Source of the DNA: Sandaracinus amylolyticus
Lineage (GTDB): Bacteria; Myxococcota_A; Polyangia; Polyangiales; Sandaracinaceae
Direction: 5' to 3'
DNA: 64,000 nucleotides
Assembly (NCBI RefSeq): GCF_021631985.1
Contig: NZ_CP070225.1
Location: 7,378,001 to 7,442,000, forward strand
How positions within the stretch are numbered: position 1 is the stretch's first letter; each line of letters starts with the position of its first letter. Shown here in pieces: positions 1 through 64,000 of this stretch. The position numbers and the translations under genes were made by a program. A model generated the notes under the pieces. The model was not told where the DNA came from, ran no database searches, and worked only from the letters and a program-made list of their open reading frames with translations.

Positions 1-1
1 C

Positions 2-448
2 GCCGTGGTCGCGCGCGCGACGGGCTCTCCGTTCCTCTTCCCGTCGCTCGGGGCGTCGGCGTTCCTGCACTTCACGACGCCGCTCGCGCCGAGCGCGAGC
101 CCGCGCAACACGCTGGTCGGTCACGCGATCGGCATCGCGTGCGGCTTCGGCGCGCTGTGGATCGTCGGGCTCCACGACGCGCCCTCGGCGATCGCGGCCG
201 GCGTGAGCGACGCGCGTGTGATCGCGGTCGCGGCATCGCTCGCCGCGACCGGCGCGCTGATGGTGCTGCTCCGCGCGTCGCACCCGCCCGCGGGCGCGAC
301 CGCGCTGATCGTCTCGCTCGGGCTGGTCAGCGGCCCGCTGAACCTCGTCGTGATCGAGCTCGCGGTCGCCGCGCTCACGCTGCAGGCGATCGTGATCAAT
401 CGCCTCGCCGGGCTCGACTATCCGGTGTGGGCCGCGCGCGAGACGTGA
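2..448 (+). CDS. HPP family integral membrane protein (5' end outside window)
   Basis: C-terminal part of a small polytopic membrane protein. Hydrophobic segments alternate with short loops, and the segment SHPPAGATALI near residue 92 carries the His-Pro-Pro signature for which the HPP family is named. Bacterial members are around 160-200 residues and some are linked to nitrite or anion transport; that role is family knowledge, not shown here. The frame is open to the window edge and a GTG at position 5 need not be the true start, so I treat the gene as partial. It converges on the PEBP gene with only a few bases between the stop codons. Confidence 0.75.
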   Translation, partial: AVVARATGSPFLFPSLGASAFLHFTTPLAPSASPRNTLVGHAIGIACGFGALWIVGLHDAPSAIAAGVSDARVIAVAASLAATGALMVLLRASHPPAGATALIVSLGLVSGPLNLVVIELAVAALTLQAIVINRLAGLDYPVWAARET

Positions 449-452
449 TCGG

Positions 453-926
453 TCACGCGCTCCCGCCGCGCGCGTAGGTCGCGACCAGCTTCGCGTGCGC
501 CAGCACGTGCCCGCGCATCGCGTGCTCGAGTCGATCGCGCGACACACCGGGCGGGAGCCCCAGCACCGAGTCGAGCGCGTAGAGATCGAACACGTACCGG
601 TGCGCCGCGCCGCGCGGAGGGCACGGCCCGCCCCACCCCACGCGCCCGAAGTCGTTCGTGCCCTGGCGAGATCCGTCGCGCAGCACCGGCGTGGACGGCA
701 GGCCCTCGGGCAACATCGACGTCTCGGCGGGGACGTCGAAGAGCAGCCAGTGCACCCAGTCGCCGCGCGGCGCGTCGGGATCGTGCACGACGAGGGCGAA
801 CGAGCGCGTGCGCGGCGGCGCGCCCGACCACGCGAGCGCCGGCGGGCGGTCCGCGCCGTCGCACGTGTGCTCGACGGGGATCGGCGCGTTCGTCTGGATG
901 GTCGGTCCGTGGATCTCGAGCGACAT
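453..926 (-). CDS. YbhB/YbcL-type phosphatidylethanolamine-binding (Raf kinase inhibitor-like) protein
   Basis: About 157 residues, the normal length for bacterial YbhB/YbcL proteins. The ligand-pocket motifs are present: DPDAPRG near residues 49-55, followed by WVHW, and a GWGGPCPP segment followed by HRY near residues 97-111. I chose the ATG at 926 over an upstream in-frame ATG because a strong AGGAGAG ribosome site sits just before it. There is no signal peptide, so it is probably cytosolic. The ligand is unknown; family members bind small anionic or phospholipid-like molecules. It lies 60 bases downstream of the AraC-type regulator on the same strand and may be co-transcribed with it. Confidence 0.85.
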   Translation of the reverse strand: MSLEIHGPTIQTNAPIPVEHTCDGADRPPALAWSGAPPRTRSFALVVHDPDAPRGDWVHWLLFDVPAETSMLPEGLPSTPVLRDGSRQGTNDFGRVGWGGPCPPRGAAHRYVFDLYALDSVLGLPPGVSRDRLEHAMRGHVLAHAKLVATYARGGSA

Positions 927-986
927 CGTTCTCTCCTTCTCGAGGCTCGCTCGCAGCGTCATGGGCACCGTGCGAGCTGGACGAGA

Positions 987-1775
987 TCACGCGCCGCGCG
1001 CGAGCGCGAGAGGACGAGGACGCGCGTAGTCCGTCGGCGAGACGCCCACGATGCGGCGGAACTCGCGAGAGAGCGCGGCCGCGTCGGGGAAGCCGAGCGC
1101 GTGCGCCGCCTCGGTCTCGCGGCGACCCGACGCGAGCATCGTGCGCGCGATCGCGAGGCGCAGGCAGAGCACGAACGTGTGCGGCACCACGCCGTGGTGC
1201 GCGTGGAAGCTGCGCACGAGCTGCAGCTTCGTCGTGCGCGCGACGCCCGCGAGCTCGTCGAGGGTCGGTGGAGAGCGATGCCACGTCTCGAGCAGGTGCC
1301 GCGCGCGGCGCACCGGCGCGGGCTCGAGCTCGTCGTGATCGTCGTCGTGATCGACGTGGCGCACGAGGTCGACGAGCGAGTCGACGTCGCGATCGAGCAC
1401 CGGGGGGCCGTCCGGCCAGCGCTCGCGGATGCGTGCGAGCGCGCTCTCGGTCGCGTCTGTCAGCTGCTCGTGGGGCACCGTGCGCGCGCCGCGGAGGAAG
1501 CTGCGGGGGAGCGAGATCAGCGTGAGCCGCGCGCCTCCGGGCTCGGCGCGGATCACCTCGAGCTCGAAGCCGCCGATGCGGCGCACCGCGCCTCGGGAGA
1601 GGACTCCGCGCGTGCCACGCCGATGGACCTGCACGCGTCCTTCGCTCACCCACGCGAGCGTCGTGACGCTCGGCATGTGGAGCCACACGCTCTCTCCCTC
1701 CATCCGCACGATCGCGTGCTCCACGCCGCGCCGATCGCGCGCGTGCTCGAACCGCACCGCCCCTCTCGGATGCAT
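987..1775 (-). CDS. AraC-family transcriptional regulator
   Basis: 262 residues with a cupin-like effector half (about 1-130) and a C-terminal AraC double helix-turn-helix (about 155-255). The terminal segment, with EFRRIVGVSPTDY, matches the second-helix signature of the family. The ATG is preceded by a run of Gs (GAGGGGGG) that can serve as ribosome site. Upstream lies a 235-base divergent intergenic region with direct repeats, so autoregulation and control of the adjacent SnoaL-like gene are plausible but unproven. The linker contains an Asp/His-rich stretch (HVDHDDDHDE near residue 140) that might bind metal. The inducer is unknown. Confidence 0.85.
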   Translation of the reverse strand: MHPRGAVRFEHARDRRGVEHAIVRMEGESVWLHMPSVTTLAWVSEGRVQVHRRGTRGVLSRGAVRRIGGFELEVIRAEPGGARLTLISLPRSFLRGARTVPHEQLTDATESALARIRERWPDGPPVLDRDVDSLVDLVRHVDHDDDHDELEPAPVRRARHLLETWHRSPPTLDELAGVARTTKLQLVRSFHAHHGVVPHTFVLCLRLAIARTMLASGRRETEAAHALGFPDAAALSREFRRIVGVSPTDYARPRPLALARGA

Positions 1776-1910
1776 CGTCGTCCCCCCTCGCGAGAGCGCG
1801 CGTGACCAGCGCGCCTCGAACGAGATGTGCGCGCGGTGCGTCGGACCACGAGACCGTGTGCTCGGGCGTGACGGCGGCGTACGCGCATCGCGCGACGTGA
1901 GAGACGCGAC

Positions 1911-1980
1911 GATGCGACGTGGACGTTGGTGGGATGAGGGCAGCGTCTAGCTCACCCGTCGACGTGCTCGATGCGACGTG
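1911..1980. repeat. Direct repeat GATGCGACGTG in divergent promoter region
   Basis: The 11-mer GATGCGACGTG occurs exactly at 1911-1921 and again at 1970-1980, 59 bases apart. A related CGCGACGTGA sits near 1890. The repeats lie between the divergent AraC-type gene and the SnoaL-like gene, where an AraC-family dimer would be expected to bind tandem half-sites. Calling them operator sites is inference. Confidence 0.35.
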
Positions 1981-2009
1981 CACGAGCGCGCTCGCATGGG
2001 GGTCTCGCC

Positions 2010-2483
2010 GTGAGCCAGAAACCGCAGGACATCGTTCGCGCGCTGCTCGAGGACACCTACTCGAAGGGGAAGGTCGAGCTCGTCTCGCAGCTCTGCGCCG
2101 ACGAATTCGTCGCCCACGATCCGCTGATGGGCCGGATGGATCGCAAGGGGTTCGAGGAGCAGGTCAAGATGTACCGTCGCGCGTTCCCGGACGCGAAGAT
2201 GGAGGTGGTCGAGCAGATCTGCTCCGGGGATCGCGTGATCACGAAGTGGCGCGCGAGCGGGACGCACCAGGCCGAGCTGATGGGCATCCCCGCGACCAAC
2301 AAGAGAGCTCAGGTCGAGGGCGTGTCGATCGACCGCATCGTGAACGGCAAGGTCGTCGAGTCCTACGCGCAGTGGGACGCGATGGGGCTGATGCGGCAGC
2401 TCGGTGTGATGCCCGCCTCGATCCAGATGCGCCCGAACGGAGGCGGCGCGAAGGCGCCGCCGCCGCCCCAGGCGCGACGCTGA
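2010..2483 (+). CDS. SnoaL-like ester cyclase / NTF2-fold protein
   Basis: About 157 residues with the typical alpha+beta cone pattern of the SnoaL-like family: an N-terminal helix, DEFVAHDP, a central GDRVITKW strand and a final NGKVVESYAQWD strand. SnoaL relatives act as polyketide cyclases or as uncharacterised small-molecule binders; the substrate is not evident. The last 20 residues are a low-complexity Gly/Pro/Ala tail. The GTG at 2010 is preferred to an upstream ATG at 1971 because a G-rich ribosome site precedes it and the conserved fold starts soon after. The gene ends at a strong hairpin shared with the convergent copper cassette. Confidence 0.75.
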   Translation: MSQKPQDIVRALLEDTYSKGKVELVSQLCADEFVAHDPLMGRMDRKGFEEQVKMYRRAFPDAKMEVVEQICSGDRVITKWRASGTHQAELMGIPATNKRAQVEGVSIDRIVNGKVVESYAQWDAMGLMRQLGVMPASIQMRPNGGGAKAPPPPQARR

Positions 2484-2494
2484 ACGAGACGAGA

Positions 2495-2530
2495 CGAGGC
2501 GCGCTCTCCGACCCAGGAGAGCGCGCCTCG
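2495..2530. terminator. Bidirectional hairpin terminator between convergent genes
   Basis: A perfect 15-base-pair inverted repeat (arms 2495-2509 and 2516-2530, 6-base loop) lies between the stop codons of the SnoaL-like gene and the CopZ-like gene. No T-run is visible on either side, which is common in very GC-rich genomes. Confidence 0.7.
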
Positions 2531-2538
2531 CCGTTCCG

Positions 2539-2769
2539 TCACGCCGCGAGCGCGGCGTCGTAGCCGGCGTCGCGCAGCGCTCCGATCATCTCGTCGATGG
2601 TCGCGCGTGCGGGGTCGTGCTGGACGAGCGCCTCGCCCTCGCGGAAGCGGACCTGCACCGCGGCGACTCCGTCGAGATCGCGCAGCGCGTGATCGACGTG
2701 ACGCACGCAGGACATGCAGGTCATTCCGGCGACGCGCAGGCGCGTCTCTCGATTCGTGCTCTCGGTCAT
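2539..2769 (-). CDS. CopZ-like heavy-metal-associated (HMA) copper chaperone
   Basis: A 76-residue single HMA domain with the metal site GMTCMSC at residues 15-21 (Cys18, Cys21). It would bind Cu(I) in the cytosol and pass it to a partner. The ATG at 2769 is preceded by AGGAGAT. It is the last gene of the copper cassette, downstream of the multicopper oxidase. A much longer frame through this region on the same strand is a shadow of the oxidase and is not translated. Confidence 0.85.
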   Translation of the reverse strand: MTESTNRETRLRVAGMTCMSCVRHVDHALRDLDGVAAVQVRFREGEALVQHDPARATIDEMIGALRDAGYDAALAA

Positions 2770-2816
2770 GGTGGGAATCTCCTCTCGACCGTGAAGACGC
2801 ACGCGCCGGGCGCGCA

Positions 2817-4157
2817 TTACTCGAGATCGATTCCGTCGGCGCGCAGGCGCGCGGCATCGGCGGGGCCGGCGACGCTGCCCGCGGGGTGCTCGAACCAGCC
2901 GTTGGGATCGGCGCTCTCGGGGCGCTCGCGCACCTTGAGCACGGTGAACATGCCGCCCATGTCGATGTAGCTGAACGGGCCCCGCGCGCCGCGCATCGGG
3001 AGCGAGTTGGGCGGGATGTCCATCTCCATCTCGCCCATGCCGCCCATGCCGGTCTGGCCCATCGACATGTACTCGGGGACGACGCGCGACATGCGTCGAT
3101 CGACGGTGCTGGTGTCGACTCCGACCATCGGCGGCAGGCCGTGTCCCATCTGCGTCATGACGTGATGGGTCATGTGGCAGTGCATCGCCCAGTCGCCGGG
3201 CTCGGTGGGCGTGAATTCGATGACTCGCGTGCTCCCGACCGGGACGATCACGGTGGTCTCGGGATATTGCGCGCTCTGCGACACGTATCCGCCGTCGGTC
3301 GCGGTCATCACGAAATTCAATCCGTGGAGGTGGATCGGGTGGTGATCCATCGGAGAGAGATTGCCGAGACGGATTCGCACTCTCTCTCCGACTCCCACGA
3401 GCAGCGGCTCGGTGCCCGGATACGACTTGCCGTTGAACGTGAGGACGTTGAAGTCGTTCATCGCGTTGGGATCGGGACGGCGCGCGCCGACCTCGAGCTT
3501 CCATTCGTGCGTCATCAGCACGAAGTCGCGATCGACGCGGGGACCCACGGGGCGGCGCGGATGCACGATGAACATGCCCGCCATGCCCAGCGCGATCTGG
3601 GTCATCTCGTCGTAGTGCGAGTGGTACATGAACGTGCCGGGGTGACGGAGATCGAATTCGTAGACCCACGTCTCGCCGGGCGGAATCGGGCGCTGATTGA
3701 GGCCCGAGACTCCGTCCATGCCATTCGGGAGGATCAATCCGTGCCAGTGCACGGTGGTGGGCTCGGGGAGTCGATTCGTGACGTACACGCGAATGCGCTC
3801 GCCCTCGACGGCCTCGAGGGTCGGGCCCGGGGTGTGCCCGTTGTAGCCCCACACCCGCGCTCGCATGCCGGGCGCGAATTCGTGATCGAGCTCGTGCGCG
3901 ACGAGGTGACCGACCTTCACGCCGTCGCGGATGGTCCAGGGCAGCGAGACGCCATTGGGCGTGATCACCGCGGGCTGTCCGCCCGGCGCCGCGACGCGCG
4001 AGGCGGGACGACGCTCGAAGGTCGGCACGGCGGCCGCGGCCGTGGCGCTCGCCTCGGCGTGCGCGTGCGCGTCCTGCGCGCTCACCTGCGCGGCGCGCGT
4101 GAGCACCGCTGCGCCGGCGGCCGCGCCGCTCCAGCGGAGAAACGATCGACGATCCAT
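2817..4157 (-). CDS. Tat-exported multicopper oxidase
   Basis: 446 residues. The N-terminus begins MDRRSFLRWSG, a twin-arginine export signal ending near residue 28, so the enzyme should fold with copper in the cytosol and act in the periplasm. All four copper-binding clusters are visible: HWHG (137-140), HSH (179-181), HPIHLHG (273-279) and HCHMTHH (326-332). A Met-rich segment near residues 360-385 (MSMGQTGMGGMGEMEM) resembles the copper-binding stretch of CueO-type cuprous oxidases. The start ATG shares a base with the stop of the upstream TolC-like gene (TGATG), implying translational coupling. Likely role: copper detoxification by oxidising Cu(I). Confidence 0.9.
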   Translation of the reverse strand: MDRRSFLRWSGAAAGAAVLTRAAQVSAQDAHAHAEASATAAAAVPTFERRPASRVAAPGGQPAVITPNGVSLPWTIRDGVKVGHLVAHELDHEFAPGMRARVWGYNGHTPGPTLEAVEGERIRVYVTNRLPEPTTVHWHGLILPNGMDGVSGLNQRPIPPGETWVYEFDLRHPGTFMYHSHYDEMTQIALGMAGMFIVHPRRPVGPRVDRDFVLMTHEWKLEVGARRPDPNAMNDFNVLTFNGKSYPGTEPLLVGVGERVRIRLGNLSPMDHHPIHLHGLNFVMTATDGGYVSQSAQYPETTVIVPVGSTRVIEFTPTEPGDWAMHCHMTHHVMTQMGHGLPPMVGVDTSTVDRRMSRVVPEYMSMGQTGMGGMGEMEMDIPPNSLPMRGARGPFSYIDMGGMFTVLKVRERPESADPNGWFEHPAGSVAGPADAARLRADGIDLE

Positions 4158-5554
4158 CAGTGACCTCCCGCGGAGCCCTGGTCCGCGCCGATTCCGGTGC
4201 TCGAAGAGACGACTGCGCCGCTCACGCGACGGCCGCGCAGCAGCGCCTCCAACGCTGCTCGCGCGGTCCAGTACTCGCGCAGCGCGTCGATGGCGGAGAG
4301 CTCGGCCGAGAGCTGTGCGCGCAGCGCGGTGACGAGCTCGAAGACGCCGACCTGCATCGCGTTGTACTGCAGCAGCGTCTGGCGGAAGACGCGCGCGCGC
4401 GCCGGGACGATCACGCCCTCGTACTGCTTCGCGCGCAGGTGCGCGGAGGCGAGGCGATTGCACGCGTCGCGGGCCGCCGATCGGATGTCGATCGCCGTGC
4501 CCTCGTAGCGCTCCATCAGCGCGTCGAACTCGGCCTCGTACGCGGCGGTCGTGCCCTCGTTGCGATCGAAGATCGGCAGCTCGATGCTCGCGCCGCCGCC
4601 CATCTCCCAGGTCTGTCCGTCCTGCTCGGCGTGCACGTCCACCGTGACGTCGGGCAGCCATCCCTCGGTGCGCGAGAGTCCGACCCGGCCCGCGATCGCC
4701 TCGAGGCGCATCCGGGTCTCCGCGAGCTCGGTGCTCGACTCGATCGCGTCGCGCTCGAGCGCCTCGGGGATCGCGCTCTCCTCGGGCACGTCGTCGAGCG
4801 GCGCGGCGATGGACCACTCGGTGGCGTCACCGTGCAGACCGAGCACCCGGTGCAGGCGCTCGCGCGATCCGGCGCGCGCGAGCTCGAGCTCGGCGGTGAC
4901 GGCGCGCGCCTCTTCGTAGGCGGCGATCTGCGTCGCGACGTCGAGCTCGGGCACGTTGCCCGCGTCGAACAGCATCGTCGCGGTGTCGCGGGCGGCGGCG
5001 AGGGCATCGAGCGCGCGCACCGCGACCGCGAGCCGCTGCTCGGCGGCCTGTGCGTCGTAGAACGCGGCGCGCGCGAGGTATGCGGTCTCGATCACCCGGC
5101 CGGCGGCGCGGAAGCGCGCGGCGTCGAGCTCGCGGCTCGCGACGTCGACGCGCATCGGGGTGAGCAGCGCGTGGGTGAGCTCGAACTCGGCGTAGAGCTC
5201 GACCTGCAGCGGCTGCTCGGGATCGTCCTGCGAGCGCAGATCGATCTCGATCTCGGGGTTCGGCAGGAGGCCCGCCTGGAGCACGCGGCCGCGCTCGATG
5301 CCGAGCTCGCGCAGCGCGGCGCGGAGCTCGCGGTGGTTCGCGATCGCGAGGCGCACCGCGTCGTCCGCGTCGAGCGGCGCGCGCAGGATCTCGCGCACCC
5401 GCGCGTCGCCGACCGGGTCGACCTGATCGAGCACGTCGGGCGGCAGCGCTTGGCCGCTGATCGTCTCGATGCGATCGAGGTCGCCGCGGATCGACGTGGT
5501 CGCGCAGCCGGCGCCGAGCAGCGCGAGGACGATCGCGATCAGGCTAGCGCGCAT
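4157..5554 (-). CDS. TolC-family outer membrane efflux lipoprotein
   Basis: 465 residues with a lipoprotein signal (LLGAGC near residue 17) and the long alternating helical repeats of outer membrane efflux channels; DDAVRLAIANHRELRA and the matching second half are characteristic. As in the CusC branch, it would be acylated and form a trimeric channel. The ATG at 5554 follows a GGAGG site, and the stop overlaps the multicopper oxidase start. No RND pump or adaptor is in the window, so it may work with pumps encoded elsewhere. Context points to copper export or copper-stress envelope function. Confidence 0.8.
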   Translation of the reverse strand: MRASLIAIVLALLGAGCATTSIRGDLDRIETISGQALPPDVLDQVDPVGDARVREILRAPLDADDAVRLAIANHRELRAALRELGIERGRVLQAGLLPNPEIEIDLRSQDDPEQPLQVELYAEFELTHALLTPMRVDVASRELDAARFRAAGRVIETAYLARAAFYDAQAAEQRLAVAVRALDALAAARDTATMLFDAGNVPELDVATQIAAYEEARAVTAELELARAGSRERLHRVLGLHGDATEWSIAAPLDDVPEESAIPEALERDAIESSTELAETRMRLEAIAGRVGLSRTEGWLPDVTVDVHAEQDGQTWEMGGGASIELPIFDRNEGTTAAYEAEFDALMERYEGTAIDIRSAARDACNRLASAHLRAKQYEGVIVPARARVFRQTLLQYNAMQVGVFELVTALRAQLSAELSAIDALREYWTARAALEALLRGRRVSGAVVSSSTGIGADQGSAGGH

Positions 5555-5792
5555 GATCGTGACCTCCGTGCGAGGCGGGGATGCTCGCGGGCTCGAGACC
5601 GTGCCAGCCCTGCGTCGACTCACCGGGCAATGGCGGGTCCTCGCGCAGCGCGCGGCCGACGTCGGCGACCGGCGCCTCGACGGCGTCGGACGAGATCGGC
5701 GAGGACGGGGGGAACGCGGCGGGGAGGGATCGCGTGCACGCCGCGAGGGCGGCGGCGATCACGATCGCGAAGAGGGTCGTTCGAGTGCGCAT
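5544..5792 (-). CDS. Small lipoprotein, first gene of copper cassette
   Basis: 82 residues with a clear lipobox (LAAC, Cys19), then a Pro/Ser/Ala-rich segment and a C-terminal His cluster (HGGHDHAR) that could bind metal. Its 3' end overlaps the start of the TolC-like gene by 11 bases, which argues for coupling. I recognise no family. It probably sits in the envelope next to the efflux channel. The ribosome site is weak. Confidence 0.55.
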   Translation of the reverse strand: MRTRTTLFAIVIAAALAACTRSLPAAFPPSSPISSDAVEAPVADVGRALREDPPLPGESTQGWHGLEPASIPASHGGHDHAR

Positions 5793-5922
5793 GTCGTGGC
5801 TCTGCGGGGCAGACGCGCACGTGCTCCGGGCATTACACCGGTCGTTTCGGTCGCCTCGAGCGGCCTCGCGGCGTAATGGGAGCGCGGCGCCGGCGTCTGC
5901 GTGGGCGAGAGGAGACGTGGAG

Positions 5923-6297
5923 ATGACGAAGACCGCGAAGAGAGTGGTGCTCGTGTTGGCGCTGGCGCTCGGATCGGGCGTGGTCGCGGTGCCTCGGACC
6001 GAGTCGATGGCGAGCGCACAAGAGGTGCGCGAGATCGAGATCGTGGTGCGGGGCAGCTATCAGCCGAATCGGATCGTGGTGCGCGAGGGCGAGCGGGTGC
6101 GGCTGCGCTTCGTGCGGCACGAGTACGCGTCCTGCACGCGCGAGGTGGTGTTCCCGGCGCTCGGCATCCGTCGCGAGCTCCCGCCGCACCAGCCGGTCGT
6201 GATCGAGCTGCCGCAGCTCGCGGTCGGCGAGCACGAGTTCCGATGCGGCATGAACATGGTGCGCGGAACGATCGTGGTGGAGCCGCGCGGGGCCTGA
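5923..6297 (+). CDS. Periplasmic cupredoxin-like protein
   Basis: 124 residues. A signal peptide spans about residues 1-32. The mature part is one cupredoxin domain: REIEIVVRGSYQPNRIVV strand, HEYASC near residues 66-71, and the C-terminal loop FRCGMNMVRG (Cys108, Met112) that supplies copper ligands in this family. It is divergent from the copper cassette across a 130-base intergenic region, so both may answer to the same copper-responsive control. AGGAGA precedes the ATG. It is followed by a strong hairpin. Confidence 0.8.
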   Translation: MTKTAKRVVLVLALALGSGVVAVPRTESMASAQEVREIEIVVRGSYQPNRIVVREGERVRLRFVRHEYASCTREVVFPALGIRRELPPHQPVVIELPQLAVGEHEFRCGMNMVRGTIVVEPRGA

Positions 6298-6305
6298 GCG
6301 AGGGT

Positions 6306-6350
6306 ATGCATGGATGCATGGCGCGGGTGCCCCGCCATGCATCCGTGCAT
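6306..6350 (+). terminator. Long hairpin after the cupredoxin gene
   Basis: Arms 6306-6323 and 6333-6350 pair over 18 bases with one G-T wobble, around a 9-base loop. The hairpin starts nine bases after the stop codon. The arms contain repeated ATGCAT words. No T-run follows, so it may be a terminator or an mRNA-stabilising element. Confidence 0.55.
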
Positions 6351-6408
6351 GGGTCAGTCGTTCTGGGAGATCCGGTCGCGCGCCAGCGCGATCTGCGTCT
6401 CGGCGCGC
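6350..6408 (-). pseudogene. Remnant copy of the 3' end of the Stig1-like lipoprotein gene
   Basis: The 17-mer TGGGTCAGTCGTTCTGG at 6350-6366 is identical to 7584-7600, which spans the stop codon of the minus-strand lipoprotein gene downstream. Reading on, the minus strand here encodes ETQIALARDRISQND and a stop, against AAQIALVRDWICAGAQND at the real C-terminus, with nine bases missing. No start or upstream body of the gene is left. It looks like a decayed partial duplication flanking the 6450 gene. Confidence 0.6.
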
Positions 6409-6410
6409 GC

Positions 6411-6416
6411 TACACT
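6411..6416 (+). promoter_or_regulatory. Candidate -10 box for the 6450 lipoprotein gene
   Basis: TACACT lies 33 bases upstream of the ATG and a GAGG ribosome site sits between, giving a conventional short leader. Single-site inference. Confidence 0.3.
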
Positions 6417-6449
6417 CGGGCCTGCACTTTCTTCCTTTTGCGAGGTCCG

Positions 6450-7568
6450 ATGCACAAGAACGTCTTCGTCGCGCTGCTCCCGCTTCTCGGGGGCTGCTAT
6501 CTGCACCACACACTCGGCTCGACCGACGGCGACGGTGGCGCGCTCGACTCGAGCCTGCCGCCAACCATCGCCGACGCCGCGGGGCCGGTGCCGACGTGCC
6601 CTTTGACCGAGCGCTGTACCGTCGCCGACGGTAGCGACATCCGCGCGATCGCGGTCGACGACGAGCGCGTGTACTGGGTCGAGCACGGCACGTTCGACGC
6701 GCTCGGGAACCATCGGGGCGACGGACGGCTTCGCGTCGCGCCGGTCGAGGGCGGCCCCGCGACCACCATCCTCGAAGGCCTCGCTGGACCGGTCGACGTG
6801 CGCCTCACGAGCACGCACGTGTTCATCGGGCTCGCCAGCGCCACGCGAGAGGACGGAACCCGCGGAGCCGTGACTGCACGCGTGGCACGCGAAGGCGGCT
6901 CGCTCGAGCACCTCACGAACGAGCCGTTGCGCCGGTGCGGCACCTGCTTCGCGTCGGACGGCGACCTCGCGGTGTGGGTCGACGACGTCGCGATCCGCGT
7001 GCAGGGCGCGGCGGATGCCACGCCGAGATCGATCCGAGAAGGCGCGCGGCGCGCGGTGACGGCGCTCGCGCTCGACGGCGACGACGCGCTCGTGCTCACC
7101 GCGGTGCGCGGAGGCGAGGAGCGCTCGGTGCTCCGCATCGCGCTCGACGACGGAGAGACGATGCCGATCGCGACGCTGCCGCTCACGGGGGGCGAGGACA
7201 CGCTGGCGCTCGTGGACGACGAGCTCTGGATCGAAGAGGGCGCGGGCCGGACCGAGACGTTCCTCTCGCGCAAGCCGATCGACGGCGGCGCGTGGGCCCG
7301 CGCGGTGGCGCTGCCGAACGGCGAGCGGATCGCGCGCATCGTGACGGCCGATCGGCGCATCGCGATCTCGCTGCGACGGCCCGGACGAGGGCTGCCGATC
7401 GCGGTCCACGCCGCAACGCCGGGCGATGCGACGTTGCGTACGATCGTCGATGGGCTCTCGCCCGAGTTCGCCGGCGCCGGCACGTGGAACGTGCCTTTCG
7501 ACGCGAACGCCGAGCTCGTCCTGTGGGTCGTCGACGACGGGTCCGCGATCGTGCGTGCGCCCTGGTGA
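6450..7568 (+). CDS. Putative lipoprotein with beta-propeller-like repeats
   Basis: 372 residues. It begins with a lipoprotein signal (LLGGC, Cys16), a Gly/Asp/Ser-rich linker and a short disulfide-type segment (CPLTERC). The rest is a series of strand-turn units such as DIRAIAVDDERVYWVEHG and DVRLTSTHVFIGLA, typical of the beta-propeller-like surface lipoproteins common in myxobacteria. No catalytic motif is visible. It is convergent with the Stig1-like lipoprotein gene (19 bases apart). Function unknown; probably envelope-associated. Confidence 0.7.
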   Translation: MHKNVFVALLPLLGGCYLHHTLGSTDGDGGALDSSLPPTIADAAGPVPTCPLTERCTVADGSDIRAIAVDDERVYWVEHGTFDALGNHRGDGRLRVAPVEGGPATTILEGLAGPVDVRLTSTHVFIGLASATREDGTRGAVTARVAREGGSLEHLTNEPLRRCGTCFASDGDLAVWVDDVAIRVQGAADATPRSIREGARRAVTALALDGDDALVLTAVRGGEERSVLRIALDDGETMPIATLPLTGGEDTLALVDDELWIEEGAGRTETFLSRKPIDGGAWARAVALPNGERIARIVTADRRIAISLRRPGRGLPIAVHAATPGDATLRTIVDGLSPEFAGAGTWNVPFDANAELVLWVVDDGSAIVRAPW

Positions 7569-7587
7569 GCGCCGCGCGGTTCGTGGG

Positions 7588-8436
7588 TCAGTCGTTCTGG
7601 GCGCCGGCGCAGATCCAGTCGCGCACCAGCGCGATCTGGGCGGCGGGAAGATCGCCGCGACCGAGCGGCATGCGCTGCCCCGAGCACGCAGTGCCGACGA
7701 GCTTCTGGTAGAGCGCGCTGCCCTCGGGATCCCCGGGCGCGACGAGGGGGCGCGCGTCGGTGCACGTCGAGGCGACGTCGACGAGCTCGCCGTACGCGCG
7801 GCCCGAGGTGAGCTCGAGGTCGGCGGAGGGACGGTTGCTGCCGTGACATCCGTCGACGCACGACGCGGTGAAGATCGGCTGCACGTCGCGCGCGAACGAC
7901 ACGTCGCCGCCGCACGCGACGCAGCTCCCGCCCTCGCAGCGCTCGCCCGCGCCGCACGCGTTGCCACACCCGCCGCAGTGCGCGGTGTCGGTCGAGGTGT
8001 CGACGCACGATCCGTCGCAGAGCTCGAGGCCGCCGCCGCAGGTGCACTCGCCGGCCATGCAGCTGCTGCCGCCGACGCACGTGTTGCCGCACTCGCCGCA
8101 GTGCGTCGCGCTGCGCTCGGTGTCGACGCACGATCCGCCGCACGAGGTCGTGCCGCTCGGACATCCGCCGGTGAGGCAGCGCGATCCGCTGCAGACCTCG
8201 TCCGCGTTGCACGCGTTGCCGCACGCGCCGCAATTGGAGAAGTCGCTCGCGAGGTCGACGCACTGGCCGCCGCACGAGGTCGCACCTCCGGTGCACGACG
8301 CGGAGCCATCGAGCGCGCCGCCGGCGTCGGGCGGCGGGATCACCCGCGGGCCTGCGGGGCGAGTGTCGTCGGTGCACCCTGACGATCCCACCACCAGAAC
8401 GAAGAGCGCGAGCCCGGGCGCGAACGCACGAATCAT
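7588..8436 (-). CDS. Lipoprotein with Stig1-like Cys-rich repeats and a cytochrome-like tail
   Basis: 282 residues. Lipobox VGSSGC (Cys21). Residues about 45-178 hold roughly four Cys-rich units of the form CGGxCVDxxxDxxNCGxCGxxC, the Stig1-like repeat of many myxobacterial surface proteins. The last about 100 residues (from DVSFARDVQPIF) resemble planctomycete/myxobacterial cytochrome-type domains. The expected CxxCH is here CVDGCH, that is CX3CH, so haem attachment is uncertain. A decayed copy of this gene's 3' end lies at 6350-6408. It is 55 bases downstream of the radical SAM operon on the same strand but is probably unrelated to it. Confidence 0.75.
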   Translation of the reverse strand: MIRAFAPGLALFVLVVGSSGCTDDTRPAGPRVIPPPDAGGALDGSASCTGGATSCGGQCVDLASDFSNCGACGNACNADEVCSGSRCLTGGCPSGTTSCGGSCVDTERSATHCGECGNTCVGGSSCMAGECTCGGGLELCDGSCVDTSTDTAHCGGCGNACGAGERCEGGSCVACGGDVSFARDVQPIFTASCVDGCHGSNRPSADLELTSGRAYGELVDVASTCTDARPLVAPGDPEGSALYQKLVGTACSGQRMPLGRGDLPAAQIALVRDWICAGAQND

Positions 8437-8491
8437 GTGCCGCGTGGATGACCGCGCTCGCGGGCATCCTTCAGCGTCGTCGACGAACCGG

Positions 8492-9232
8492 CTATTCGGG
8501 CCCGAGCCGGATCAGGACCGCGATGTCCTCGACGTCCGAGGCCACGTCGGTCCGCAGCACCAGCGCACCGGGGAACGTCGCGCGCCACTCGCGCTCGTCG
8601 GCTGGGGTCGCGCCCCACAGCGCCACCACCGAGCCGTCGAGCAACGCTGGCTCGGCCGCGCGTAGCGTCGTCCGCAGCACGATGTTCGGCGCGCGGCAGT
8701 CGAGCACGATCATCACCGGCGAACCCCCGCACGCCTCGATCGTCTGCACGAGCGTGCGCGCGTCGACGACCCGGTGCACCGACGTCTGCACGCGCAGCGA
8801 GAGCCGTCGCGCGTCCTGCGGAGAGCCCGCGAGCAGGATCGCCGCGAAGCGCTGTCGCTCCTCGACCTCGGCGCCGGGCGGGGGCGCGGGCAAGGTCTCG
8901 ACGCTGCGGTGCTCCATGCGCTCGAGCGCGGCGATCAGCGGCACGAGCCGCACCGCGATCGCATCGCCCGCATCCTCACCGAGGCGATCGCGCGCCTCGA
9001 CCAGCAAGTGGTCGTGCACGAAGCGATCGAGCTCGCGGGGCTCGCGCGGGATCCCTTCGCGCCCCGCCGCGGCGAGGGCGCGCTTGAGGATCGCGTCCGC
9101 GGTCTCCGTCGTCGCGTACGCGTCGAGCGCCTCGCGCACGATCTTCGCGACGAGCACCACCTCCGCGCCCGACTCGTGCTCGTCGGGCGCCTCACCGGGG
9201 CGCAGGGTCGGTCGCTCACGGGGACGATCCAT
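8492..9232 (-). CDS. Protein of unknown function, last gene of the first radical SAM operon
   Basis: 246 residues and no recognised family. The N-terminal two-thirds is helical. The last about 80 residues (PVMIVLDCRAPNIVLRTTLR, then SVVALWGATP and ALVLRTDVAS) alternate strands and helices much like a response-regulator receiver fold, but with no obvious phospho-acceptor set. It starts three bases after the stop of the double radical SAM gene, with no clear ribosome site, so it is probably translated by coupling. A regulatory or scaffold role is only a guess. Confidence 0.6.
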   Translation of the reverse strand: MDRPRERPTLRPGEAPDEHESGAEVVLVAKIVREALDAYATTETADAILKRALAAAGREGIPREPRELDRFVHDHLLVEARDRLGEDAGDAIAVRLVPLIAALERMEHRSVETLPAPPPGAEVEERQRFAAILLAGSPQDARRLSLRVQTSVHRVVDARTLVQTIEACGGSPVMIVLDCRAPNIVLRTTLRAAEPALLDGSVVALWGATPADEREWRATFPGALVLRTDVASDVEDIAVLIRLGPE

Positions 9233-9235
9233 CGC

Positions 9236-11185
9236 TCACGCCACCACGGGAAGTCGGCGCGCGCCGCTCGGCACGCTCGAACGCCCGCGCGACGCCGCTT
9301 CGGCCGCGACTGCGGCGCGCGTCGCGCGGATCTCGGAGAGCCACTCGGGGCGCGTGCGCCGCGCCCACTGCTCGAACACGTCCACTTCGCGCAGCACCTT
9401 CGCGACCGCGTCGCCGTCGGGATAGAAGTCGAGGCCCTCGTGGTTCTCGGGATTGAGCGCCATGAGGCGGATGCGGAGGTTGCGCGCGTGCGCGAGCTCG
9501 CCGAACCGGACGAGTGTGTGGGCGGACGCGGGCTGGACCACGAAGCTCACCGTGATGCCGAACCACCGGTGGTGTCGACCCCGGAATCGGATGAGCGCGT
9601 CGAGGTTCTCGAGCACCCGTGACATCTCCACACCGCGCTGCACCCGCTCGTAGACCTCGGGCGTGCCCGCGTTGAGGCTGATCGTCACGTCGCCGAGCGT
9701 GCAGCGCTGCATGCGCGCGAGCACCGGCTCGGTGAGGAGCGAGCCGTTCGTGACGAAGTCGATCGCGCAGTCGGGATACTTCGCGACGTCGAATTCGCGG
9801 AGAAAACGCATGGTCGAGGGGTTCGCGAGGGGCTCGCCGCCGAGCATCGTGAGGGTCTGCAGCGTCGGCAAGAGGGCGGGCAGCTCCTCCCAGATCGACT
9901 CCGGGAGCTCGCGGCGCGGGGTGCGACCGAGGTCGCACATGATGCAGTCGTAGTTGCAGTAGGTGCTGGGACAGATCGCGAGGCGCAGCGGCTTGCTGCG
10001 CACGACCTCGCGGCGCTCCGCGATGTCGTCGGCGATCAGCAGTTGGTTCGCGACGAACGCTTCGCTGCCGGTCTGGATGCGGAACGACTGCTCGTCGTAC
10101 TTGCGATCGTGGAGGCGCGAGCAGATCGGATGGCAGAGCGCGCCGTGATCGCTGCCGATCATCTGGCGCCGTGCGAGCTGGTATCCGGGGCCGTTCCAGA
10201 TCGCGCCGAGCGACGCGTGATGGACGTTGCCACGATCGCCGATCGTCCAGGTGGAGCAGCACTGCCGCACGAGCCCGTTGGGATCGACGACCTCCATCGT
10301 CGTCCACGGCGTGGTGCAGATCACGTCGGGGCCGCGGCGCTTGCTCGTGATCGCGGCGGGCACCTGCTGCTGGGTGGTGCGCATGCGCGTCCACGGGAGC
10401 ACCGCATCGCGGATCGGCTCGGCGGCGCGCGCGTCGTCCTCGGAGAGCGCGCCGCGATCGGTGAAGCGACACGAGCTGCGCAGCGCGCACTCGCTGCACG
10501 CTGGCAGCGTGGTGTTCGGAGCGTCGCTCGCACCGTCCTTCAGCGTCGTGCGGAACGCGGTCGGTCGCGCGGCCCACACGCTCGGCAGCGTGCACGGCGG
10601 GAGATAGCCGCGATCGAGCGCACGATGGCCCGAGAAGCTCACGTTCGGGCACGCGAGGAGGAGTCGCGCGATCGACGAGGGCGACGCTTCGATCTCGGGC
10701 TTGCCCCAGTCGCGACGCACGAGCTCGAGCCACACCACGCGGGGGGCGAGGCGCATCGCGAGCGGCGCGACCATCGGGAACGTCGCGGGCCGTGCGATCA
10801 CGCGCGCCTGGGTCTCGAGCCCGAGCGCTTCGGCGTCGGCGATCACGCGCTCGCCGTCGCCGGCGCGCATCGCGCGCAGGAGCTTCTCGCCCACGCCTTC
10901 GATCTGCACGAGCACGCCGTGGACGCCCGCGTCGCGCAGCGCGCGCAATCGATCGGGCCCGAGCGATGCCGCGGGCGCCTCGAGCCACACCCGGTGATCG
11001 CGTGCCTCGGCGAGGAACGCATCGAGCGCGGGCCACGCGGTCGCGTCGCCGCCGCCGAGGAGGACCTCTTCGTGGTCGAAGAGACGTCGCGCCTCGACGA
11101 GCGTCGCGGGACGACCCGTCGGCGCGCATGCATCGCACGCAGCACACGGGGTCGCGCAGCGCGGCATGACGGCGAGCCGATGCAC
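9236..11185 (-). CDS. Double radical SAM protein with central SPASM-like cluster
   Basis: 649 residues. The N-terminus has CX3CX2C in CATPCAAC (Cys10, 14, 17), a GGE-like loop (LLGGGDAT) and a Cys cluster CSECALRSSC near residue 235. A central segment (CTTPWTTMEVVDPNG then QCCSTW) looks like a SPASM-type auxiliary cluster region. A second barrel has CNYDCIMC (Cys410, 414, 417) with MLGGEP. Two separate [4Fe-4S]/SAM sites in one chain would allow two radical steps, or one barrel may serve binding only. The GTG at 11185 shares a base with the upstream stop (TAGTG) and has GGAGG seven bases before it. Substrate unknown; Cys-rich modifying enzymes of this type usually act on peptides. Confidence 0.8.
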   Translation of the reverse strand: MHRLAVMPRCATPCAACDACAPTGRPATLVEARRLFDHEEVLLGGGDATAWPALDAFLAEARDHRVWLEAPAASLGPDRLRALRDAGVHGVLVQIEGVGEKLLRAMRAGDGERVIADAEALGLETQARVIARPATFPMVAPLAMRLAPRVVWLELVRRDWGKPEIEASPSSIARLLLACPNVSFSGHRALDRGYLPPCTLPSVWAARPTAFRTTLKDGASDAPNTTLPACSECALRSSCRFTDRGALSEDDARAAEPIRDAVLPWTRMRTTQQQVPAAITSKRRGPDVICTTPWTTMEVVDPNGLVRQCCSTWTIGDRGNVHHASLGAIWNGPGYQLARRQMIGSDHGALCHPICSRLHDRKYDEQSFRIQTGSEAFVANQLLIADDIAERREVVRSKPLRLAICPSTYCNYDCIMCDLGRTPRRELPESIWEELPALLPTLQTLTMLGGEPLANPSTMRFLREFDVAKYPDCAIDFVTNGSLLTEPVLARMQRCTLGDVTISLNAGTPEVYERVQRGVEMSRVLENLDALIRFRGRHHRWFGITVSFVVQPASAHTLVRFGELAHARNLRIRLMALNPENHEGLDFYPDGDAVAKVLREVDVFEQWARRTRPEWLSEIRATRAAVAAEAASRGRSSVPSGARRLPVVA

Positions 11186-12957
11186 TACGTGCCCTCCGTG
11201 AAGGGGCGGAACTCCGCGTCACCGTGGAGCGCGAGGTAGTGCTTCGGCACACCCATGCACGCGTCGCGCATCGCGCAAGGCTCGCACGCCGCGACGCGCG
11301 TGAGCCAGTCCGACTCCCACGCGTGATAGCGCGGCAGCGCGCGCTGGGCGGCGATGGTCCCGAGGTAGCTCGCGTCGGCGCCGAGCACGCAGAGCGAAGG
11401 AATGCCCGTCGGATCCTGGAGATCGCGCACGTTCAGGCCCGCGGCGCGCGCGCGATCGATCGCCTCGCGCAGCCGGGTCGCGTAGTCGGAGTACCGCGGC
11501 ACGTGGCGCAGGCCCTCGTCGCGCGTCGCGAACTCGTTGCGCGGCGAGTGGAACTGCACGACGAGGCGATCGCGGTGGGCGCCCCAGCGCGTGACCACGA
11601 GATCGACGAAGTCGAGCAGCAGCGGCGCGTTGTCGACGAAGATCAGGTGATTGAGCAGCACGCGCACGCCCGCCTCGAGCAGCGCGTCGATGCCGCGCAG
11701 CGTGCGCGCGTGGGTGCCCGGCGCGGCGGTGAGGCGATCGCTGATCGCGGAGTCGGGCCCGTGCAGCGAGACCTGCGCGCTGGTGAGGCCGGCGTCGGCG
11801 AGCGCGCGCGCGGCGCCCGGCTTGTCGAGGAGCACCGCGTTGGTCTGCAGCTCGATCTCCTCGAAGCCGATCGAGCGCGCGTAGCGCACGTGATCGACGA
11901 GATCGCGGCTCAGCGTGGGCTCGCCGCCGGTGAGGATCACGCGCGTCGATCCGCGACCGCGCGCGGCCTCGAGCGCGGCGCGCACGTCGTCCTTCGAGAG
12001 ATCGACGTCCATGTCGGCGAGCTCGCAGAACGTGCACGTCTGGTTGCAGCGATAGACGAGCCCGATGCGGCTGGTGGGCCGCTCGTGCGGCGTGCCGTCG
12101 CCGATCGGCTCGTAGTCGTAGTCGACGTGGAAGAACGTCTTCACGTCCTCGGCGCCCAGCACGCGGAGGCGCTTGCCCGCGTTGCGCCCGGGGCGCGCGT
12201 AGGGCGTCGCGGCGGCGATCGGGCACGGCGTGATCGTGTCGGCGAGGCGCGCCAGCTCGGCGGTCGTGATCGTGCAGAGCTCGGCGAGCGCGCAGGTCTC
12301 GCACGCGTCGTGGGCGGCGTTGCGATGGGCGGCCTCGGCGCCGGGACGGCCGGGGAGCACGTCGCGGAAGCGCGGCGCGAGCAGGCGCCGGGCGTGCGGC
12401 GGGAGCTCGACGAGACAGGGCGGGAGCGGATGATCGTTCGCGAGGGAGAGATCGATCTTCGCCTTGCGCGCGTCGGCGTCGGTGCGCGCGACGTCGTCGG
12501 CGATCGCGGCGCTGATCGCGCGCGGCGCGAGCTCGACGTGATCGAGCTCGGGGGCGACGCGGCGCAGCCACCCGAGGCGCTGCTGGGCCGAGGGCGCGCC
12601 GGGCTCGATCGGGAGCTGCACGACGACCTTGCGATCGAGGGCGCGCCACGCGCGCGCGAGCTCGAGCGCGGGACGAGGATCACGACGCAGCACCCGCAGC
12701 ACCAGCCGCGTCACTCCGGCCTCGGCGAGCGCGGCGAGCGACGCCGGTGCGATCGCTGCGCCCTCGTCGATCACGAGATCGACGTCGGACGCGCCGCGCG
12801 CCGCATCGGCGACCCGGGTGACGCTCTCGGTCGCGCCCTCCCCCGAGATCACGATGGTGCGCGCACCGCGCGACACCGCGCCCGCGATGCGCGCGCGCAG
12901 CTCGGCGAGCACGACGTCGGAGGGCCTCCGGCGGATCTCGAAGTGCTCGACGTACAT
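11185..12957 (-). CDS. Radical SAM/SPASM-like protein with a degenerate N-terminal barrel
   Basis: 590 residues. The C-terminal barrel is canonical: CNQTCTFC (Cys304, 308, 311), TGGEPTL, and a closing cluster CEPCAMRDAC followed by the tail YLALHGDAEFRP. The first 240 residues mirror this layout (ISGEGATE at 38-45 where GGEPT belongs, CETCALAELC at 219-228), but the CX3CX2C loop is absent. The N-terminal half therefore seems to be a dead barrel that kept only the auxiliary cysteines. It starts six bases after the small His-rich gene and its stop overlaps the next radical SAM gene, so the three are one transcript. Confidence 0.8.
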   Translation of the reverse strand: MYVEHFEIRRRPSDVVLAELRARIAGAVSRGARTIVISGEGATESVTRVADAARGASDVDLVIDEGAAIAPASLAALAEAGVTRLVLRVLRRDPRPALELARAWRALDRKVVVQLPIEPGAPSAQQRLGWLRRVAPELDHVELAPRAISAAIADDVARTDADARKAKIDLSLANDHPLPPCLVELPPHARRLLAPRFRDVLPGRPGAEAAHRNAAHDACETCALAELCTITTAELARLADTITPCPIAAATPYARPGRNAGKRLRVLGAEDVKTFFHVDYDYEPIGDGTPHERPTSRIGLVYRCNQTCTFCELADMDVDLSKDDVRAALEAARGRGSTRVILTGGEPTLSRDLVDHVRYARSIGFEEIELQTNAVLLDKPGAARALADAGLTSAQVSLHGPDSAISDRLTAAPGTHARTLRGIDALLEAGVRVLLNHLIFVDNAPLLLDFVDLVVTRWGAHRDRLVVQFHSPRNEFATRDEGLRHVPRYSDYATRLREAIDRARAAGLNVRDLQDPTGIPSLCVLGADASYLGTIAAQRALPRYHAWESDWLTRVAACEPCAMRDACMGVPKHYLALHGDAEFRPFTEGT

Positions 12958-12963
12958 CGTCGA

Positions 12964-13242
12964 TCAGGGCTCGCGACGCGGGAAGCGTCGATCGAGCTCG
13001 CGCACGACGTGCTCGGTGACGAGCCGCACGATCGTGTCGATCACGCGCTTCTCCTGGAAGTCCCCATCGCCGCCGCGATGATGACGGCGATCGTCGCGAT
13101 CGCGCGACGCGCCGCACGCGTGGCAGCGATGGTCGCGATGATGATGATGGTGCTCGCGATGACCGCGCTCGTCCTCGAGCCGCGCGAGCCGATGATCGAG
13201 CTCGCGGAGCCGATCGAGGATCTCGTCGAGACGATCGTCCAT
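12964..13242 (-). CDS. Small His/Cys-rich coiled-coil protein, candidate substrate peptide
   Basis: 92 residues. An amphipathic helix (DRLDEILDRLRELDHRLARL) is followed by a His-rich block (HHHHH near residues 31-35, then CHAC at about 40-43) and an Arg/His/Gly-rich stretch. A second helix (VIDTIVRLVTEHVVREL) closes the protein. The strong ribosome site GAGGAGGAG before the ATG at 13242 supports translation. It is packed between two radical SAM genes (11 bases after one, six before the next). A leader helix plus a reactive core could make it a precursor for the neighbouring enzymes, but a metal-binding or scaffold role is equally possible. I recognise no family. Confidence 0.65.
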   Translation of the reverse strand: MDDRLDEILDRLRELDHRLARLEDERGHREHHHHHRDHRCHACGASRDRDDRRHHRGGDGDFQEKRVIDTIVRLVTEHVVRELDRRFPRREP

Positions 13243-13253
13243 GTCTCCTCCTC

Positions 13254-15041
13254 TCAGCTCGGCGCGAGGATCTCGCGGAGCGTCACGGGCTGGAACTCCT
13301 CGTCGCCGTGGAGCTCGACGTAGGCGCGCAGCAGCACGCCCGGGCAGATCGTGCGCATCGCACAGCGCTCGGCGTGTGGACAGGGCACCGTCGCGGCGGA
13401 GAACGCGTCGCCCGCGCGCTGGCGATAACGCGAGTCGCGGTACTCGGTGCCCGGGATCGGCGGGGCGATCTCGTCGTGGGGGAGCCACTCGATGAGGCGC
13501 ACGCCGTGCGCGCTCGCGGCGCGATGGATCACGCACGGCGCGACGCCCTCGAGCAGCTGCTGCGCCTCGCGCGCCGAGCACTTCGGGCCCGTCGTGCGCG
13601 CGCGCTCCGCGAAGAGCGCGCTCGCGACCTCGTGCTGGCGCGGCGCGCTCTCGAAGTAGCGATCGGCGCGCGACTCGAAGCTCGGATAGGGGAAATGCGC
13701 GGAGAGCGTGACCCGTCGCTCGTTCGCGAACGCCCAGAGCGCGTGCAGCTCGTGGTGGTTCTTCGACGTGATCACCGAGAGCAGCGAGACCCGCACCTCG
13801 CCCATCTCGTGCAGGTTCACGAGCGCGCGCTGCACCTCGTCGAACGCGCCGGGGCGGCCCACCACCGCGTCGTGCACCGCCGCGGTCACGCCGTAGATCG
13901 GCACGAAGATCTCGCGGTGCGGCGGCAGCGCGGCGAAGAGCTTCTCGGCGAACGCACGATCGGAGAGCCGCGTCGCGGGCGAGAAGATCTGCACGCGCTG
14001 GTAGCCGAGCGCGCTCGCGAGCTTCGCGACGTCGACCACCCGGCTGTAGGAGAGCGGGTCGTATCCGTTGAGGCGGAACGTGCGCACCCCGCGCCGCGCC
14101 TCGCGCGCGAGATCGTTCGACACCGCGGCGAACGTCTCGTCGCCTCCGTCGAACGCGGGCGCCGTGCTCTTCACGCTGCAGAACGCGCACTGCTGGCCGC
14201 ACTCCGAGGAGATCGCGAGGTTGAGCACCTCGTCCTCGCGCGCGAGATCGATCCCGTCGCCGGGCGCGATCACGATCGCGTCCTCGGGGAACGTGATCGA
14301 CAAGCGCGGGTGGTCGTTGAGCTGCACCACGAACGCGACGAACGCACGCAGCGTCTCGATGCTCGGCGACGAGGGGCGCCCCATCGTCACGTGATCGAGC
14401 TGCAGGTGCGCGCTGCGCGCGAATCCGGGGGGATCCGGCAGGTGCGGCGAGATGCAGAAGATCGCGCGCTCGTCGCTCGTGGCGTGCGTGAAGTCGAGCA
14501 CCAGCGAGCGATCGATGTCGCCGCGCAGCATGGTGCGCGACGCGGGGTACACGTCGGCGAGCGACCATCCGCCCGCGACCGGGATGCCCTCGACGATCCA
14601 CGGCACGAGCAGCTCGCGCACGCCCTCGGGCGTGAAGACGATGCCCTGGCGATCGGCGCGGCGCCCCATCACCTCGGCGATCGTCGCGCGCGGGAACGCG
14701 GAGAGGCGCGCGTCGACCGCGAGCGCGATGCCGAGCACGAGGTTCGCGACCACCTCGCGTCCTTCGGGCCCGGTCTGCGCGACGCTCGCCCGATATCGCA
14801 CCTGGCAGTGTGCGAGGCGCCGGAACACCGGGCCCGGCGCACCGAGGGGCACGACGCGCACCTCGACCCAGTCGCGCGAGCGCGTCGCCGAGAAGCGAAC
14901 GAGCAGCTCGTCGTCGCTCGGCAGATCCACGCGGTCGTAGGCCCACCCGGTGGGAGCCCCGGTGAGGAGCGCGAGCGGGCTGCGGCCCGTGCCTCCGCGT
15001 ACTGCCAGGGAGCCCGAGGGCTCCTGCGCGTCGCCGTCCAC
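13254..15041 (-). CDS. Radical SAM protein with a 270-residue N-terminal extension
   Basis: 595 residues. The radical SAM site is CGQQCAFC (Cys281, 285, 288); in place of GGEP the loop reads LNGYDPLS, which is divergent. A closing Cys cluster (CPHAERCAMRTIC) leads to AYVELHGDEEFQP. The N-terminal extension contains a copy of the accessory domain that recurs in the island (about residues 45-110). The protein most like it in the window is the radical SAM gene at 52438-54147, which has the same long extension and a C-x-QQC-x-FC site. It is the first gene of a five-gene operon. The GTG start has no ribosome site but a TACCAT box six bases upstream. Confidence 0.8.
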   Translation of the reverse strand: MDGDAQEPSGSLAVRGGTGRSPLALLTGAPTGWAYDRVDLPSDDELLVRFSATRSRDWVEVRVVPLGAPGPVFRRLAHCQVRYRASVAQTGPEGREVVANLVLGIALAVDARLSAFPRATIAEVMGRRADRQGIVFTPEGVRELLVPWIVEGIPVAGGWSLADVYPASRTMLRGDIDRSLVLDFTHATSDERAIFCISPHLPDPPGFARSAHLQLDHVTMGRPSSPSIETLRAFVAFVVQLNDHPRLSITFPEDAIVIAPGDGIDLAREDEVLNLAISSECGQQCAFCSVKSTAPAFDGGDETFAAVSNDLAREARRGVRTFRLNGYDPLSYSRVVDVAKLASALGYQRVQIFSPATRLSDRAFAEKLFAALPPHREIFVPIYGVTAAVHDAVVGRPGAFDEVQRALVNLHEMGEVRVSLLSVITSKNHHELHALWAFANERRVTLSAHFPYPSFESRADRYFESAPRQHEVASALFAERARTTGPKCSAREAQQLLEGVAPCVIHRAASAHGVRLIEWLPHDEIAPPIPGTEYRDSRYRQRAGDAFSAATVPCPHAERCAMRTICPGVLLRAYVELHGDEEFQPVTLREILAPS

Positions 15042-15047
15042 GGGCCG

Positions 15048-15053
15048 ATGGTA
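15048..15053 (-). promoter_or_regulatory. TACCAT -10 box, leaderless start of the 15041 operon
   Basis: TACCAT on the minus strand ends six bases before the GTG at 15041, which puts the predicted transcription start on the start codon. No Shine-Dalgarno sequence is present. It mirrors the box for the divergent gene. Confidence 0.45.
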
Positions 15054-15084
15054 TCAAAACCCGCGCGACGTTTTGCGCCCCGGG

Positions 15085-15090
15085 TACCAT
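15085..15090 (+). promoter_or_regulatory. TACCAT -10 box, leaderless start of the 15099 gene
   Basis: TACCAT ends eight bases before the ATG at 15099, with no ribosome site between. Confidence 0.45.
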
Positions 15091-15098
15091 CGACGACG

Positions 15099-16226
15099 AT
15101 GGCCGGCGAGCCGTGGTGGTGGCTGCGCGAGGACGAGGCGCGCGCGCTGGGGCTCGGCGCGGGCGCGGTGCGCACCGAGCGCGGCGTGTTGTTCGGCGAT
15201 CCGAGCGCACCGGTGCGGCTCGAGGTGATCGCGCGCGACGACGCGGCGCCGCTGAAGCTCGGGCCGATCTCGGTGCGGGTGTGGGGCGCCGAGACCAGCG
15301 ATCGCGCGGTGGTCGCGCTGCTGCATCGTGTCGCGCGCACGCTGCACGCGCGGCGGGGCACCGAGTTCCGGCCCGAGGAGATCGCGAGGGTCGTGGAGGA
15401 CGTCGACGAGGCGCCGCGACCCGCGGTGACGTTGATCGACGTGCCCTCGGTGTGCGCTCGTGCGTGCGCGTTCTGCGGGATCTCGAAGGTGCCGCACGCG
15501 ATGCGCCGGCCGCGCGGAGACGACGCCGCGGTCGAGCGTGCGATCGCGGCGGCGACCGGCGCGGTGCTGTTCACCGGCGACGATGCGCTCTCGCATCCGT
15601 CGATCGAGCGGTGGATCGCGATGGCGCGAACGCCGTCGTTGGTCGGACCGCCGCGCGCGGGGCGCGAGCGCGCGATCGCGGCGCGGCTCACGAGCGCCGG
15701 GCTCGTGCGGTGGTCGAGCGGGATCTTCGGCGCGAGCGCGGAGGCGCACGACGCGATCGCGGGCGAGATCGGCGCGTTCGACGCGCTGCGCGATGCGTGC
15801 GCGGCGCTGCGCGAGGCGGGCATCGAGGTCGAGCTGATCACGCCGATGGTGCGGCCGACGATCGATGGGCTGGCGGAGATCGTCGCGCTCGGTGCGGCGT
15901 GGAGCGCACGTCCGGTGGTCGCGCAGCTCTACGTGCCCGATCCCAGCGTGGGCGATTCGTTCGACGCGATGGTCCCACCCTGGCGCGCGCTGCGCACCGC
16001 GATCGCCCGCGTCGATCGCGCGCACGCGACGATCGAGGGCGCACCGCCCTGCGTGCTCTCCGGCGCGCACCGCGGGACGCGCGTGGTGCTCGATCGATCG
16101 GAGGCGAGCACCACCTCGTACCCGAGCGCGACGTGCAGCGAGTGCCCGCTCCGCGCGGCGTGCCCCGGCATCGCGGAGAGCACGCTGCGCGCGGTCGGTC
16201 ACGACGGGCTCGGCTCGTCGTCCTGA
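15099..16226 (+). CDS. Radical SAM protein with divergent GGE loop
   Basis: 375 residues. An N-terminal copy of the recurring accessory domain (about 38-88) precedes the radical SAM site CARACAFC (Cys119, 123, 126). The SAM-binding GGEP motif is replaced by FTGDDALSHP, so activity may be altered. The closing cluster CSECPLRAACPG is present, but the usual HGxxExxP tail is replaced by a short GHDGLGSSS. It stands alone on the plus strand and its last 28 bases overlap the 3' end of the convergent 16199-17488 gene. Confidence 0.75.
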   Translation: MAGEPWWWLREDEARALGLGAGAVRTERGVLFGDPSAPVRLEVIARDDAAPLKLGPISVRVWGAETSDRAVVALLHRVARTLHARRGTEFRPEEIARVVEDVDEAPRPAVTLIDVPSVCARACAFCGISKVPHAMRRPRGDDAAVERAIAAATGAVLFTGDDALSHPSIERWIAMARTPSLVGPPRAGRERAIAARLTSAGLVRWSSGIFGASAEAHDAIAGEIGAFDALRDACAALREAGIEVELITPMVRPTIDGLAEIVALGAAWSARPVVAQLYVPDPSVGDSFDAMVPPWRALRTAIARVDRAHATIEGAPPCVLSGAHRGTRVVLDRSEASTTSYPSATCSECPLRAACPGIAESTLRAVGHDGLGSSS

Positions 16227-17488
16227 TCGACGCGCTCCTCCCAGCGCTCGATCGCGCGGGTGATCGCGCGGAGCACGCGTGCATCGGGCGACGCTGCGTC
16301 GCGCACGTAGCGCACCGAGAAGCGCTTGGTGTGGGCGAACGCGGGCGCGCCGTCGCGCGGATGGAGCTCGACGCAGAGCTCGCCCCCGGGCCCGAACGCA
16401 CGCAGCACGTGCACGTCGCTCTGGGCACGCGCGACGTCGCGCACGCCGAACGCCGGATGCGATGCATGCGCGAACACGCGGCGCAGCGCGCGCGTCAGCT
16501 CGGTCTCGTCCCGCACGATCGCGTGGCCGCGTCCGGCGCTCGGCGCGGGCTCGGCGCGGGTCGCGAGGGGGCGCAGCTCGGACGTGCCGTACGCCTCGGC
16601 GTAGGGGCCCTGCAGACCGCCGCAGAACGCGTCGTACGCGCACGACTTGCACGCGTCGGTCTTCACTTGTTGCGACCACTTCCAGTCGCGCTTGAGCACC
16701 ACGAGGCCGCTCGTCTGCGCGACCTGGGTGGTGCCCGCTTCCTCGCTGATCCACGGCCCGAGATCGGGCGCGACGCACGCGGGAAAGCTCGTGAGGCGCA
16801 CCAGCACGCCGGCGTCGTGCATCGTGCGCACCGCGTCACGCAGCGCGGGCACCAGCGCGTCGAAGCGCGGCACCAACGACGCGTACTCGGCGCGCGTCGC
16901 CGACTCGAACGCGCCGCTCGGCTTCACGGTGTCGAGCCCGACCTCCTCGGGGCGCAGCTCGGCGAGCAGGTGCGCGAGCTCGCGCAGCGACTCGGCGGCG
17001 TGCACCGTGAGCACGACGTTGACCTTCACCCGCTGTCCGAGCTCGAGCAGCCGCCGGGTGCCGCGCACCGTCTGATCGAACGCGCCGCGCGCGACCACCG
17101 ACGCGTCGTGGGCCTCGGCGGTGCCGCCCTGGATCGACACCTGGAACCACGTGGCCTTCATGTCCGCGAGCCATCGCGCGCCGGCGCGCGACGCGGCCAT
17201 GCGCGCGTTGGTGAAGATCGTCGTCGCCTGGTACCCGATCGCGTGCGCGTCGCCGAGGAGCTCGCCGAGATCGCGACGCACCGTGGGCTCGCCGCCCTGG
17301 AACAGCGCGCGTCGCGCGCCCTTCGCATACGCATCCTCGAGCTGCGTGCGGATGCGCTCGCGCGGCACGTGGGCGAGGCGTGGGCCCTGCTCCGCGTTCA
17401 CCCAACCGGTCGTGCAGAACGCGCAGCGGTTGTTGCAGACGTCGGTGACGTGGATCTCGACCTTCGGCAGCGCGACGTCGTCGATCAC
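16199..17488 (-). CDS. Radical SAM/SPASM-type protein with C-terminal accessory domain
   Basis: 429 residues. Radical SAM site CNNRCAFC (Cys18, 22, 25), FQGGEPT, and an auxiliary cluster CKSCAYDAFCGG leading to YGTSELRP. A C-terminal accessory domain (about residues 335-425, with FAHTKRFSVRYV) resembles the copy at the end of the 32217-33569 protein. The GTG at 17488 overlaps the stop of the 1080-residue gene upstream (GTGA), with GGAG a few bases before. It is the second gene of a two-gene operon. Probable peptide- or small-molecule-modifying enzyme; substrate unknown. Confidence 0.8.
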   Translation of the reverse strand: MIDDVALPKVEIHVTDVCNNRCAFCTTGWVNAEQGPRLAHVPRERIRTQLEDAYAKGARRALFQGGEPTVRRDLGELLGDAHAIGYQATTIFTNARMAASRAGARWLADMKATWFQVSIQGGTAEAHDASVVARGAFDQTVRGTRRLLELGQRVKVNVVLTVHAAESLRELAHLLAELRPEEVGLDTVKPSGAFESATRAEYASLVPRFDALVPALRDAVRTMHDAGVLVRLTSFPACVAPDLGPWISEEAGTTQVAQTSGLVVLKRDWKWSQQVKTDACKSCAYDAFCGGLQGPYAEAYGTSELRPLATRAEPAPSAGRGHAIVRDETELTRALRRVFAHASHPAFGVRDVARAQSDVHVLRAFGPGGELCVELHPRDGAPAFAHTKRFSVRYVRDAASPDARVLRAITRAIERWEERVDQDDEPSPS

Positions 17489-20400
17489 GAGCTGCGCTCC
17501 GTCGCTCTCGCGGGGTCGGCGCGAGGTCGCAGCTCGGCGTCGCCGTGGCGCGCGAGGTACGAGGCGCGCACACCGTTGCACCGCGGTCGCAGCGTGCATC
17601 CGTCGCAACGCGGAGTGAACGTGCCGCCCTCGATCTCCGAGCTCTCGAGGCGGAACCGATGCCCGCTCGCGTCGTGCACCAGGAGGCCGAGCTCGGGGGC
17701 GAAGAAGCGCGCGCCCGCCGCGTCGTCGTCGATCGCGCAGGGCGGCGTGTGCAGCGAGGTCACGTCGGCGCCGCGGGTGTCGCGCACCGCACGCGCGACC
17801 TCGGCGATGCGCGGCTCCTCGGCGAGCGCGTCGTCGTCCCCGGGGGCCATCATCCAGAGGCGGAATCGCGCCACGCCGCGCGCCGAGAAGACCCGCACGA
17901 TCTCGGGGATCATCGTGGTGGTCGATCGATAGACCAGCACGTCGCCCTCGACGTCGAGCCCGACGGCGCGCGCGTTCTCGATCCCGCGGCACAGCAGATC
18001 GAACGCGCCCTCGGTGCGCGCGAAGCGATCGTGGGTGGTCGCGTCGGGACCTTTGATCGAGACCGCGATCTCGGTGGCGCCGGCGTCGGCGAGACGACGC
18101 GCGACCTCGGGGTACGCGAGCATCGCGGCGTTGGTCTGGAGGCGCACCCGCGTGTAGCCCCGGGCGCGCGCCTCGCGGATCAGAGGCAGGAGGTCGCGGC
18201 GCAGCGTGGGCTCGCCCCCGCCGATCCACAGCTGGGTGATGCCCTGCCGTCGCCCGTCGATCATCGCGGCGACGAGATCGCGCGACGAGAGCGACGGGCC
18301 TCCTTCGTTCATCACGCCGCACCCGAGGCAGCGCTGGTTGCAGCGATAGTCGGGCGTGAGCTCGAGCCACTGCGGGCGCGCCGGCGTCGTCGCGACCGGA
18401 GCGGCGATCACCGCGCGGGCCGAGGGCGCGAGCGGCTCGCCGGGCACGATCAGGAGCGGCGACGACGCTGCGATCGCGGTGCGATCCCCGCGCGCCCCGA
18501 CCAGCACCACCCGATCGCGCGCCAGCTCGATCGCGACCACCTCGTCGTGCGCGCCCCCGAGCGGACGTCGCGGCAGGTCCTCGATCGCACGCACCTCGAA
18601 GCGATCGCCGCGCCACGTCCCGTCGAGCATCGCGGCGCGCGCGTGATCGAGGAAGAGCGAGGGACGCGCGAGCGTGTCGCGGACCCACCGCGCGCCGCGC
18701 GCATCGATCGCGCCGAGGTGCGCCAACGCCTGCTCCGCGATCGCGATCGACCCCGCGCAGTCGGCGCTGCACGGATGGTGCGAGAGCAGCCGCACCGCAC
18801 CCGTCCTCACCACACGCGCGTCGATCGCGCGCTCAGCGGTGCGCCGCAGCGTCGCGCGCTCGTTCTCGACGTTGTCGCGGCGATCGGCCTGGGCGAGGAA
18901 CGCCTCGACGCAGCACGACGGATAGCCCATGCGGGCGCCCATCGCGCGGGTGTCGCGCGCGCGCTGCAGCGTGACGATCTCCACGAGATCGTCCTCGGTC
19001 CGCGCGACCGCGACGATCGCGTGGGAGCGCCCCTCGAGGTGCTTGCCGCCGCTCGCATCGAGGTCGTGGGTCTCGACCACCACGGCGGCGAGGCCCATCG
19101 CGCGATAGGCGCGGATCAGCCCGTCGACGTCGCGCGCCGCGACCCCTTCTTTCAGCAGCCCGCGCTTGTCGCCCGCGACCAGACGCTCGAGCTCGAGGTC
19201 GACGATCGCCGCGGCGCCGAGGGTCGACCCCAGCGTGCGCGGATCGAGGCCCCACGCATCGAGCACGTTCACCAGCGGCAGGTGCGCGACGTCGGGCGCG
19301 CTCGCGAGGCCGGGCCAGCGCAGCACGAAGCGCGTGGCGAGCTCGAGGCGATCGGCGTCGGGCAGCGTTCGCCATCGCTCCCGCAGGGCCTCGCAGATCA
19401 CGAAGATCGCCTCGACGCGCGGATCGGCGAAGCGCCACGCGAAGCTCGCGTCGTAGCCCTGCTCCGCGGCGCGATCACCGCGCGTGGCGTCGAACGAGGG
19501 CGTGAGCAGCCCATCGGCCTCGGCGAGCGCGTGGAGCGGCGTGCGCGGATAGAGCCGCAGGCGGGTGCGTGCCGCGTCGGCGCGTAGCTCGTCGAACCCC
19601 ACCTCGCGCATCATGCGCGCGTTGGCGAGCAGCGCCTCGGGCGTGGTCCACGGCGTGAACGCGACGAACCCGTGGGCGCGCAGCCGCCGGAACTCGAAGC
19701 TGCGCGGGAAGCGCGTCGCGAGATCGCGCAGCAGCGCGATGGCGCGCACGTTGTCCTCGGCGCTCGTGCCCTTGTTGAAGAGCACGAGGGTGTCGGGATC
19801 GAAGCTCTCGAAGCCGACGAGATAGACGTGCACCACGCTCCCGCTCGTCTCGGCGATCGTGCACGCCTCCGCGAGCTCGGCCTCGTGCTCGAGCAGCCAG
19901 TCGACGCGGCTCTTGATCAGGAGCTCGATCGCGCCGAGCCCGCGGTCCTCGGCGATCTCGCGGAACGCCCGCGGCAGGTGCGGATGCGGGCGCTCGTCGA
20001 CGAGCAGCACCTCGAGGCGTCCCTCGGGTCGCGACGCGCGCAGCGTGCGGAGCTGCGCGAGCCAGCGTGTCACCGTTTCGTCCCCGTTCACCGCGGCGTA
20101 GGCGCCGGTGTTGTCGAGGCAGAACGTGCAGCCGCGGGTCTGCACCTTGTTCTCCGAGCCGGTCGTGCGATCGAGCGCGAGCTTCGCGAACGGCGCCTGC
20201 TTCGCCGCGTCCACGAGGTACGGGCAGCCCACCGCCGGGCCGCGGATCGCGGGGAGCGCGCCCGCGTGCTCGGGCTCGATCTCGTCCTTCGAGAGCACGC
20301 GCAGCGCGCGGATCTCCTTCGCGCTCGCCGGCGCCGGCGCGGGCGCGGGCACGACGTCACCGGCGAGCAGGGCGCGCAGGCCCTGCTCGTCGACCACCGC

Positions 20401-20727
20401 GTCGAAACGATCGTCGAGCGCGGCGCGCACCCCACCGGCGAGGCGCACCAGCTTCCCGCCTCGCAGCGCGGCGCGGAGGACGTCGATCATCTCGGCGTCC
20501 CACGCGCGCTCGAGCACCAGCGCGTCGAGCGCGCGCCCGCTCACGTCGCGCGCCAGCGACTCGAGGAACGAGCCGCGCTGCGCGGCATCGGCGGGCCACG
20601 TCGCATCGAGCCGCGCGACCTCGTGCCCCGCGCGCTCGAGCCGCTCCGCGATGCGCGAGAGGCCGCGATCTCCGAGGAACACATCGGATCGCGCACGGAG
20701 ATCCAGCACTGCGATCTTCGACGCCAC
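17485..20727 (-). CDS. Three-module protein: atypical radical SAM, DUF483-like block, C-terminal radical SAM
   Basis: 1080 residues, about twice the length of its relatives. Residues 1-125 look like a Rossmann/B12-binding-type domain. Residues about 165-420 resemble a B12-type radical SAM barrel, but the cysteines are GCPY (168) then TRGCTFC (200, 203), not CX3CX2C. Residues about 600-700 carry GYPSCCVEAFL and HHPCSADC, reminiscent of DUF483. The last 290 residues are a complete radical SAM domain: CNQRCLGC (796, 800, 803), GGGEPTL, CDGCTLRPRC and YLARHGDAELRP. The GTG start has no ribosome site but a TATCAT box ten bases upstream. I cannot assign a reaction. Confidence 0.75.
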   Translation of the reverse strand: MASKIAVLDLRARSDVFLGDRGLSRIAERLERAGHEVARLDATWPADAAQRGSFLESLARDVSGRALDALVLERAWDAEMIDVLRAALRGGKLVRLAGGVRAALDDRFDAVVDEQGLRALLAGDVVPAPAPAPASAKEIRALRVLSKDEIEPEHAGALPAIRGPAVGCPYLVDAAKQAPFAKLALDRTTGSENKVQTRGCTFCLDNTGAYAAVNGDETVTRWLAQLRTLRASRPEGRLEVLLVDERPHPHLPRAFREIAEDRGLGAIELLIKSRVDWLLEHEAELAEACTIAETSGSVVHVYLVGFESFDPDTLVLFNKGTSAEDNVRAIALLRDLATRFPRSFEFRRLRAHGFVAFTPWTTPEALLANARMMREVGFDELRADAARTRLRLYPRTPLHALAEADGLLTPSFDATRGDRAAEQGYDASFAWRFADPRVEAIFVICEALRERWRTLPDADRLELATRFVLRWPGLASAPDVAHLPLVNVLDAWGLDPRTLGSTLGAAAIVDLELERLVAGDKRGLLKEGVAARDVDGLIRAYRAMGLAAVVVETHDLDASGGKHLEGRSHAIVAVARTEDDLVEIVTLQRARDTRAMGARMGYPSCCVEAFLAQADRRDNVENERATLRRTAERAIDARVVRTGAVRLLSHHPCSADCAGSIAIAEQALAHLGAIDARGARWVRDTLARPSLFLDHARAAMLDGTWRGDRFEVRAIEDLPRRPLGGAHDEVVAIELARDRVVLVGARGDRTAIAASSPLLIVPGEPLAPSARAVIAAPVATTPARPQWLELTPDYRCNQRCLGCGVMNEGGPSLSSRDLVAAMIDGRRQGITQLWIGGGEPTLRRDLLPLIREARARGYTRVRLQTNAAMLAYPEVARRLADAGATEIAVSIKGPDATTHDRFARTEGAFDLLCRGIENARAVGLDVEGDVLVYRSTTTMIPEIVRVFSARGVARFRLWMMAPGDDDALAEEPRIAEVARAVRDTRGADVTSLHTPPCAIDDDAAGARFFAPELGLLVHDASGHRFRLESSEIEGGTFTPRCDGCTLRPRCNGVRASYLARHGDAELRPRADPARATERSS

Positions 20728-20737
20728 GACGCCCGCG

Positions 20738-20743
20738 ATGATA
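20738..20743 (-). promoter_or_regulatory. TATCAT -10 box for the 20727 operon
   Basis: TATCAT on the minus strand lies ten bases before the GTG at 20727. The same hexamer precedes the starts at 27245 and 60277. Confidence 0.4.
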
Positions 20744-20745
20744 GG

Positions 20746-20778
20746 CCGAGAACCGCCGGCACCACCATCCGTTCTCGG
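20746..20778. promoter_or_regulatory. CCGAGAAC-N17-GTTCTCGG dyad
   Basis: Perfect 8-base inverted repeat (20746-20753 and 20771-20778) just upstream of the candidate -10 box of the 1080-residue gene and 25 bases after the stop of the upstream membrane-protein gene. It could be an operator or a terminator stem; the 17-base spacer favours an operator. Confidence 0.35.
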
Positions 20779-20802
20779 AGCACCCGCCCTGCCGCTCCGC
20801 TC

Positions 20803-22128
20803 TCACCCGGGCGCTGCGAGTACACGCGCACGGCGCGCCGCCTGGGCGAGGCCGGTCGCGAGCAGGACGAACCCGAGGACGATCGAGGTCGCGCCCCACT
20901 CGAACGAGCCGCGCGGCGCGACGAGCCAGCCGCGCTGGGCCGCGGCGTGCGCGGAGGTCAGCGCGATCGGCGCGAGCGGGATCCACGTGCGCCAGCGCCG
21001 CGCCGCGAGCACGCACAGGCACGCGAGCGAGACGTCGAGCACCAGCTGGTGCGCGGGCAGCCCGTGCGCGTGGTGGCCGAACGTCCAGAGCGCGACGTAG
21101 GTGCTCGCGAGCGCGCCGACGAGCAGACGACGGCGCGCGATCTCGGACGCGGGCCCGAAGCCGAGCGCGACCTCGTGCACCGCCTCTTCGTCGACGCTGC
21201 GATAGGGCGGCCGCGGCGCGCGCACGGCCTGCATGCGCTCGGTGGGCGCGCGCCACGCGCGGAGCACCAGCACGCACGCGACCATCAGCGCGACGCACCA
21301 CGTCTGCCACGGTGCGATCACCATCGTGCCCGCGAGCGCGGCGGCGGAGAGACCCCACACCGCGCGCTCGCGCATCGCCCATCGCGTCGCGAGCAACGTC
21401 GCGACCGGCACCAGCGCGAAGAGCGACACGCCGAGCTCCGCGCCCCAGTAGAGAACGTGGGCGAGCGCGCCCGCGCCCCAGAGCGCCCAGGTGCCGGTGA
21501 GCGCGCGACGGCCGCGCACGTCGAAGCCGTGTGCGCTCTCGATGCGTCGCGACGTCCACAGCGCCGTCGCACCGAGCGCGAAGACCCAGAGCATCGTCAG
21601 CGAGGTGCGGCCCTCGAGCGCGGTGGCGCGGAAGAGCTGGGGCAGCACCGCGAGCCCGAGCGCGCCGATCACCGGCACCAGCATCGCCGAGCGCGACACC
21701 CGCAGCTCGAGCGCCCGCGCGAGCGCGACGAGCTTCACGACGAAGAGCACGAGCCACGTGCTCGACGCGGCGATCCCGGTGCCGCCGAGGAACGAGAAGA
21801 TCTCGACCTGGAGCGTGGGATCGCACTGGTAGATCGCGGCGAGCAGCGCGAGCATCACCGCGGCGCGACGCTCGTGTCGGCGCCACAGGAACGCCGCACC
21901 GCCGATCAGCGCGAGCGCGTAGAGCTCGGCGATCGCGCCGACGCCGAGACCTCCGAGCGCGCTCACGCGCGCCATGTCGCGCGACACGAGCCAGAGCCCG
22001 CCGAGCACCAGCATCGCGCTGAGCAGGTAGACGGGGTTGTGCTCGAAGAGCCAGCGACGCAGCAGCGCGCGCAGCGCGTCCTCGTCGCGCTCGGGCTCGG
22101 GCTCGGGGGGTGAGACGAACGTGATCAC
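20803..22128 (-). CDS. Polytopic membrane protein of unknown function
   Basis: About 441 residues with roughly ten or more hydrophobic segments after a short acidic N-terminus (PPEPEPERDEDALRALLRRW), ending with ATSIVLGFVLLATGLAQA. A cytosolic loop near residues 285-330 carries an amphipathic charged stretch. The GTG at 22128 is chosen over an upstream ATG because GAGGAGG sits right before it. No family recognised; the layout resembles the HTTM-like and other unknown membrane proteins scattered through this island. Possible roles: lipid-linked modification or export. It is divergent from the 22307 radical SAM operon. Confidence 0.7.
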   Translation of the reverse strand: MITFVSPPEPEPERDEDALRALLRRWLFEHNPVYLLSAMLVLGGLWLVSRDMARVSALGGLGVGAIAELYALALIGGAAFLWRRHERRAAVMLALLAAIYQCDPTLQVEIFSFLGGTGIAASSTWLVLFVVKLVALARALELRVSRSAMLVPVIGALGLAVLPQLFRATALEGRTSLTMLWVFALGATALWTSRRIESAHGFDVRGRRALTGTWALWGAGALAHVLYWGAELGVSLFALVPVATLLATRWAMRERAVWGLSAAALAGTMVIAPWQTWCVALMVACVLVLRAWRAPTERMQAVRAPRPPYRSVDEEAVHEVALGFGPASEIARRRLLVGALASTYVALWTFGHHAHGLPAHQLVLDVSLACLCVLAARRWRTWIPLAPIALTSAHAAAQRGWLVAPRGSFEWGATSIVLGFVLLATGLAQAARRARVLAAPG

Positions 22129-22306
22129 GATGACCTCCTCGGGTGCGACGCGGCCCGAGCACGCGTGGTGCCAGCGCGAGATCCGATGCATCACGCGCTC
22201 GGCGCCGGCGCGGTCCTGCCAACGCGTCAGCGCGCTGCGGATCGGTGGTCATCGTGTCAGCCGTGTTGACGCGACGCGGATCGCCGGGCGAACGTGCTCC
22301 TCGCGC

Positions 22307-23587
22307 ATGGCCTCGTTCCGCGATCCTCCGAACGCCGACGACGCAGCGCGCGAGCGACGGGTCGCGATCGCGCGCGCCCTGGTCGGCGCGCCCGCGCTGC
22401 CCCAGCCGCTGCCGCGCTTCGGGCTGACGCTCGTCGCGGTCGAGCCCGAGGGCGACGGGTTCGACCTGGTGCTCGGCGCACCCTCGCCGATCGCGCGCGC
22501 CCGGCTCGCGCCGCGCTCGCGCGAGCCCTTCGCGGTCGACGTGACGATCCGCGAGACCCAGCCGATCGCCGCGCGATATCGCGCCCAGACGACGGTGATC
22601 CGCGATCGCCTGGCGCGCGCGATCGACGACACGAAGTGGCGCGAGGCGCGCACCCACGCCGACGCGCTGAAGAAGCTGCCGACCGGGATCCCGCTCGGTC
22701 ATTTCCGTCAGCTCATCGAGGGCATCGAAGAGCCCTCGGGGCTCGTGCGGATCGGGTTCGGGTGCAACCAGGACTGCGGCTTCTGCTGGCAGTCGCGGGA
22801 CTGGCCCGGGTACGACGCGGCGCAGGTGCGCACGTGGATCGAAGATCTCCGCGCGCTCGGGGCGCGCCATCTGACGATCTCGGGCGGGGAGCCGACGCTC
22901 GATCGCGCGCTGGTCGATCACGTGCGGCACGCGCAGACGCTGGGGTTCGAGTCGATCGTGATCGAGACCAACGCGATCCAGATCGGCAAGCGCCCCGCGC
23001 TGGCGAGCGAGCTGCGCGACGCCGGGCTCACCCGCGCGTTCGTCTCGTTCCACAGCGGCGATGCGGCGGTCTCCGATGCCGCGACCCGCGCGCCCGGCAC
23101 CCACGTGCGCACCGTCGCCGGCGTCCGCGCGCTCCTCGACGCGCAAGTGCACGTGATCCTCAACGCGGTCGTGACCGCCGACACCTTCGAGACGCTGCCC
23201 GAGCTGCCCGAGTTCATCTCGCGCACCTTCGGCACCCGCGGGCGCTTCGGCGGCGTGTCGATCTCGGTGCCGGTGCCGGCGTTCGATCACGAGGTCGCGC
23301 GCAAGGTCGTCGCGACGCCGGAGCAGGTGCGAAGCGCGCTCTCCGCGACCATCGAGCAGGCGGAGAAGCACGGCGTGCTGCTCTTCGGGCTCGATGGCCC
23401 GTGTGGCCCACCGCTCTGCGCGTTCGGCGCCGATCGGCGTGTCACCGATCTGTCCCCGAAAGGCCCGGTGTCGTTCCGGATCTACGTCGACGAGTGCCAG
23501 CGCTGCTCGGTGCGCGGCTCCTGTCACGGCGTGCAGCGCGAGGAGTACGCGCTCTTCGGGCCCCGCGCGGTCGCGCCGATCTCGTAG
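22307..23587 (+). CDS. Radical SAM/SPASM-like protein
   Basis: 426 residues. An N-terminal region of about 145 residues includes a likely copy of the accessory domain (about 38-110) and precedes CNQDCGFC (Cys153, 157, 160) and SGGEPTL. The closing cluster CQRCSVRGSCHGV is followed by a shortened, altered tail (EYALFGPRAVAP). The ATG at 22307 is inferred from the start of conserved sequence; no ribosome site is evident. It is followed after 14 bases by the double radical SAM gene, giving a two-gene operon. Confidence 0.75.
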   Translation: MASFRDPPNADDAARERRVAIARALVGAPALPQPLPRFGLTLVAVEPEGDGFDLVLGAPSPIARARLAPRSREPFAVDVTIRETQPIAARYRAQTTVIRDRLARAIDDTKWREARTHADALKKLPTGIPLGHFRQLIEGIEEPSGLVRIGFGCNQDCGFCWQSRDWPGYDAAQVRTWIEDLRALGARHLTISGGEPTLDRALVDHVRHAQTLGFESIVIETNAIQIGKRPALASELRDAGLTRAFVSFHSGDAAVSDAATRAPGTHVRTVAGVRALLDAQVHVILNAVVTADTFETLPELPEFISRTFGTRGRFGGVSISVPVPAFDHEVARKVVATPEQVRSALSATIEQAEKHGVLLFGLDGPCGPPLCAFGADRRVTDLSPKGPVSFRIYVDECQRCSVRGSCHGVQREEYALFGPRAVAPIS

Positions 23588-23601
23588 AATCGTCAGCCGC
23601 C

Positions 23602-25407
23602 GTGCGCAGTGAGCAGGTCCAGACGCACCTCCGGTGCAACCAGAACTGCACGTACTGCAACGCGCGCCGGACCACCGACGACCCGTCGTTCGTGCGGGCG
23701 AGCGCGGTCGTCTCGCGCATCGACGCGGCGATCGCGACCGGCGCGCGCGAGGTCGTGCTGAGCGGCGGCGAGCCGACGCTGCGTCGTGATCTCGCGTCGC
23801 TGATCACCGCGGCGCGGAGCGCGGGCGCAGAGCGGGTGGCGCTCGAGACCAACGCGACGGTGATCGACGCGGCGCGCGCGATCGAGCTGCGCGAGGCAGG
23901 GCTCGAGCGCGTGCTGGTGAACCTCGCGGGCGACGGTGCGTGGGTCGACGCGATCACCCGCGACCCCGGCGGATTCGAGGCGACGCTGCGCGGCATCGAC
24001 GCGCTGCTCGCGGCGGGGGTGCGCGTCGACGTGCAGGCGCCGGTGATCCGCAGCACCGCGGCGCGGCTGCCCGAGCTGCCCGCGTTCGTGCGCGAGCGCT
24101 TCGGGGGACGGGTGCGCACGTTGCTGCTCACGGTGCCGGTGAGCGCGCCCGACGCGAGCGAGCTCCTCGACTACGACGCCGCGGGCCAGGTGGTGCGCGA
24201 CGTCGAGCTGCGCGCGCGACGCGCCGACGTGGCGCTCAAGCTCGCGCCGGGGAGCGGTCCTCCGCCTTGCGTGCACGGCCGCGATCCTCGGGTGGCGCAC
24301 CTCTACTCGCTGACGCCGGGCGCGTCGGCGCGCCGCGATCACGTGCACCTCGCGCCGTGCGAGTCGTGCGTCGTGCGTGATCGCTGCGCGGGCATCCCGC
24401 GCGCGGTGCTCGAGCGCGCGGGCGCGCCCTCGATGACGCCGGTGACCACCGATCGGGCGCGCCGTCGCCTCTCGCTGATCTCGACCGTCGAGGAGCAGAT
24501 CGCGCGCGAGCTGGTCACCCCGAATCGCTACCGCGATCCGGTGCACGGCGACGTCGACGAGGCGCTCGTGCGCGTCGTCTTCCAGTGCAACCAGGCGTGC
24601 CGCTTCTGCTTCGTCTCGACGCACCTGCCCGCGGCCGAGAACGACGCGATCGAGCAGGCGATCCGCGATGCCGCGGCGAACGGCAAGAAGGTCACGCTCT
24701 CGGGCGGCGAGCCCACGCTGCACCCCGAGCTCGTGCGCTACGTGCGCCTCGCGAAGTCGCTCTCGAAGCTCCCGGTGCTGCTCCAGACCAACGCGATCCG
24801 GCTCGCCGATCCCGCGCTGGCGCGCGCGCTGCGCGAGGCCGGGCTCGACGAGGCGTTCGTCTCGCTCCACGGCGCGACCGCCGCGGTGTGCGATCGCGTG
24901 ACCCAGGCGCCCGGCACCTTCGACAAGACGGTGCGCGGCCTCGACCAGCTCGTCGCGGTCGGGGTGAAGGTGCAGATCAATTTCGTCATCTGTCAGGCGA
25001 ACCTGCACGAGCTGCCGGCGTGGGTCGCGCTGATCGCGGATCGCTGGCCGCGCGCGTTCGCGAACGTGTCGTTCGTCGCGCCCTCGACCGACGTGGTGCC
25101 GCGCGAGCACGCGCTGGTGCCGCGCTACGCCGAGGCGATGCCGGTGCTCGCGGAGGCGGTCGCGCTCGCGCAGGCGCGTGGTGTCGAGATCGGCGGGTTC
25201 GAGTCGATGTGCGGCGTGCCGCTCTGCCTCGTGCCGCGCTCGCTCGATCGCTACTTCGAGCTCTCCGAGGTGCCGCCGGGGTTCGATGCCGGCGAGTTCG
25301 TGAAGACCGATGCCTGCGCGCGCTGCGCGCTCGCGTCGCGCTGCTTCGGGATCCGCCGCGGCTACGTCGAGCTGCACGGCGAGCACGAGCTGCGCCCGGT
25401 CGGGTGA
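23602..25407 (+). CDS. Tandem double radical SAM protein, both barrels intact
   Basis: 601 residues made of two complete units in tandem. Unit 1: CNQNCTYC (Cys12, 16, 19), LSGGEPTL, CESCVVRDRCAGI near 253-264. Unit 2: CNQACRFC (Cys329, 333, 336), LSGGEPTL, CARCALASRC and the tail YVELHGEHELRPVG. The two halves align with each other and with single-domain proteins in the island, so this is an internal duplication or fusion. The GTG at 23602 is preceded by TAGAAT, 11 bases upstream and overlapping the previous stop. It ends base-to-base with the convergent HTTM-like gene. Confidence 0.8.
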   Translation: MRSEQVQTHLRCNQNCTYCNARRTTDDPSFVRASAVVSRIDAAIATGAREVVLSGGEPTLRRDLASLITAARSAGAERVALETNATVIDAARAIELREAGLERVLVNLAGDGAWVDAITRDPGGFEATLRGIDALLAAGVRVDVQAPVIRSTAARLPELPAFVRERFGGRVRTLLLTVPVSAPDASELLDYDAAGQVVRDVELRARRADVALKLAPGSGPPPCVHGRDPRVAHLYSLTPGASARRDHVHLAPCESCVVRDRCAGIPRAVLERAGAPSMTPVTTDRARRRLSLISTVEEQIARELVTPNRYRDPVHGDVDEALVRVVFQCNQACRFCFVSTHLPAAENDAIEQAIRDAAANGKKVTLSGGEPTLHPELVRYVRLAKSLSKLPVLLQTNAIRLADPALARALREAGLDEAFVSLHGATAAVCDRVTQAPGTFDKTVRGLDQLVAVGVKVQINFVICQANLHELPAWVALIADRWPRAFANVSFVAPSTDVVPREHALVPRYAEAMPVLAEAVALAQARGVEIGGFESMCGVPLCLVPRSLDRYFELSEVPPGFDAGEFVKTDACARCALASRCFGIRRGYVELHGEHELRPVG

Positions 25408-26781
25408 TCAGAGGCCGCGGAGGATCGGCACGCTGCGCTCGGCGCGGGCGATGCGATCACGGAGCGCCGCGAGCACGCGATCACGCTCCGCCGCGAGCTC
25501 GTCGCTCGCCATCCGCGCCGGCTCGTAGAGCAGCACGTAGCGCTCGGTGCGGAACGGAGGCTCGAAGGGCACCGCGTCGGGCGGCGCGAGCACCGCGCGG
25601 AAGCGATGCTCGTCGCGGGTCAGCTCGATCGCGATCCGTCGGTCGTGCGGCGCGCCGATCTCGCTCACCGTCCAGCCCTCGATCTCGTTGCCGACCGCGA
25701 GCCCGTCGAGCACCGCGATCACGTCGCGCGGCGCGGGCGGCGGCTCGGGATCGTCGTGCCCCTGCGCCGGCACCAGGAACCCGCCGAGCGCGCGCGCCGA
25801 AGCGAGCGTCGCGTGAGGTGCGATCACGCCGAGCGTCGCCACGGTCGCGAGCGCGATCGCGGTCCACACGGCCGCGCCGCGCCGCACCGAGACCGGCGCC
25901 CATGCGAGCGCGCCGGCGAGCGCCGCCTCGTCGCGCGACACGTCGCGCCCGAGCGCGCGCGCGATGCGATCCCACGGCGTGGCGAGCACCACCGCGAGCA
26001 CCAGCGGCTGCACGAAGAGGATGTGGCTGGTCGCCCAGATCCCGATGTGGAACGCGGCGATCGCCGCCGCCGCGAGCCGGCGCAGCCGCGGCACGACCAG
26101 CAACACCGCGCCGAGCTGCACCACGATCGTCGCGACCTCGAGCGCGCTCGCGATGCGCGGGCTCTCCGCGACGAACCGACCGAGCGCGTCGGGGAGCGAC
26201 TCCGAGCCCACCTCGACGTGCGAGATCGCCATCATCCGGATCGTCGACGACGAGAGCCACTCCATGCCGCCGAAGCGCAGCTTGCTCGTCGCGGCGGAGA
26301 GGTACGTCGCGGCGAAGATCGCGAGCCCGCCCTCGAGCCCGTAGCTCGCGCGGCGCCACCACGCGCGCTGGGGTTCGTCGTCGCGCGTGGCGCCGATCGC
26401 CCACGCGTAGGCCTCGCCGAGCACCACGCCGAGGAGCACCGCGCCCATCTGGTAGAGCGTCTGGTGGTGCACGGTGAGCACCGACGCGAACGCCTCGAAG
26501 AGCACACGCATGGCGGCGAGCGCGACGAAGCCCGACGCGAGCTGCACGTCCGCGCGCAGCCGTCGCGCGCGACCGAAGAAGAGCGCGAGCGCGACCAGGG
26601 CGATCACCGCGATCGCGCCGAGCACGATCGGCGTGCTCGACACGAAGCACCCGAGCTCACGATCGGGCTGGCACTCCTTGAAGCGCCGCATCCATCCCGC
26701 GACGCCGGCGAGGATCAGCACTTCGATCGAGAGGATCAGCCAGAGCGTGGAGCGCCACGCGAGCAGCGCGATCGGCGGCAC
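25408..26781 (-). CDS. HTTM-like integral membrane protein
   Basis: 457 residues. Multiple membrane segments include TYLSAATSKLRFGGMEWL and AAFHIGIWATSHILFVQP, which resemble the HTTM/vitamin K-dependent gamma-carboxylase membrane fold. The last about 110 residues form a soluble domain. A catalytic Lys equivalent cannot be confirmed by eye. It starts two bases after the stop of the small upstream gene; such pairs of a short membrane protein followed by an HTTM protein are common. Role unknown; it may carboxylate or otherwise modify a substrate at the membrane, or be unrelated to that activity. Confidence 0.6.
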   Translation of the reverse strand: MPPIALLAWRSTLWLILSIEVLILAGVAGWMRRFKECQPDRELGCFVSSTPIVLGAIAVIALVALALFFGRARRLRADVQLASGFVALAAMRVLFEAFASVLTVHHQTLYQMGAVLLGVVLGEAYAWAIGATRDDEPQRAWWRRASYGLEGGLAIFAATYLSAATSKLRFGGMEWLSSSTIRMMAISHVEVGSESLPDALGRFVAESPRIASALEVATIVVQLGAVLLVVPRLRRLAAAAIAAFHIGIWATSHILFVQPLVLAVVLATPWDRIARALGRDVSRDEAALAGALAWAPVSVRRGAAVWTAIALATVATLGVIAPHATLASARALGGFLVPAQGHDDPEPPPAPRDVIAVLDGLAVGNEIEGWTVSEIGAPHDRRIAIELTRDEHRFRAVLAPPDAVPFEPPFRTERYVLLYEPARMASDELAAERDRVLAALRDRIARAERSVPILRGL

Positions 26782-26783
26782 GC

Positions 26784-27218
26784 TCAGCGCTCCCGGCGCG
26801 CCCGGCACTGCGCGAGCACGCACTCGCGCACCTCGATCGGCGTGTCGCCCTCGCGCGCGTAGAAGCCGAGGCGCACCAGCACGACCGGATCCTCGCCCTC
26901 GCCGCGATGCGAGACGATGTGATCCTCGACGCGCGTCGCCTGCGCGGAGTACCCGGGATCGTCGCACTCGGGGTGGGCGCTCGAGCTCGTGTCGACGTCG
27001 CCCTCGCAGCGCCAGTCGACGTAGTCGAACGCCTCGTCGAGCGTGCCGTCGGCGCGGCGCACGACGACGCGGCTCGACGACTCCATCGCGCTGCGGAACA
27101 TGCCGAGCGGGCTGATCGGGTACATCTCGCCGACGCCGTGGGCGACGAGCCAGTACCCGAAGACACACGCGGTGACGAGGTACGTCGCGGCCTTCGGGCT
27201 CGTCGGACCGGCGCTCAC
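26784..27218 (-). CDS. Small membrane-anchored protein paired with the HTTM-like gene
   Basis: 144 residues with one N-terminal hydrophobic segment (YLVTACVFGYWLVAHGVG, about 13-30) and a soluble remainder containing four cysteines, two close to the C-terminus (CVLAQC). The segment MYPISPLGMF after the helix is typical of the short partners of HTTM proteins. The GTG at 27218 has a TATCGT box seven bases upstream, overlapping the divergent gene's -10 box. Function unknown. Confidence 0.6.
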   Translation of the reverse strand: MSAGPTSPKAATYLVTACVFGYWLVAHGVGEMYPISPLGMFRSAMESSSRVVVRRADGTLDEAFDYVDWRCEGDVDTSSSAHPECDDPGYSAQATRVEDHIVSHRGEGEDPVVLVRLGFYAREGDTPIEVRECVLAQCRARRER

Positions 27219-27225
27219 GCGCGAG

Positions 27226-27235
27226 ACGATATCAT
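27226..27235. promoter_or_regulatory. Overlapping divergent -10 boxes
   Basis: ACGATATCAT contains TATCAT on the plus strand (27230-27235, nine bases before the ATG at 27245) and TATCGT on the minus strand (27231-27226, seven bases before the GTG at 27218). The boxes overlap at GATATC, so the two promoters should compete for polymerase. Confidence 0.4.
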
Positions 27236-27244
27236 CGCGAGCCG

Positions 27245-27850
27245 ATGCACGTAGAGAACGCGATGGGGGTGTGCCCGGTCCGCGAGGACACCGAGATGCT
27301 CGCGGCCGCGGCCGCCGAGGAGGCTCCGGGGCGCGCGCTCGATCTCGGCACCGGCACCGGCTACGTCGCGGTGTACCTCGCGCTCCGCGGGTTCGAGGTC
27401 GACGCGGTCGACGTGAGCCCGCGCGCGATCGCGGCGGCGCGCGCCAACGCCGAGCGCAACGGCGTCGCGGTGCGCTTGTCGTCGTCGAGCCTCTTCTCCG
27501 CGGCCACCGGCACCTACGACGTGATCGCGTCGAACCCGCCGCAGCGCGAGCGCGAGACCGAGCTCTCGCGCCTCGTCACGAGCACGCTCCTCCGCAGCCT
27601 CACGATCTCGACCTTCCTGATGCGCACCTTGAGCCCGCTGCTCGAGCCACGCCGGCTCGGATTCCTGGAGCAGATCGCGTCGGGCGCGCTCGATCGCCTG
27701 CGCCCCGGCGGGCGCATCCTGCTCGTGATCAGCCCCACCGAGACCGCGCACCTGCTGGCGTCGCTGCCGCGCCTTCGGCTCCACGATCGCCGCCCGGTCC
27801 GCACGATCCCGGGCTTCGAAGTCGCGATCTTCACGCGCGCGTCCCAGTAG
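27245..27850 (+). CDS. Class I SAM-dependent methyltransferase, PrmC/HemK-like
   Basis: 201 residues. SAM-binding motif I is ALDLGTGTGYVAVYLA (about residues 30-45), the acidic residue after strand 2 is in VDAVDVS, and the catalytic-type motif is ASNPPQRE. NPPQ in place of NPPY departs from the glutamine/adenine N-methyltransferases. It is the first gene of a plus-strand group that continues with a B12-type radical SAM gene, so it may methylate an intermediate of that pathway. Starts nine bases after a TATCAT box with no ribosome site. Confidence 0.75.
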   Translation: MHVENAMGVCPVREDTEMLAAAAAEEAPGRALDLGTGTGYVAVYLALRGFEVDAVDVSPRAIAAARANAERNGVAVRLSSSSLFSAATGTYDVIASNPPQRERETELSRLVTSTLLRSLTISTFLMRTLSPLLEPRRLGFLEQIASGALDRLRPGGRILLVISPTETAHLLASLPRLRLHDRRPVRTIPGFEVAIFTRASQ

Positions 27851-27896
27851 TGCTCGCGTCCTGGAACGGGCAGAATGTGGGCTCGATCGAAGCCGC

Positions 27897-29318
27897 ATGC
27901 GCGCTCTCTTCCTCAACCCACCCGGCCCCGACGGAGTCCCCTACATCCGCGAAGGCCGCTGCGAGCAGAGGCTCTCGTCGTACGCGTACCGGATGCTGCC
28001 GATCAGCCTGCCCTCGACGGCGGGCGCGCTGCGCGAGCACGGGCACGTCGTGGAGATCCTCGACGCGTGCGGGCCGCGCGTGCCGGCGTCGTCGCTCGAG
28101 GGACGGGTGCGCGCGTTCCGGCCCGATCTCGTGGTCGTGAGCGTGTCGACGCCGACGTACTCCGCCGACCTCGAGACGATCGACGCGCTCGCGCGCTGGG
28201 TGCCGAAGGCGCACCTCACGGCGATCGGCGTGCACGTCACCGCGCTGCCCGACGAGGCGCTGCGCGCGTCGCGACTCTCGTCGGTGGTGCGCGGCGAGCC
28301 CGAGTGGACGGTGACGGAGCTCGCGGAGTGCCTCGCGCGGGGCGGCGATCCCTCCACCGTGATCGGCCTCTCGTTCCGGCGCGGCGACGAGATCGTGCAC
28401 AACGGCGATCGCCCGTTCGACGGCGATCTCGACGAGCTGCCCGAGCCGGCGCGCGATCTGCTGCCCGAGCAGGACTACTTCCTGCCCGTCTTCAACAAGC
28501 CGTACACGCTCGTGGTGCCGACGCGCGGCTGCCCGCACAAGTGCACGTACTGCACGGCGCCCTCGTACTACGGCAAGAAGCTGCGGCGCCGCGCGCCGAA
28601 GCGGGTCGTCGACGAGATGGAGGCGATCGTCCGCCGCGGCGTGGTGAAGGACATCACGATGTGGTCCGACACGTTCACGCTCGATCGCCGCTACGTGATC
28701 GAGGTGTGCGACGAGATCGTGCGGCGCCGGCTCGACGTGCACTGGATGTGCAACTCGCGCGCGGACTGCATGGACCCCGAGCTCGCGCGGATCATGCGGC
28801 GCGCGGGGTGCGTCGGGATCTCGTTCGGGCTCGAGTCGGGCGTGCAGGAGATCCTCGATCGCGCGAAGAAGGGCACGACCGTCGAGCAGGGGCGCGCCGC
28901 GGTGGAGGCCACGAAGAGCGCGGGGATCTCGACGCTCGGGCACTTCATCCTCGGCCTGCCCGGCGAGACCCGCGAGACGGTGCGGCGCACGGTCTCCTAC
29001 GCGATCGAGGTCGATCCCGACTGGGCGCAGTTCTACTGCGCGACCCCGCTGCCCGGGACCGCGCTGCGCGCCGAGGCGGAGCGCGAGGGCGCGCTGGTCG
29101 GCGGCGACTGGAGCGAGCTCGAGCTCCACCGGCCGAGCATGTCGACGAGCACGATGAGCGCGTCGGAGCTCGAGCGGCAGCGGCGCTGGGCCTACCTCGC
29201 GTTCTACGGGCGGCCGCGGGTGGCGCGACGGGTCCTCGGACGGATGGGCGTGCGCGACGTGCTGAAGCTCGGGCCGCAGGCGGCGAGCTTCGTGCGGTCG
29301 TGGGTGTGGGATGCGTGA
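27897..29318 (+). CDS. B12-binding radical SAM protein (BchE/HpnJ-like)
   Basis: 473 residues. N-terminal B12-binding-like Rossmann domain (about 1-155), then TRGCPHKCTYC (Cys212, 216, 219) and the long barrel seen in B12-dependent radical SAM enzymes; GLESGVQEILDRAKKG and FILGLPGETRE are class signatures. Such enzymes methylate unactivated carbons or rearrange rings. The C-terminal 60 residues are a helical segment rich in Arg. Its 3' end overlaps the following YdjC-type gene by eight bases, consistent with one operon making a lipid- or sugar-linked product. Confidence 0.85.
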   Translation: MRALFLNPPGPDGVPYIREGRCEQRLSSYAYRMLPISLPSTAGALREHGHVVEILDACGPRVPASSLEGRVRAFRPDLVVVSVSTPTYSADLETIDALARWVPKAHLTAIGVHVTALPDEALRASRLSSVVRGEPEWTVTELAECLARGGDPSTVIGLSFRRGDEIVHNGDRPFDGDLDELPEPARDLLPEQDYFLPVFNKPYTLVVPTRGCPHKCTYCTAPSYYGKKLRRRAPKRVVDEMEAIVRRGVVKDITMWSDTFTLDRRYVIEVCDEIVRRRLDVHWMCNSRADCMDPELARIMRRAGCVGISFGLESGVQEILDRAKKGTTVEQGRAAVEATKSAGISTLGHFILGLPGETRETVRRTVSYAIEVDPDWAQFYCATPLPGTALRAEAEREGALVGGDWSELELHRPSMSTSTMSASELERQRRWAYLAFYGRPRVARRVLGRMGVRDVLKLGPQAASFVRSWVWDA

Positions 29319-30144
29319 GCGCCGCCGGGTGATCGTGACCGCCGACGATCTCGGGCTCTGCGCGGCGTGGGACGGTGCGATCTTCGAGGCGCTCGAGCGC
29401 GGCGTGGTGACGAGCGTGTCGATCGTCACGACCGGCGCGACCTACGACGAGGCGCGCGCGAGGCTGCGGGCGCGCGGGGCCACCGACGTCGGGGTGCACC
29501 TCGATCTGATCGCGGGCAGGCCGCTCTCGCCGGCGAGCGAAGTGCCCTCGTTGCTCGGTGCCGGCGGCGCGTTCCCCGGGACGTGGCGCGCAGTGTTCAC
29601 GCGCGCGCTGGGCGGCGCGCTCTCGATCGACGAGGTCGAGCGCGAGTGGTCGCGACAGATCGAGCGCGCGATCGACGACGGGCTCGCGCCGACGCACCTC
29701 GACGCGCACTTCCATCTGCACCTCCTGCCGCGCCTCTTCGAGGTCGTGATCACGCTCGCCCGTCGCTACGCGATCGGCGCGGTGCGCCTGCCCGACGAGC
29801 GTCCCTCGCTGCGCGCGCTGCGGGCCGCGCCGAAGGTCGCGGTGCTCGACGTCCTCGCGCGCCGAGCCCGGAGGCGCGCGACGCGCGACGTCGAGCTCGT
29901 GCCGGCGAGGGCGATCGCCGATGCCGGCCGGCTCGGCCTCGCGGAGTGGTCGCGGGTGCTCGACGCGCTGGGCCCCGGGCCGACCGAGGTGATCGTCCAC
30001 CCGGGCCAGTCGGCCCGAGAAGACACGGCGCTCCGGTCGCCGGCGCTGCGCGACGCGCTCGCGCGCCTCGAGCTCACGACGTTCGGCGCGCTGCGCACCG
30101 GCGATCGAGCGCAGCGCGCGAGGCTCGAGGCGGCCCGCGCATGA
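29311..30144 (+). CDS. YdjC/ChbG-HpnK family carbohydrate deacetylase
   Basis: 277 residues. Metal-site motifs of the family are visible: VTADDLG at the N-terminus (Asp pair), VHLDL near residue 65 and DAHFHLHL near residue 131. The family removes acetyl groups from N-acetylated sugars; HpnK acts in hopanoid side-chain processing beside a B12 radical SAM enzyme. The ATG overlaps the radical SAM stop by eight bases and its own stop overlaps the GT2 start (ATGA), so the three genes are coupled. Confidence 0.85.
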   Translation: MRERRRVIVTADDLGLCAAWDGAIFEALERGVVTSVSIVTTGATYDEARARLRARGATDVGVHLDLIAGRPLSPASEVPSLLGAGGAFPGTWRAVFTRALGGALSIDEVEREWSRQIERAIDDGLAPTHLDAHFHLHLLPRLFEVVITLARRYAIGAVRLPDERPSLRALRAAPKVAVLDVLARRARRRATRDVELVPARAIADAGRLGLAEWSRVLDALGPGPTEVIVHPGQSAREDTALRSPALRDALARLELTTFGALRTGDRAQRARLEAARA

Positions 30145-30905
30145 GCGCCCGGCCGCGGGTGCTGGTCGTCGTCCCGGCGCACGACGAAGAGGCGGCGCTC
30201 CCCGGCGTCCTGCGCGAGCTCCGCGCCGTCGCGGCGGCGCCGTGCGACGAGTGGTGCGAGCTCGACGTCGTGGTGATCGACGACGGATCGACCGACGGCT
30301 CGGCGCGCGTCGCCGAGGCCCACGGCACGCACGTGATCCGACACCCGGTCAACCGGGGCTACGGCGCTGCGCTCTCGTCGGGCTATCGCCACGCGCTCGA
30401 GCGCGGGCACGATCTCGTCATCACGCTGGACGGCGACGGACAGCACGACGCGTCGCAGATCGTCTCGCTGCTCCGCGCCGCGCGCGGCGCCGACTTCGTC
30501 GTCGGCTCGCGCATGCTGCGGCCCGGAAGCGCGCCGCTCTCGATCCCGCGGCGGGTCGGGATCCACCTCTTCGCCGCGCTCGGCCGCGCGATCAGCGAGC
30601 TGCCGATCACCGATCCGACCAGCGGCTTCACCGCGGTGCGCCGCCGCGCGCTGCCCTTCCTCATCGAGCACACGCCGCGCGACTTCCCCGATCTGAACGT
30701 GCTGATCGCGCTCGAGCGCGCGAGCTTCGTGGTGTGCGAGGTGCCGGTCACGATGCGCCCGCGCCGCAGCGGCCGCTCGATGAACCACGGGCTCGCCCCC
30801 TTCTTCTACGTCGCGCGGATGCTCTGGTACGTGTACCGCGAGCGCCGCACGGCGCGCGCCGCCGTCGTCGTCGAGGGCGAGGCCGAGCGCGCTCAGGCGA
30901 AGTAG
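30141..30905 (+). CDS. GT2-family glycosyltransferase (dolichol-phosphate mannosyltransferase-like)
   Basis: 254 residues. GT-A motifs: VVVPAHDEE at the N-terminus, VVIDDGSTDGS, and ITLDGDGQHD as the metal-binding DxD-type site. No C-terminal membrane segment is evident apart from a hydrophobic patch (FFYVARMLWYVY), so it is likely peripheral at the inner membrane, moving sugar from a nucleotide donor to a polyprenyl phosphate or product. The order B12 radical SAM, YdjC deacetylase, GT2 suggests a glycolipid-type modification. It overlaps the convergent oxygenase gene by 13 bases. Confidence 0.85.
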   Translation: MSARPRVLVVVPAHDEEAALPGVLRELRAVAAAPCDEWCELDVVVIDDGSTDGSARVAEAHGTHVIRHPVNRGYGAALSSGYRHALERGHDLVITLDGDGQHDASQIVSLLRAARGADFVVGSRMLRPGSAPLSIPRRVGIHLFAALGRAISELPITDPTSGFTAVRRRALPFLIEHTPRDFPDLNVLIALERASFVVCEVPVTMRPRRSGRSMNHGLAPFFYVARMLWYVYRERRTARAAVVVEGEAERAQAK

Positions 30906-32200
30906 AGGACGGTGTCGCCGGGTCGGTCGAACATCAGGAACCCGCCCATCGTCCAGCGCGTGCGCGGGCCACGCACCCAGTCGACGCGGTGGAGGTAGCG
31001 GCCGCCGTCGAAGATGAGCACGTCGCCCGCGCCGGGCCGCACCTCTTGCCACTGCGACTCGTGGAGGATCGCGCCGACGTTCGAGCGCTCGTCGGACAGG
31101 ATGTGCTCGGAGCCGACGTTCGCCCACTTGAGCGAGTAGATGATCAGCCCGCCGCCCGCCTCGGGCTCCTGCAGCGTGAGGAAGAAGCTCAGCTGGTCGT
31201 GGTCGTCGACGAACGAGTTGAGGTGCCGGTACGAAGGGCGCCGGTACATCTCGTTACCGCAGTGCGGCGCGAGCTGCCCGCCCGGCGGGAGGATCCGGAT
31301 CGTCGCGGGCGTGTAGGGACGCCCGTCGCCGTAGTGCGCGAGCTGCACGCGCCGCCCGCCCGACATCGAGCGGAAGAGCGTCTCCACCCGCTGCTCGAAG
31401 GGCGCCATGCCCTCGAACACCGGGAGCGTCTCCTCGCGGAAGCGCGTCGCCGCGTCGAGGTACTCGGTGAGCTCGGGATCGCCGCCCTCGAGGCAGAGCC
31501 CGAGGAAGTACGAGCGCTGGTTCGCCGGCAGGTGCATCAGCGGGAAGCGCTCCTGGCTTCGCTCGAGGCGGCCCACGACGCGCGCCATCTCTTCCTTCGA
31601 GTACACGCCGCGGATCACGAGCCCGCCGCGCTTGCCCGCGTAGATCTCGCGCAGCGCGTCGGGATAGCGGTGGAGGTCCGCGACGTCGATGAAGTCGAAG
31701 GGGATCACCGGACGATCGGGCGGCGCCTGCTTCGCGGGATCGAGCGGCGGCGCCTCGTGCACGACGACGTAGGGCTGGGACGAGGTGAAGGCCTCGCTCG
31801 GAGCGGGCTCGGGCGCGGATCGGGGCGCTCCGTCGAGGAGCGTGGCGAGCGCGGCGCCGTCGTCGTGGTGCTTGAGCCACGCGACGAGCCGATCGAGCAG
31901 CGCGACGACGCCGCGGCCGAGCGCGGGGTCGACCGGGTCGTGGGCGAGATCGATCTCGCCGACCCGCTTGAAGCGCGGCGCCTCTCCCGCACGCCAGAGG
32001 CGCACACCGACGCTCGTCGATTCGTGCACGAACGTGGCGAGGACCTGCGGCCCGCCGACGACGCGATCGTGCGAGAGCTCCGCCGCGCGGAACGTGAAGC
32101 CGACGACCTCGCGCCCCGCGTTCAGCCCCCACCGCGAGAAGAGCTCGCGGATCCGCTCGTTCGTGGGCGCGCCGACCTGCTGCTGTTCGCTCTGCACCAT
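30893..32200 (-). CDS. Fe(II)/2OG-type oxygenase with HxG metal motif and N-terminal accessory domain
   Basis: 435 residues. Residues about 45-120 carry the recurring accessory domain (VGVRLWRAGEAPRFKRVGEI). The rest is a cupin-like oxygenase related to the two at 35523 and 36369. The proximal metal motif is PHCGNE (His313, Gly315), so the usual acid of H-x-D/E is Gly; the distal His is in RYLHRVD (404) and the cosubstrate Arg in RTRWTMGGF (about 415). An HxG site is what non-haem iron halogenases show, but an H-x3-E site cannot be excluded. Last gene of a six-gene operon, 16 bases after the radical SAM gene. Confidence 0.7.
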   Translation of the reverse strand: MVQSEQQQVGAPTNERIRELFSRWGLNAGREVVGFTFRAAELSHDRVVGGPQVLATFVHESTSVGVRLWRAGEAPRFKRVGEIDLAHDPVDPALGRGVVALLDRLVAWLKHHDDGAALATLLDGAPRSAPEPAPSEAFTSSQPYVVVHEAPPLDPAKQAPPDRPVIPFDFIDVADLHRYPDALREIYAGKRGGLVIRGVYSKEEMARVVGRLERSQERFPLMHLPANQRSYFLGLCLEGGDPELTEYLDAATRFREETLPVFEGMAPFEQRVETLFRSMSGGRRVQLAHYGDGRPYTPATIRILPPGGQLAPHCGNEMYRRPSYRHLNSFVDDHDQLSFFLTLQEPEAGGGLIIYSLKWANVGSEHILSDERSNVGAILHESQWQEVRPGAGDVLIFDGGRYLHRVDWVRGPRTRWTMGGFLMFDRPGDTVLYFA

Positions 32201-32216
32201 GTTCTCCCGATCCCGT

Positions 32217-33569
32217 TCAGATCACGTCCGGCCGCTCGTTGCGCTTGCGAGCGAGCTGCACGAGGCCCTTGCGGCCGTCGAGCGAGAGCGAGCCGTCGTC
32301 GTGCGCGGCGATGCGCTCGCACGCGGCGCGCAGGAGGCGCTCCATCGCGCCGCGCTCGTAAGTCCCGCTGAGCTGCGTGTAGAAGACGTTGAAGGTCCTG
32401 GTGCGCGCGAGCGCAGGAGCGGCCTCGTCGCGCGCCGCGAGCACGAGCTCCACCGTCGCGCCTCCGCCCGCGAGCGCGAGCGTGTAGCGCGCCTGGTTGC
32501 GGTTGAGCTGCACGCGCTCGACGCGGCCCAGCGCCTCGGGCAGCCCGCGGAGGAGCGCCTCCCACGCCGGATGCCCCGAGGGCCCGCGCGGCTCGCCGGG
32601 CGGCGCATCGGGACGGGCGTCGATCGCGCGGGCGCGCGGCGACCACGGGCGCGAGCGGGGCGCGGGCGCGAGCGTGTCCTCCTCCCAGCCGTGCTTGCGC
32701 ACGTAGTCGTGTGCGAGGCCGAGGCACTCCTCGGAGTGCTCGCAGAGCGCCTCGTAGAGGCACGCGAAGCGCGGGAACTCGTTCCAGAAGCTCTCGACGA
32801 TGATCGTGTCGGGCTGCGAGTTGTCGAGCGTGTCGCCGTGCGCGCCGAGCAGGCAGCGCGGCACGTACTTGGTCACCGCGCGGATCCCCGACGCGGCGCA
32901 ACGATCGAGCGCGGCGCGGAGCTGGGGCATGAGCTCGCCGAGCGGCGCGATGAGGCCGCGCTCGTCGGCGTGATCCTCCATCGGCAGGTAGTTCCAGAGC
33001 TCCATCTCCGACACGCCGTGGGCCCGCGCGAGGTCGACGATCCCGACCAGCGCGCCCGCGTTGGCGCGGTGCAGCACGGTGTTGGTGATCCGACGGACCG
33101 GGTGCGTGGCGAGGTTCGCGAGGCCGGCGATCACCTCGTCGAAGCTCCCGCGCCGCTGCGAGATCGCGTCCTGGAGCGCCGCGGTGTCGCCGTGCAGCGA
33201 GACGAAGAACTCGTCGATCCCCGCGTCCACCAGCCTCGCGGTGAACCCGGGATCGGCGAGCTTCCGCCCGTTGGTCTGGAGGCGCACGTGCTCGAACGCG
33301 CCGGAGCGGCGCGCGACGTCGACGAACTCGAAGAGCGAGCGCTCGAGCGTGACCTCGCCGCCGGTGAAGACGACACGATCGTACTTGCGGCTCCGCAGGT
33401 TCTCGTCGGCGATCTTCGCGAAGCGCTCGAGCGGCACGCCGCGGTAGTGGTTCATGCCCTCCTGCACGATGCAGAAGGTGCACGCGCTGTTGCAGTGGAA
33501 GTCGACGGTGACCGCGAGATCGCGGAAGCGCGTGGGGTGCACCTGATCGCGCAGCGCGGCCGCCGTCAC
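32217..33569 (-). CDS. Radical SAM protein with C-terminal accessory domain
   Basis: 450 residues. CNSACTFC (Cys26, 30, 33) and FTGGEVTL mark the barrel. A Cys group near residues 270-292 (FACLYEALCEHSEECLG) could bind a further cluster. The C-terminal about 100 residues are a recurring accessory domain (RTRTFNVFYTQLSG). The GTG start lies inside the GTGA overlap with the preceding gene. It is the only radical SAM gene in this oxygenase-rich operon and probably shares its substrate with them. Confidence 0.8.
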   Translation of the reverse strand: MTAAALRDQVHPTRFRDLAVTVDFHCNSACTFCIVQEGMNHYRGVPLERFAKIADENLRSRKYDRVVFTGGEVTLERSLFEFVDVARRSGAFEHVRLQTNGRKLADPGFTARLVDAGIDEFFVSLHGDTAALQDAISQRRGSFDEVIAGLANLATHPVRRITNTVLHRANAGALVGIVDLARAHGVSEMELWNYLPMEDHADERGLIAPLGELMPQLRAALDRCAASGIRAVTKYVPRCLLGAHGDTLDNSQPDTIIVESFWNEFPRFACLYEALCEHSEECLGLAHDYVRKHGWEEDTLAPAPRSRPWSPRARAIDARPDAPPGEPRGPSGHPAWEALLRGLPEALGRVERVQLNRNQARYTLALAGGGATVELVLAARDEAAPALARTRTFNVFYTQLSGTYERGAMERLLRAACERIAAHDDGSLSLDGRKGLVQLARKRNERPDVI

Positions 33570-34432
33570 AGCGTCCCGTAGTAGCTCGACTTCGTCATCA
33601 CCAGCGAGCCGTCGGGGAGCATCGTGTAGTCGACGCCCACGTCGAAGCGCAGGTGATCGAGCTCGCCGCGGTGGCGCTCCACGAACTCCACGATCTCCGC
33701 AGGGTACTCCATCGCGCGCAGGAAGAAGAGGAGCTGTCCGACGTCGATCCCCGAGTAGTACACGGCGTCGGCGAAGCGCTTCTTCGCGACGCACACGCGG
33801 TTGCAGTCGACGAGCTCGGGCCAGAGCACGCGCGAGAGCGGCACGCGCGCGTGGTCGACGAGCACGCTCTGCCGGATCTCGTGGAGGACCTCGCGGATCT
33901 CGGTCTTCGGGTGGAGGAACCGATAGACGTTGTCGAGCTCGGCGCCCGCGGCGCTCAGCTTGTACGAGCGGCCGCCCTGCACCTCGTGATAGCGGAGATA
34001 GAGGTTGAGCACGTGGACCGTGCTGCCCTCGGCGCTCCGCGGGTGGAGGTCGAACGAGAACATGAAGTGCGGAGCGCTCGGGGGCGGGCGCAGGTCGAGC
34101 CGGATCCACGGCGCGATCGCGTCGGCGATCGCGGGGACGCGCGCGCGGGTGTCGGGCGCGAGCTGATCGTAGAAGTAGAGCTCCCACCACAGGCGCCCGT
34201 GCTGGTGCTTCACGCCGAACACGGTGGCGTCGCGCCCGGCGGTGCGCTGGATCGCGGCGAGCGCGGCGTCGAGCGAGGGCGGCGCGCCCGCGACGTCGAG
34301 GCTGTTGGCGAGGAGCGCCTCGCTGCGCAGCTTCCCGCGGGGATCGCGCAGCGGGTCGTAGGGCTGGAGGCAGTAGTCGAAGAAACGATCCTCGTCGGTG
34401 ATGCGCGGCAGCGCGCGCGCAGCGCGGCTCAC
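33566..34432 (-). CDS. Unknown protein, possible ABBA-type fold
   Basis: 288 residues, no recognised family. Beta-strand units (ATVFGVKHQHGRLWWELYFYD, FMFSFDLHPRS, and the segment after HEVQ ending SYKLSAAG) alternate with helices. The alternation and the aromatic/Lys-rich strands are similar in feel to ABBA-fold aromatic prenyltransferases and to the upstream 34429 gene; this is weak inference. The C-terminal segment (VDYTMLPDGSLVMTKSSYYG) is another strand hairpin. Both ends overlap neighbours by GTGA, so it is translated with them. Confidence 0.45.
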   Translation of the reverse strand: MSRAARALPRITDEDRFFDYCLQPYDPLRDPRGKLRSEALLANSLDVAGAPPSLDAALAAIQRTAGRDATVFGVKHQHGRLWWELYFYDQLAPDTRARVPAIADAIAPWIRLDLRPPPSAPHFMFSFDLHPRSAEGSTVHVLNLYLRYHEVQGGRSYKLSAAGAELDNVYRFLHPKTEIREVLHEIRQSVLVDHARVPLSRVLWPELVDCNRVCVAKKRFADAVYYSGIDVGQLLFFLRAMEYPAEIVEFVERHRGELDHLRFDVGVDYTMLPDGSLVMTKSSYYGTL

Positions 34433-35511
34433 GAGCGCGCTCCTTCGGATCGCACGCGCGTCCAGGGCGGCGGCGGGCTCTCGTCGACCTCGCGCGCGCC
34501 GTCGCGCTCGGCGGCCCGCAGGCGCTCGGTGAACCAGTCGACCAACGCGTCGAGCGCACGCGCCGCGGGCTCACCGCGGCGGACCCGCACCGAGACGGCG
34601 TGGCGCTCGGTCCGCCGGATCGCGCGCGCGGCGTGCTCGCTCGGCTCGACGTACACGCCGAGCTCGACGCCCTCGTAGCGGAAGACCGCCGCCGGCTCGA
34701 GGGCCTCGGGCGCGCGGCTGCTCCCGCGCGGCTTGCAGTAGAGCGTCCAGGATCCGTCGCTCAGCGAGACGCCCATCGAGCGCGGCGGCGCCGGGGCGAA
34801 CGGGAGGACCGACACGATCGCGCGCTCGTCGTAGCCCGGGAGCGCTCGCACGCAGCGCCAGGCGCCCGCCTGCGGCTCGCGCAGCGCGACGAAGAAGGCG
34901 CGCGCCCGCAGCGCGGCGCCGTCCAGGTCGAACGAGGCGACACCACCGGCGTCCGCACCCTCGCCGCGCGCCGCCGCGGCGAGCGCCGACGCGCGAGCGC
35001 CGAGCCCGCGCGCCAGCTCCAGCGCGTCCGCCGACTGCAGGTAGAGCTTCGTCTCGACGCCGCCGTCGGCGCGCGCGTTGAGGCCGATGACCGCGGCGGG
35101 CTCGTCGGGCGGCGCGCCGGGCGCGAGCGCGGCGGCGAGGCGCGCCCGCGCGTCGCCGGAGGCATCCGACGCGTTCACGTAGAGCTTGAGGCAGCGCTGG
35201 GGGCCGCCGCCGCGGAGGTCCCACCCGACGATCAGCGGCACGCGCTCGGCGCGCGCGAGCTCGAGCCAGCGGCTCGCGACCTCGGGCACGACCACCCCGA
35301 GCGCGCGCGCGATCGGCGCGAGGAGCGCGGGGTCGGCCTGCTCGATCATCATTCGGCCCGCGCGCAGCGCGCCACCGTCCTGGCAGCGCACCGAGGTCTC
35401 GTACGCCGACGCGTCGCGCACGTGCAGCGCGAGCGCCGCCGCGAGCCCGTCCTGCGCGCCCAGCTCCGCGGCGACGCGAACGGCGAGATCGGCGGCGGCG
35501 CTGCTCACCAC
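34429..35511 (-). CDS. Unknown protein with repeated KLY strands and C-terminal accessory domain
   Basis: About 360 residues, no recognised family. Two strand units end in Lys-Leu-Tyr (LIVGWDLRG then CLKLYVNASD; VIGLNARADG then ETKLYLQSAD) and a third reads GVSLSDGSWTLYCKPR. Repeated K-x-Y strands of this kind form the tyrosine shield of DMATS-type ABBA prenyltransferases, so a prenyl- or other group-transferase is a guess. The last about 75 residues are the recurring accessory domain (VELGVYVEPSE then RTERHAVSVRV). GTG start 11 bases after the oxygenase stop. Confidence 0.5.
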   Translation of the reverse strand: MVSSAAADLAVRVAAELGAQDGLAAALALHVRDASAYETSVRCQDGGALRAGRMMIEQADPALLAPIARALGVVVPEVASRWLELARAERVPLIVGWDLRGGGPQRCLKLYVNASDASGDARARLAAALAPGAPPDEPAAVIGLNARADGGVETKLYLQSADALELARGLGARASALAAAARGEGADAGGVASFDLDGAALRARAFFVALREPQAGAWRCVRALPGYDERAIVSVLPFAPAPPRSMGVSLSDGSWTLYCKPRGSSRAPEALEPAAVFRYEGVELGVYVEPSEHAARAIRRTERHAVSVRVRRGEPAARALDALVDWFTERLRAAERDGAREVDESPPPPWTRVRSEGARS

Positions 35512-35522
35512 GGCGCGGGCTC

Positions 35523-36362
35523 TCAGCTCCAGTAGAGAACGCGCGTGTGGTCGCGATCGAACGCGAAGAACCCGCCGAGGGTCCAGCGCGTCCCCGAGCG
35601 CACCTCGGAGACGAGGTGGTAGTAGCGACCGGCGTCGAACACGAGCATGTCGCCCACCCCGGGCCGCACCTCGACGCAGCCGCGGGCCGCGAGGATCGGA
35701 CGCGCCCGCTCGGGGCCGCCGAGCTCGTGCAGGATGCGATCGCCGCCGTCGGTGCAGTCGGTGCTGAACACCTCGAGCACGCCGCCCTCTTCGGGCAGCG
35801 CGACGGCCACGTAGAAGCTCATGATCGTCGCGACGTCGAGGCGCGGCAGGAGCTGCTTCATCGACGCGTAGCGGGTCGTGCCGTTCTCGTAGTGGAGCGG
35901 CAGCGAGTCGCCCTCGACCAGCACCCGGATCGACGCCGGGAGATAGCCGCGCCCCGCGTCGTCGCGCGCGACGTCGACCGGCAGCCCGCCGGCGATGCGG
36001 CCCATCACGTGCTCGATGCGCGCCTCGAGACCGCCCGCGGGCGCGAAGAGCTCGCGCGTCGAGTCGCGGAAGCGCTGCGCGCCGTCGAGGTAGTCGCGGA
36101 GGTCCTCGGAGGCCATCACGAGCGGGCTGCCGAAGAGACCGCCCTTGAACGTCGGCGCGACCGCGCGCGGCACGCCCTCGAGGCGCCCGACGTTCGCGAC
36201 GACCTCCGCCATGTGCGCGCTCGCGAACGCGCCGCGCACGACCACGCCCATGAGCCGGCGCCGGTAGATGTCGGCGATGAGATCGGGGTGGCGCTCGAGC
36301 TCGTCCACGTCGAGCGTCAGCACCTCGAGGGAATTCGCCGCCGCGTGATCGATCGCAGCCAT
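35523..36362 (-). CDS. Fe(II)/2OG-type oxygenase with HxE metal motif
   Basis: 279 residues. Related along its length to the 36369 and 30893 oxygenases (MGVVVRGAF near residue 38; RWTLGGFFAFDRD near the end). The metal motif is LHYENG: His157-x-Glu159, a complete H-x-E acid pair; distal His in RYYHLV (about 249). Unlike its two paralogues it keeps the carboxylate, so hydroxylation or desaturation is expected. It is separated from the upstream oxygenase by six bases. Substrate unknown, probably the same as for its operon partners. Confidence 0.75.
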   Translation of the reverse strand: MAAIDHAAANSLEVLTLDVDELERHPDLIADIYRRRLMGVVVRGAFASAHMAEVVANVGRLEGVPRAVAPTFKGGLFGSPLVMASEDLRDYLDGAQRFRDSTRELFAPAGGLEARIEHVMGRIAGGLPVDVARDDAGRGYLPASIRVLVEGDSLPLHYENGTTRYASMKQLLPRLDVATIMSFYVAVALPEEGGVLEVFSTDCTDGGDRILHELGGPERARPILAARGCVEVRPGVGDMLVFDAGRYYHLVSEVRSGTRWTLGGFFAFDRDHTRVLYWS

Positions 36363-36368
36363 GATCGC

Positions 36369-37205
36369 TCAGCTCCAGTAGTGCAGCGTGAGGCCGTCGC
36401 GCGAGGGCGCGACGAAGCCGCCCAGCGTCCAGCGTGCGCGCGGTCCGCGCACCTCGTCGACGCGGTGGTAGTGCCGGCCTTCCTCGAAGAGCGCGACGTC
36501 GCCCACCGCCGGCCGCAGCCGGAGCCGGCGCCGCGCGCCCAGCTCCTCGTGGGCGCGCTCGCGCCCGAGCCGGTGATCGAGCTCGGCGATCAGCGGGTCG
36601 CCGAAGCACACGTCGTACACGTCGAGCGCGCCGCCCTCCTCGGGCATCGCGAGCGGCACGAGCGTGCTGATCTCGCCCGCGGGGTCGATGACCTGCGTCA
36701 GGTGGCGCAGCGCCGGGAAGCGGTGCGTCTCGTTCCCGCAGTGCAGGTCGACGACGCCGCCGGGCTCGATGACGCGCACCGTGGCCGGCGCGTAGGCGCG
36801 GCCCTCGTGGCTCGGCGTGCTGACCGCGCGGCCGCCGCCGAGCGCGGTGAGGAGCTCGCGCAGGCGCGTCTCGTACGTCGGCTCCTCGCCGAACGCCGCC
36901 GCGAGCGCGCGGCCCATCGACGCCGCGGCGTCGAAGTACTCGTCGAGCGTCTCGCCCGCCATGCGCAGCACGCGGCCGTAGGTGCGGCCGCGGAAGGTGT
37001 GCGACTCGAACACCGGCGCCGAAGCGTCGCCCTGGAGCCGCGCGATCACCCGCGCGAGCTGCTCCCGCGGGAACACGTTGCGCACCAGCACGCCGAAGAT
37101 CTCGCGGCGCAGGATGCGATCGACGCAGTCGCCATGACGCTCGATCTCCGAGGCGTCGATCTCGAGCATGGTGAGCTCGGAGCCAGTGCTCGGGTCTGCC
37201 GTCAT
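36369..37205 (-). CDS. Fe(II)/2OG-type oxygenase with HxG metal motif, first gene of six-gene operon
   Basis: 278 residues. Paralogue of the 35523 oxygenase, but with LHCGNE (His155, Gly157, Glu159) at the metal site and the distal His in RHYHRVD (about 247), then RARWTLGGF for the cosubstrate. Gly in place of Asp/Glu leaves space for a halide, as in radical halogenases of the SyrB2/BesD type; that is an inference from the motif. Heads an operon of two oxygenases, two unknown proteins, a radical SAM enzyme and a third oxygenase, divergent from the metallo-beta-lactamase-fold gene. Confidence 0.75.
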   Translation of the reverse strand: MTADPSTGSELTMLEIDASEIERHGDCVDRILRREIFGVLVRNVFPREQLARVIARLQGDASAPVFESHTFRGRTYGRVLRMAGETLDEYFDAAASMGRALAAAFGEEPTYETRLRELLTALGGGRAVSTPSHEGRAYAPATVRVIEPGGVVDLHCGNETHRFPALRHLTQVIDPAGEISTLVPLAMPEEGGALDVYDVCFGDPLIAELDHRLGRERAHEELGARRRLRLRPAVGDVALFEEGRHYHRVDEVRGPRARWTLGGFVAPSRDGLTLHYWS

Positions 37206-37239
37206 ACGTCGCGTCGCAACGACCTCACGTCGGTGAGAG

Positions 37240-37245
37240 TACTAT
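37240..37245 (+). promoter_or_regulatory. TACTAT -10 box for the 37270 gene
   Basis: TACTAT lies 24 bases before the ATG, leaving room for a leader with an AGGGA ribosome site (around 37260). This contrasts with the leaderless-type starts elsewhere in the island. Confidence 0.35.
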
Positions 37246-37269
37246 GCTCCTCCCGCGCAGGGACCCGCG

Positions 37270-38694
37270 ATGTTCGAAGTCACGTTCCTCGGCCACCAGG
37301 GCTGGCAGTTCTCGACCGGCCGCACGAACGTGCTCCTCGATCCGCTGCTCTGCGATCGCTTCGGGCACGACCCGCGCGGCCACGCGTTCGACGTGTTCCC
37401 GCCGCGGCGCGTCGATCTCGCGGCGTGCCCGCCGATCGACGCGGTGCTGTTCAGCCACGAGCACGAGGACCACTTCCACGTTCCGTCGATCGAGCTGCTC
37501 GATCGACGGATCCCGATCTACCTGTCCGCGCGCTCGTCGTCGGCCGCGCCACGCCTGCTGCGCGAGCTCGGCTTCGAGGTGCGCTCGCTCGAGCCGGGCG
37601 AGCCCTTCGCGCTCGGCGACCTCGGCATCCTGCCGCTGCCGCAGGCGTCGCTCGGGGGGAGCCACCCCGGCGAGTGGGACTCGCTCGCGCTCGTCGTCGA
37701 GGATCGCGGAGGGCACGGCTCGTTCTTCACGACGGTCGATCACCGCCCGCAGCCCGCGACGTTCGAGCTGCTGCGGCGCCACGGCGTGCGGCCCGCGCTG
37801 ATCGCCTACGCCGACAACGAGTCCGACCACTCCGTGATGTTCCCGTGGGCCGCGCCGAGCGGCGACGGGACGGCGGCGCTGGCCGCGGAGCTGCGGGCAC
37901 TGCTCGAGCGCGTGGTCCCGCGCGACCTGCGGCCCGAGGCGCTCCTCCTCTGCGCGAACGGCCTCGCCCCGCGCGGCGAGCTCGCGTGGATGAACGAGTC
38001 GATCTTCCATCGCGATCCCCGAGCGGCGTGCGGGCAGCTCGGACCGCCCTTCGCGGCGCCGCTCCCCGGCGAGACGATCACGCTGAGCGGGCGGCGACGG
38101 AGCGACGCGCGACGCTCGCCGTGGATCGAGGCGCTGCCCGAGCGCGCGTGGCCGGCGCGCGGGAGCGGCGCGCGGCCGCACGCGCCCTTCGGCCCCGCCA
38201 CCGGCGTGGCGTGCCTCGACGACACGTCTCGCGGCGCGCTGGAGCGCGCGCTCGGCGAGCTCGCGCGGTTCCTCTACGCGTCGCCGCTCTTCTGCGAGCT
38301 CTACCTGCTCGACGCGACGGCGACCGGGGGGCGGCGGCCGACCTTCGCGCTCGAGCTGCTCGAGGAGGGCGGGAGCACCGTGTGGATCTGGGATCCCCCG
38401 GGCTGCCGCTTCGTGCGCGAAGCGCTCCCGAGCCCCGAGCGCTCGGTCGTCGCGGGGGCGCGCTGCTGGGCGAGCGATCTGCTCGCGGTGCTCGAGGTCG
38501 AGATGCCCGCGGCGTCGCTCACGATGGGCCGCCTCGCCGCGTGGAACGCCGCGCCCTCGGCGCTGCGCTTCGACCTCGCGAACGTGCTGCACGTCTACTG
38601 CCACCCGCTGCGCGCGCCCGATCGCTTCCTCGCGCTCTACCGGCAGCTCGTGCGCGGCGCCGCGCCGCAGGTCCGCGCCGCGGGTCAGGGCTGA
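37270..38694 (+). CDS. Metallo-beta-lactamase-fold protein with extra C-terminal domain
   Basis: 474 residues. The hydrolase fold is marked by SHEHEDHFH (His63, His65, Asp67, His68), preceded by FLGHQGW and followed by a TTVDHR segment. From about residue 320 a second, unrelated domain of strands and helices begins (FALELLEEGG, SLTMGRLAAW), which I do not recognise. It could hydrolyse an ester, thioester or phosphodiester. It stands alone between two divergent or convergent groups and overlaps the membrane-protein stop at its 3' end by ten bases. Confidence 0.7.
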   Translation: MFEVTFLGHQGWQFSTGRTNVLLDPLLCDRFGHDPRGHAFDVFPPRRVDLAACPPIDAVLFSHEHEDHFHVPSIELLDRRIPIYLSARSSSAAPRLLRELGFEVRSLEPGEPFALGDLGILPLPQASLGGSHPGEWDSLALVVEDRGGHGSFFTTVDHRPQPATFELLRRHGVRPALIAYADNESDHSVMFPWAAPSGDGTAALAAELRALLERVVPRDLRPEALLLCANGLAPRGELAWMNESIFHRDPRAACGQLGPPFAAPLPGETITLSGRRRSDARRSPWIEALPERAWPARGSGARPHAPFGPATGVACLDDTSRGALERALGELARFLYASPLFCELYLLDATATGGRRPTFALELLEEGGSTVWIWDPPGCRFVREALPSPERSVVAGARCWASDLLAVLEVEMPAASLTMGRLAAWNAAPSALRFDLANVLHVYCHPLRAPDRFLALYRQLVRGAAPQVRAAGQG

Positions 38695-40268
38695 TCGGAG
38701 GCGGGGAACGTGTAGACCCAGTGGCGGCCGACGCGCGTGCCGACCGCGCCCGCGGCCTCGAGGTGCTCGCGCCACTGGCGGGTGCGCGCGTCGTCGCGCA
38801 GCGCGTACGTCGCGTCGCGACGCGGCTCGTGCTCCTCGGGGTGGAAGAGCAGCCCGGCGTGCGCCACCGCGCCCATGAGCTGCTGGCGCTGCCCGTTGCG
38901 CGGGTCGAGATAGCGCTCGGTCTCCCACGCGATCGCGGCGTTCGCGAGCATGTACACCTCGTCGATCGGCACGTGCAGGTCGTAGCGGGCGATCGGCAGG
39001 TCGACGTAGAGCGGGCGCCCCGACTGGTAGAGGCCGCGGGCGCGCATCTCGGCGACGAGCTCGTGGTAGCCGAGGTGCTGCGTGCGCTCGCGGACCGTGT
39101 CGTCGGTGAGCTGCCACCCGAGCAGCGCGACGGAGGCGGAGCCGAGCAGCGCGAGCGCGAGCTCGCGCCGCCGGAGGAGCACGAGCACCACCGCGGCGAC
39201 CACGACCGCCGCCACCGCGGCGCCCGCCGGCAGGACCGAGGCGCAGAGCAGCGAGAGCACGCCCGCGGCGATCCACGGTGCGCGTCCGTCCGACGAGAGC
39301 GCGGCCGACGCGAGCACCGCGAGCACCGGGAGCGCGGCCACGTAGTAGCGGGGTGAGCTGTCGAACCCGAGCAGGTCCGCCACCTGGAGCGCGGTCATCA
39401 CGCCGTAGACCGCGACCACCGAGGCCAGCAGCGGGACGAGGCGGCGATCGCGAGCGCCGGCGGCGGCGAGCCCGAAGACCGCGAGCACCGGCGCGTTCGA
39501 GAGCAGGCCGTCGCGCAGGTTGTGGAGCGCCTCGAGCGGCGTCGGGGCGCGCCAGGTGCGGATCTCGGGCGGCAGCCCCGCGGGGTTGGGGAAGTCGTTG
39601 TAGAGCCAGAGCGCGTCGCGGTGGTAGAGCGCGCCGGCGAGGCCGTAGAGCGCGGGGACCGCGAGGATCGCCGCGAGGAAGCGCAGGTCGCGGCGCGCGT
39701 AGAGATCCCACGCGCCGAACACCAGCGTCAGGGCCGCGAGCTCGTTGCGCACGAAGAAGAGCATGCCGAGCACCACGGCGGCCGCGGTGCGCCGCTCGGA
39801 CGCGTAGAGATAGAGGAAGAGCGCCGCGAAGAACGCGCCGTCGGAGTTCGGGTAGCCGTTCGAGGCCGCGATCGTGAAGCTCAGGCTCCCGGCGAGCGCC
39901 CAGCCCGCGACGTTCGGCGAGGAGAAGCCGAGCCTCCGCGCCGCCTCGCTCACGAGGTACACGGCGAGCGCGCCGAGCGTCGCGTGCACCATCACGTACG
40001 CGCGCACGCCGAGCGCAGCGGGCAGGACGTAGAGGACCATCAGCGCCGGCTTCGACTTCTGGAAGAAGAAGAGCGCGAGCGGCGCGTGTTGACCGGCGCG
40101 GGCCGCGTCGAGGGTGAAGACCGCCTCGTCGTGCAGGTAGCGCTGGGTGAGCGCGAGCCACGCGACGAGCACGAAGTACGCGAGCGCGAACGCGCGCGAC
40201 GCCGCGGGGCTGCCGGCGAGCATGCGCACGACCGTCGCGAGGCGCGCCTCGATCACCCGCTCCGTCAC
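38685..40268 (-). CDS. Polytopic PMT/ArnT-like glycosyltransferase-type membrane protein
   Basis: 527 residues, about ten hydrophobic segments. Near the N-terminus LTQRYLHDEAVFTLDAARAG places acidic residues in the first periplasmic loop as in GT-C enzymes; NDFPNPAG and SSPRYYVAALP are also typical. The last about 120 residues are soluble. GT-C proteins move sugars from polyprenyl phosphate carriers to lipids or proteins outside the membrane. GTGA overlap with the upstream oxygenase gene. It pairs functionally with the GT2 enzymes that make the carriers. Confidence 0.65.
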   Translation of the reverse strand: MTERVIEARLATVVRMLAGSPAASRAFALAYFVLVAWLALTQRYLHDEAVFTLDAARAGQHAPLALFFFQKSKPALMVLYVLPAALGVRAYVMVHATLGALAVYLVSEAARRLGFSSPNVAGWALAGSLSFTIAASNGYPNSDGAFFAALFLYLYASERRTAAAVVLGMLFFVRNELAALTLVFGAWDLYARRDLRFLAAILAVPALYGLAGALYHRDALWLYNDFPNPAGLPPEIRTWRAPTPLEALHNLRDGLLSNAPVLAVFGLAAAGARDRRLVPLLASVVAVYGVMTALQVADLLGFDSSPRYYVAALPVLAVLASAALSSDGRAPWIAAGVLSLLCASVLPAGAAVAAVVVAAVVLVLLRRRELALALLGSASVALLGWQLTDDTVRERTQHLGYHELVAEMRARGLYQSGRPLYVDLPIARYDLHVPIDEVYMLANAAIAWETERYLDPRNGQRQQLMGAVAHAGLLFHPEEHEPRRDATYALRDDARTRQWREHLEAAGAVGTRVGRHWVYTFPASDQP

Positions 40269-41071
40269 ACGAAGAAGCTCAGCTCGCGGGTCGCGGGGTC
40301 GACGAGCGCGCAGGCGTGCACCTGCACGCGCCGGCGGCGCGACCCGTCCACCCGCGTGACCTCGTGGAAGCCGTGCGCGTCGAAGATCACCAGATCGCCG
40401 GGCGCCGGCTGGTGCTCGACGCGCTCGACGCCGCGGAGGCTCGCCGCCGCGGCCTCGGGGTCGCGCCAGGGCTGCTCGTTGCGCGCCACGTCGGTCGCGA
40501 AGCGGCGGTAGACGACGAAGTGCCCGCCGGAGTCGGGCCGCTGGAGATAGACGTTGTAGTTCAGCCGCCGCGGGAAGCGCGAGAGCGCGCTCGGGCGCTC
40601 GCGCTCGTACCAGTCCACGTGCGGCGGGCCGACGGCGCTGCGGATCGCCCAGACCGTGTCGGGGTTGTACGTGCGGTCCTCGCCCTCCGACGACGGGACC
40701 TCGCGGAAGCCGTGGGCGCGCCAGGCGTCGCGCATCTTCTCGAGCGGATCGTCGCCGCCCGCGAAGAGCGCCCGCACGCGCGGCGCGTCCGCGGCGGCGT
40801 GCGCGAAGTACGCGGCGGGATCGCTCGAGTCCACGAAGAGCTCGACCGGCTTCGCCAGCGCGTCGAAGCACATCGGCCCCATGCGCAGCTCGCGGTGCTC
40901 CGGCAGCTCCTCGATCGCGCGCGAGAACCGCGCGACGACCTCGTCGCACCAGGCCGGATCGAGAAAGCGCGGGACGTGCACGTACGGCACGCGGCGATCG
41001 ATCAACGCGTCGAGCGCTGCGGGGCCCAGGCGATCGACGACGAGAGGCTCCCACGGGCTTGCATCACTCAT
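40265..41071 (-). CDS. Fe(II)/2OG-type oxygenase with canonical HxD motif
   Basis: 268 residues, not closely related to the other three oxygenases. PHVDWY gives His151 and Asp153; the distal His is in FHEVTRVDG (236) followed by SRRRRVQVH for the cosubstrate Arg. All ligands are present, so hydroxylation activity is credible (PhyH- or prolyl-hydroxylase-like half). It precedes the GT-C-type membrane protein with a GTGA overlap, so its product may be glycosylated. A TTAGCAT-like box lies upstream. Confidence 0.75.
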   Translation of the reverse strand: MSDASPWEPLVVDRLGPAALDALIDRRVPYVHVPRFLDPAWCDEVVARFSRAIEELPEHRELRMGPMCFDALAKPVELFVDSSDPAAYFAHAAADAPRVRALFAGGDDPLEKMRDAWRAHGFREVPSSEGEDRTYNPDTVWAIRSAVGPPHVDWYERERPSALSRFPRRLNYNVYLQRPDSGGHFVVYRRFATDVARNEQPWRDPEAAAASLRGVERVEHQPAPGDLVIFDAHGFHEVTRVDGSRRRRVQVHACALVDPATRELSFFV

Positions 41072-41173
41072 CTCGACGGCGGGATGCTAACAGCGGGGCA
41101 CGACGCGAGTCTCCCCGGATCGTCCCCACTCTCGCGCTCGATTCGCGGCGCCGAGCATCGGCGGCGCACCTGC

Positions 41174-42865
41174 ATGGCCACCCACCTACTGGCAGTCCAC
41201 CAGGACACGAACGCGAACGCCGCGCTCTTCGAGGACGGCAAGCTGATCTTCGCGGCGGCGGAGGAGCGCTTCACGCGCGTGCGCTTCGCGGGCGGGCGCC
41301 CCGCTCGGACGATCCGCGCGCTCGCCGAGCGCTACTCGCTCGGGTCCGGCGACTTCGACGAGGTCGTCGCCGGCAACCGCTATCACTTCCTCCCCGAGAC
41401 CCCGCTCGCAGCCCTCCTGCCGCGCGGCGAGTACGACTTCTTCAGCCCCACCTACAAGGCGTATCTCGAGCTGCACGAGGCGCTGTGGCGCGCGCCCGAG
41501 CTCGGCTCGCTCGCGGCCGGCGTGCACCGCGCGCTGCTCCGCCGCCGCTATCCGGCCCTCGCCCACGTCGCCGATCACCACACCGCACACGCGTACTCGG
41601 CCTATCTCACGTCGGGCTTCGACGAGGCGGTCGCGATCACCGCCGACGGCTTCGGAGACGGCGCGTCGGCGAAGGTCTTCCGCTGTCGCGGCGCGCGCTG
41701 CGAGCTGCTCTACGGCTCGAGCGCGACGCGCTCACCGGGGCTCTTCTACGGCGAGATCGCGCGGCTGCTCGGCATCAACGTCGCGCTGGCGGGCAAGGTG
41801 ACCGGCCTCGCCGCACACGGCGACGCGCGGAAGGCGTACGGCCTCGTCTCGCAGCTCTTCGCGCTCGCGCCCGACGGCCGCAGCTTCGAGGCGCCGCCGC
41901 TGCGAGCTCGGCGCCGCAATCGCTCGCCCTATGCCGAGCTCGCCACGATGGACAAGGCGGACGTCGCGGCGGCCGCGCAGCGGCGCCTCGAGGACGTCCT
42001 GCTCGGGTTCGTCGCGCGCGCGCTCGAGGAGGTGGGGCCCTCCGACGTGGTCCTCGCGGGCGGGACCTTCGGCAACGTCCGCCTCAACCAGAAGATCCTC
42101 GACGTGCCCGGCGTGCGCCGCGTGTTCGTGCACCCCGCGATGAACGATCAGGGCATCGCGGTGGGCGCCGCGCTCGAGCACCTCGCGCTCACGGGGCGAG
42201 CTCGGCCGGCGCGCCTCGACCACGTCTACCTCGGGCCCGACTTCTCCGAGGACGAGTGCGCGCGCGCGCTCACGAGCGCCGGGCTGCGCTTCCGCGAAGA
42301 GCGCGACATCGAACGCACCGCGGCGGAGCTCCTGACGGCGGGGCACGTGGTCGCGCGCTTCGCGGGCCGGATGGAGTACGGGCCGCGCGCCCTCGGCAAC
42401 CGGAGCCTGCTCTACCGGAGCGACGAGCCCGGCGCGAACGACTGGCTCAATCGGAAGCTGCGCCGCACCGAGTACATGCCCTTCGCGCCGGTCACGCTCG
42501 CCGAGCACGCCGAGGCTCGCTACGGCTCGCTCGAGCGCTGCGCCGACTGCACGCGGTTCATGACCATCGCGCTTCCCTGCACCGACACGATGCGTCGCGA
42601 GTCGCCGGGCGCGGTGCACGTCGACGGGACCGCGCGCCCCCAGGTCGTGCACGAGGAGGACAACCCCTCGTACTACCGACTGCTCCGGCTCTTCCACGAG
42701 CGCACCGGCAACCCCTCGCTGATCAACACGTCGTTCAACATGCACGAGGAGCCGATCGTCTGTACGCCGGACGACGCGTGCCGGGCGTTCCTCGCGGCGG
42801 GGCTGCCCTACCTCGCGATGGAGCGCTTCCTCGTGGTCGCTCCGGGCGTGCGCTTCCCCGACTGA
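41174..42865 (+). CDS. NodU/TobZ-family carbamoyltransferase
   Basis: 563 residues, the normal length for the family. N-terminal HSP70-like nucleotide domain (HQDTNANAALFEDG, then HHTAHAYSAYLTSGF with the His pair, ADGFGDG) and C-terminal YrdC-like part (GRMEYGPRALGNRSLL, INTSFNMHEEPIVCTP). Enzymes of this kind put a carbamoyl group on a hydroxyl of a sugar or polyketide using carbamoyl phosphate and ATP. ATG at 41174 begins the conserved region. Stands alone, in a cluster with sugar-processing genes; the acceptor is unknown. Confidence 0.9.
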   Translation: MATHLLAVHQDTNANAALFEDGKLIFAAAEERFTRVRFAGGRPARTIRALAERYSLGSGDFDEVVAGNRYHFLPETPLAALLPRGEYDFFSPTYKAYLELHEALWRAPELGSLAAGVHRALLRRRYPALAHVADHHTAHAYSAYLTSGFDEAVAITADGFGDGASAKVFRCRGARCELLYGSSATRSPGLFYGEIARLLGINVALAGKVTGLAAHGDARKAYGLVSQLFALAPDGRSFEAPPLRARRRNRSPYAELATMDKADVAAAAQRRLEDVLLGFVARALEEVGPSDVVLAGGTFGNVRLNQKILDVPGVRRVFVHPAMNDQGIAVGAALEHLALTGRARPARLDHVYLGPDFSEDECARALTSAGLRFREERDIERTAAELLTAGHVVARFAGRMEYGPRALGNRSLLYRSDEPGANDWLNRKLRRTEYMPFAPVTLAEHAEARYGSLERCADCTRFMTIALPCTDTMRRESPGAVHVDGTARPQVVHEEDNPSYYRLLRLFHERTGNPSLINTSFNMHEEPIVCTPDDACRAFLAAGLPYLAMERFLVVAPGVRFPD

Positions 42866-42899
42866 TCGATTCAGCGTGCGGAGCACGTGGACGGGAGGC

Positions 42900-44486
42900 T
42901 CAGGGCTCGAGCGCGATCGTGACGACGCCGATGTTCGTGCCGACGAAGAGCGAGCGACCGTCGCGCGAGAGCGCGACCATCCGCGGGTAGCGCCCGACCG
43001 GCCAGCGCTCGAGCTCCTGCAGCGACGACGCGTCGATCGCCGCCACGAAGCCGCCGAGGAAGTTCGCGAGGTAGAGCCGGCGTCGCGCGGGATCGAACGT
43101 GATCGCGCGCATCCCGAACCCGGTGAACGCGGTCTGCAGCAGCGCGCCCGAGTCGTAGTCGAGCACCGCGGTGAGCCCGAGGTTCGGCACGTTCATGTAC
43201 GCGCGGCGGCCCGCCGGATCCCAGTCGCAGCCCCACGTCATCGTGATCCACGCGAGCGGCGTGTCGGCGCCGAGCGCCCGCAGTCGCAGCGGCGCGCCGC
43301 GCACCGCGGGGAGCATGAAGAGCCGCCCGTCGATGCGGCTCACCGGCCCGCCCGAAGTGCAGAGCAGGCCCTCGTGGCGCGCCGCGTCGTAGCGCACCGC
43401 GCCCGCGCCGAAGATCGGCGCGCGCACCTCGGGCTCGGCGCGCAGCGTGTCGACGTGGATCGGCACGAGCTCGCCGCCCTCGTCGGTGATCCCGTACGCG
43501 TGCTCGTCCTCGGGGTCGTAGATCAGCTCGCCGACGCTGCCGTCCTGCATCGCGATCGCGCGCGGCTCGAAGGGCCCCGAGAGCGGCAGCTCGTAGAGCT
43601 TGCCTCGATGCGGCTGGCCTCCGCCGGGGCGCGGCCAGCGGCCCCAGCTCGCGACGAGGAGCCGATCGCGCGCGGCGTCCTCCACGATCCCCTGGGCCTT
43701 GCCCTCACCGAAGCAGCGCGCGGCGGGAGAGCCGATCCGCCACTCGCAGATCGCCCCGCTCAGCGGTCCGTCGGGGTGACCTTCTCCGTCGAGCGGCAGC
43801 GCGGGCTGCGTCGTCACCACGAGCCGCTCGCGATCGGGCAGCTCCCAGACGACGCGCGGGTAGCGCCCGATCTCGATGGTCTCCCCGGGGCGGCAGTCGC
43901 GCAGCGCCGGCGTGGTCGGGAGCACGACGTCGACCGCGGGATGCGCGACCGCCTCGAGGTAGTCGTCGCAGCGCGCGTAGAGCTCCTGGATCCGCCAGCC
44001 CGCGAGGCAGAGCGTGATCCACGCGCCGAGCGGCAAGAGGAAGGGCACGCGCGCGTGCCGCCAGGAAGGCCGGCCCGTCACGACCGCCGCCCCCGCGAGC
44101 GCCGAGACCAGCAGCTTCGCCCACCACGGCACCGTCCACGCGAGCAGCGTGCCCCACGCGAGCGCGGCGTACGCGAGCAGCGCGACGAGCGGCGCGAGCG
44201 CGGCACCAGCGAGGAGGCCGGCGACGCGGAGCGCCGGGCGCGCGCGGTGCTGGAGGTCGGCCACCACGCGCAGCGCCGTGACCACGGCCGCGACGACGAC
44301 GAGCTCCGTCGTGCCGTACATCGAGCGGACGAACACCAGCGCGAGCGCGGCGCCGACGAAGAAGAGGGCGAGCGTCGAGACCCGCGCCGGCAGCGAGCGC
44401 GGGAGCGGCGGACAGAGCAGCGCCCGCAGGCCGCGCGGCGCCGGCTCCTCGCGATGGCGGCCCGACGGCGGAGGATCGGAGCGCAC
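42900..44486 (-). CDS. Membrane protein with periplasmic beta-propeller-like domain
   Basis: 528 residues. The first about 165 residues contain four to five hydrophobic helices; the remaining about 330 are repeated strand units ending in FVGTNIGVVTIALEP, resembling a YVTN/seven-bladed propeller (PRMVALSRDGRSLFVGTNIG). A Cys set (RDCRPGE, ICEWRIG, ARCFGEG) is unusual for propellers. It could be a sensor or scaffold anchored in the inner membrane. GTG start, no strong ribosome site. Convergent with the carbamoyltransferase gene. Confidence 0.6.
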   Translation of the reverse strand: MRSDPPPSGRHREEPAPRGLRALLCPPLPRSLPARVSTLALFFVGAALALVFVRSMYGTTELVVVAAVVTALRVVADLQHRARPALRVAGLLAGAALAPLVALLAYAALAWGTLLAWTVPWWAKLLVSALAGAAVVTGRPSWRHARVPFLLPLGAWITLCLAGWRIQELYARCDDYLEAVAHPAVDVVLPTTPALRDCRPGETIEIGRYPRVVWELPDRERLVVTTQPALPLDGEGHPDGPLSGAICEWRIGSPAARCFGEGKAQGIVEDAARDRLLVASWGRWPRPGGGQPHRGKLYELPLSGPFEPRAIAMQDGSVGELIYDPEDEHAYGITDEGGELVPIHVDTLRAEPEVRAPIFGAGAVRYDAARHEGLLCTSGGPVSRIDGRLFMLPAVRGAPLRLRALGADTPLAWITMTWGCDWDPAGRRAYMNVPNLGLTAVLDYDSGALLQTAFTGFGMRAITFDPARRRLYLANFLGGFVAAIDASSLQELERWPVGRYPRMVALSRDGRSLFVGTNIGVVTIALEP

Positions 44487-44535
44487 GGCGCCGCGAGTCT
44501 GTGCGAGGGGCGCGCACGCGACAAGCGAGCGACCG

Positions 44536-44697
44536 TGTCAGCAGCCCGTTGATCAATCGGTGCGAAGCACCGATGAGCAGAAGGGCTGGTGCGGCGGGAG
44601 GGGCCCCGAGCCGGCTTTGCCGGGCGGGGGAGGGGCTGCGCGCAGCCCCTCGAAAAGAGGGGCAGCCTGTTGAGCGATCGATCAACAGGCTGTTAGC
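44536..44697. mobile_element. MITE-like element with terminal inverted repeats
   Basis: About 160 non-coding bases ending in imperfect inverted repeats: GCAGCCCGTTGATCAATCG (44541-44559) matches the complement of 44675-44693 at 16 of 19 positions. Inside are a hairpin ATCGGTGC/GCACCGAT, a CCGGC-ttt-GCCGG stem, a 22-base palindrome (44630-44651) and a terminal stem AGCCTGTTGA/TCAACAGGCT (44664-44691). No transposase frame is present. It sits just upstream of the 44711 gene and supplies part of its 5' region. Confidence 0.55.
44630..44651. repeat. 22-base perfect palindrome inside the MITE-like element
   Basis: GAGGGGCTGCG followed by its exact complement. It may act as a terminator for read-through from either side or as part of transposition structure. 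Confidence 0.6.
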
Positions 44698-44710
44698 GTC
44701 CGGAGCGGAC

Positions 44711-45820
44711 GTGACGACGGCAGCATCATCGGCACCCAGCGCCGGCACACCGCTCGCGCTCGCGACGGGACGCCGTGCAGACACTCGCACCTGGAGCGCG
44801 GTCGTGCTCGGCACGCTGCCGGGCGCGCTCGTCGCGCTGCTCGCGCACTGCGGCTGGCTCGACGAGCAGGTCGCGCTCGCGCTCTTCGTGCCGAGCTTCG
44901 TCGGCCTCAACGCGATGCACATGGCGGCCACGTGGTCGCGCGTCTACCTCGCGCCGGGCTTCGCGGCGGAGCGCCCGATCGAGCGCGTCGCCGTGCCCTT
45001 CGCGCTCGGAGCGTTCGCGCTCACCTACGAGGCGCTCGGCGGCGCCGTCGTGCTCTTCGGGGTCCAGTACTACCTGAGCCTCCACCACGGTGCGATGCAG
45101 AACTACGGCATGCTGCGCGCGAGCCGGCGTGCGCGGGGCATCGAGGTCGGCGCGCTCGGCGCTCGCCTCGATCAGGCCGCGTGCCTGCTCCCGCTCATCG
45201 CCGCGCTGACGTACCGCGCACGCGAGGTCTGCGCCGAGTACGACGCCGCGCCGATCGCCGTGCCCCCCGCGGAGCTCGTCGTCGCGCTCACGGCGGCGGC
45301 CGCGCTCGCGGTCGCGGCGTTCGTCGCGCGCGACGCGGCGGACCTGGTGCGCGGCGCACCGGTGGACGCGCTCGGCACCGCGGTCGTGCTCGTCCTCACC
45401 GGCACCTGGGTCGCGCTCCTGGTCGCGGTCGAGCACCCCGCGATCCCGTTCTTCGCGCTCGCGAGCGGCCACTACGTGCAGTACCTGTGGGCCGTGGGGC
45501 GCGCCGAGCGGGCGCGGCCGCACGCTCTCGGCCTGATCCCGGAGCGGCTGCGCGCCCACGTGCACCCCGGGCGCTCGCGGCTCGGTCACCTCGTGTTCCT
45601 CGCGACGCTCGGAGCCCTCGGCATCTCGGCGACGACGCTGATCGTGCTCGCCCTCCGCGCGACCGCGAGCGCGCTCGCGCTGAGGCCGGACGGCGCGATG
45701 CCGCTGGCGCCCTGGGGCGCCGCGATGCTCGCGGTGAACGTGCACCACTACTGGCTCGATCACCGGATCTGGCGCAGCGCTCCGCGCGCCGCCGGCGCGC
45801 GAGGTCGCGGGGAAGGATGA
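44711..45820 (+). CDS. Polytopic membrane protein with HHYWLDHRIWR motif
   Basis: 369 residues, about eight hydrophobic segments. Conserved-looking polar pieces lie near the membrane: SLHHGAMQNYGM (about 118-130) and HHYWLDHRIW near the C-terminus. These His-rich motifs recall membrane di-iron or sterol-type enzymes, but no family is recognised. The GTG at 44711 has a GGAG site upstream. The stop overlaps the ATG of the B12-type radical SAM gene (ATGA), so they probably act in one pathway on a lipid-linked substrate. Confidence 0.6.
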   Translation: MTTAASSAPSAGTPLALATGRRADTRTWSAVVLGTLPGALVALLAHCGWLDEQVALALFVPSFVGLNAMHMAATWSRVYLAPGFAAERPIERVAVPFALGAFALTYEALGGAVVLFGVQYYLSLHHGAMQNYGMLRASRRARGIEVGALGARLDQAACLLPLIAALTYRAREVCAEYDAAPIAVPPAELVVALTAAAALAVAAFVARDAADLVRGAPVDALGTAVVLVLTGTWVALLVAVEHPAIPFFALASGHYVQYLWAVGRAERARPHALGLIPERLRAHVHPGRSRLGHLVFLATLGALGISATTLIVLALRATASALALRPDGAMPLAPWGAAMLAVNVHHYWLDHRIWRSAPRAAGARGRGEG

Positions 45821-47427
45821 CGATGGCGCGCCTCGTCCTGGTCACGAGCGGGCTCGAGCACCTCGGGATCGCGGCGCTCGCCGCCCACGCGCGGGCGCTG
45901 GGGCACGACGTGCGCATCGTGTACGAGCCCAAGCCGTTCTCGTCGAACTCGGGGCCCGACAACGCGCTGCTCGCGCGCCTGCTCGAGCCGACGCCCGAGG
46001 AGACCGCCGCGAAGATCGCCGCGCACGCGCCCGACGTGGTCGGCTTCTCGTCCTACACGATCACGCACGGATGGAGCGTCGAGGTCGCGCGTCACGTGAA
46101 GCGCCAGCTCCGCGTGCCGATCGTGTTCGGCGGACCGCACGTCCAGGGCTCGCCCGCGCACGTGCTGCGCGAGCCTTCGATCGACGCGGTCGTCGAGGGC
46201 GAGGGCGAGGGCCCGCTCGCCGATCTGCTCGCGTGCGTCGAGAAGGGCCGCTTCGGGCGCGCCGACGTGGCGAACGTGTGGTTCCGCGATCCGAGCGGAG
46301 GGCCTCCGATCCGCAACGCGCTGCGCCCGTTGATCGAGGACCTCGACGTGCTGCCGTGGGCCGACAAGCGCGGGTTCTACGAGGCGGTGCCGGCGTTCGA
46401 GCGCGAGTTCTACGTGATCTCGCGGCGCGGCTGCCCGTACCGCTGCAGCTTCTGCGAGTACAGCGTGTTCCCTCGGCAGTACCCGGGACAGAAGCCGGTG
46501 CGCCGCCGGTCGGTGGGCGACGTGATCGCCGAGCTCGCGGCGTGGAAGCGCCGCGGGGTCATGCGGAAGGTGTTCTTCTGGGACGCGATCTTCACCCTCG
46601 ATCTCAAGTGGATCGAGGAGTTCGCCGACGCATACGCGCGGGAGATCGCGCTGCCCTTCGAGTGCTACTCGCACCCGCAGGTGATGACGCGCGAGATGGC
46701 GCGCGCGCTGGCCCGTGCCGGCGCGGCGATGGTGCGCGTCGGCGTGCAGACGGTGAACGGCGACACGCTCGCCGAGGTCGATCGCCGTGGTGGCCCCGAG
46801 CGCGTCGAGCAGACGATCGCCCACCTCCGGGACGCCGGGATCCCGTACGCGCTCGATCACATCCTCGCGCTGCCCGGCGAGGGCCTCGACGATCAGATCG
46901 CGGCGCTGCGCTTCTACAACCGGGTGCGGCCCCAGCGCGTGTACACGCACTGGATGACGTACCTCCCGGGCACGACCGCGCTCGAGCGAGCGCGCGACGA
47001 CGGCTCGCTCTCGGAGGCCCAGGTCGAGCGCATCCTGACCGGCGATCAGACCGACGGGTTCGAGGCGCCGCGCGTCCTCGACCCCTCGCGACGCGGCGAG
47101 CTCGACGACATGGCGCGGCTCTCGGTGGTGCTCGATCTGCTGCCGGTCCTGCCGCGACGCACCGTCGACTGGCTGATCGAGTCGCGCGCGTACCGCTTCG
47201 TCCCACGGCTCTACAACGTGCGCAGCGTCGCGCAGGTCGTGACCGGGCTCGCGGGCGACGTCGCGCTGCGCGAGCGCACCTCCACGATGCTGCTCGGCAT
47301 GATGCAGAGCGCGCGCCTGGTCGCGAGCGCGCCGAAGTCGCCGAGCGAGTGGCCGGGGCGCCCCGCGCCGCAGACCGAGACCGCGACGCGGCCTCGCGCC
47401 CGCCTCCGCGTGCTCTCGAGCGGCTGA
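45817..47427 (+). CDS. B12-binding radical SAM protein
   Basis: 536 residues. B12-binding-like domain about 1-150 (VVGFSSYTITHGW, VFGGPHVQ), then RRGCPYRCSFC (Cys206, 210, 213) followed by EYSVFPRQYP. Downstream FYNRVRPQRVYTHWMTYLPGT and LALPGEGLDDQ are class signatures. About 80 C-terminal residues are helical and end in a Pro/Arg-rich tail. Expected reaction: radical methylation or carbon-skeleton chemistry on an unknown substrate. An alternative in-frame ATG lies six bases on. A hairpin with a GAAA loop overlaps the stop. Confidence 0.85.
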   Translation: MTMARLVLVTSGLEHLGIAALAAHARALGHDVRIVYEPKPFSSNSGPDNALLARLLEPTPEETAAKIAAHAPDVVGFSSYTITHGWSVEVARHVKRQLRVPIVFGGPHVQGSPAHVLREPSIDAVVEGEGEGPLADLLACVEKGRFGRADVANVWFRDPSGGPPIRNALRPLIEDLDVLPWADKRGFYEAVPAFEREFYVISRRGCPYRCSFCEYSVFPRQYPGQKPVRRRSVGDVIAELAAWKRRGVMRKVFFWDAIFTLDLKWIEEFADAYAREIALPFECYSHPQVMTREMARALARAGAAMVRVGVQTVNGDTLAEVDRRGGPERVEQTIAHLRDAGIPYALDHILALPGEGLDDQIAALRFYNRVRPQRVYTHWMTYLPGTTALERARDDGSLSEAQVERILTGDQTDGFEAPRVLDPSRRGELDDMARLSVVLDLLPVLPRRTVDWLIESRAYRFVPRLYNVRSVAQVVTGLAGDVALRERTSTMLLGMMQSARLVASAPKSPSEWPGRPAPQTETATRPRARLRVLSSG

Positions 47428-47443
47428 CGCTCGAAAGAGCGTC
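47426..47443 (+). terminator. Hairpin with GAAA tetraloop after the 45817 gene
   Basis: GACGCTC (47426-47432) pairs with GAGCGTC (47437-47443) around GAAA, overlapping the stop codon. No T-run; a probable stem-loop terminator or processing structure. Confidence 0.5.
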
Positions 47444-47510
47444 GAACATCGGCTCGCCCGCCGGTCCCTACCGTCCGCGCGCTCCCGTCCGGGACCACCG
47501 GGACGAGCAC

Positions 47511-48203
47511 TCACTCCAGCGCGTGAGCGATCCGTCGCCGCACGATCTTGCGCAGGATGCGCGCGCCGTCGCGGAACGAGCCGAGATCGCTCGTGCCGTA
47601 CGAGCGCGCCATGCGGCGCACCGGCACCTCGATCACCGGCCTTCCGGTCTCGACCGCCGAGAGCAGCAGATCGACCTCGATGTCGTAGCGCGTCGCGGAG
47701 AGCGAGATGCGATCGAGGAAGCGCCGGTGGAACGCGCGGAAGCCCGCCTGGGTGTCGGTCAGTCGCACTCGATAGAGCGCGTTGAGCACCTCGGTGAGCG
47801 CGCGGTTGCCGAAGCGATTGAGCGGCGTGATCGCGCCGTCGCCGAACGTGCCGAGGAAGCGCGATCCCACGACCATCACCACCTCGTCGCGCAGCGCCTC
47901 GAGCAGGAGCGGGATGTCCTCCGGCGCGTCCTGTCCGTCGGCGTCGAGCAGCACGATCACGTCGCCGCGCGCCTCCTCGAGCCCACGGCGCAGCGCCACG
48001 CCCTTGCCGCGGTTCGGCGTCAGCGTGATCACCCGTGCGCCCGCGCCCGCGGCGAGCGCGCCGGTGCCGTCGCGCGATCCGTCGTCGACGACGATCACCT
48101 CGTCGAGCCCGGGCACGCTGGCGCGACAACGCGCGACGACGTCGGCGATCGTGCCCGCTTCGTCGTGCGCCGGGAGGATGACGGTGGTCTTGCGGTCTTC
48201 CAT
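47511..48203 (-). CDS. GT2-family polyprenyl-phosphate glycosyltransferase
   Basis: 230 residues. TVILPAHDEAG, VVDDGSRDGT and LLDADGQDAPED identify a GT-A dolichol-phosphate-mannose-type synthase; VGSRFLGTFGDGAITPLNRFGN and DTQAGFRAF fit the same family. No membrane anchor is visible. It would charge a polyprenyl phosphate with a sugar for the GT-C-type proteins at 38685 and 58139. Divergent from the B12-type radical SAM gene at 48237. Confidence 0.9.
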   Translation of the reverse strand: MEDRKTTVILPAHDEAGTIADVVARCRASVPGLDEVIVVDDGSRDGTGALAAGAGARVITLTPNRGKGVALRRGLEEARGDVIVLLDADGQDAPEDIPLLLEALRDEVVMVVGSRFLGTFGDGAITPLNRFGNRALTEVLNALYRVRLTDTQAGFRAFHRRFLDRISLSATRYDIEVDLLLSAVETGRPVIEVPVRRMARSYGTSDLGSFRDGARILRKIVRRRIAHALE

Positions 48204-48236
48204 GAAAAGCGGGCCACCATGCTACGGTTCGCGCGC

Positions 48237-49790
48237 ATGGCAACCGTCGCGCTGATCCGCCCGCCGAGCGTGGTCACGCGGTTCGCCCTGACACTGAGCC
48301 AGACGCCGCCGATCTCGATCGCGTACCTCGCTGGCAGCCTGGTCGAAGGTGGCCACGACGTGCGCGCGATCGACGCGGTCGGCGAGGCGCTCGATCACAC
48401 GTGGCAGGGCTATCGGCCCGACATCCAGTGCAACGGCCTCGAGCTCGACGCGATCGTGCAGCGCGTGCCCGACGACGCGCGGCTCGTCGGCATCTCGTGC
48501 ATGTTCTCCAACGAGTGGCCGGTGGTGCGCGCGCTCATCGCCGCGATCGCGCGGGCACGACCGAGCGCGACGATCGTGCTCGGCGGCGAGCACGCGACCG
48601 CGCTGCCCGACGCATGCCTCCGCGACGCGCCTGCACTTGCGGCGTGCGCGCTCGGCGAAGGCGAAGAGACCGTCGTCGAGCTCGCGCGGGCGATCGACGA
48701 AGGTCGCGATCTCGCGAGCGTCCCCGGGCTCGTGGTGCGATCGCCGCTCGGCCCGCGCCGCACCGCACCGCGTGCGCGCATCCGCGACATCGGCGCGATC
48801 GCGCGCCCTGCGTGGCACCTCACGCCGCTCGAGCGTTACCTCGAGCGCGGCCTCTCGTTCGGCGTCGATCGCGGGCGCACCGTGCCGATGGTCGCGACCC
48901 GCGGCTGCCCGTATCGCTGCACGTTCTGCTCGAGCCCGAGCATGTGGACCACACGCTACGCGATGCGTGCGCCAGAGGACGTCGTCGACGAGATGGAGTC
49001 GCACGTCGATCGGGTGGGCGCCGACGCGTTCGACTTCTACGACCTCACCGCGGTCGTCAAGAAGAGCTGGATCCTCGCGCTCTGCGATCGACTGCGACGA
49101 CGCGGCCTCCGCATCACCTGGCAGCTCCCGAGCGGCACCCGCAGCGAGGCGATCGACGGCGAGGTCGCGCGCGCGATGCACGACGCCGGATGTCGCAACG
49201 TGAGCTACGCGCCCGAGAGCGGATCGCCGCGCACGCTGAAGCGCATCAAGAAGCAGGTGCGCCTCGATCGCATGCTCGACTCGATGCGCGCCGCGGTCGG
49301 CGCCGGGCTCAACGTGAAGGCGAACCTGATCCTCGGCTTCCCCGAGGAGACGCGCGAGGACGTCGCGCACACGCTCTCGTTCGCGGCGCGCATGGCGCAG
49401 GTCGGGGTGCACGACGTCTCGGTGTGGACCTTCGTGCCCTACCCCGGCTCCGCGCTCTTCGACGAGCTCGTCGCCGCGGGCACGCTCGGCCCGCTCGACG
49501 ACGACTACTACGCGTCGCTGCTCTCGTACTCGGATCTCGCGAAGGCGCGCTCCTACGACGCGCGGATCGGCGATCGCGCGCTGCAGCGTTATCGCCTGCT
49601 CGGCCTCGCGACGTTCTACGGCGCGAGCTTCGCGCTCCATCCGACGCGACCGCTCGGCACCGCGCTGCGCCTCCTTCGCGGAGCATCGGCGCGGGGGCGC
49701 TACGAGTCGCGCGCCGAGATGTCGCTCGCGAGCCTGGTGCGCCGCGCGACCGCGCGCACCGCCGACACGACGCGCCGTCCCGCGGGATGA
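48237..49790 (+). CDS. B12-binding radical SAM protein, paralogue A of a convergent pair
   Basis: 517 residues. B12-binding-like domain about 1-160 (GISCMFSNEWP, VLGGEHATALP), then TRGCPYRCTFC (Cys224, 228, 231) with SSPSMWTTRY, and YAPESGSPRTL and ILGFPEETRE in the barrel. Full-length similarity to the convergent 49700 gene shows a duplication. A TACGGT box lies eight bases before the ATG with no ribosome site. The 3' ends overlap the convergent paralogue by 91 bases. Likely a B12-dependent methylase-type enzyme; substrate unknown. Confidence 0.85.
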   Translation: MATVALIRPPSVVTRFALTLSQTPPISIAYLAGSLVEGGHDVRAIDAVGEALDHTWQGYRPDIQCNGLELDAIVQRVPDDARLVGISCMFSNEWPVVRALIAAIARARPSATIVLGGEHATALPDACLRDAPALAACALGEGEETVVELARAIDEGRDLASVPGLVVRSPLGPRRTAPRARIRDIGAIARPAWHLTPLERYLERGLSFGVDRGRTVPMVATRGCPYRCTFCSSPSMWTTRYAMRAPEDVVDEMESHVDRVGADAFDFYDLTAVVKKSWILALCDRLRRRGLRITWQLPSGTRSEAIDGEVARAMHDAGCRNVSYAPESGSPRTLKRIKKQVRLDRMLDSMRAAVGAGLNVKANLILGFPEETREDVAHTLSFAARMAQVGVHDVSVWTFVPYPGSALFDELVAAGTLGPLDDDYYASLLSYSDLAKARSYDARIGDRALQRYRLLGLATFYGASFALHPTRPLGTALRLLRGASARGRYESRAEMSLASLVRRATARTADTTRRPAG

Positions 49791-51316
49791 CGCGTGACGA
49801 TGTCGCTCACCGCCTTGTCGAGCCGCGTCTCCTGTCGTCCGGTCACGACGCTGCGCGCGACGTCGATCACCCGCCGCGGCCGGTGCACGAACGAGCGCCC
49901 GTAGAACTCGGCCATCGCCTGCCAGCGAAAGCGCGCGATCGCGCGCTCGTCCATGTGCTCGCACCACGACGCGCTCGCCGAGAGATCGGAGTAGCAGCCG
50001 AGCGCGTCGAAGTACGCATCGTCGAGCGGCCCGATGCGCCCCTTCGCGACCAGCGCGCGGAAGTCCTCGGTGCCGGGGTACGGACAGAACGGCGTGACGT
50101 TCACGTCGTCGATCCCGATGCGCGCGAGCTCGCGACAGAAGCGCACCGTCTGCATCGCCTCGGCGGCGGTCTCGTCGGGGAACCCGACGATCAGGTTCGC
50201 CTTCACGTGCAGTCCCGCGGCGACCGCGTCGCGCATCGAGCGCTTCATCACGTCGAGCGAGATCTTCTTGCGCACCCGCTCGAGCACCGCGGGCGAGCCG
50301 CTCTCGGGCGCGTACGCGAGGTTCGTGCAGCCGGCGCGGCGCAGCCAGGTCGCGACCTCGTGATCGATCGCCTCGCTGCGGGTGCCTGCGGGGATCTGCC
50401 AGGTCACGCGCAGCCCCCGCTCCACGATCTTCCGACAGAGCTCGAGGATCCAGTCGCGCCGAATGACCGCGGTCAGATCGTAGAAGTCGAAGTTGCGCGC
50501 GCGGTAGCGCTCGACGCCGTCGAGCATCTCGTCGAGCACGTCGTCGGGAGAGCGCGCCGACCACTTCGTGGTCCACATGGTCGGGCTCGAGCAGAACGTG
50601 CAGCGATACGGGCAGCCGCGCGTCGCGAGCAGCGGCACGCTGCGCCCGCGATCGACGCCGTAGCCGAGCCCGTTCGCGAGGTACGCCTCCATCGGCACGA
50701 GATCCCACGCCGGCCGCGGGATCGACGTGAGATCCGCGATGCGGCGACGACCGGTGGTGCGCGTCGGCCCGCCCTCGGCGCGGATCACGAGGCCCGGGAC
50801 GGTGTCGAGCGACGCGCCCTCGGCGATCGCGTACGCGAGCTCGATGATCGTCTGCTCGCCCTCGCCGAGCGCGCACGCCGCGACGTGAGGGCACGCTGCG
50901 AGCGCGTGCTCGGGCAGCGCGGTCGCGTGCTCGCCGCCGAGCACGATCGGGACGCCGGGATGGCGCCGCGCGATCGCCTCGATCGTCGCGCGCACCAGCG
51001 GCCACTCCTCGGAGAACATGCAGCTCACGCCGATCAGCATGGTGTCCGCGGGGATGGCGGCGGCGATCGCGTCGTCGTCGATCCCCACCCGCAAGAAGCC
51101 GCCGCGCGTGATCACCCGGAAGGGATCGAGCCCGACCGCGTCGACCAGCGTGACCGGCACGTCGTGCGCGCGCAGCGCTCCCGCGAGCGACGCGACGCCG
51201 AGCGGTGGGCACGCGAGCGTCACGTGGTTGCCCGCCGCCATCTGCATCGGGCCGCGCACCAGCGTCACGCGCCCCGCGCGCACCGGTGTTCGTAGCTGCA
51301 CGAGCCGCGGCGTCAT
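49700..51316 (-). CDS. B12-binding radical SAM protein, paralogue B of a convergent pair
   Basis: 538 residues from the ATG at 51316 (a GTG six codons upstream is also possible). Same architecture as the 48237 protein: GVSCMFSEEWP and VLGGEHATALP in the B12-like domain, TRGCPYRCTFC (Cys235, 239, 242) with SSPTMWTTKW, and YAPESGSPAVL. The two share the segment FDFYDLTAV. The last 91 bases overlap the convergent gene. It is divergent from the UDP-GlcNAc 2-epimerase gene, with start codons about 20-40 bases apart. Confidence 0.85.
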   Translation of the reverse strand: MTPRLVQLRTPVRAGRVTLVRGPMQMAAGNHVTLACPPLGVASLAGALRAHDVPVTLVDAVGLDPFRVITRGGFLRVGIDDDAIAAAIPADTMLIGVSCMFSEEWPLVRATIEAIARRHPGVPIVLGGEHATALPEHALAACPHVAACALGEGEQTIIELAYAIAEGASLDTVPGLVIRAEGGPTRTTGRRRIADLTSIPRPAWDLVPMEAYLANGLGYGVDRGRSVPLLATRGCPYRCTFCSSPTMWTTKWSARSPDDVLDEMLDGVERYRARNFDFYDLTAVIRRDWILELCRKIVERGLRVTWQIPAGTRSEAIDHEVATWLRRAGCTNLAYAPESGSPAVLERVRKKISLDVMKRSMRDAVAAGLHVKANLIVGFPDETAAEAMQTVRFCRELARIGIDDVNVTPFCPYPGTEDFRALVAKGRIGPLDDAYFDALGCYSDLSASASWCEHMDERAIARFRWQAMAEFYGRSFVHRPRRVIDVARSVVTGRQETRLDKAVSDIVTRHPAGRRVVSAVRAVARRTRLASDISARDS

Positions 51317-51342
51317 CGCTGCCGAGAATGCCACGGTGTCTG

Positions 51343-51348
51343 TATGCT
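51343..51348 (+). promoter_or_regulatory. TATGCT -10 box of the 51355 gene
   Basis: TATGCT ends six bases before the GTG. The GGAG next to the GTG is too close to act as a ribosome site, favouring a leaderless transcript. Confidence 0.4.
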
Positions 51349-51354
51349 GCGGAG

Positions 51355-52410
51355 GTGCGCTCGTTCCTGCACGTCGTCGGTGCGCGTCCGAACTTCGTGA
51401 AAGCGGCGCCGGTCTTGGGCGCGCTCGCGAGCGCCGGCGCGACGCGGCAGCACGTGCTGCACACCGGGCAGCACTACGACGCGAGCCTCTCGAGCGACGT
51501 CGCGCGCGACGTGGGCCTGCCGCCGCCCGACGTGCACCTCGGCATCGGCGCGGGCTCGCACGCGAAGCAGATCGCGGCGGTGATGATCGGCGTCGAGGAG
51601 GCGTGCGCGCGCCTCGAGCCCGATCTCGTCATCGTCTACGGTGACGTGAATTCGACGCTCGGTGGCGCGCTCGGCGCCGCGAAGGCGGGCATCGCGGTCG
51701 CGCACGTCGAAGCCGGGCTGCGCTCGCGCGATCGCTCGATGCCCGAGGAGCTCAACCGCACGCTGGTCGATCACACCAGCGAGTGGCTGTTCGCGACCGA
51801 CGAGATCGCCGCGAAGAACCTGCGCGACGAGGGCCTCCCCGCGTCGCGCGTGCACGTCGTCGGCAACGTGATGGCGGACGCGCTGCTCGCGGCGCTCGGG
51901 GAGCGAGCGCGCGAGATCGGCGAGCACGCGATCGTCACGCTGCATCGCCCGGAGAACGTCGAGTCGCGCGAGGTCCTCACCGCGCTGGTGAGCGCGATCG
52001 TCGAGCTCGGCCCGCGGGCGATCTTCCCGGCGCATCCCCGCACCCGCGCGCGGCTGCGCGAGGCCGGGCTCGACGTCGTGCTGGAGCGCGCCGGTGTGAC
52101 GCTCCGCGAGCCGTTGCGATACGTCGAGATGGCGCGCCTCCTCGATCGCGCCCGCGTCGTGATCACCGACTCCGGCGGCCTCCAGGACGAGAGCGCAGTG
52201 CTCGGCGTTCCCTGCGTGACGGTGCGAACCACGACCGAGCGACCGCTCACCGTCGCGTGCGGCTCGAACCACGTCGCGGGCACCACGATCGACGCGGTGC
52301 GCGCCGCGATCACGCGCGCGCTCGCAGGGCCGATGCGCACCGGCGCCGCGCCGCCGCTCTGGGATGGCCGCGCTGCGCAGCGAATCGCGCGCGTTCTGAT
52401 CGACTCCTGA
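51355..52410 (+). CDS. wecB: UDP-N-acetylglucosamine 2-epimerase
   Basis: 351 residues, typical length. Family signatures: VVGARPNFVKAAPV at the N-terminus, HTGQHYD, VYGDVNSTLGG, HVEAGLRSRD, and TDSGGLQDESAVLG near the C-terminus. It interconverts UDP-GlcNAc and UDP-ManNAc in the cytosol, feeding aminosugar-containing glycans. It is convergent with the 52438 radical SAM gene and divergent from a B12-type radical SAM gene. Provides an activated sugar for the glycosyltransferases of the island. Confidence 0.9.
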   Translation: MRSFLHVVGARPNFVKAAPVLGALASAGATRQHVLHTGQHYDASLSSDVARDVGLPPPDVHLGIGAGSHAKQIAAVMIGVEEACARLEPDLVIVYGDVNSTLGGALGAAKAGIAVAHVEAGLRSRDRSMPEELNRTLVDHTSEWLFATDEIAAKNLRDEGLPASRVHVVGNVMADALLAALGERAREIGEHAIVTLHRPENVESREVLTALVSAIVELGPRAIFPAHPRTRARLREAGLDVVLERAGVTLREPLRYVEMARLLDRARVVITDSGGLQDESAVLGVPCVTVRTTTERPLTVACGSNHVAGTTIDAVRAAITRALAGPMRTGAAPPLWDGRAAQRIARVLIDS

Positions 52411-52437
52411 CGAGCTCGAGTGCTCGCTGGCCCTCGC

Positions 52438-54147
52438 TCACGCCGGGAGCAGCTCGGCGTCGCCGAATCGATCGACGTAGGCCGCGAGCTGGGCCTGGCT
52501 GCAGCGTTCGGACAGCGCGCACACGCTCGCGTGGCGGCACGGCACGATCGCCGGGCCTTCGGCGAGGTGGAGGTGCGTCCCGCCGCGCACCATCTTCGAC
52601 GACGCGCCGTGGAGCTGCGGCCGGCTCGAGGAGACGACGTCCTCGACGAGCGCCTCGCCGGCGATCGGAGCCGCGCGCCGGAGCACACACGGATGCGAGA
52701 TCGCGCTCGCGAGCACGGCGAGGGCGCGACGCCGGAGGTCGGGCGGTGCCGCGACGATCGCACGCGCGAAGTGCTCCACCACGTCGGTCTCGCGCACCGC
52801 GCTGCGCGCGAATCCATCGCGCGCGTGTCGCTCGCGGTCGTCGCGCGGGTACGGCATCCGCATCCACACGGTGTCGGTTCGCTCGAGCGCGAACAGCACG
52901 ACGGCGCCGATCTCGTCGACGTTCCTCGCAGTGGCGACCGTGCCCACGAAGACGCTTCGTCGCCCGCGCTCGCGCGCGACCGCGTCCACCGCGGCGCGTG
53001 CTTCCTCGAACGATCCCGGCGCCCCCGTGACCGCGTCGTGGGTCTCGGCGCGCGTGCCGTAGATGGCCACGAGCACCGTCGTGCTCGGCGGTCCGAGCTC
53101 GAACACGTCGTCTCGCACCCGTCGATCGGCGAACACACGCCCCGGCCCCGCGATCACGAGGTGCTCGAAGCCGAGCTCGCGCGCGGCTCGAACGAGATCG
53201 AGGATGCCCGAGTGGCTCATCGGATCGATCCCGTCGAGCTGCACCGACCGGATGCCCTGCTCGCGCGCGAGGCGCATCGTCTCGCGCCACCGCGCGACCT
53301 CCACGGCGCCGCCGTCGGACGGCGCGCGCTGCAGCTTCACCGTGCAGAACGAGCACTGCTGGTGACACTCCGAGCGCACGTCGAGCACGAGCGGGCCGTC
53401 GATCACGCGCGGAGCCCGATCGACCTGGTCCTGCGGCGCACCGGCCGGAGGCACGAGGCCCGAGCGAGCCGCCAGCGAGAGGACGAGCGCGAGCGTGCCG
53501 ATCGTCCGCGCGGCCGGGAGCGGCACCGTTCCGGAGTGCGTCTCCAGCGAGAGCGCGAGCGGGCCGGCCACCACGAACGCGTGCGGGCTCGACCACGGAG
53601 GTGCCGCGACCAACGAGAGCCGGGCGCCACCGTCGCCGACGAGGACGATCCGCGCAGCGCCCGGCAAGAGCCCGGATCCCTGCTCGCTCCCCACGACCGA
53701 CTCGACGCGATGCACCGTCTCGCCCGACACGACCCGTCGATCGACGAGGAGCGCCGCGAGCGACGCAGCGAGATCGGAGGCGCTGATCGCCTCGCGCCCA
53801 GGCTCGGGCGACCAGCCGTGCAGCGCAGCTTCCAGTCGCCGCGTGTCCATGCTCTCGTCGAAGAGCAACGTGTGCGGGAAGTTGCGGGTGATGATCGCGC
53901 TCCATCGCGCTTCCTCGGCGAGCACCGCCTCGAGCGCCTCACGCGCCCCGGCCGTGTCCTCCTCCGCGTGCAGGATTCCGGCGCGGGTCCGCGCACCACC
54001 GCGCGCACGAGGATCGTCCGCGTCCCTCGCGAGCCGCAGCACCGCGCGATCGCCGCGCCTCACCTGCTGCAGCGTGACCCGCACCGCGCCCGCGACGTCT
54101 GCCGCGAGGCCGACCACGCCCCACTGCCCGAACACCGGCGCCGCCAC
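52438..54147 (-). CDS. Radical SAM protein with a 250-residue N-terminal extension
   Basis: 569 residues. CHQQCSFC (Cys261, 265, 268) marks the barrel; the GGE loop reads QLDGIDPMSHS, the same divergence as in the 13254 protein, which also shares the long extension. The accessory domain lies at about residues 165-230. The tail has a Cys group (CRHASVCALSERC) and YVDRFGDAELLPA. The GTG start has TAGAAA six bases upstream. It is the last gene of the 60190-54147 group, 18 bases after the PIG-L-type gene. Confidence 0.75.
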   Translation of the reverse strand: MAAPVFGQWGVVGLAADVAGAVRVTLQQVRRGDRAVLRLARDADDPRARGGARTRAGILHAEEDTAGAREALEAVLAEEARWSAIITRNFPHTLLFDESMDTRRLEAALHGWSPEPGREAISASDLAASLAALLVDRRVVSGETVHRVESVVGSEQGSGLLPGAARIVLVGDGGARLSLVAAPPWSSPHAFVVAGPLALSLETHSGTVPLPAARTIGTLALVLSLAARSGLVPPAGAPQDQVDRAPRVIDGPLVLDVRSECHQQCSFCTVKLQRAPSDGGAVEVARWRETMRLAREQGIRSVQLDGIDPMSHSGILDLVRAARELGFEHLVIAGPGRVFADRRVRDDVFELGPPSTTVLVAIYGTRAETHDAVTGAPGSFEEARAAVDAVARERGRRSVFVGTVATARNVDEIGAVVLFALERTDTVWMRMPYPRDDRERHARDGFARSAVRETDVVEHFARAIVAAPPDLRRRALAVLASAISHPCVLRRAAPIAGEALVEDVVSSSRPQLHGASSKMVRGGTHLHLAEGPAIVPCRHASVCALSERCSQAQLAAYVDRFGDAELLPA

Positions 54148-54165
54148 TCGACGTTTCTATCACTC

Positions 54166-54825
54166 TCAGCGAGCGATCACGCGCCCGACGATCTCGAACG
54201 CCTCCGCGGCCTCGCTGCGGATCTGCGATCCGCGCACCTTCGCCAGCGCGCGCGCGACGGCGCCGTCGACGTAGGGGCGCCCATCGCGGCGCTGCGAGGC
54301 GTACGCCTCGATCATCCGCGCCTTCGCGTCGATCGCGAACGGCGAGAGCGCCACGTAGTACGTCGCGCGGAACGTGCCGAGATCGTTGTTCGGGAACTCG
54401 CCGCCGAGCACCGTCGCGTGCGCCTTGAGCGCGCGCTGCGCCTCGGCCGCGACCTGCTGGTGATCCTGGTTCGTGTCGCTCGGCGCGTGCGTGACCACGA
54501 GGTCGTACCCATCGCGCAGCCGCTCCATCGCGCCGTAGATCTCGGCACGCCGCGCGACGAACGAGCCATCACACGCCGCGAGCATCGCGCCCGAGTGATC
54601 GACGATGCGGGTCCCGGTCTGCTCGCTCAGCCACGCGAGGTTCGAGCGCATCTCCTCGCGCGACTGCGCCGCGAGCGCGCCCTCCAGCACCCCGCGATGA
54701 TCGCTGAAGACGAGCACGCCGACCTCGCACCGCTCCTCGCACGCCCGCGCGAGCAGGCCCCCTGCGAAGAGCTCCACGTCGTCGCAGTGCGCGCCCACGA
54801 AGAGCACACGCCGCGGCAGCGTCAT
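54166..54825 (-). CDS. PIG-L/LmbE-family deacetylase
   Basis: 219 residues. The zinc motif is FVGAHCDDVELFAGG (His, Asp, Asp) with a later HAPSDTNQDHQQV (His-x-x-x-x-x-x-x-His). PIG-L proteins remove N-acetyl groups from sugars such as GlcNAc-inositol, and act on many natural-product glycans. The ATG is in an ATGA overlap with the upstream NDP-sugar epimerase, so both should act on one sugar. Confidence 0.85.
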   Translation of the reverse strand: MTLPRRVLFVGAHCDDVELFAGGLLARACEERCEVGVLVFSDHRGVLEGALAAQSREEMRSNLAWLSEQTGTRIVDHSGAMLAACDGSFVARRAEIYGAMERLRDGYDLVVTHAPSDTNQDHQQVAAEAQRALKAHATVLGGEFPNNDLGTFRATYYVALSPFAIDAKARMIEAYASQRRDGRPYVDGAVARALAKVRGSQIRSEAAEAFEIVGRVIAR

Positions 54826-55739
54826 ACGAGCCCTTCGGCGCGCAGCCACGCGACGGTCGCGCGCAGACCTTCTTCCATCGGCGTCGACGGCACCCACCCG
54901 AACGTCTCGCGCAGCCGGGTCACGTCGGCGGCGCGGCGCACCACCCGATCCCAGCTCCGTCGCTCGCCGAGCACGATGCGCTCGCGGCTCGCGTCGACGA
55001 GCCTCGCGATCGTCTCGGCGACCACCCGCACCGAGGTCTCGACCCCGGTCGCGACGTTCGTCGTCGTGCCCGCCGCGCGCGGCGCATCGAGGAGCACGCG
55101 CACCACGTCGTCGACGTACGTGAAGTCGCGCGTCGCGCCCTCGCCGAAGAGCGTGATGCGCCCATCCGGGCGATGCAGCGCGTCGATCATGTTGGGGATC
55201 GCGTTGCGCCAGGGGTCGGGCACGTCGCCCGGCCCGTACACGTTGAAGAGCCGCAGCACCGCGTGGGCGAGGCCGGAGCGCCGCACCAGCTGCTCGCCCG
55301 CGAGCTTGGTGCGCGCGTACGGCGTGCCCGGCTCCATCGGCCCGTCCTCGCGGAACGGCGGCGCGACGTCGCCGTAGGACGACGAGCTCCCCGCGTAGAC
55401 GAAGAGCCCGCAGCCGCGCGCCTTCGCGTGCGCGATGACGTTCGCGGTGCCGCCCACGTTCGTCGTCTCGTCGAGCTGGGGGTACGCGACCGAGCGCGCG
55501 TTCGCGAACGACGCCGCGAGGTGATAGACGCGATCCCACGCGCCGCCGGGCAGCCGCTCGAGGTCGTCGGCGATGCGGATGTCGGCGTGCACGCGCTCGA
55601 CGGCGCCCGCACCGAGCAGCTGCCAGCCGCCGCAGCCCGAGAGGTTGTCTGCGACGACCACACGATGGCCTTCCGCGGCGAGCGCGAGCGCGAGCCGCGA
55701 TCCCACGAACCCCGCGCCACCGGTCACCAGCACGTCCAC
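54822..55739 (-). CDS. NAD-dependent NDP-sugar epimerase/dehydratase
   Basis: 305 residues. Extended-SDR family: TGGAGFVGSRLA at the N-terminus (NAD-binding GxxGxxG), YARTK catalytic Tyr-Lys pair, and RLFNVYGPGDVP. Similar to GalE/UDP-glucuronate 4-epimerase types; exact substrate not assignable. It is followed, by ATGA overlap, by the PIG-L deacetylase, and preceded by the B12 radical SAM fusion 39 bases upstream. Confidence 0.9.
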   Translation of the reverse strand: MDVLVTGGAGFVGSRLALALAAEGHRVVVADNLSGCGGWQLLGAGAVERVHADIRIADDLERLPGGAWDRVYHLAASFANARSVAYPQLDETTNVGGTANVIAHAKARGCGLFVYAGSSSSYGDVAPPFREDGPMEPGTPYARTKLAGEQLVRRSGLAHAVLRLFNVYGPGDVPDPWRNAIPNMIDALHRPDGRITLFGEGATRDFTYVDDVVRVLLDAPRAAGTTTNVATGVETSVRVVAETIARLVDASRERIVLGERRSWDRVVRRAADVTRLRETFGWVPSTPMEEGLRATVAWLRAEGLV

Positions 55740-55778
55740 GCGCAGAGCATGCCGCGCCCGCGTGGATCGCGATAGCTT

Positions 55779-58091
55779 CTACGCCGCGTCGTTCGCGACC
55801 GACTTCTTCTTCACCAGGTCGTCGACGCTCACGAGCCAGGGCGGCTCGGGCACCTTGTCGAGCTCGTAGAACCCGCCGCAGAAGACCGCGCGCGTGCAGC
55901 CCTCGCACACCGGCTTCCGCACGCGCCGCTCCGCGAGGTACTGCGCGAGGTTCACGTCCTCGTTGTTCACGAAGATCATGTGGCGCGAGAGCTTGAGCAG
56001 GTCGCCCTCGAGGTGCGCCTCGAGCCCGGGCAGGAAGCAGAACGGCAGGTTGATGACCTGCACCTTCATGCGATCGCGCCACCGCTCGATCACGCCCCGC
56101 GTCACGTCCGCCGCGTGCTGGGTGTCGGGCGCGATCATCCGGGTCGCGCGGCCGAAGGGCGTGAGGAACTGGATGTTGATCCACCGCAGCCCGAGGTCCC
56201 ACGCGAGCTGCGCGAGCTGCTCCAGCTTCTCGGTGTTCGACTTCGTCAGCGTCACGTTCATCCCGAGCTCGACACCCGGCGGCGCGTGCGCGACGCAGTT
56301 GCGGATCCCACCGGTCGTCTGCTCGAACGCCTCGGCGACGCCGACCTGCTGCGCGTGCGACTGGGCATCGGGCCCGTGCACGCTGAAGAGCAGCGTGGTG
56401 AGCCCCGAGCGCACCAGCTTCTTCGCGAAGCCCTCGTAGAACGCCATGCGCCCGTTGGTCGTGACGTTGACCCGCTCGTAGCCGATCGATCGTGCGTAGC
56501 GGACCGTGGTGATCAGATCGGGGTGCAGCGTGGGCTCGCCGCCGTCGAAGTCGACCATCGTCACGCCGCGCGCGCGGTACTCGCGCAGGTGCTCGTGCTG
56601 GCTCTCGGTGTGGCCGTGGAGCTGGGTGCGCGTGCCCACCGCGCAGAACGTGCAGCGGTTGTTGCAGGCGTAGGTGAGGTTGACGATCAGCTTCTCGGGC
56701 CCGCTGGACGCGCGGAGCCGGCGATCGAAGGTCTCCTTGAACTCGCGCAGCACCGCGAGCGAGACGTCACCGGCGCGCTCGTCCTCGCTGCGCGGACCGT
56801 GCTGGAACACCGGGCCCCAGTCCTCGACGATCGGCAGGGTGCGCCCGCGCTTGCTCACTTCGTCCGCGAGCTTGGTGCCCGGCAGCGGCGTCGCGAACTG
56901 CACCGCGGGGAACGCGCGGAAGCGATCCCAGAGGTCCATCGCGAAGGCGAGCGTCTCGTTGATCTCCTCGCGCGTCTCGCCGGGCAGGCCGATCATGTAG
57001 TGGATCAGCAGATCGACCCCGACCGCGTGCGCATCCTCGGCGACCCGCGCGATGTCGTGCAGATCGAGCTGCTTGCCCACCACGTCCGCGACGACCCGCG
57101 ACGAGCCGCTCTCCGCGCTGACGCTCACCGTGGTGACGCGTCCCTTGATGAGCTCGAGGTGGCGTCGCTCGAGGTAGTCGGCGCGCATCCCGTTCGGCAG
57201 CTCGAAGCGCAGATCGAGCTCGCGCATCGACGCGAGGAACGCGTCGAAGTGACGCTCGTTCACGTTCACCAGCTCGTCGAGCACGAAGAGCCGAGTGGCG
57301 CCGGTCTTCGCGGCGAGCTCGCGCAGCATCGCGGTGAGTCGCTCGGGCGAGGGACGCCGCTGCTTCTTGGGCTCGCCGGGCAGTCGCTCGGGGTTCGAGC
57401 TGCAGTGCGCGCACGAGAACGGACAGCCGCGCGACGTGACCACGGGGATCGTGCGCCCCTCGAGCGGGAACGCCCACGACGCGCGCCCGAGGCTCGCGAC
57501 GACGCGCTGGTGGAAGCGGACGTAGCTCGCGAGATCGATGCGATCCCAGGCCGGCAGCGGCAGCTCGTCGAGCCGCGGCGACTCACCGCGATGAACGCCC
57601 GTCGCGAACGACTCGAGGAGGCGCGGCACCGTGAGCTCGGCCTCGTACTTCACGTAGGCCGCGACCTCGGGGTACGACGCGAGCACCGACTCGCCCGGCA
57701 CCTCGACGTAGTGCTGCCCCGACTGGAAGCAGTCCGCGAGCACGATGCGCCCGCAGTCGAGCCCCGCGAGCAACGCGCCCAGCACGTCGCAGCGATGAGG
57801 CGGACGGTGGAACGGCGTGTAGGCGACGACGATCGTGTCGAACGCGCCCTTCGCGCGCACCGCCGCGAGCACCTCGTCGACGCTCGCGCCGAGGTGGGCT
57901 CGACCATCGGCGCGCCACGAGAGCGTGCTCCCCGGCAGCGCGAACGCGTCGACGATCTCCGCGTCGAGCCCTGCTGCCTGGAGGACCGCCGCGAGCTGCA
58001 ACGCGCCGAGGTCCGAGAAGTACGGATAGTCGATGAAGTCCCGCGCGATCGTGGTGGGCGGATGGACGATCAGGGTGCGGGGGCGCGACAT
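55779..58091 (-). CDS. B12-type radical SAM fused to a second radical SAM/SPASM-like unit
   Basis: 770 residues. N-terminal B12-binding-like domain (about 1-165), then SRGCPFSCAHC (Cys223, 227, 230) with SSNPERLPGEP and SAESGSSRV, then a second barrel with CNNRCTFC (Cys476, 480, 483), DFDGGEPTL and the closing cluster CEGCTRAVFCGG. Two radical steps on one substrate are implied. The start ATG at 58091 sits after an unremarkable GGCGGG. Frames extending far upstream on this strand cross the neighbouring membrane-protein gene and are shadows. Confidence 0.85.
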   Translation of the reverse strand: MSRPRTLIVHPPTTIARDFIDYPYFSDLGALQLAAVLQAAGLDAEIVDAFALPGSTLSWRADGRAHLGASVDEVLAAVRAKGAFDTIVVAYTPFHRPPHRCDVLGALLAGLDCGRIVLADCFQSGQHYVEVPGESVLASYPEVAAYVKYEAELTVPRLLESFATGVHRGESPRLDELPLPAWDRIDLASYVRFHQRVVASLGRASWAFPLEGRTIPVVTSRGCPFSCAHCSSNPERLPGEPKKQRRPSPERLTAMLRELAAKTGATRLFVLDELVNVNERHFDAFLASMRELDLRFELPNGMRADYLERRHLELIKGRVTTVSVSAESGSSRVVADVVGKQLDLHDIARVAEDAHAVGVDLLIHYMIGLPGETREEINETLAFAMDLWDRFRAFPAVQFATPLPGTKLADEVSKRGRTLPIVEDWGPVFQHGPRSEDERAGDVSLAVLREFKETFDRRLRASSGPEKLIVNLTYACNNRCTFCAVGTRTQLHGHTESQHEHLREYRARGVTMVDFDGGEPTLHPDLITTVRYARSIGYERVNVTTNGRMAFYEGFAKKLVRSGLTTLLFSVHGPDAQSHAQQVGVAEAFEQTTGGIRNCVAHAPPGVELGMNVTLTKSNTEKLEQLAQLAWDLGLRWINIQFLTPFGRATRMIAPDTQHAADVTRGVIERWRDRMKVQVINLPFCFLPGLEAHLEGDLLKLSRHMIFVNNEDVNLAQYLAERRVRKPVCEGCTRAVFCGGFYELDKVPEPPWLVSVDDLVKKKSVANDAA

Positions 58092-58138
58092 CCCGCCGGG
58101 GATTGTCGCCGAGAACGCCGAACGGCGCGAGCGCCGCG

Positions 58139-60190
58139 TCAGCGCGGCGCCGGACAGGGCGCGTACCCGACCCGCGGCGAGGCCGCGGGGATCACGTGGA
58201 ACTCGCCGTCGCGGTGGGGGACGTCGATCGCGACGAGGTCCGAGAGCGCCGCGCGCGCCGCGTCGGGCCCACCGAGCAGCTCCACGCACTCGCGCCGCAT
58301 CGGCGCGCCCGGCTCGACCTCGACGCCGCGCGCTCCGGCCTCGATCTCGTCGTGGGTGTACGACCAGCACGAGACGCCGACCCACACGCGACACGCCTGG
58401 AGCGCGGGCGCGGCCCGGGCCACGCGGGTGGGCGCGACGATCGCGTAGTCGGGAAACTGCGTGAGCGCGTGGGGCGCGTCGCGCATGCGCTCCGGTGCCA
58501 CGACGATGACCGTCGGCGGCGCCGGCGCCATCTCGCGCGCGATCGTGTGGGCCTGCGCATGCGCGTCGGGGACGGCGACGTCGCGCAAGCCGGGGATGGC
58601 GGTCGCGACGAGCCCGAGCGCCGCGACCGCCGCGATCGGCACGCCGCGCACGCTCGCGCCGGGCATCCCGACGAGCAGCAAGAAGAGCGGCAGGTGCGCC
58701 TCCGATTGATAGCGGAGGAGGTCGGTGCGACACGCCGCGATCAGGATCGAGGGAGGCATCAGGATCGCGATCGCGATCGCTGCGCCCGCGACCCAGCGCA
58801 GCCGGCCGGCGCGCGCGAGCGCGATCGCCGACACCACCACCAGCGGCAGCGTGAGCCACGGCGTGATCGAAGGATCGAAGAGCACGTTGTCGCGCCCGAG
58901 CGATCTCGCGATCGTCGTCGCGACCTCGAAGTCTCGCTCCTCCGCGGCCGTGCGCGCGGCGGCGAGCGCCACGAGGTGAGAGCACGCGAAGACGCCCACG
59001 ACGATCACCCCCCCGAGCACGACCGGCCACCGCGGTGCGCGAGCGCGATCTCCCACCGCGACCAGCACCAGCGCCGCGCCGGCGATCGGGAGGAGCACCG
59101 TGAGGACGTGGAGCTCGAGCGCGAGCGCCCACGCGATCGCGGTGAGCGAGAACGCGAGATCGCGCGTGCGCCGCGCGACCTCGGCACGGAACGCCCACAC
59201 CGCGAGCGCCGCGCCGAGGAGCCAGAGCACCGCCGCCAGCGGCTTGGGCGACTCCGACAGCGAGAGCCGCACGTGCCCCGGATGCACCACGAGCGCGAGC
59301 GCCGCGAGCGCCGCGCCCGCGCGCCGATCCGGGCCCAGCGCGCGCCCCAACGCGAAGAGCGCGACGGGCGCGAGCGCGCCGAGCAGCGACGCGACGTAGA
59401 ACGGTCCATCGGGCGCGCGCCCGAAGGGCGCGAGCACCGCGCGCACCAATTGCAGGTACGCCGGGCCGTAGAGCGACGCCTCGTACCCCGCGGGATCGCC
59501 GGTGAGCCCGCGCATCTCGGCGATGCCGTGATCGTTCGCGTGCATCGGGGCCCACGGCGGCAGCAGCCATCGCAGGGCGAGCGAAGCCACGAAGAGCGCG
59601 AGCGCGATCCCGAGATCCGCGCGCGAAGCCCACGCTCGCTCGCGATGCGCCCACCCCGCGAGCAGCACGAGGCCTCCGAGCAGGGCGACCCACGAGCCGC
59701 CGCGCAGGGCTCGCAGGTCGAGCGTGCTCGAGGGCGCGGCCTCGCCGGTCACGAGCGTGCCGTGCTCGCGCATGAAGTCCCCCGGGTCTCGCGCGCGGAT
59801 CCTCGCGCTCAGCGCGCGCGCCGCCTCGCGCAGCACGGGATCGTCGGCGCCGTCGACGAGCCACACCGAGAAGCTCGGGGTCTCGCCGGCGTCCCATCCG
59901 CTCGTCTCCTCTCCGCGCCCGAGCAGCCTCACCAGGCCGCGGCGGCCTTCTCCCGCGAGCGGCACGTCGATCCACGTGCTCTCGATGCGCGCGCCGTCGA
60001 CGCGCACGTCACCCGCGAGCTCCGGTGGGTCGTCGCCGGGGAACACCATCGCCGCGACCTGCTGCTCGAGGCCCGGCCCGAGCACCAGGGGCTGCGCGTG
60101 CGCCCGCGCGGCGCCGTTCGCCATCACCGCGCCCATCAGCGCCGCGAGGAGCGCTCGCGTCGCGCACGGGTTCGGACGGCGAGAGCCCAT
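58139..60190 (-). CDS. PMT/ArnT-like polytopic membrane protein with signal sequence
   Basis: About 683 residues from the ATG at 60190. A signal peptide (LLAALMGAVMANGAARAHA) is followed by a periplasmic domain of about 150 residues, then ten or more membrane segments; SLRWLLPPWAPMHANDHGIAEM resembles the first loop of GT-C enzymes (acidic pair). The last 130 residues are soluble with a CWSYTHDEIE motif. It may transfer sugars from polyprenyl phosphate to an exported acceptor. TATCCG lies eight bases before the start. Confidence 0.6.
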   Translation of the reverse strand: MGSRRPNPCATRALLAALMGAVMANGAARAHAQPLVLGPGLEQQVAAMVFPGDDPPELAGDVRVDGARIESTWIDVPLAGEGRRGLVRLLGRGEETSGWDAGETPSFSVWLVDGADDPVLREAARALSARIRARDPGDFMREHGTLVTGEAAPSSTLDLRALRGGSWVALLGGLVLLAGWAHRERAWASRADLGIALALFVASLALRWLLPPWAPMHANDHGIAEMRGLTGDPAGYEASLYGPAYLQLVRAVLAPFGRAPDGPFYVASLLGALAPVALFALGRALGPDRRAGAALAALALVVHPGHVRLSLSESPKPLAAVLWLLGAALAVWAFRAEVARRTRDLAFSLTAIAWALALELHVLTVLLPIAGAALVLVAVGDRARAPRWPVVLGGVIVVGVFACSHLVALAAARTAAEERDFEVATTIARSLGRDNVLFDPSITPWLTLPLVVVSAIALARAGRLRWVAGAAIAIAILMPPSILIAACRTDLLRYQSEAHLPLFLLLVGMPGASVRGVPIAAVAALGLVATAIPGLRDVAVPDAHAQAHTIAREMAPAPPTVIVVAPERMRDAPHALTQFPDYAIVAPTRVARAAPALQACRVWVGVSCWSYTHDEIEAGARGVEVEPGAPMRRECVELLGGPDAARAALSDLVAIDVPHRDGEFHVIPAASPRVGYAPCPAPR

Positions 60191-60261
60191 CCCCGCGACG
60201 GATATCACGGCTCGCTCGCCACGGTCCGACCCGGCGCTCGCGGTGAGCGACACGATCGGCG

Positions 60262-60267
60262 TATCAT
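60262..60267 (+). promoter_or_regulatory. TATCAT -10 box of the 60277 operon
   Basis: TATCAT ends nine bases before the ATG; same sequence and spacing as at 27230. No ribosome site is present. Confidence 0.45.
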
Positions 60268-60276
60268 CGCGTCCGC

Positions 60277-62121
60277 ATGACCTCGGCTCTTGCAGTGACG
60301 GCGGACTCGGCCGAGAAGGTCGTCTCGCACGAAGAAGCGGCCCACGAGAAGCGCAACTGGGTGCGGCTCACCTTCGAGTGCAACAACCGCTGCGTCTTCT
60401 GCCTCGACTCCGACACCCACGACGGTCGCATGCGCGATCGCGACGAGGTGAAGCAGCAGATCCTCGAGGGCCGCAAGGCAGGCGCGACGCGCCTCATCCT
60501 CTCGGGCGGCGAGCCCACGATCCATCCGAGCTACGTCGACTTCATCAAGCTCGGCAAGCTCGCGGGCTACACGAAGATCCAGACCGTCACGAACGGTCGG
60601 CTCTTCCAGTACCAGGACTTCCTCGATCGCTGCATCGCCGCGGGGCTCGACGAGATCACGTTCTCGCTCCACGGCCCCAACGCGCGCATCCACGACGCGC
60701 TCGTCGGCGTGAAGGGCGCGTTCGAGCAGGAGAGCGCGGGGCTGCGCCGCGCCATCGCGACGCGGGATCGCACCGGTCGGCCGATCGTCAACGTCGACAT
60801 CGTGATCAACCGCGCGAACGTGAAGCACCTCAAGGAGATGCTCGACCTCTTCATCTCGTGGGGCGTGCACGAGTTCGATCTGCTGCAAGTCGTGCCCTTC
60901 GGTCGCGCGTTCACCGAGGGGCGCACCACGCTCTTCTACGACCTCGAGGAGATGCAGCCCTACCTGCGCGAGGCCTTCGAGTACACGAAGCGCCCCGGGA
61001 TGCACATCTGGCTCAATCGCTTCCCGCCGCCGCACCTCGAGGGCTTCGAGCACCTCATCCAGGACCCCTACAAGCTCAACGACGAGGTGCGCGGACGAAA
61101 GGAAGAGTTCGCGCGCCTGCTCGTGACCGGCGAGGACCTCGACTGTCGCGACAAGGAAGGTCGCTGTCGCTACTGCTATCTCGAGCAGCTCTGCAATCAC
61201 CTCTACGACGAGCGTGATCGCCTGGCGGCGGACGCAGTGTCGCGGGTGCGCATCGACACCGAGGCCGAGCGCAATCGACCGGTGGTGTTCGGCGGCGATC
61301 CCGCGAGCGCGAAGCGTGCGATCCACTTCGGCGGTCCCGCCGAGGGCGAGGCCACGACGGAGGTCGCGGCCGAGAAGCCGAAGCGCGCATTGCCGATCGT
61401 CGGAGCGCTCGCCGCGAAGACGAACGCGGTGAAGCCGCGCACGCTCGACGAGCGCATCGGCGCAGCGTCGATCACCCGCGGCTGGATCGTCGCGCCCGAG
61501 GTCTCGCGGGCTCGCGAGGCGATCGTGTCGCACCCCGCGCTGACCGACGTCGAGCTCGAGCTCGAGTCGATCGCGGGCCTGCTCGAGGCGATCGAGGACG
61601 ATCGTCTCGATGGACGCCGGGTGATCGCGGTGCACGTGAAGGACGTCGCCGAGGCCGAGCTGCTGCTCGCGTCGCCGGGCACCTTCGAGATCGTCGTCGC
61701 GCTCACGACCCACACCCAGCCGTGGCTGCTCGCGATGAGCGCCGTGCCCGCGCGCCTCGTGCTGCGCCAGCGCACCCACGAGCGGCTCACCGAGTCGGCG
61801 AGCGAAGACGTCGATCTGCCCGCGTTCTTCGCCACGTTCCGCCACGACGTGCCGGTGATCGACGTGCCCGCGTGCGTGATGGGCCGTCCGCCGCGCGCCC
61901 AGCCCGCGACCCTCGATGCGACGATGCTCTCGCCCGAGGGCGCGCTCGAGATCTTCCGGTTCACCCGGCGCCACATCGAGTCGGGCTACATGACGAAGGC
62001 GCTGCGCTGTCGGACCTGCGTGCACGACGCGACGTGCCGCGGGATGCACGTGAACTACGTGCGCGCCCACGGCTACGGCCTGATGCGCCCGATCGTCGAG
62101 ACCAGCATCGCGGCCGAATGA
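60277..62121 (+). CDS. Radical SAM/SPASM-like protein with degenerate C-terminal barrel
   Basis: 614 residues. Radical SAM site CNNRCVFC (Cys35, 39, 42), LSGGEPT, and auxiliary cluster CRYCYLEQLC (about 295-305). From about residue 365 a second, dead barrel follows, keeping only a closing cluster CRTCVHDATCRG and the YVRAHGYGLMRP tail. This is the mirror image of the 11185 protein. ATGA overlap with the HExxH gene downstream shows co-translation. The gene trio at this edge of the window resembles peptide-modifying cassettes. Confidence 0.85.
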   Translation: MTSALAVTADSAEKVVSHEEAAHEKRNWVRLTFECNNRCVFCLDSDTHDGRMRDRDEVKQQILEGRKAGATRLILSGGEPTIHPSYVDFIKLGKLAGYTKIQTVTNGRLFQYQDFLDRCIAAGLDEITFSLHGPNARIHDALVGVKGAFEQESAGLRRAIATRDRTGRPIVNVDIVINRANVKHLKEMLDLFISWGVHEFDLLQVVPFGRAFTEGRTTLFYDLEEMQPYLREAFEYTKRPGMHIWLNRFPPPHLEGFEHLIQDPYKLNDEVRGRKEEFARLLVTGEDLDCRDKEGRCRYCYLEQLCNHLYDERDRLAADAVSRVRIDTEAERNRPVVFGGDPASAKRAIHFGGPAEGEATTEVAAEKPKRALPIVGALAAKTNAVKPRTLDERIGAASITRGWIVAPEVSRAREAIVSHPALTDVELELESIAGLLEAIEDDRLDGRRVIAVHVKDVAEAELLLASPGTFEIVVALTTHTQPWLLAMSAVPARLVLRQRTHERLTESASEDVDLPAFFATFRHDVPVIDVPACVMGRPPRAQPATLDATMLSPEGALEIFRFTRRHIESGYMTKALRCRTCVHDATCRGMHVNYVRAHGYGLMRPIVETSIAAE

Positions 62122-63251
62122 GCGCCGCCGAAGCCCACGCGCCGAGCACCGGGCTCGTGCTCCCGCCCGAGCACGAGGCGCCGCGCCGGCTGCTCCAGCT
62201 GCGTCGGGCCGAAGCGTGGCGACTGCTCAAGGCCCACGCCGCGACCGGCGATCTCCGCATCGCGCGCCCGCTCGCCGACCTCGCGCGCAGCGCGCCCGAC
62301 GACGCGGTGGACGTGCTCGCCGATCCGATCGCGAGCGTGCTCGCACGATGCGGCCGTCACGACGACGCCGCCGACGCGTGGGCGCTCGAGCTCGCGCGTC
62401 GCGGTGCGCTGCCCGGGCGCCACGATCTGCACGGGAAGCACGTCGCGAATCTGGCACTGGGTGCCATCTTTTCCGGCGCGCGGATGACGCTCGCGTCGGG
62501 CAAGATCGTGATCGACGGACGCACCGTCGCGCTCGGCTCGGTCGCGCCGGAGCAGTTCGTCGAGCTGCGCCCCGGCATCCGATTCGCGACCTACGACCCG
62601 AACCCGCTCGCGCTGGTCGAGGCCCACCCCGACAAACGAGGCAACGCGCTCTCGCTCGGCGGTCGCGACGCGCGCGAGTGGATCGCGGCGCTGAACGAAG
62701 CGCTCGCGATCGTCGAGCGGCACCTCCCGACGATCATCGACGAGATGCGTGCCCTCTCGATGGTGCTCGTGCCGGTCGGCTACGAGCCCGAGAAGCACCT
62801 CTCCGCGTCGTACCGCGAGTACGTCGGCGCGTGTTACCTGACGCTGCACCCCGACGTGCGCACGATGGCCGAGGCGATCGTGCACGAGTTCCAGCACAAC
62901 AAGGCGAACCTCGCCTCGTACCACGACGCGCTGCTCGAGAACGCGCTGGGCACGATGGTGCGCTCTCCGGTGCGCCCCGATCTCCGGCCGATCTGGGGCG
63001 TCCTGCTCGCGGTGCACGCGTTCGTGCCGGTCGCCGAGCTCTATCGGCGCATGCTCGCCGCGGGCGACGTTCGCATCCAATCGCGGCTCGCCGACGTGAT
63101 CGCGCGCAACGACGAAGGGCTGCGCACCGTGCGCGAGCACGCGGAGCCGACGCGCATCGGTGCCGCGCTGATCGAAGAGCTCGAGGCGCTGCACGCGACC
63201 CACCTCGCGCTCGACCTCGCGAAGCCCGCGGGTGTGTCGTGGGAAGCGTGA
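62118..63251 (+). CDS. HExxH-type protein, possible 2-oxoglutarate peptide hydroxylase
   Basis: 377 residues. HEFQHNK at 256-262 provides HExxH; the segment RSPVRPDLRPIWGVLLAVHAFVPV (positions about 282-305) matches the Pro/Arg-rich 'RPxxRPxxGxL' signature that follows HExxH in the family reported as 2-oxoglutarate-dependent peptide beta-hydroxylases of RiPP clusters. This is family knowledge recalled, not tested. Starts and ends in ATGA/GTGA overlaps with two radical SAM genes. It should hydroxylate or otherwise modify a residue in the same substrate. Confidence 0.75.
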   Translation: MSAAEAHAPSTGLVLPPEHEAPRRLLQLRRAEAWRLLKAHAATGDLRIARPLADLARSAPDDAVDVLADPIASVLARCGRHDDAADAWALELARRGALPGRHDLHGKHVANLALGAIFSGARMTLASGKIVIDGRTVALGSVAPEQFVELRPGIRFATYDPNPLALVEAHPDKRGNALSLGGRDAREWIAALNEALAIVERHLPTIIDEMRALSMVLVPVGYEPEKHLSASYREYVGACYLTLHPDVRTMAEAIVHEFQHNKANLASYHDALLENALGTMVRSPVRPDLRPIWGVLLAVHAFVPVAELYRRMLAAGDVRIQSRLADVIARNDEGLRTVREHAEPTRIGAALIEELEALHATHLALDLAKPAGVSWEA

Positions 63252-64000
63252 TCGCGAGCGGCTGGCGAGGCCGCAAGGCGCTGGTGAAGGTCGGCTACGG
63301 GTGCAACGAGAACTGCACCTTCTGCCACACCGCCGAGGTGCGCCACATCGACGGCGCGAGCACCGAGGTCGTCGCGAAGATCCATCGCGCGAAGCAGCTC
63401 GGCCACGGCATGGTCGTGTTCTCCGGTGGCGAGCCGACGATCCGCGCCGAGCTGATGGAGTGGGCGTCGCTCACCGCGCGCCTCGGCATGGACGTGGGGC
63501 TCGTCACCAACGGGCTCGTGCTCGCCTATCCCGACAAGGTCGAGGCGCTGATCGAGCGACGCCTGCGCTACGTGTACATGTCGCTCCACGGCGTGGGCCG
63601 CATCCACGATCGACTGGTGCGCAGCGAGGCGTGGGAGGCCGCGTATCGCGCGGTGCAGAACCTCTCGGGGCGCGGCCTCGATCTCACGATCAACTGCGTC
63701 GTCACCCAGCAGAACGTCGAGCACCTGATCCCGCTCGTCGACGCGCTGCTGCCCTTCCCCGACCTGCGCCTCAAGTTCTCGATGGTGCAGCCGAAGGGTG
63801 GCGGGAAACGCCTCTTCGACGCGATCACGCCACGGGTGTCCGACGTCGCCGATCGTGCGGCGCGCGCGATCCGCCACGGCCAGGAGCAGGTCGCGAAGCG
63901 CAGCGCAGCAGGCCCGACGTTCGGGCACGACGGCATCCCGCACTGCCTGCTCCCCGGGCTCGAGCCGCTCTACGACGACCTCAAGACCCACCGCTTCGCC
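63248..64000 (+). CDS. Radical SAM protein (3' end outside window)
   Basis: At least 251 residues visible. CNENCTFC (Cys19, 23, 26), FSGGEPTI and TNGLVLAYP mark a standard single barrel. The GTG start is inside the GTGA overlap with the HExxH gene. No C-terminal cluster is visible before the window ends. It is the third gene of the cassette with the 60277 and 62118 genes, so the cluster continues to the right. Confidence 0.85.
   Translation, partial: MIASGWRGRKALVKVGYGCNENCTFCHTAEVRHIDGASTEVVAKIHRAKQLGHGMVVFSGGEPTIRAELMEWASLTARLGMDVGLVTNGLVLAYPDKVEALIERRLRYVYMSLHGVGRIHDRLVRSEAWEAAYRAVQNLSGRGLDLTINCVVTQQNVEHLIPLVDALLPFPDLRLKFSMVQPKGGGKRLFDAITPRVSDVADRAARAIRHGQEQVAKRSAAGPTFGHDGIPHCLLPGLEPLYDDLKTHRFA

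Follow-up and report, generated by a model that had tools for sequence, protein, structure and literature searches.

Predicted WelO5-family radical halogenases and an acid-liganded paralog in a putative operon with a radical SAM gene and two genes of predicted ABBA prenyltransferase fold in Sandaracinus amylolyticus

RESULTS

Gene content of the predicted operon. The stretch of Sandaracinus amylolyticus DNA that was analyzed (64,000 nucleotides, referred to as the window) contains a predicted six-gene operon with the order P3-P2-Y-X-rSAM-P1, which represents the span of the finding (Table 1). The intergenic gaps amount to 6 bp (P3-P2), -4 bp (Y-X and X-rSAM) and 16 bp (rSAM-P1), and a nearly identical gene order was found at a second locus (L034). 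The divergently oriented gene for a metallo-beta-lactamase-fold hydrolase is also located beside the halogenase genes of L034 (60% identity) and was not seen in the Minicystis rosea locus (L037), while the carbamoyltransferase, a probable tailoring enzyme, has a counterpart with 66% identity in the latter. A Pfam scan of 39 of the about 51 window proteins revealed no isonitrile synthase, NRPS or PKS families; therefore, the pathway looks unlike the hapalindole type. The window also encodes a fourth 2OG oxygenase, P4, which is more distant than P1 to P3 and displays an ordinary HxD site (HVDW).

Table 1. Coordinates of the genes, domains and motif codons discussed (window positions)
Feature	Position	Strand	Length	Basis
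P1, predicted WelO5-family radical halogenase with extra N-terminal domain	30893-32200	-	435 aa	PF22814, 236.7 bits
Gly codon of P1 iron motif HCGNE (H313, G315)	31256-31258	-		
P1 N-terminal domain	31811-32200	-	aa 1-130	profile-level homology to the C-terminal domain of radical SAM enzymes next to X
rSAM, radical SAM enzyme	32217-33569	-	450 aa	PF04055, E 1.9e-18
C-terminal domain of rSAM, same kind of domain as at the P1 N terminus	about 32274-32579	-		
X, predicted ABBA (aromatic/indole) prenyltransferase fold	33566-34432	-		AF2, VIA, Foldseek
Y, second predicted ABBA prenyltransferase fold (start codon uncertain)	34429-35511	-		AF2, VIA, Foldseek
P2, WelO5-family paralog with acid ligand, predicted hydroxylase	35523-36362	-	279 aa	PF22814, 184.1 bits
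Glu codon of P2 motif HYENG (H157, E159)	35886-35888	-		
P3, predicted WelO5-family radical halogenase, first gene of predicted operon	36369-37205	-	278 aa	PF22814, 201.0 bits
Gly codon of P3 iron motif HCGNE (H155, G157)	36735-36737	-		
Metallo-beta-lactamase-fold hydrolase	37270-38694	+		PF12706, E 3.8e-12
P4, distant 2OG oxygenase with HxD site	40265-41071	-		PF22814, 44.6 bits; alignment
Carbamoyltransferase, probable tailoring enzyme	41183-42865	+		PF16861, E 1.4e-54; PF02543, E 3.8e-22

P1 and P3 belong to the WelO5 family. The open reading frames and motif positions bore out the original prediction that two of three paralogous oxygenases (P1 and P3) read HCGNE where the third (P2) reads HYENG, i.e., H-x-E. 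Among the 20,321 amino acids of called window proteins, HCGNE was confined to P1 and P3, with 0.0006 occurrences expected from composition. P2 is about 38% identical to each of the two HxG proteins (38% to P1), and P3 shares 35% identity with P1. All three proteins scored above the bit-score cut-off of 27 for PF22814, the Pfam family of the WelO5 carrier-independent Fe/2OG halogenases. The strong PDB sequence matches of P1 (best, 5j4r; E 7.9e-49) and P3 (best, 8acv; E 8.8e-37) consisted only of WelO5 and near-identical chains titled "Oxidoreductase." The motif Gly of both proteins aligned with Gly166 of WelO5, while P2 (HxE) and P4 (HxD) lack a Gly at this place.

The Gly had originally been taken as the mark of radical halogenases of the SyrB2/BesD type. 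The assignment as radical halogenases gained support and could be sharpened to the WelO5 family; the narrower SyrB2/BesD type was not found. The Pfam scan yielded no PhyH match for P1 to P3 at E 0.1, and neither SyrB2 nor BesD chains were among their PDB sequence matches at E 1. WelO5 is the closest kin, rather than SyrB2 or BesD. In the carrier-dependent SyrB2, a small residue replaces the acid metal ligand. The same holds for Gly in the amino acid halogenase system of BesD (PMC13244439); P1 and P3 share this feature with both enzymes but belong to a different sequence family. The original prediction had further named an acid ligand at the metal position, for example the Glu at +4, as evidence that would speak against halogenation. 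The +4 Glu of P1 and P3 was ruled out as a hidden metal ligand, since the WelO5 motif itself (HVGND) has an Asp at +4, yet WelO5 binds chloride, as seen from its PDB entries with Cl (PMC8407142).

The second Fe-binding His, the 2OG-binding Arg and Ser189 are present in P1, P2 and P3 and hence do not discriminate between them (positions are quoted in WelO5 numbering; the index of the aligned chain is one higher). The Arg was invariant in two alignments. Ser189 is described as steering chlorination in WelO5 in QM/MM work (PMC13244439). P1 carries the pair Asp186-Gln187, whereas P3 and its L034 ortholog have Gly186-Glu187. Asp186 occurred in 10 of the 16 HxG rows, and Gln187 occurred in 14 of the 16, compared to 6 of the 27 other rows; the two HxG rows without Gln187 are P3 and its ortholog. 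This signature is a criterion derived from the present alignment, without published precedent as a test.

Conservation of the iron motifs. HCGNE was retained in the L034 orthologs of P1 (59% identity) and P3 (64% identity), and HYEN was likewise kept by relatives of P2 in L034 and in M. rosea. In a tree of 43 rows (near-identical rows and rows shorter than 180 aa were dropped, and the truncated L024 sequence, an HxD row, was excluded), P3 clustered with P2 and its HxE relatives (82/89, unstarred). Switches between HxG and HxD/E have taken place more than once within the PF22814 family. L090 duplicates L039, lying on the same contig, and the two were counted as one. Scanning genome contigs with a single peptide pattern returned 6 loci and does not constitute a census. 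No plasmid relatives of P3 were found by tblastn. In separate DNA-level searches, 40 of about 3,600 candidates were scored, so that an absent match there is little informative.

X and Y are predicted to adopt an ABBA prenyltransferase fold. AF2 models were obtained for X (mean pLDDT, 80.4; pTM, 0.83; 5 sequences) and Y (mean pLDDT, 81.0; pTM, 0.76; 3 sequences). Comparison with known structures gave a VIA Z score of 13.9 to FgaPT2 for X (best Foldseek match, EpzP; E 6.7e-5) and of 17.7 to 6zrz for Y, mostly over residues 1 to 268 (best Foldseek match, PatF; E 9.3e-8). The 50 VIA rows listed for each protein were all prenyltransferases of the ABBA kind, with 8 to 16% identity in the listed alignments. 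The X model is of moderate quality, with a Foldseek TM score to the query of 0.39 to 0.48 for the first ten matches. Y displays two KxY motifs, of which K109, Y111, K155 and Y157 were invariant in 10 rows. No Pfam family was assigned to X or Y at E 0.1, and hhalign detected no sequence kinship between the two. Because PDB profile searches gave weak, unrelated-looking matches, with no ABBA prenyltransferase among the best 60 of 108 matches for X or in the 1 match for Y, the fold assignment rests on the AF2 models. X and Y are thus predicted to be putative ABBA-fold prenyltransferases. They resemble the ABBA indole prenyltransferases (DMATS, CymD, AmbP1 and PatF) in predicted fold and, for Y, in the KxY motifs but differ in identity level, in lacking a known Pfam family and in the coupling of X to a radical SAM gene. 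Each of the 19 distinct loci with X that were read has a relative of the rSAM enzyme next to X. X was present in at least 32 of 377 Myxococcota genomes, which is a lower bound since at most 6 first-look candidates were scored per genome. Nine sampled genomes carry both X and a PF22814 gene, and in all nine the two lie about 5 kb apart or less (hypergeometric p 2.6e-5, with no account taken of relatedness). A search of the open-access literature, which gives a weak negative, found no report of a radical SAM/ABBA prenyltransferase gene pair.

The N-terminal domain of P1 resembles the tail of the radical SAM enzyme. P3 lacks an extra domain, whereas the N-terminal domain of P1 is akin to the radical SAM tail. 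In hhalign, it matched the radical SAM tails with a probability of 95.9 (E 5.5e-9). A first tail profile, which contained unrelated long tails, missed P1; the profile rebuilt from 29 tails matched P1 (1.1e-4), its L034 ortholog (4.8e-6) and the L005 protein (3.7e-13) and listed neither reversed decoys nor the HxG protein L079. Two other radical SAM proteins of the window (16199-17488, 5e-4; 13254-15041, 1.5e-3) were listed close to the value of P1; since these extra matches are themselves radical SAM proteins, the odds for a shared domain were kept. Conversely, when the N termini of three halogenases served as the profile, 17 of the 29 tails were listed at E 1, the best of them at 7.3e-12; the window's own rSAM tail was absent, and the tail of its L034 ortholog reached only 0.024. 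An iterated profile reached the window's own tail (1.9e-5), and a single-sequence search of 4 genomes yielded nothing besides P1. At the profile level, the P1 N-terminal domain is homologous to the tail of X-adjacent radical SAM enzymes.

DISCUSSION

We consider it most likely that P1 and P3 are radical halogenases and P2 is a hydroxylase of an uncharacterized and probably prenylating pathway. With a probability of roughly 0.64, P1 and P3 would be WelO5-family radical halogenases encoded in one predicted operon with X, Y, rSAM and the hydroxylating or desaturating P2. The Gly of P1 and P3 would leave vacant the coordination position occupied by Asp or Glu in hydroxylases, and, by analogy to the family, a halide would fill this site at the iron. 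Reaction with O2 and 2OG would then generate a halo-ferryl species that abstracts a hydrogen from an aliphatic carbon, followed by rebound of the halogen onto the substrate. P2, with Glu in place of the Gly, would carry out hydroxylation or desaturation. The two putative prenyltransferases and the radical SAM enzyme may act together with P1 to P3. Given the shared predicted operon, the product is likely an aromatic compound (or a peptide) that is halogenated, oxidized and prenylated, and neighbors such as the carbamoyltransferase may decorate it further.

P1 and P3 share with WelO5, AmbO5 and WelO5* the PF22814 family, the HxG at the same place, the +4 acid, Ser189, both Fe-binding His residues and the 2OG-binding Arg. 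They differ in being myxobacterial and far in sequence, in having two HxG copies accompanied by an HxE copy within a single predicted operon, and in the domain of P1 that is akin to the rSAM tail. AmbP1, an ABBA prenyltransferase according to PDB titles, and AmbO5 are part of one hapalindole/ambiguine pathway, which the predicted operon resembles in pairing an ABBA-type prenyltransferase with a WelO5-type halogenase. AmbO5 is described as a WelO5-type halogenase (PMC8407142).

HxG alone does not prove halogenation, because AspH hydroxylates with the same two-histidine HxG...H iron site (PMC10947486). Hence, P1 and/or P3 might be two-histidine hydroxylases or other nonhalogenating 2OG enzymes that, like AspH, hold water in the open site. 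The report that Gly substitution was insufficient for efficient halogenation in a BesD relative (PMC13244439) is in line with this reading, as are, for P3, the missing Gln187 and the grouping with HxE relatives. However, the closest solved relatives of P1 and P3 that carry HxG are the WelO5 halogenases, whereas neither protein had an AspH-family match at E 0.1 in the Pfam scan; we therefore regard nonhalogenating enzymes as unlikely, at odds of about one to four. The assignment as a halogenase is less certain for P3 than for P1, as P3 has Glu in place of Gln187. Two residues before Ser189, this Glu, conserved in the L034 ortholog, may face the active site and could serve as a third iron ligand, so that P3 would be an acid-liganded hydroxylase and only P1 would halogenate. 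Both P3 sequences have nevertheless kept the Gly, while the adjacent HxE paralog keeps its normal acid, and we judge such a role of the Glu to be improbable.

An even smaller chance is given to indiacen B, a prenylated indole bearing chlorine, as the product of the operon; P1 and P3 would then chlorinate its isoprene unit. That unit is chlorinated at a methylene group (PMC4660955), X and Y have the predicted prenyltransferase fold, and indiacens are reported from the type strain S. amylolyticus DSM 53668T and, as indiacens A and B, from S. defensii MSr10575 (PMC9306752). In the sister genome G177, apparently that of an indiacen producer, nothing matched PF22814 even with the cut-off relaxed to E 1, and G177 shares with the source genome a separate PF11991 (DMATS-like) gene (90% identity) near FAD-oxidase and P450 genes. 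Indiacen B was thus disfavored as the operon product.

Returning to P1 and P3 as WelO5-family halogenases, the locus could, more tentatively and with the odds against it, represent a new pathway type. The accessory domain fused to the WelO5-family halogenase would be of one kind with that of its radical SAM partner, letting both enzymes dock on one shared prenylated substrate that is carried and possibly peptidic. The HxG and HxE/HxD states would have interconverted several times, with P3/P2 as a tandem pair across one switch.

Enzymes of the kind predicted for P1 and P3, which put chlorine or bromine on an unreactive carbon, are rare, and the descriptions of WelO5-type halogenases consulted concerned only hapalindole-type cyanobacteria (PMC8407142). 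The two HxG enzymes and their HxE sister constitute natural sets for probing which features other than the Gly/acid swap turn such an enzyme into a halogenase. The locus also points to a radical SAM/ABBA-fold gene pair and to an uncharacterized, probably halogenated natural product in an apparently cultured strain.

Metal-ligand position of the WelO5-like proteins

The paralogous Fe/2-oxoglutarate (2OG) oxygenases P1, P3 and P2 matched Pfam family PF22814 ("Carrier-protein-independent halogenase WelO5") with 236.7, 201.0 and 184.1 bits (cut-off, 27 bits), and the distant 2OG oxygenase P4 matched it weakly (44.6 bits). A PDB sequence search with the three paralogues returned WelO5 and near-identical chains as the sole strong matches; some of the WelO5-like chains carry just the name "Oxidoreductase." The open reading frames and motifs agreed with the original prediction (HCGNE in P1 and P3, HYENG in P2). 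The proteins called in the window total 20,321 aa and contain HCGNE just twice, compared to 0.0006 occurrences expected. The three are not near-copies, identity to P1 being 38% for P2 and 35% for P3. The proposed replacement of the acid by glycine was borne out by alignment to WelO5: the Gly of both P1 and P3 falls on Gly166, the acid-ligand position, and the Glu of P2 aligns with the Asp of PDB chain 5iqu, the WelO5 G166D variant (PMC8407142). The Glu at +4 was ruled out as a hidden metal ligand because WelO5 itself reads HVGND, so that an acidic +4 residue is characteristic of the family. The HCGNE motif is real, conserved and within the correct family. P1 and P3 retain Ser189, the two iron-binding histidines and the 2OG arginine, but P2 does so equally, and these residues therefore do not discriminate the halogenase state.

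Predicted operon and putative prenyltransferases

The minus-strand genes are ordered P3-P2-Y-X-rSAM-P1 over 30893-37205, the span originally described, with gaps of 6 bp (P3-P2), -4 bp (Y-X and X-rSAM) and 16 bp (rSAM-P1); the start codon position of Y is uncertain. A MAG locus (L034) keeps the order P3-P2-Y-X-rSAM at identities of 58 to 73%, with P1 and the MBL gene immediately upstream. The Minicystis rosea locus (L037) has a HYEN-bearing P2 relative together with rSAM, X, Y and the carbamoyltransferase; P1, P3 and MBL were not found in the 20.8 kb read. Since these three are present in the window and L034 and missing from the stretch of L037 read, they look like one module gained or lost on a core bearing the HxE enzyme (two loci versus one). 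In both L034 and L037, relatives of the two membrane-like proteins adjoin the X-rSAM core. Four other myxococcotal loci (L085, L088, L089 and L091) each have two PF22814-type genes per X-rSAM locus, and in L089 an HxG and an HxE copy are adjacent and convergent.

Features of the window
Feature	Position (strand)	Basis
P1, Fe/2OG oxygenase	30893-32200 (-)	
rSAM, radical SAM enzyme	32217-33569 (-)	
X, predicted ABBA prenyltransferase fold	33566-34432 (-)	
Y, predicted ABBA prenyltransferase fold	34429-35511 (-)	
P2, Fe/2OG oxygenase	35523-36362 (-)	
P3, Fe/2OG oxygenase	36369-37205 (-)	
MBL, metallo-beta-lactamase-fold hydrolase	37270-38694 (+)	
P4, distant 2OG oxygenase	40265-41071 (-)	
Carbamoyltransferase	41183-42865 (+)	
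Two membrane-like proteins (judged by eye), no Pfam match	38685-40268; 42900-44486	
Radical SAM plus B12-binding domain, four proteins	27897; 45817; 47727; 49700	Pfam scan
Radical SAM protein, 1065 aa	17485-20682	Pfam scan
Single 601-aa chain containing two radical SAM stretches	23602-25407	

X and Y had no Pfam match at an E value of 0.1. Their AF2 models (mean pLDDT, 80.4 from 5 sequences and 81.0 from 3 sequences) match the ABBA prenyltransferase fold, a likeness that alone is no proof of activity: in the VIA comparison, X gave Z 13.9 (rmsd 3.9; 237 aligned) and Y gave Z 17.7 (rmsd 3.7; 260 aligned; residues 1-268), and the 50 rows listed for each were all ABBA prenyltransferases. The top Foldseek matches were likewise prenyltransferases, with modest TM-scores. 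Y retains two KxY motifs, which in such prenyltransferases hold prenyl diphosphate. X is present in at least 32 of 377 Myxococcota genomes and in 20 of 26 loci read (19 distinct, 21 X genes), and each of these 20 has a relative of the rSAM gene within 177 bp by match coordinates. X and PF22814 occur together in 9 of the 377 genomes, including that of the window, and lie about 5 kb or less apart in all nine; 2.0 genomes with both would be expected (p 2.6e-5, ignoring relatedness).

By profile comparison, the first 130 residues of P1 share homology with the domain that ends the radical SAM enzymes found next to X. A profile built from 29 of these C-terminal tails matched the L005 halogenase (3.7e-13), the L034 P1 orthologue (4.8e-6) and P1 (1.1e-4), with no reversed decoy among matches at E 10, and hhalign gave a probability of 95.9 (E 5.5e-9). 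However, the profile also matched two other radical SAM proteins of the window (5e-4 and 1.5e-3). The reverse profile matched 17 of the 29 tails, the window's own rSAM tail not among them, and single-sequence search did not detect the kinship. The WelO5-family proteins seen with the domain (P1, its orthologue and L005) are all HxG, and we infer a common docking or substrate-binding domain. Radical SAM domains were matched by 16 of 39 window proteins scanned, over 9236-62121, an unusual density.

Ligand state across PF22814

At an E value of 1e-10, PF22814 was found in 23 of 377 Myxococcota genomes and in 7 of 317 genomes of the class, a set that overlaps the former. After duplicates and short rows were dropped, 43 rows remained, and exclusion of one truncated row left 42 for the tree: 16 HxG, 14 HxD and 12 HxE (Gly, Asp or Glu at WelO5 position 166). 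The best tree required six changes for HxG, at least two of them forced by starred branches; the HxG rows formed a single group in 0 of 200 bootstrap trees, and a constraint uniting all HxG rows was weakly rejected (AU p 0.038; 0.027 without L028). P3 clusters with the HxE clade of P2 (support 82/89, branch not starred), and the placement of P1 and its orthologue among HxG rows is not resolved. The tree is unrooted and does not give the direction of the switch. Position 187 is Gln in 14 of 16 HxG rows compared to 6 of 27 HxD/HxE rows, an association confounded by the relatedness of the rows; the two exceptions, P3 and its orthologue, have Glu.

Comparison with a second Sandaracinus genome

The other Sandaracinus genome (G177) carries X, rSAM and Y relatives, and a PF22814 search at E 1 found no match there. 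Several stretches of window DNA are about 90% identical to G177, ending at about base 25,410; past this flank, the long matches in the 24,001-44,000 query were X-rSAM (69%) and Y (67%), which in G177 lie about 24 kb and 12 kb from the flank (40 of about 3,600 candidates scored in each comparison). Given the conserved flank followed by divergent X-rSAM and Y, the two genomes seem to have different versions of the cluster at one shared chromosomal site, and the predicted halogenases seem specific to the window genome's version. The divergent cluster seems to start near base 25,410, at a site common to G177. Elsewhere, the stretch at about 7880-8340, inside a protein whose Cys-rich motif reads NCGACGNAC, had many 67 to 76% DNA matches across G177.

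Sandarazols of Sandaracinus defensii MSr10575 are plasmid-encoded, and indiacens A and B are reported from this strain and from S. amylolyticus (PMC9306752). In the window genome (G000:C1:6159001-6179000) and in G177 (G177:C1:1502001-1522000), genes for a cytokinin-dehydrogenase-like FAD oxidase and a P450 lie close to a DMATS-like gene (PF11991), with about 90 to 97% identity between the two genomes. This common locus is a better indiacen candidate than the predicted halogenase operon.

Predicted activities

Glycine at the acid position is not sufficient for halogenation, because AspH has an HxG site and hydroxylates (PMC10947486) and Gly substitution by itself was insufficient in the BesD system (PMC13244439). 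Radical halogenation by P1 and P3 is the best reading of the sequences, with a probability of about 0.64 that both are halogenases. P1 is probably a halogenase and P3 fairly likely to be one; P2 is predicted with good confidence to be a hydroxylase or desaturase, and there is about an even chance that the substrate is a prenylated aromatic or peptide. The operon would place a known enzyme family within a pathway type for which no description was found in the open-access literature, and it offers natural sister sets of predicted halogenases and hydroxylases.
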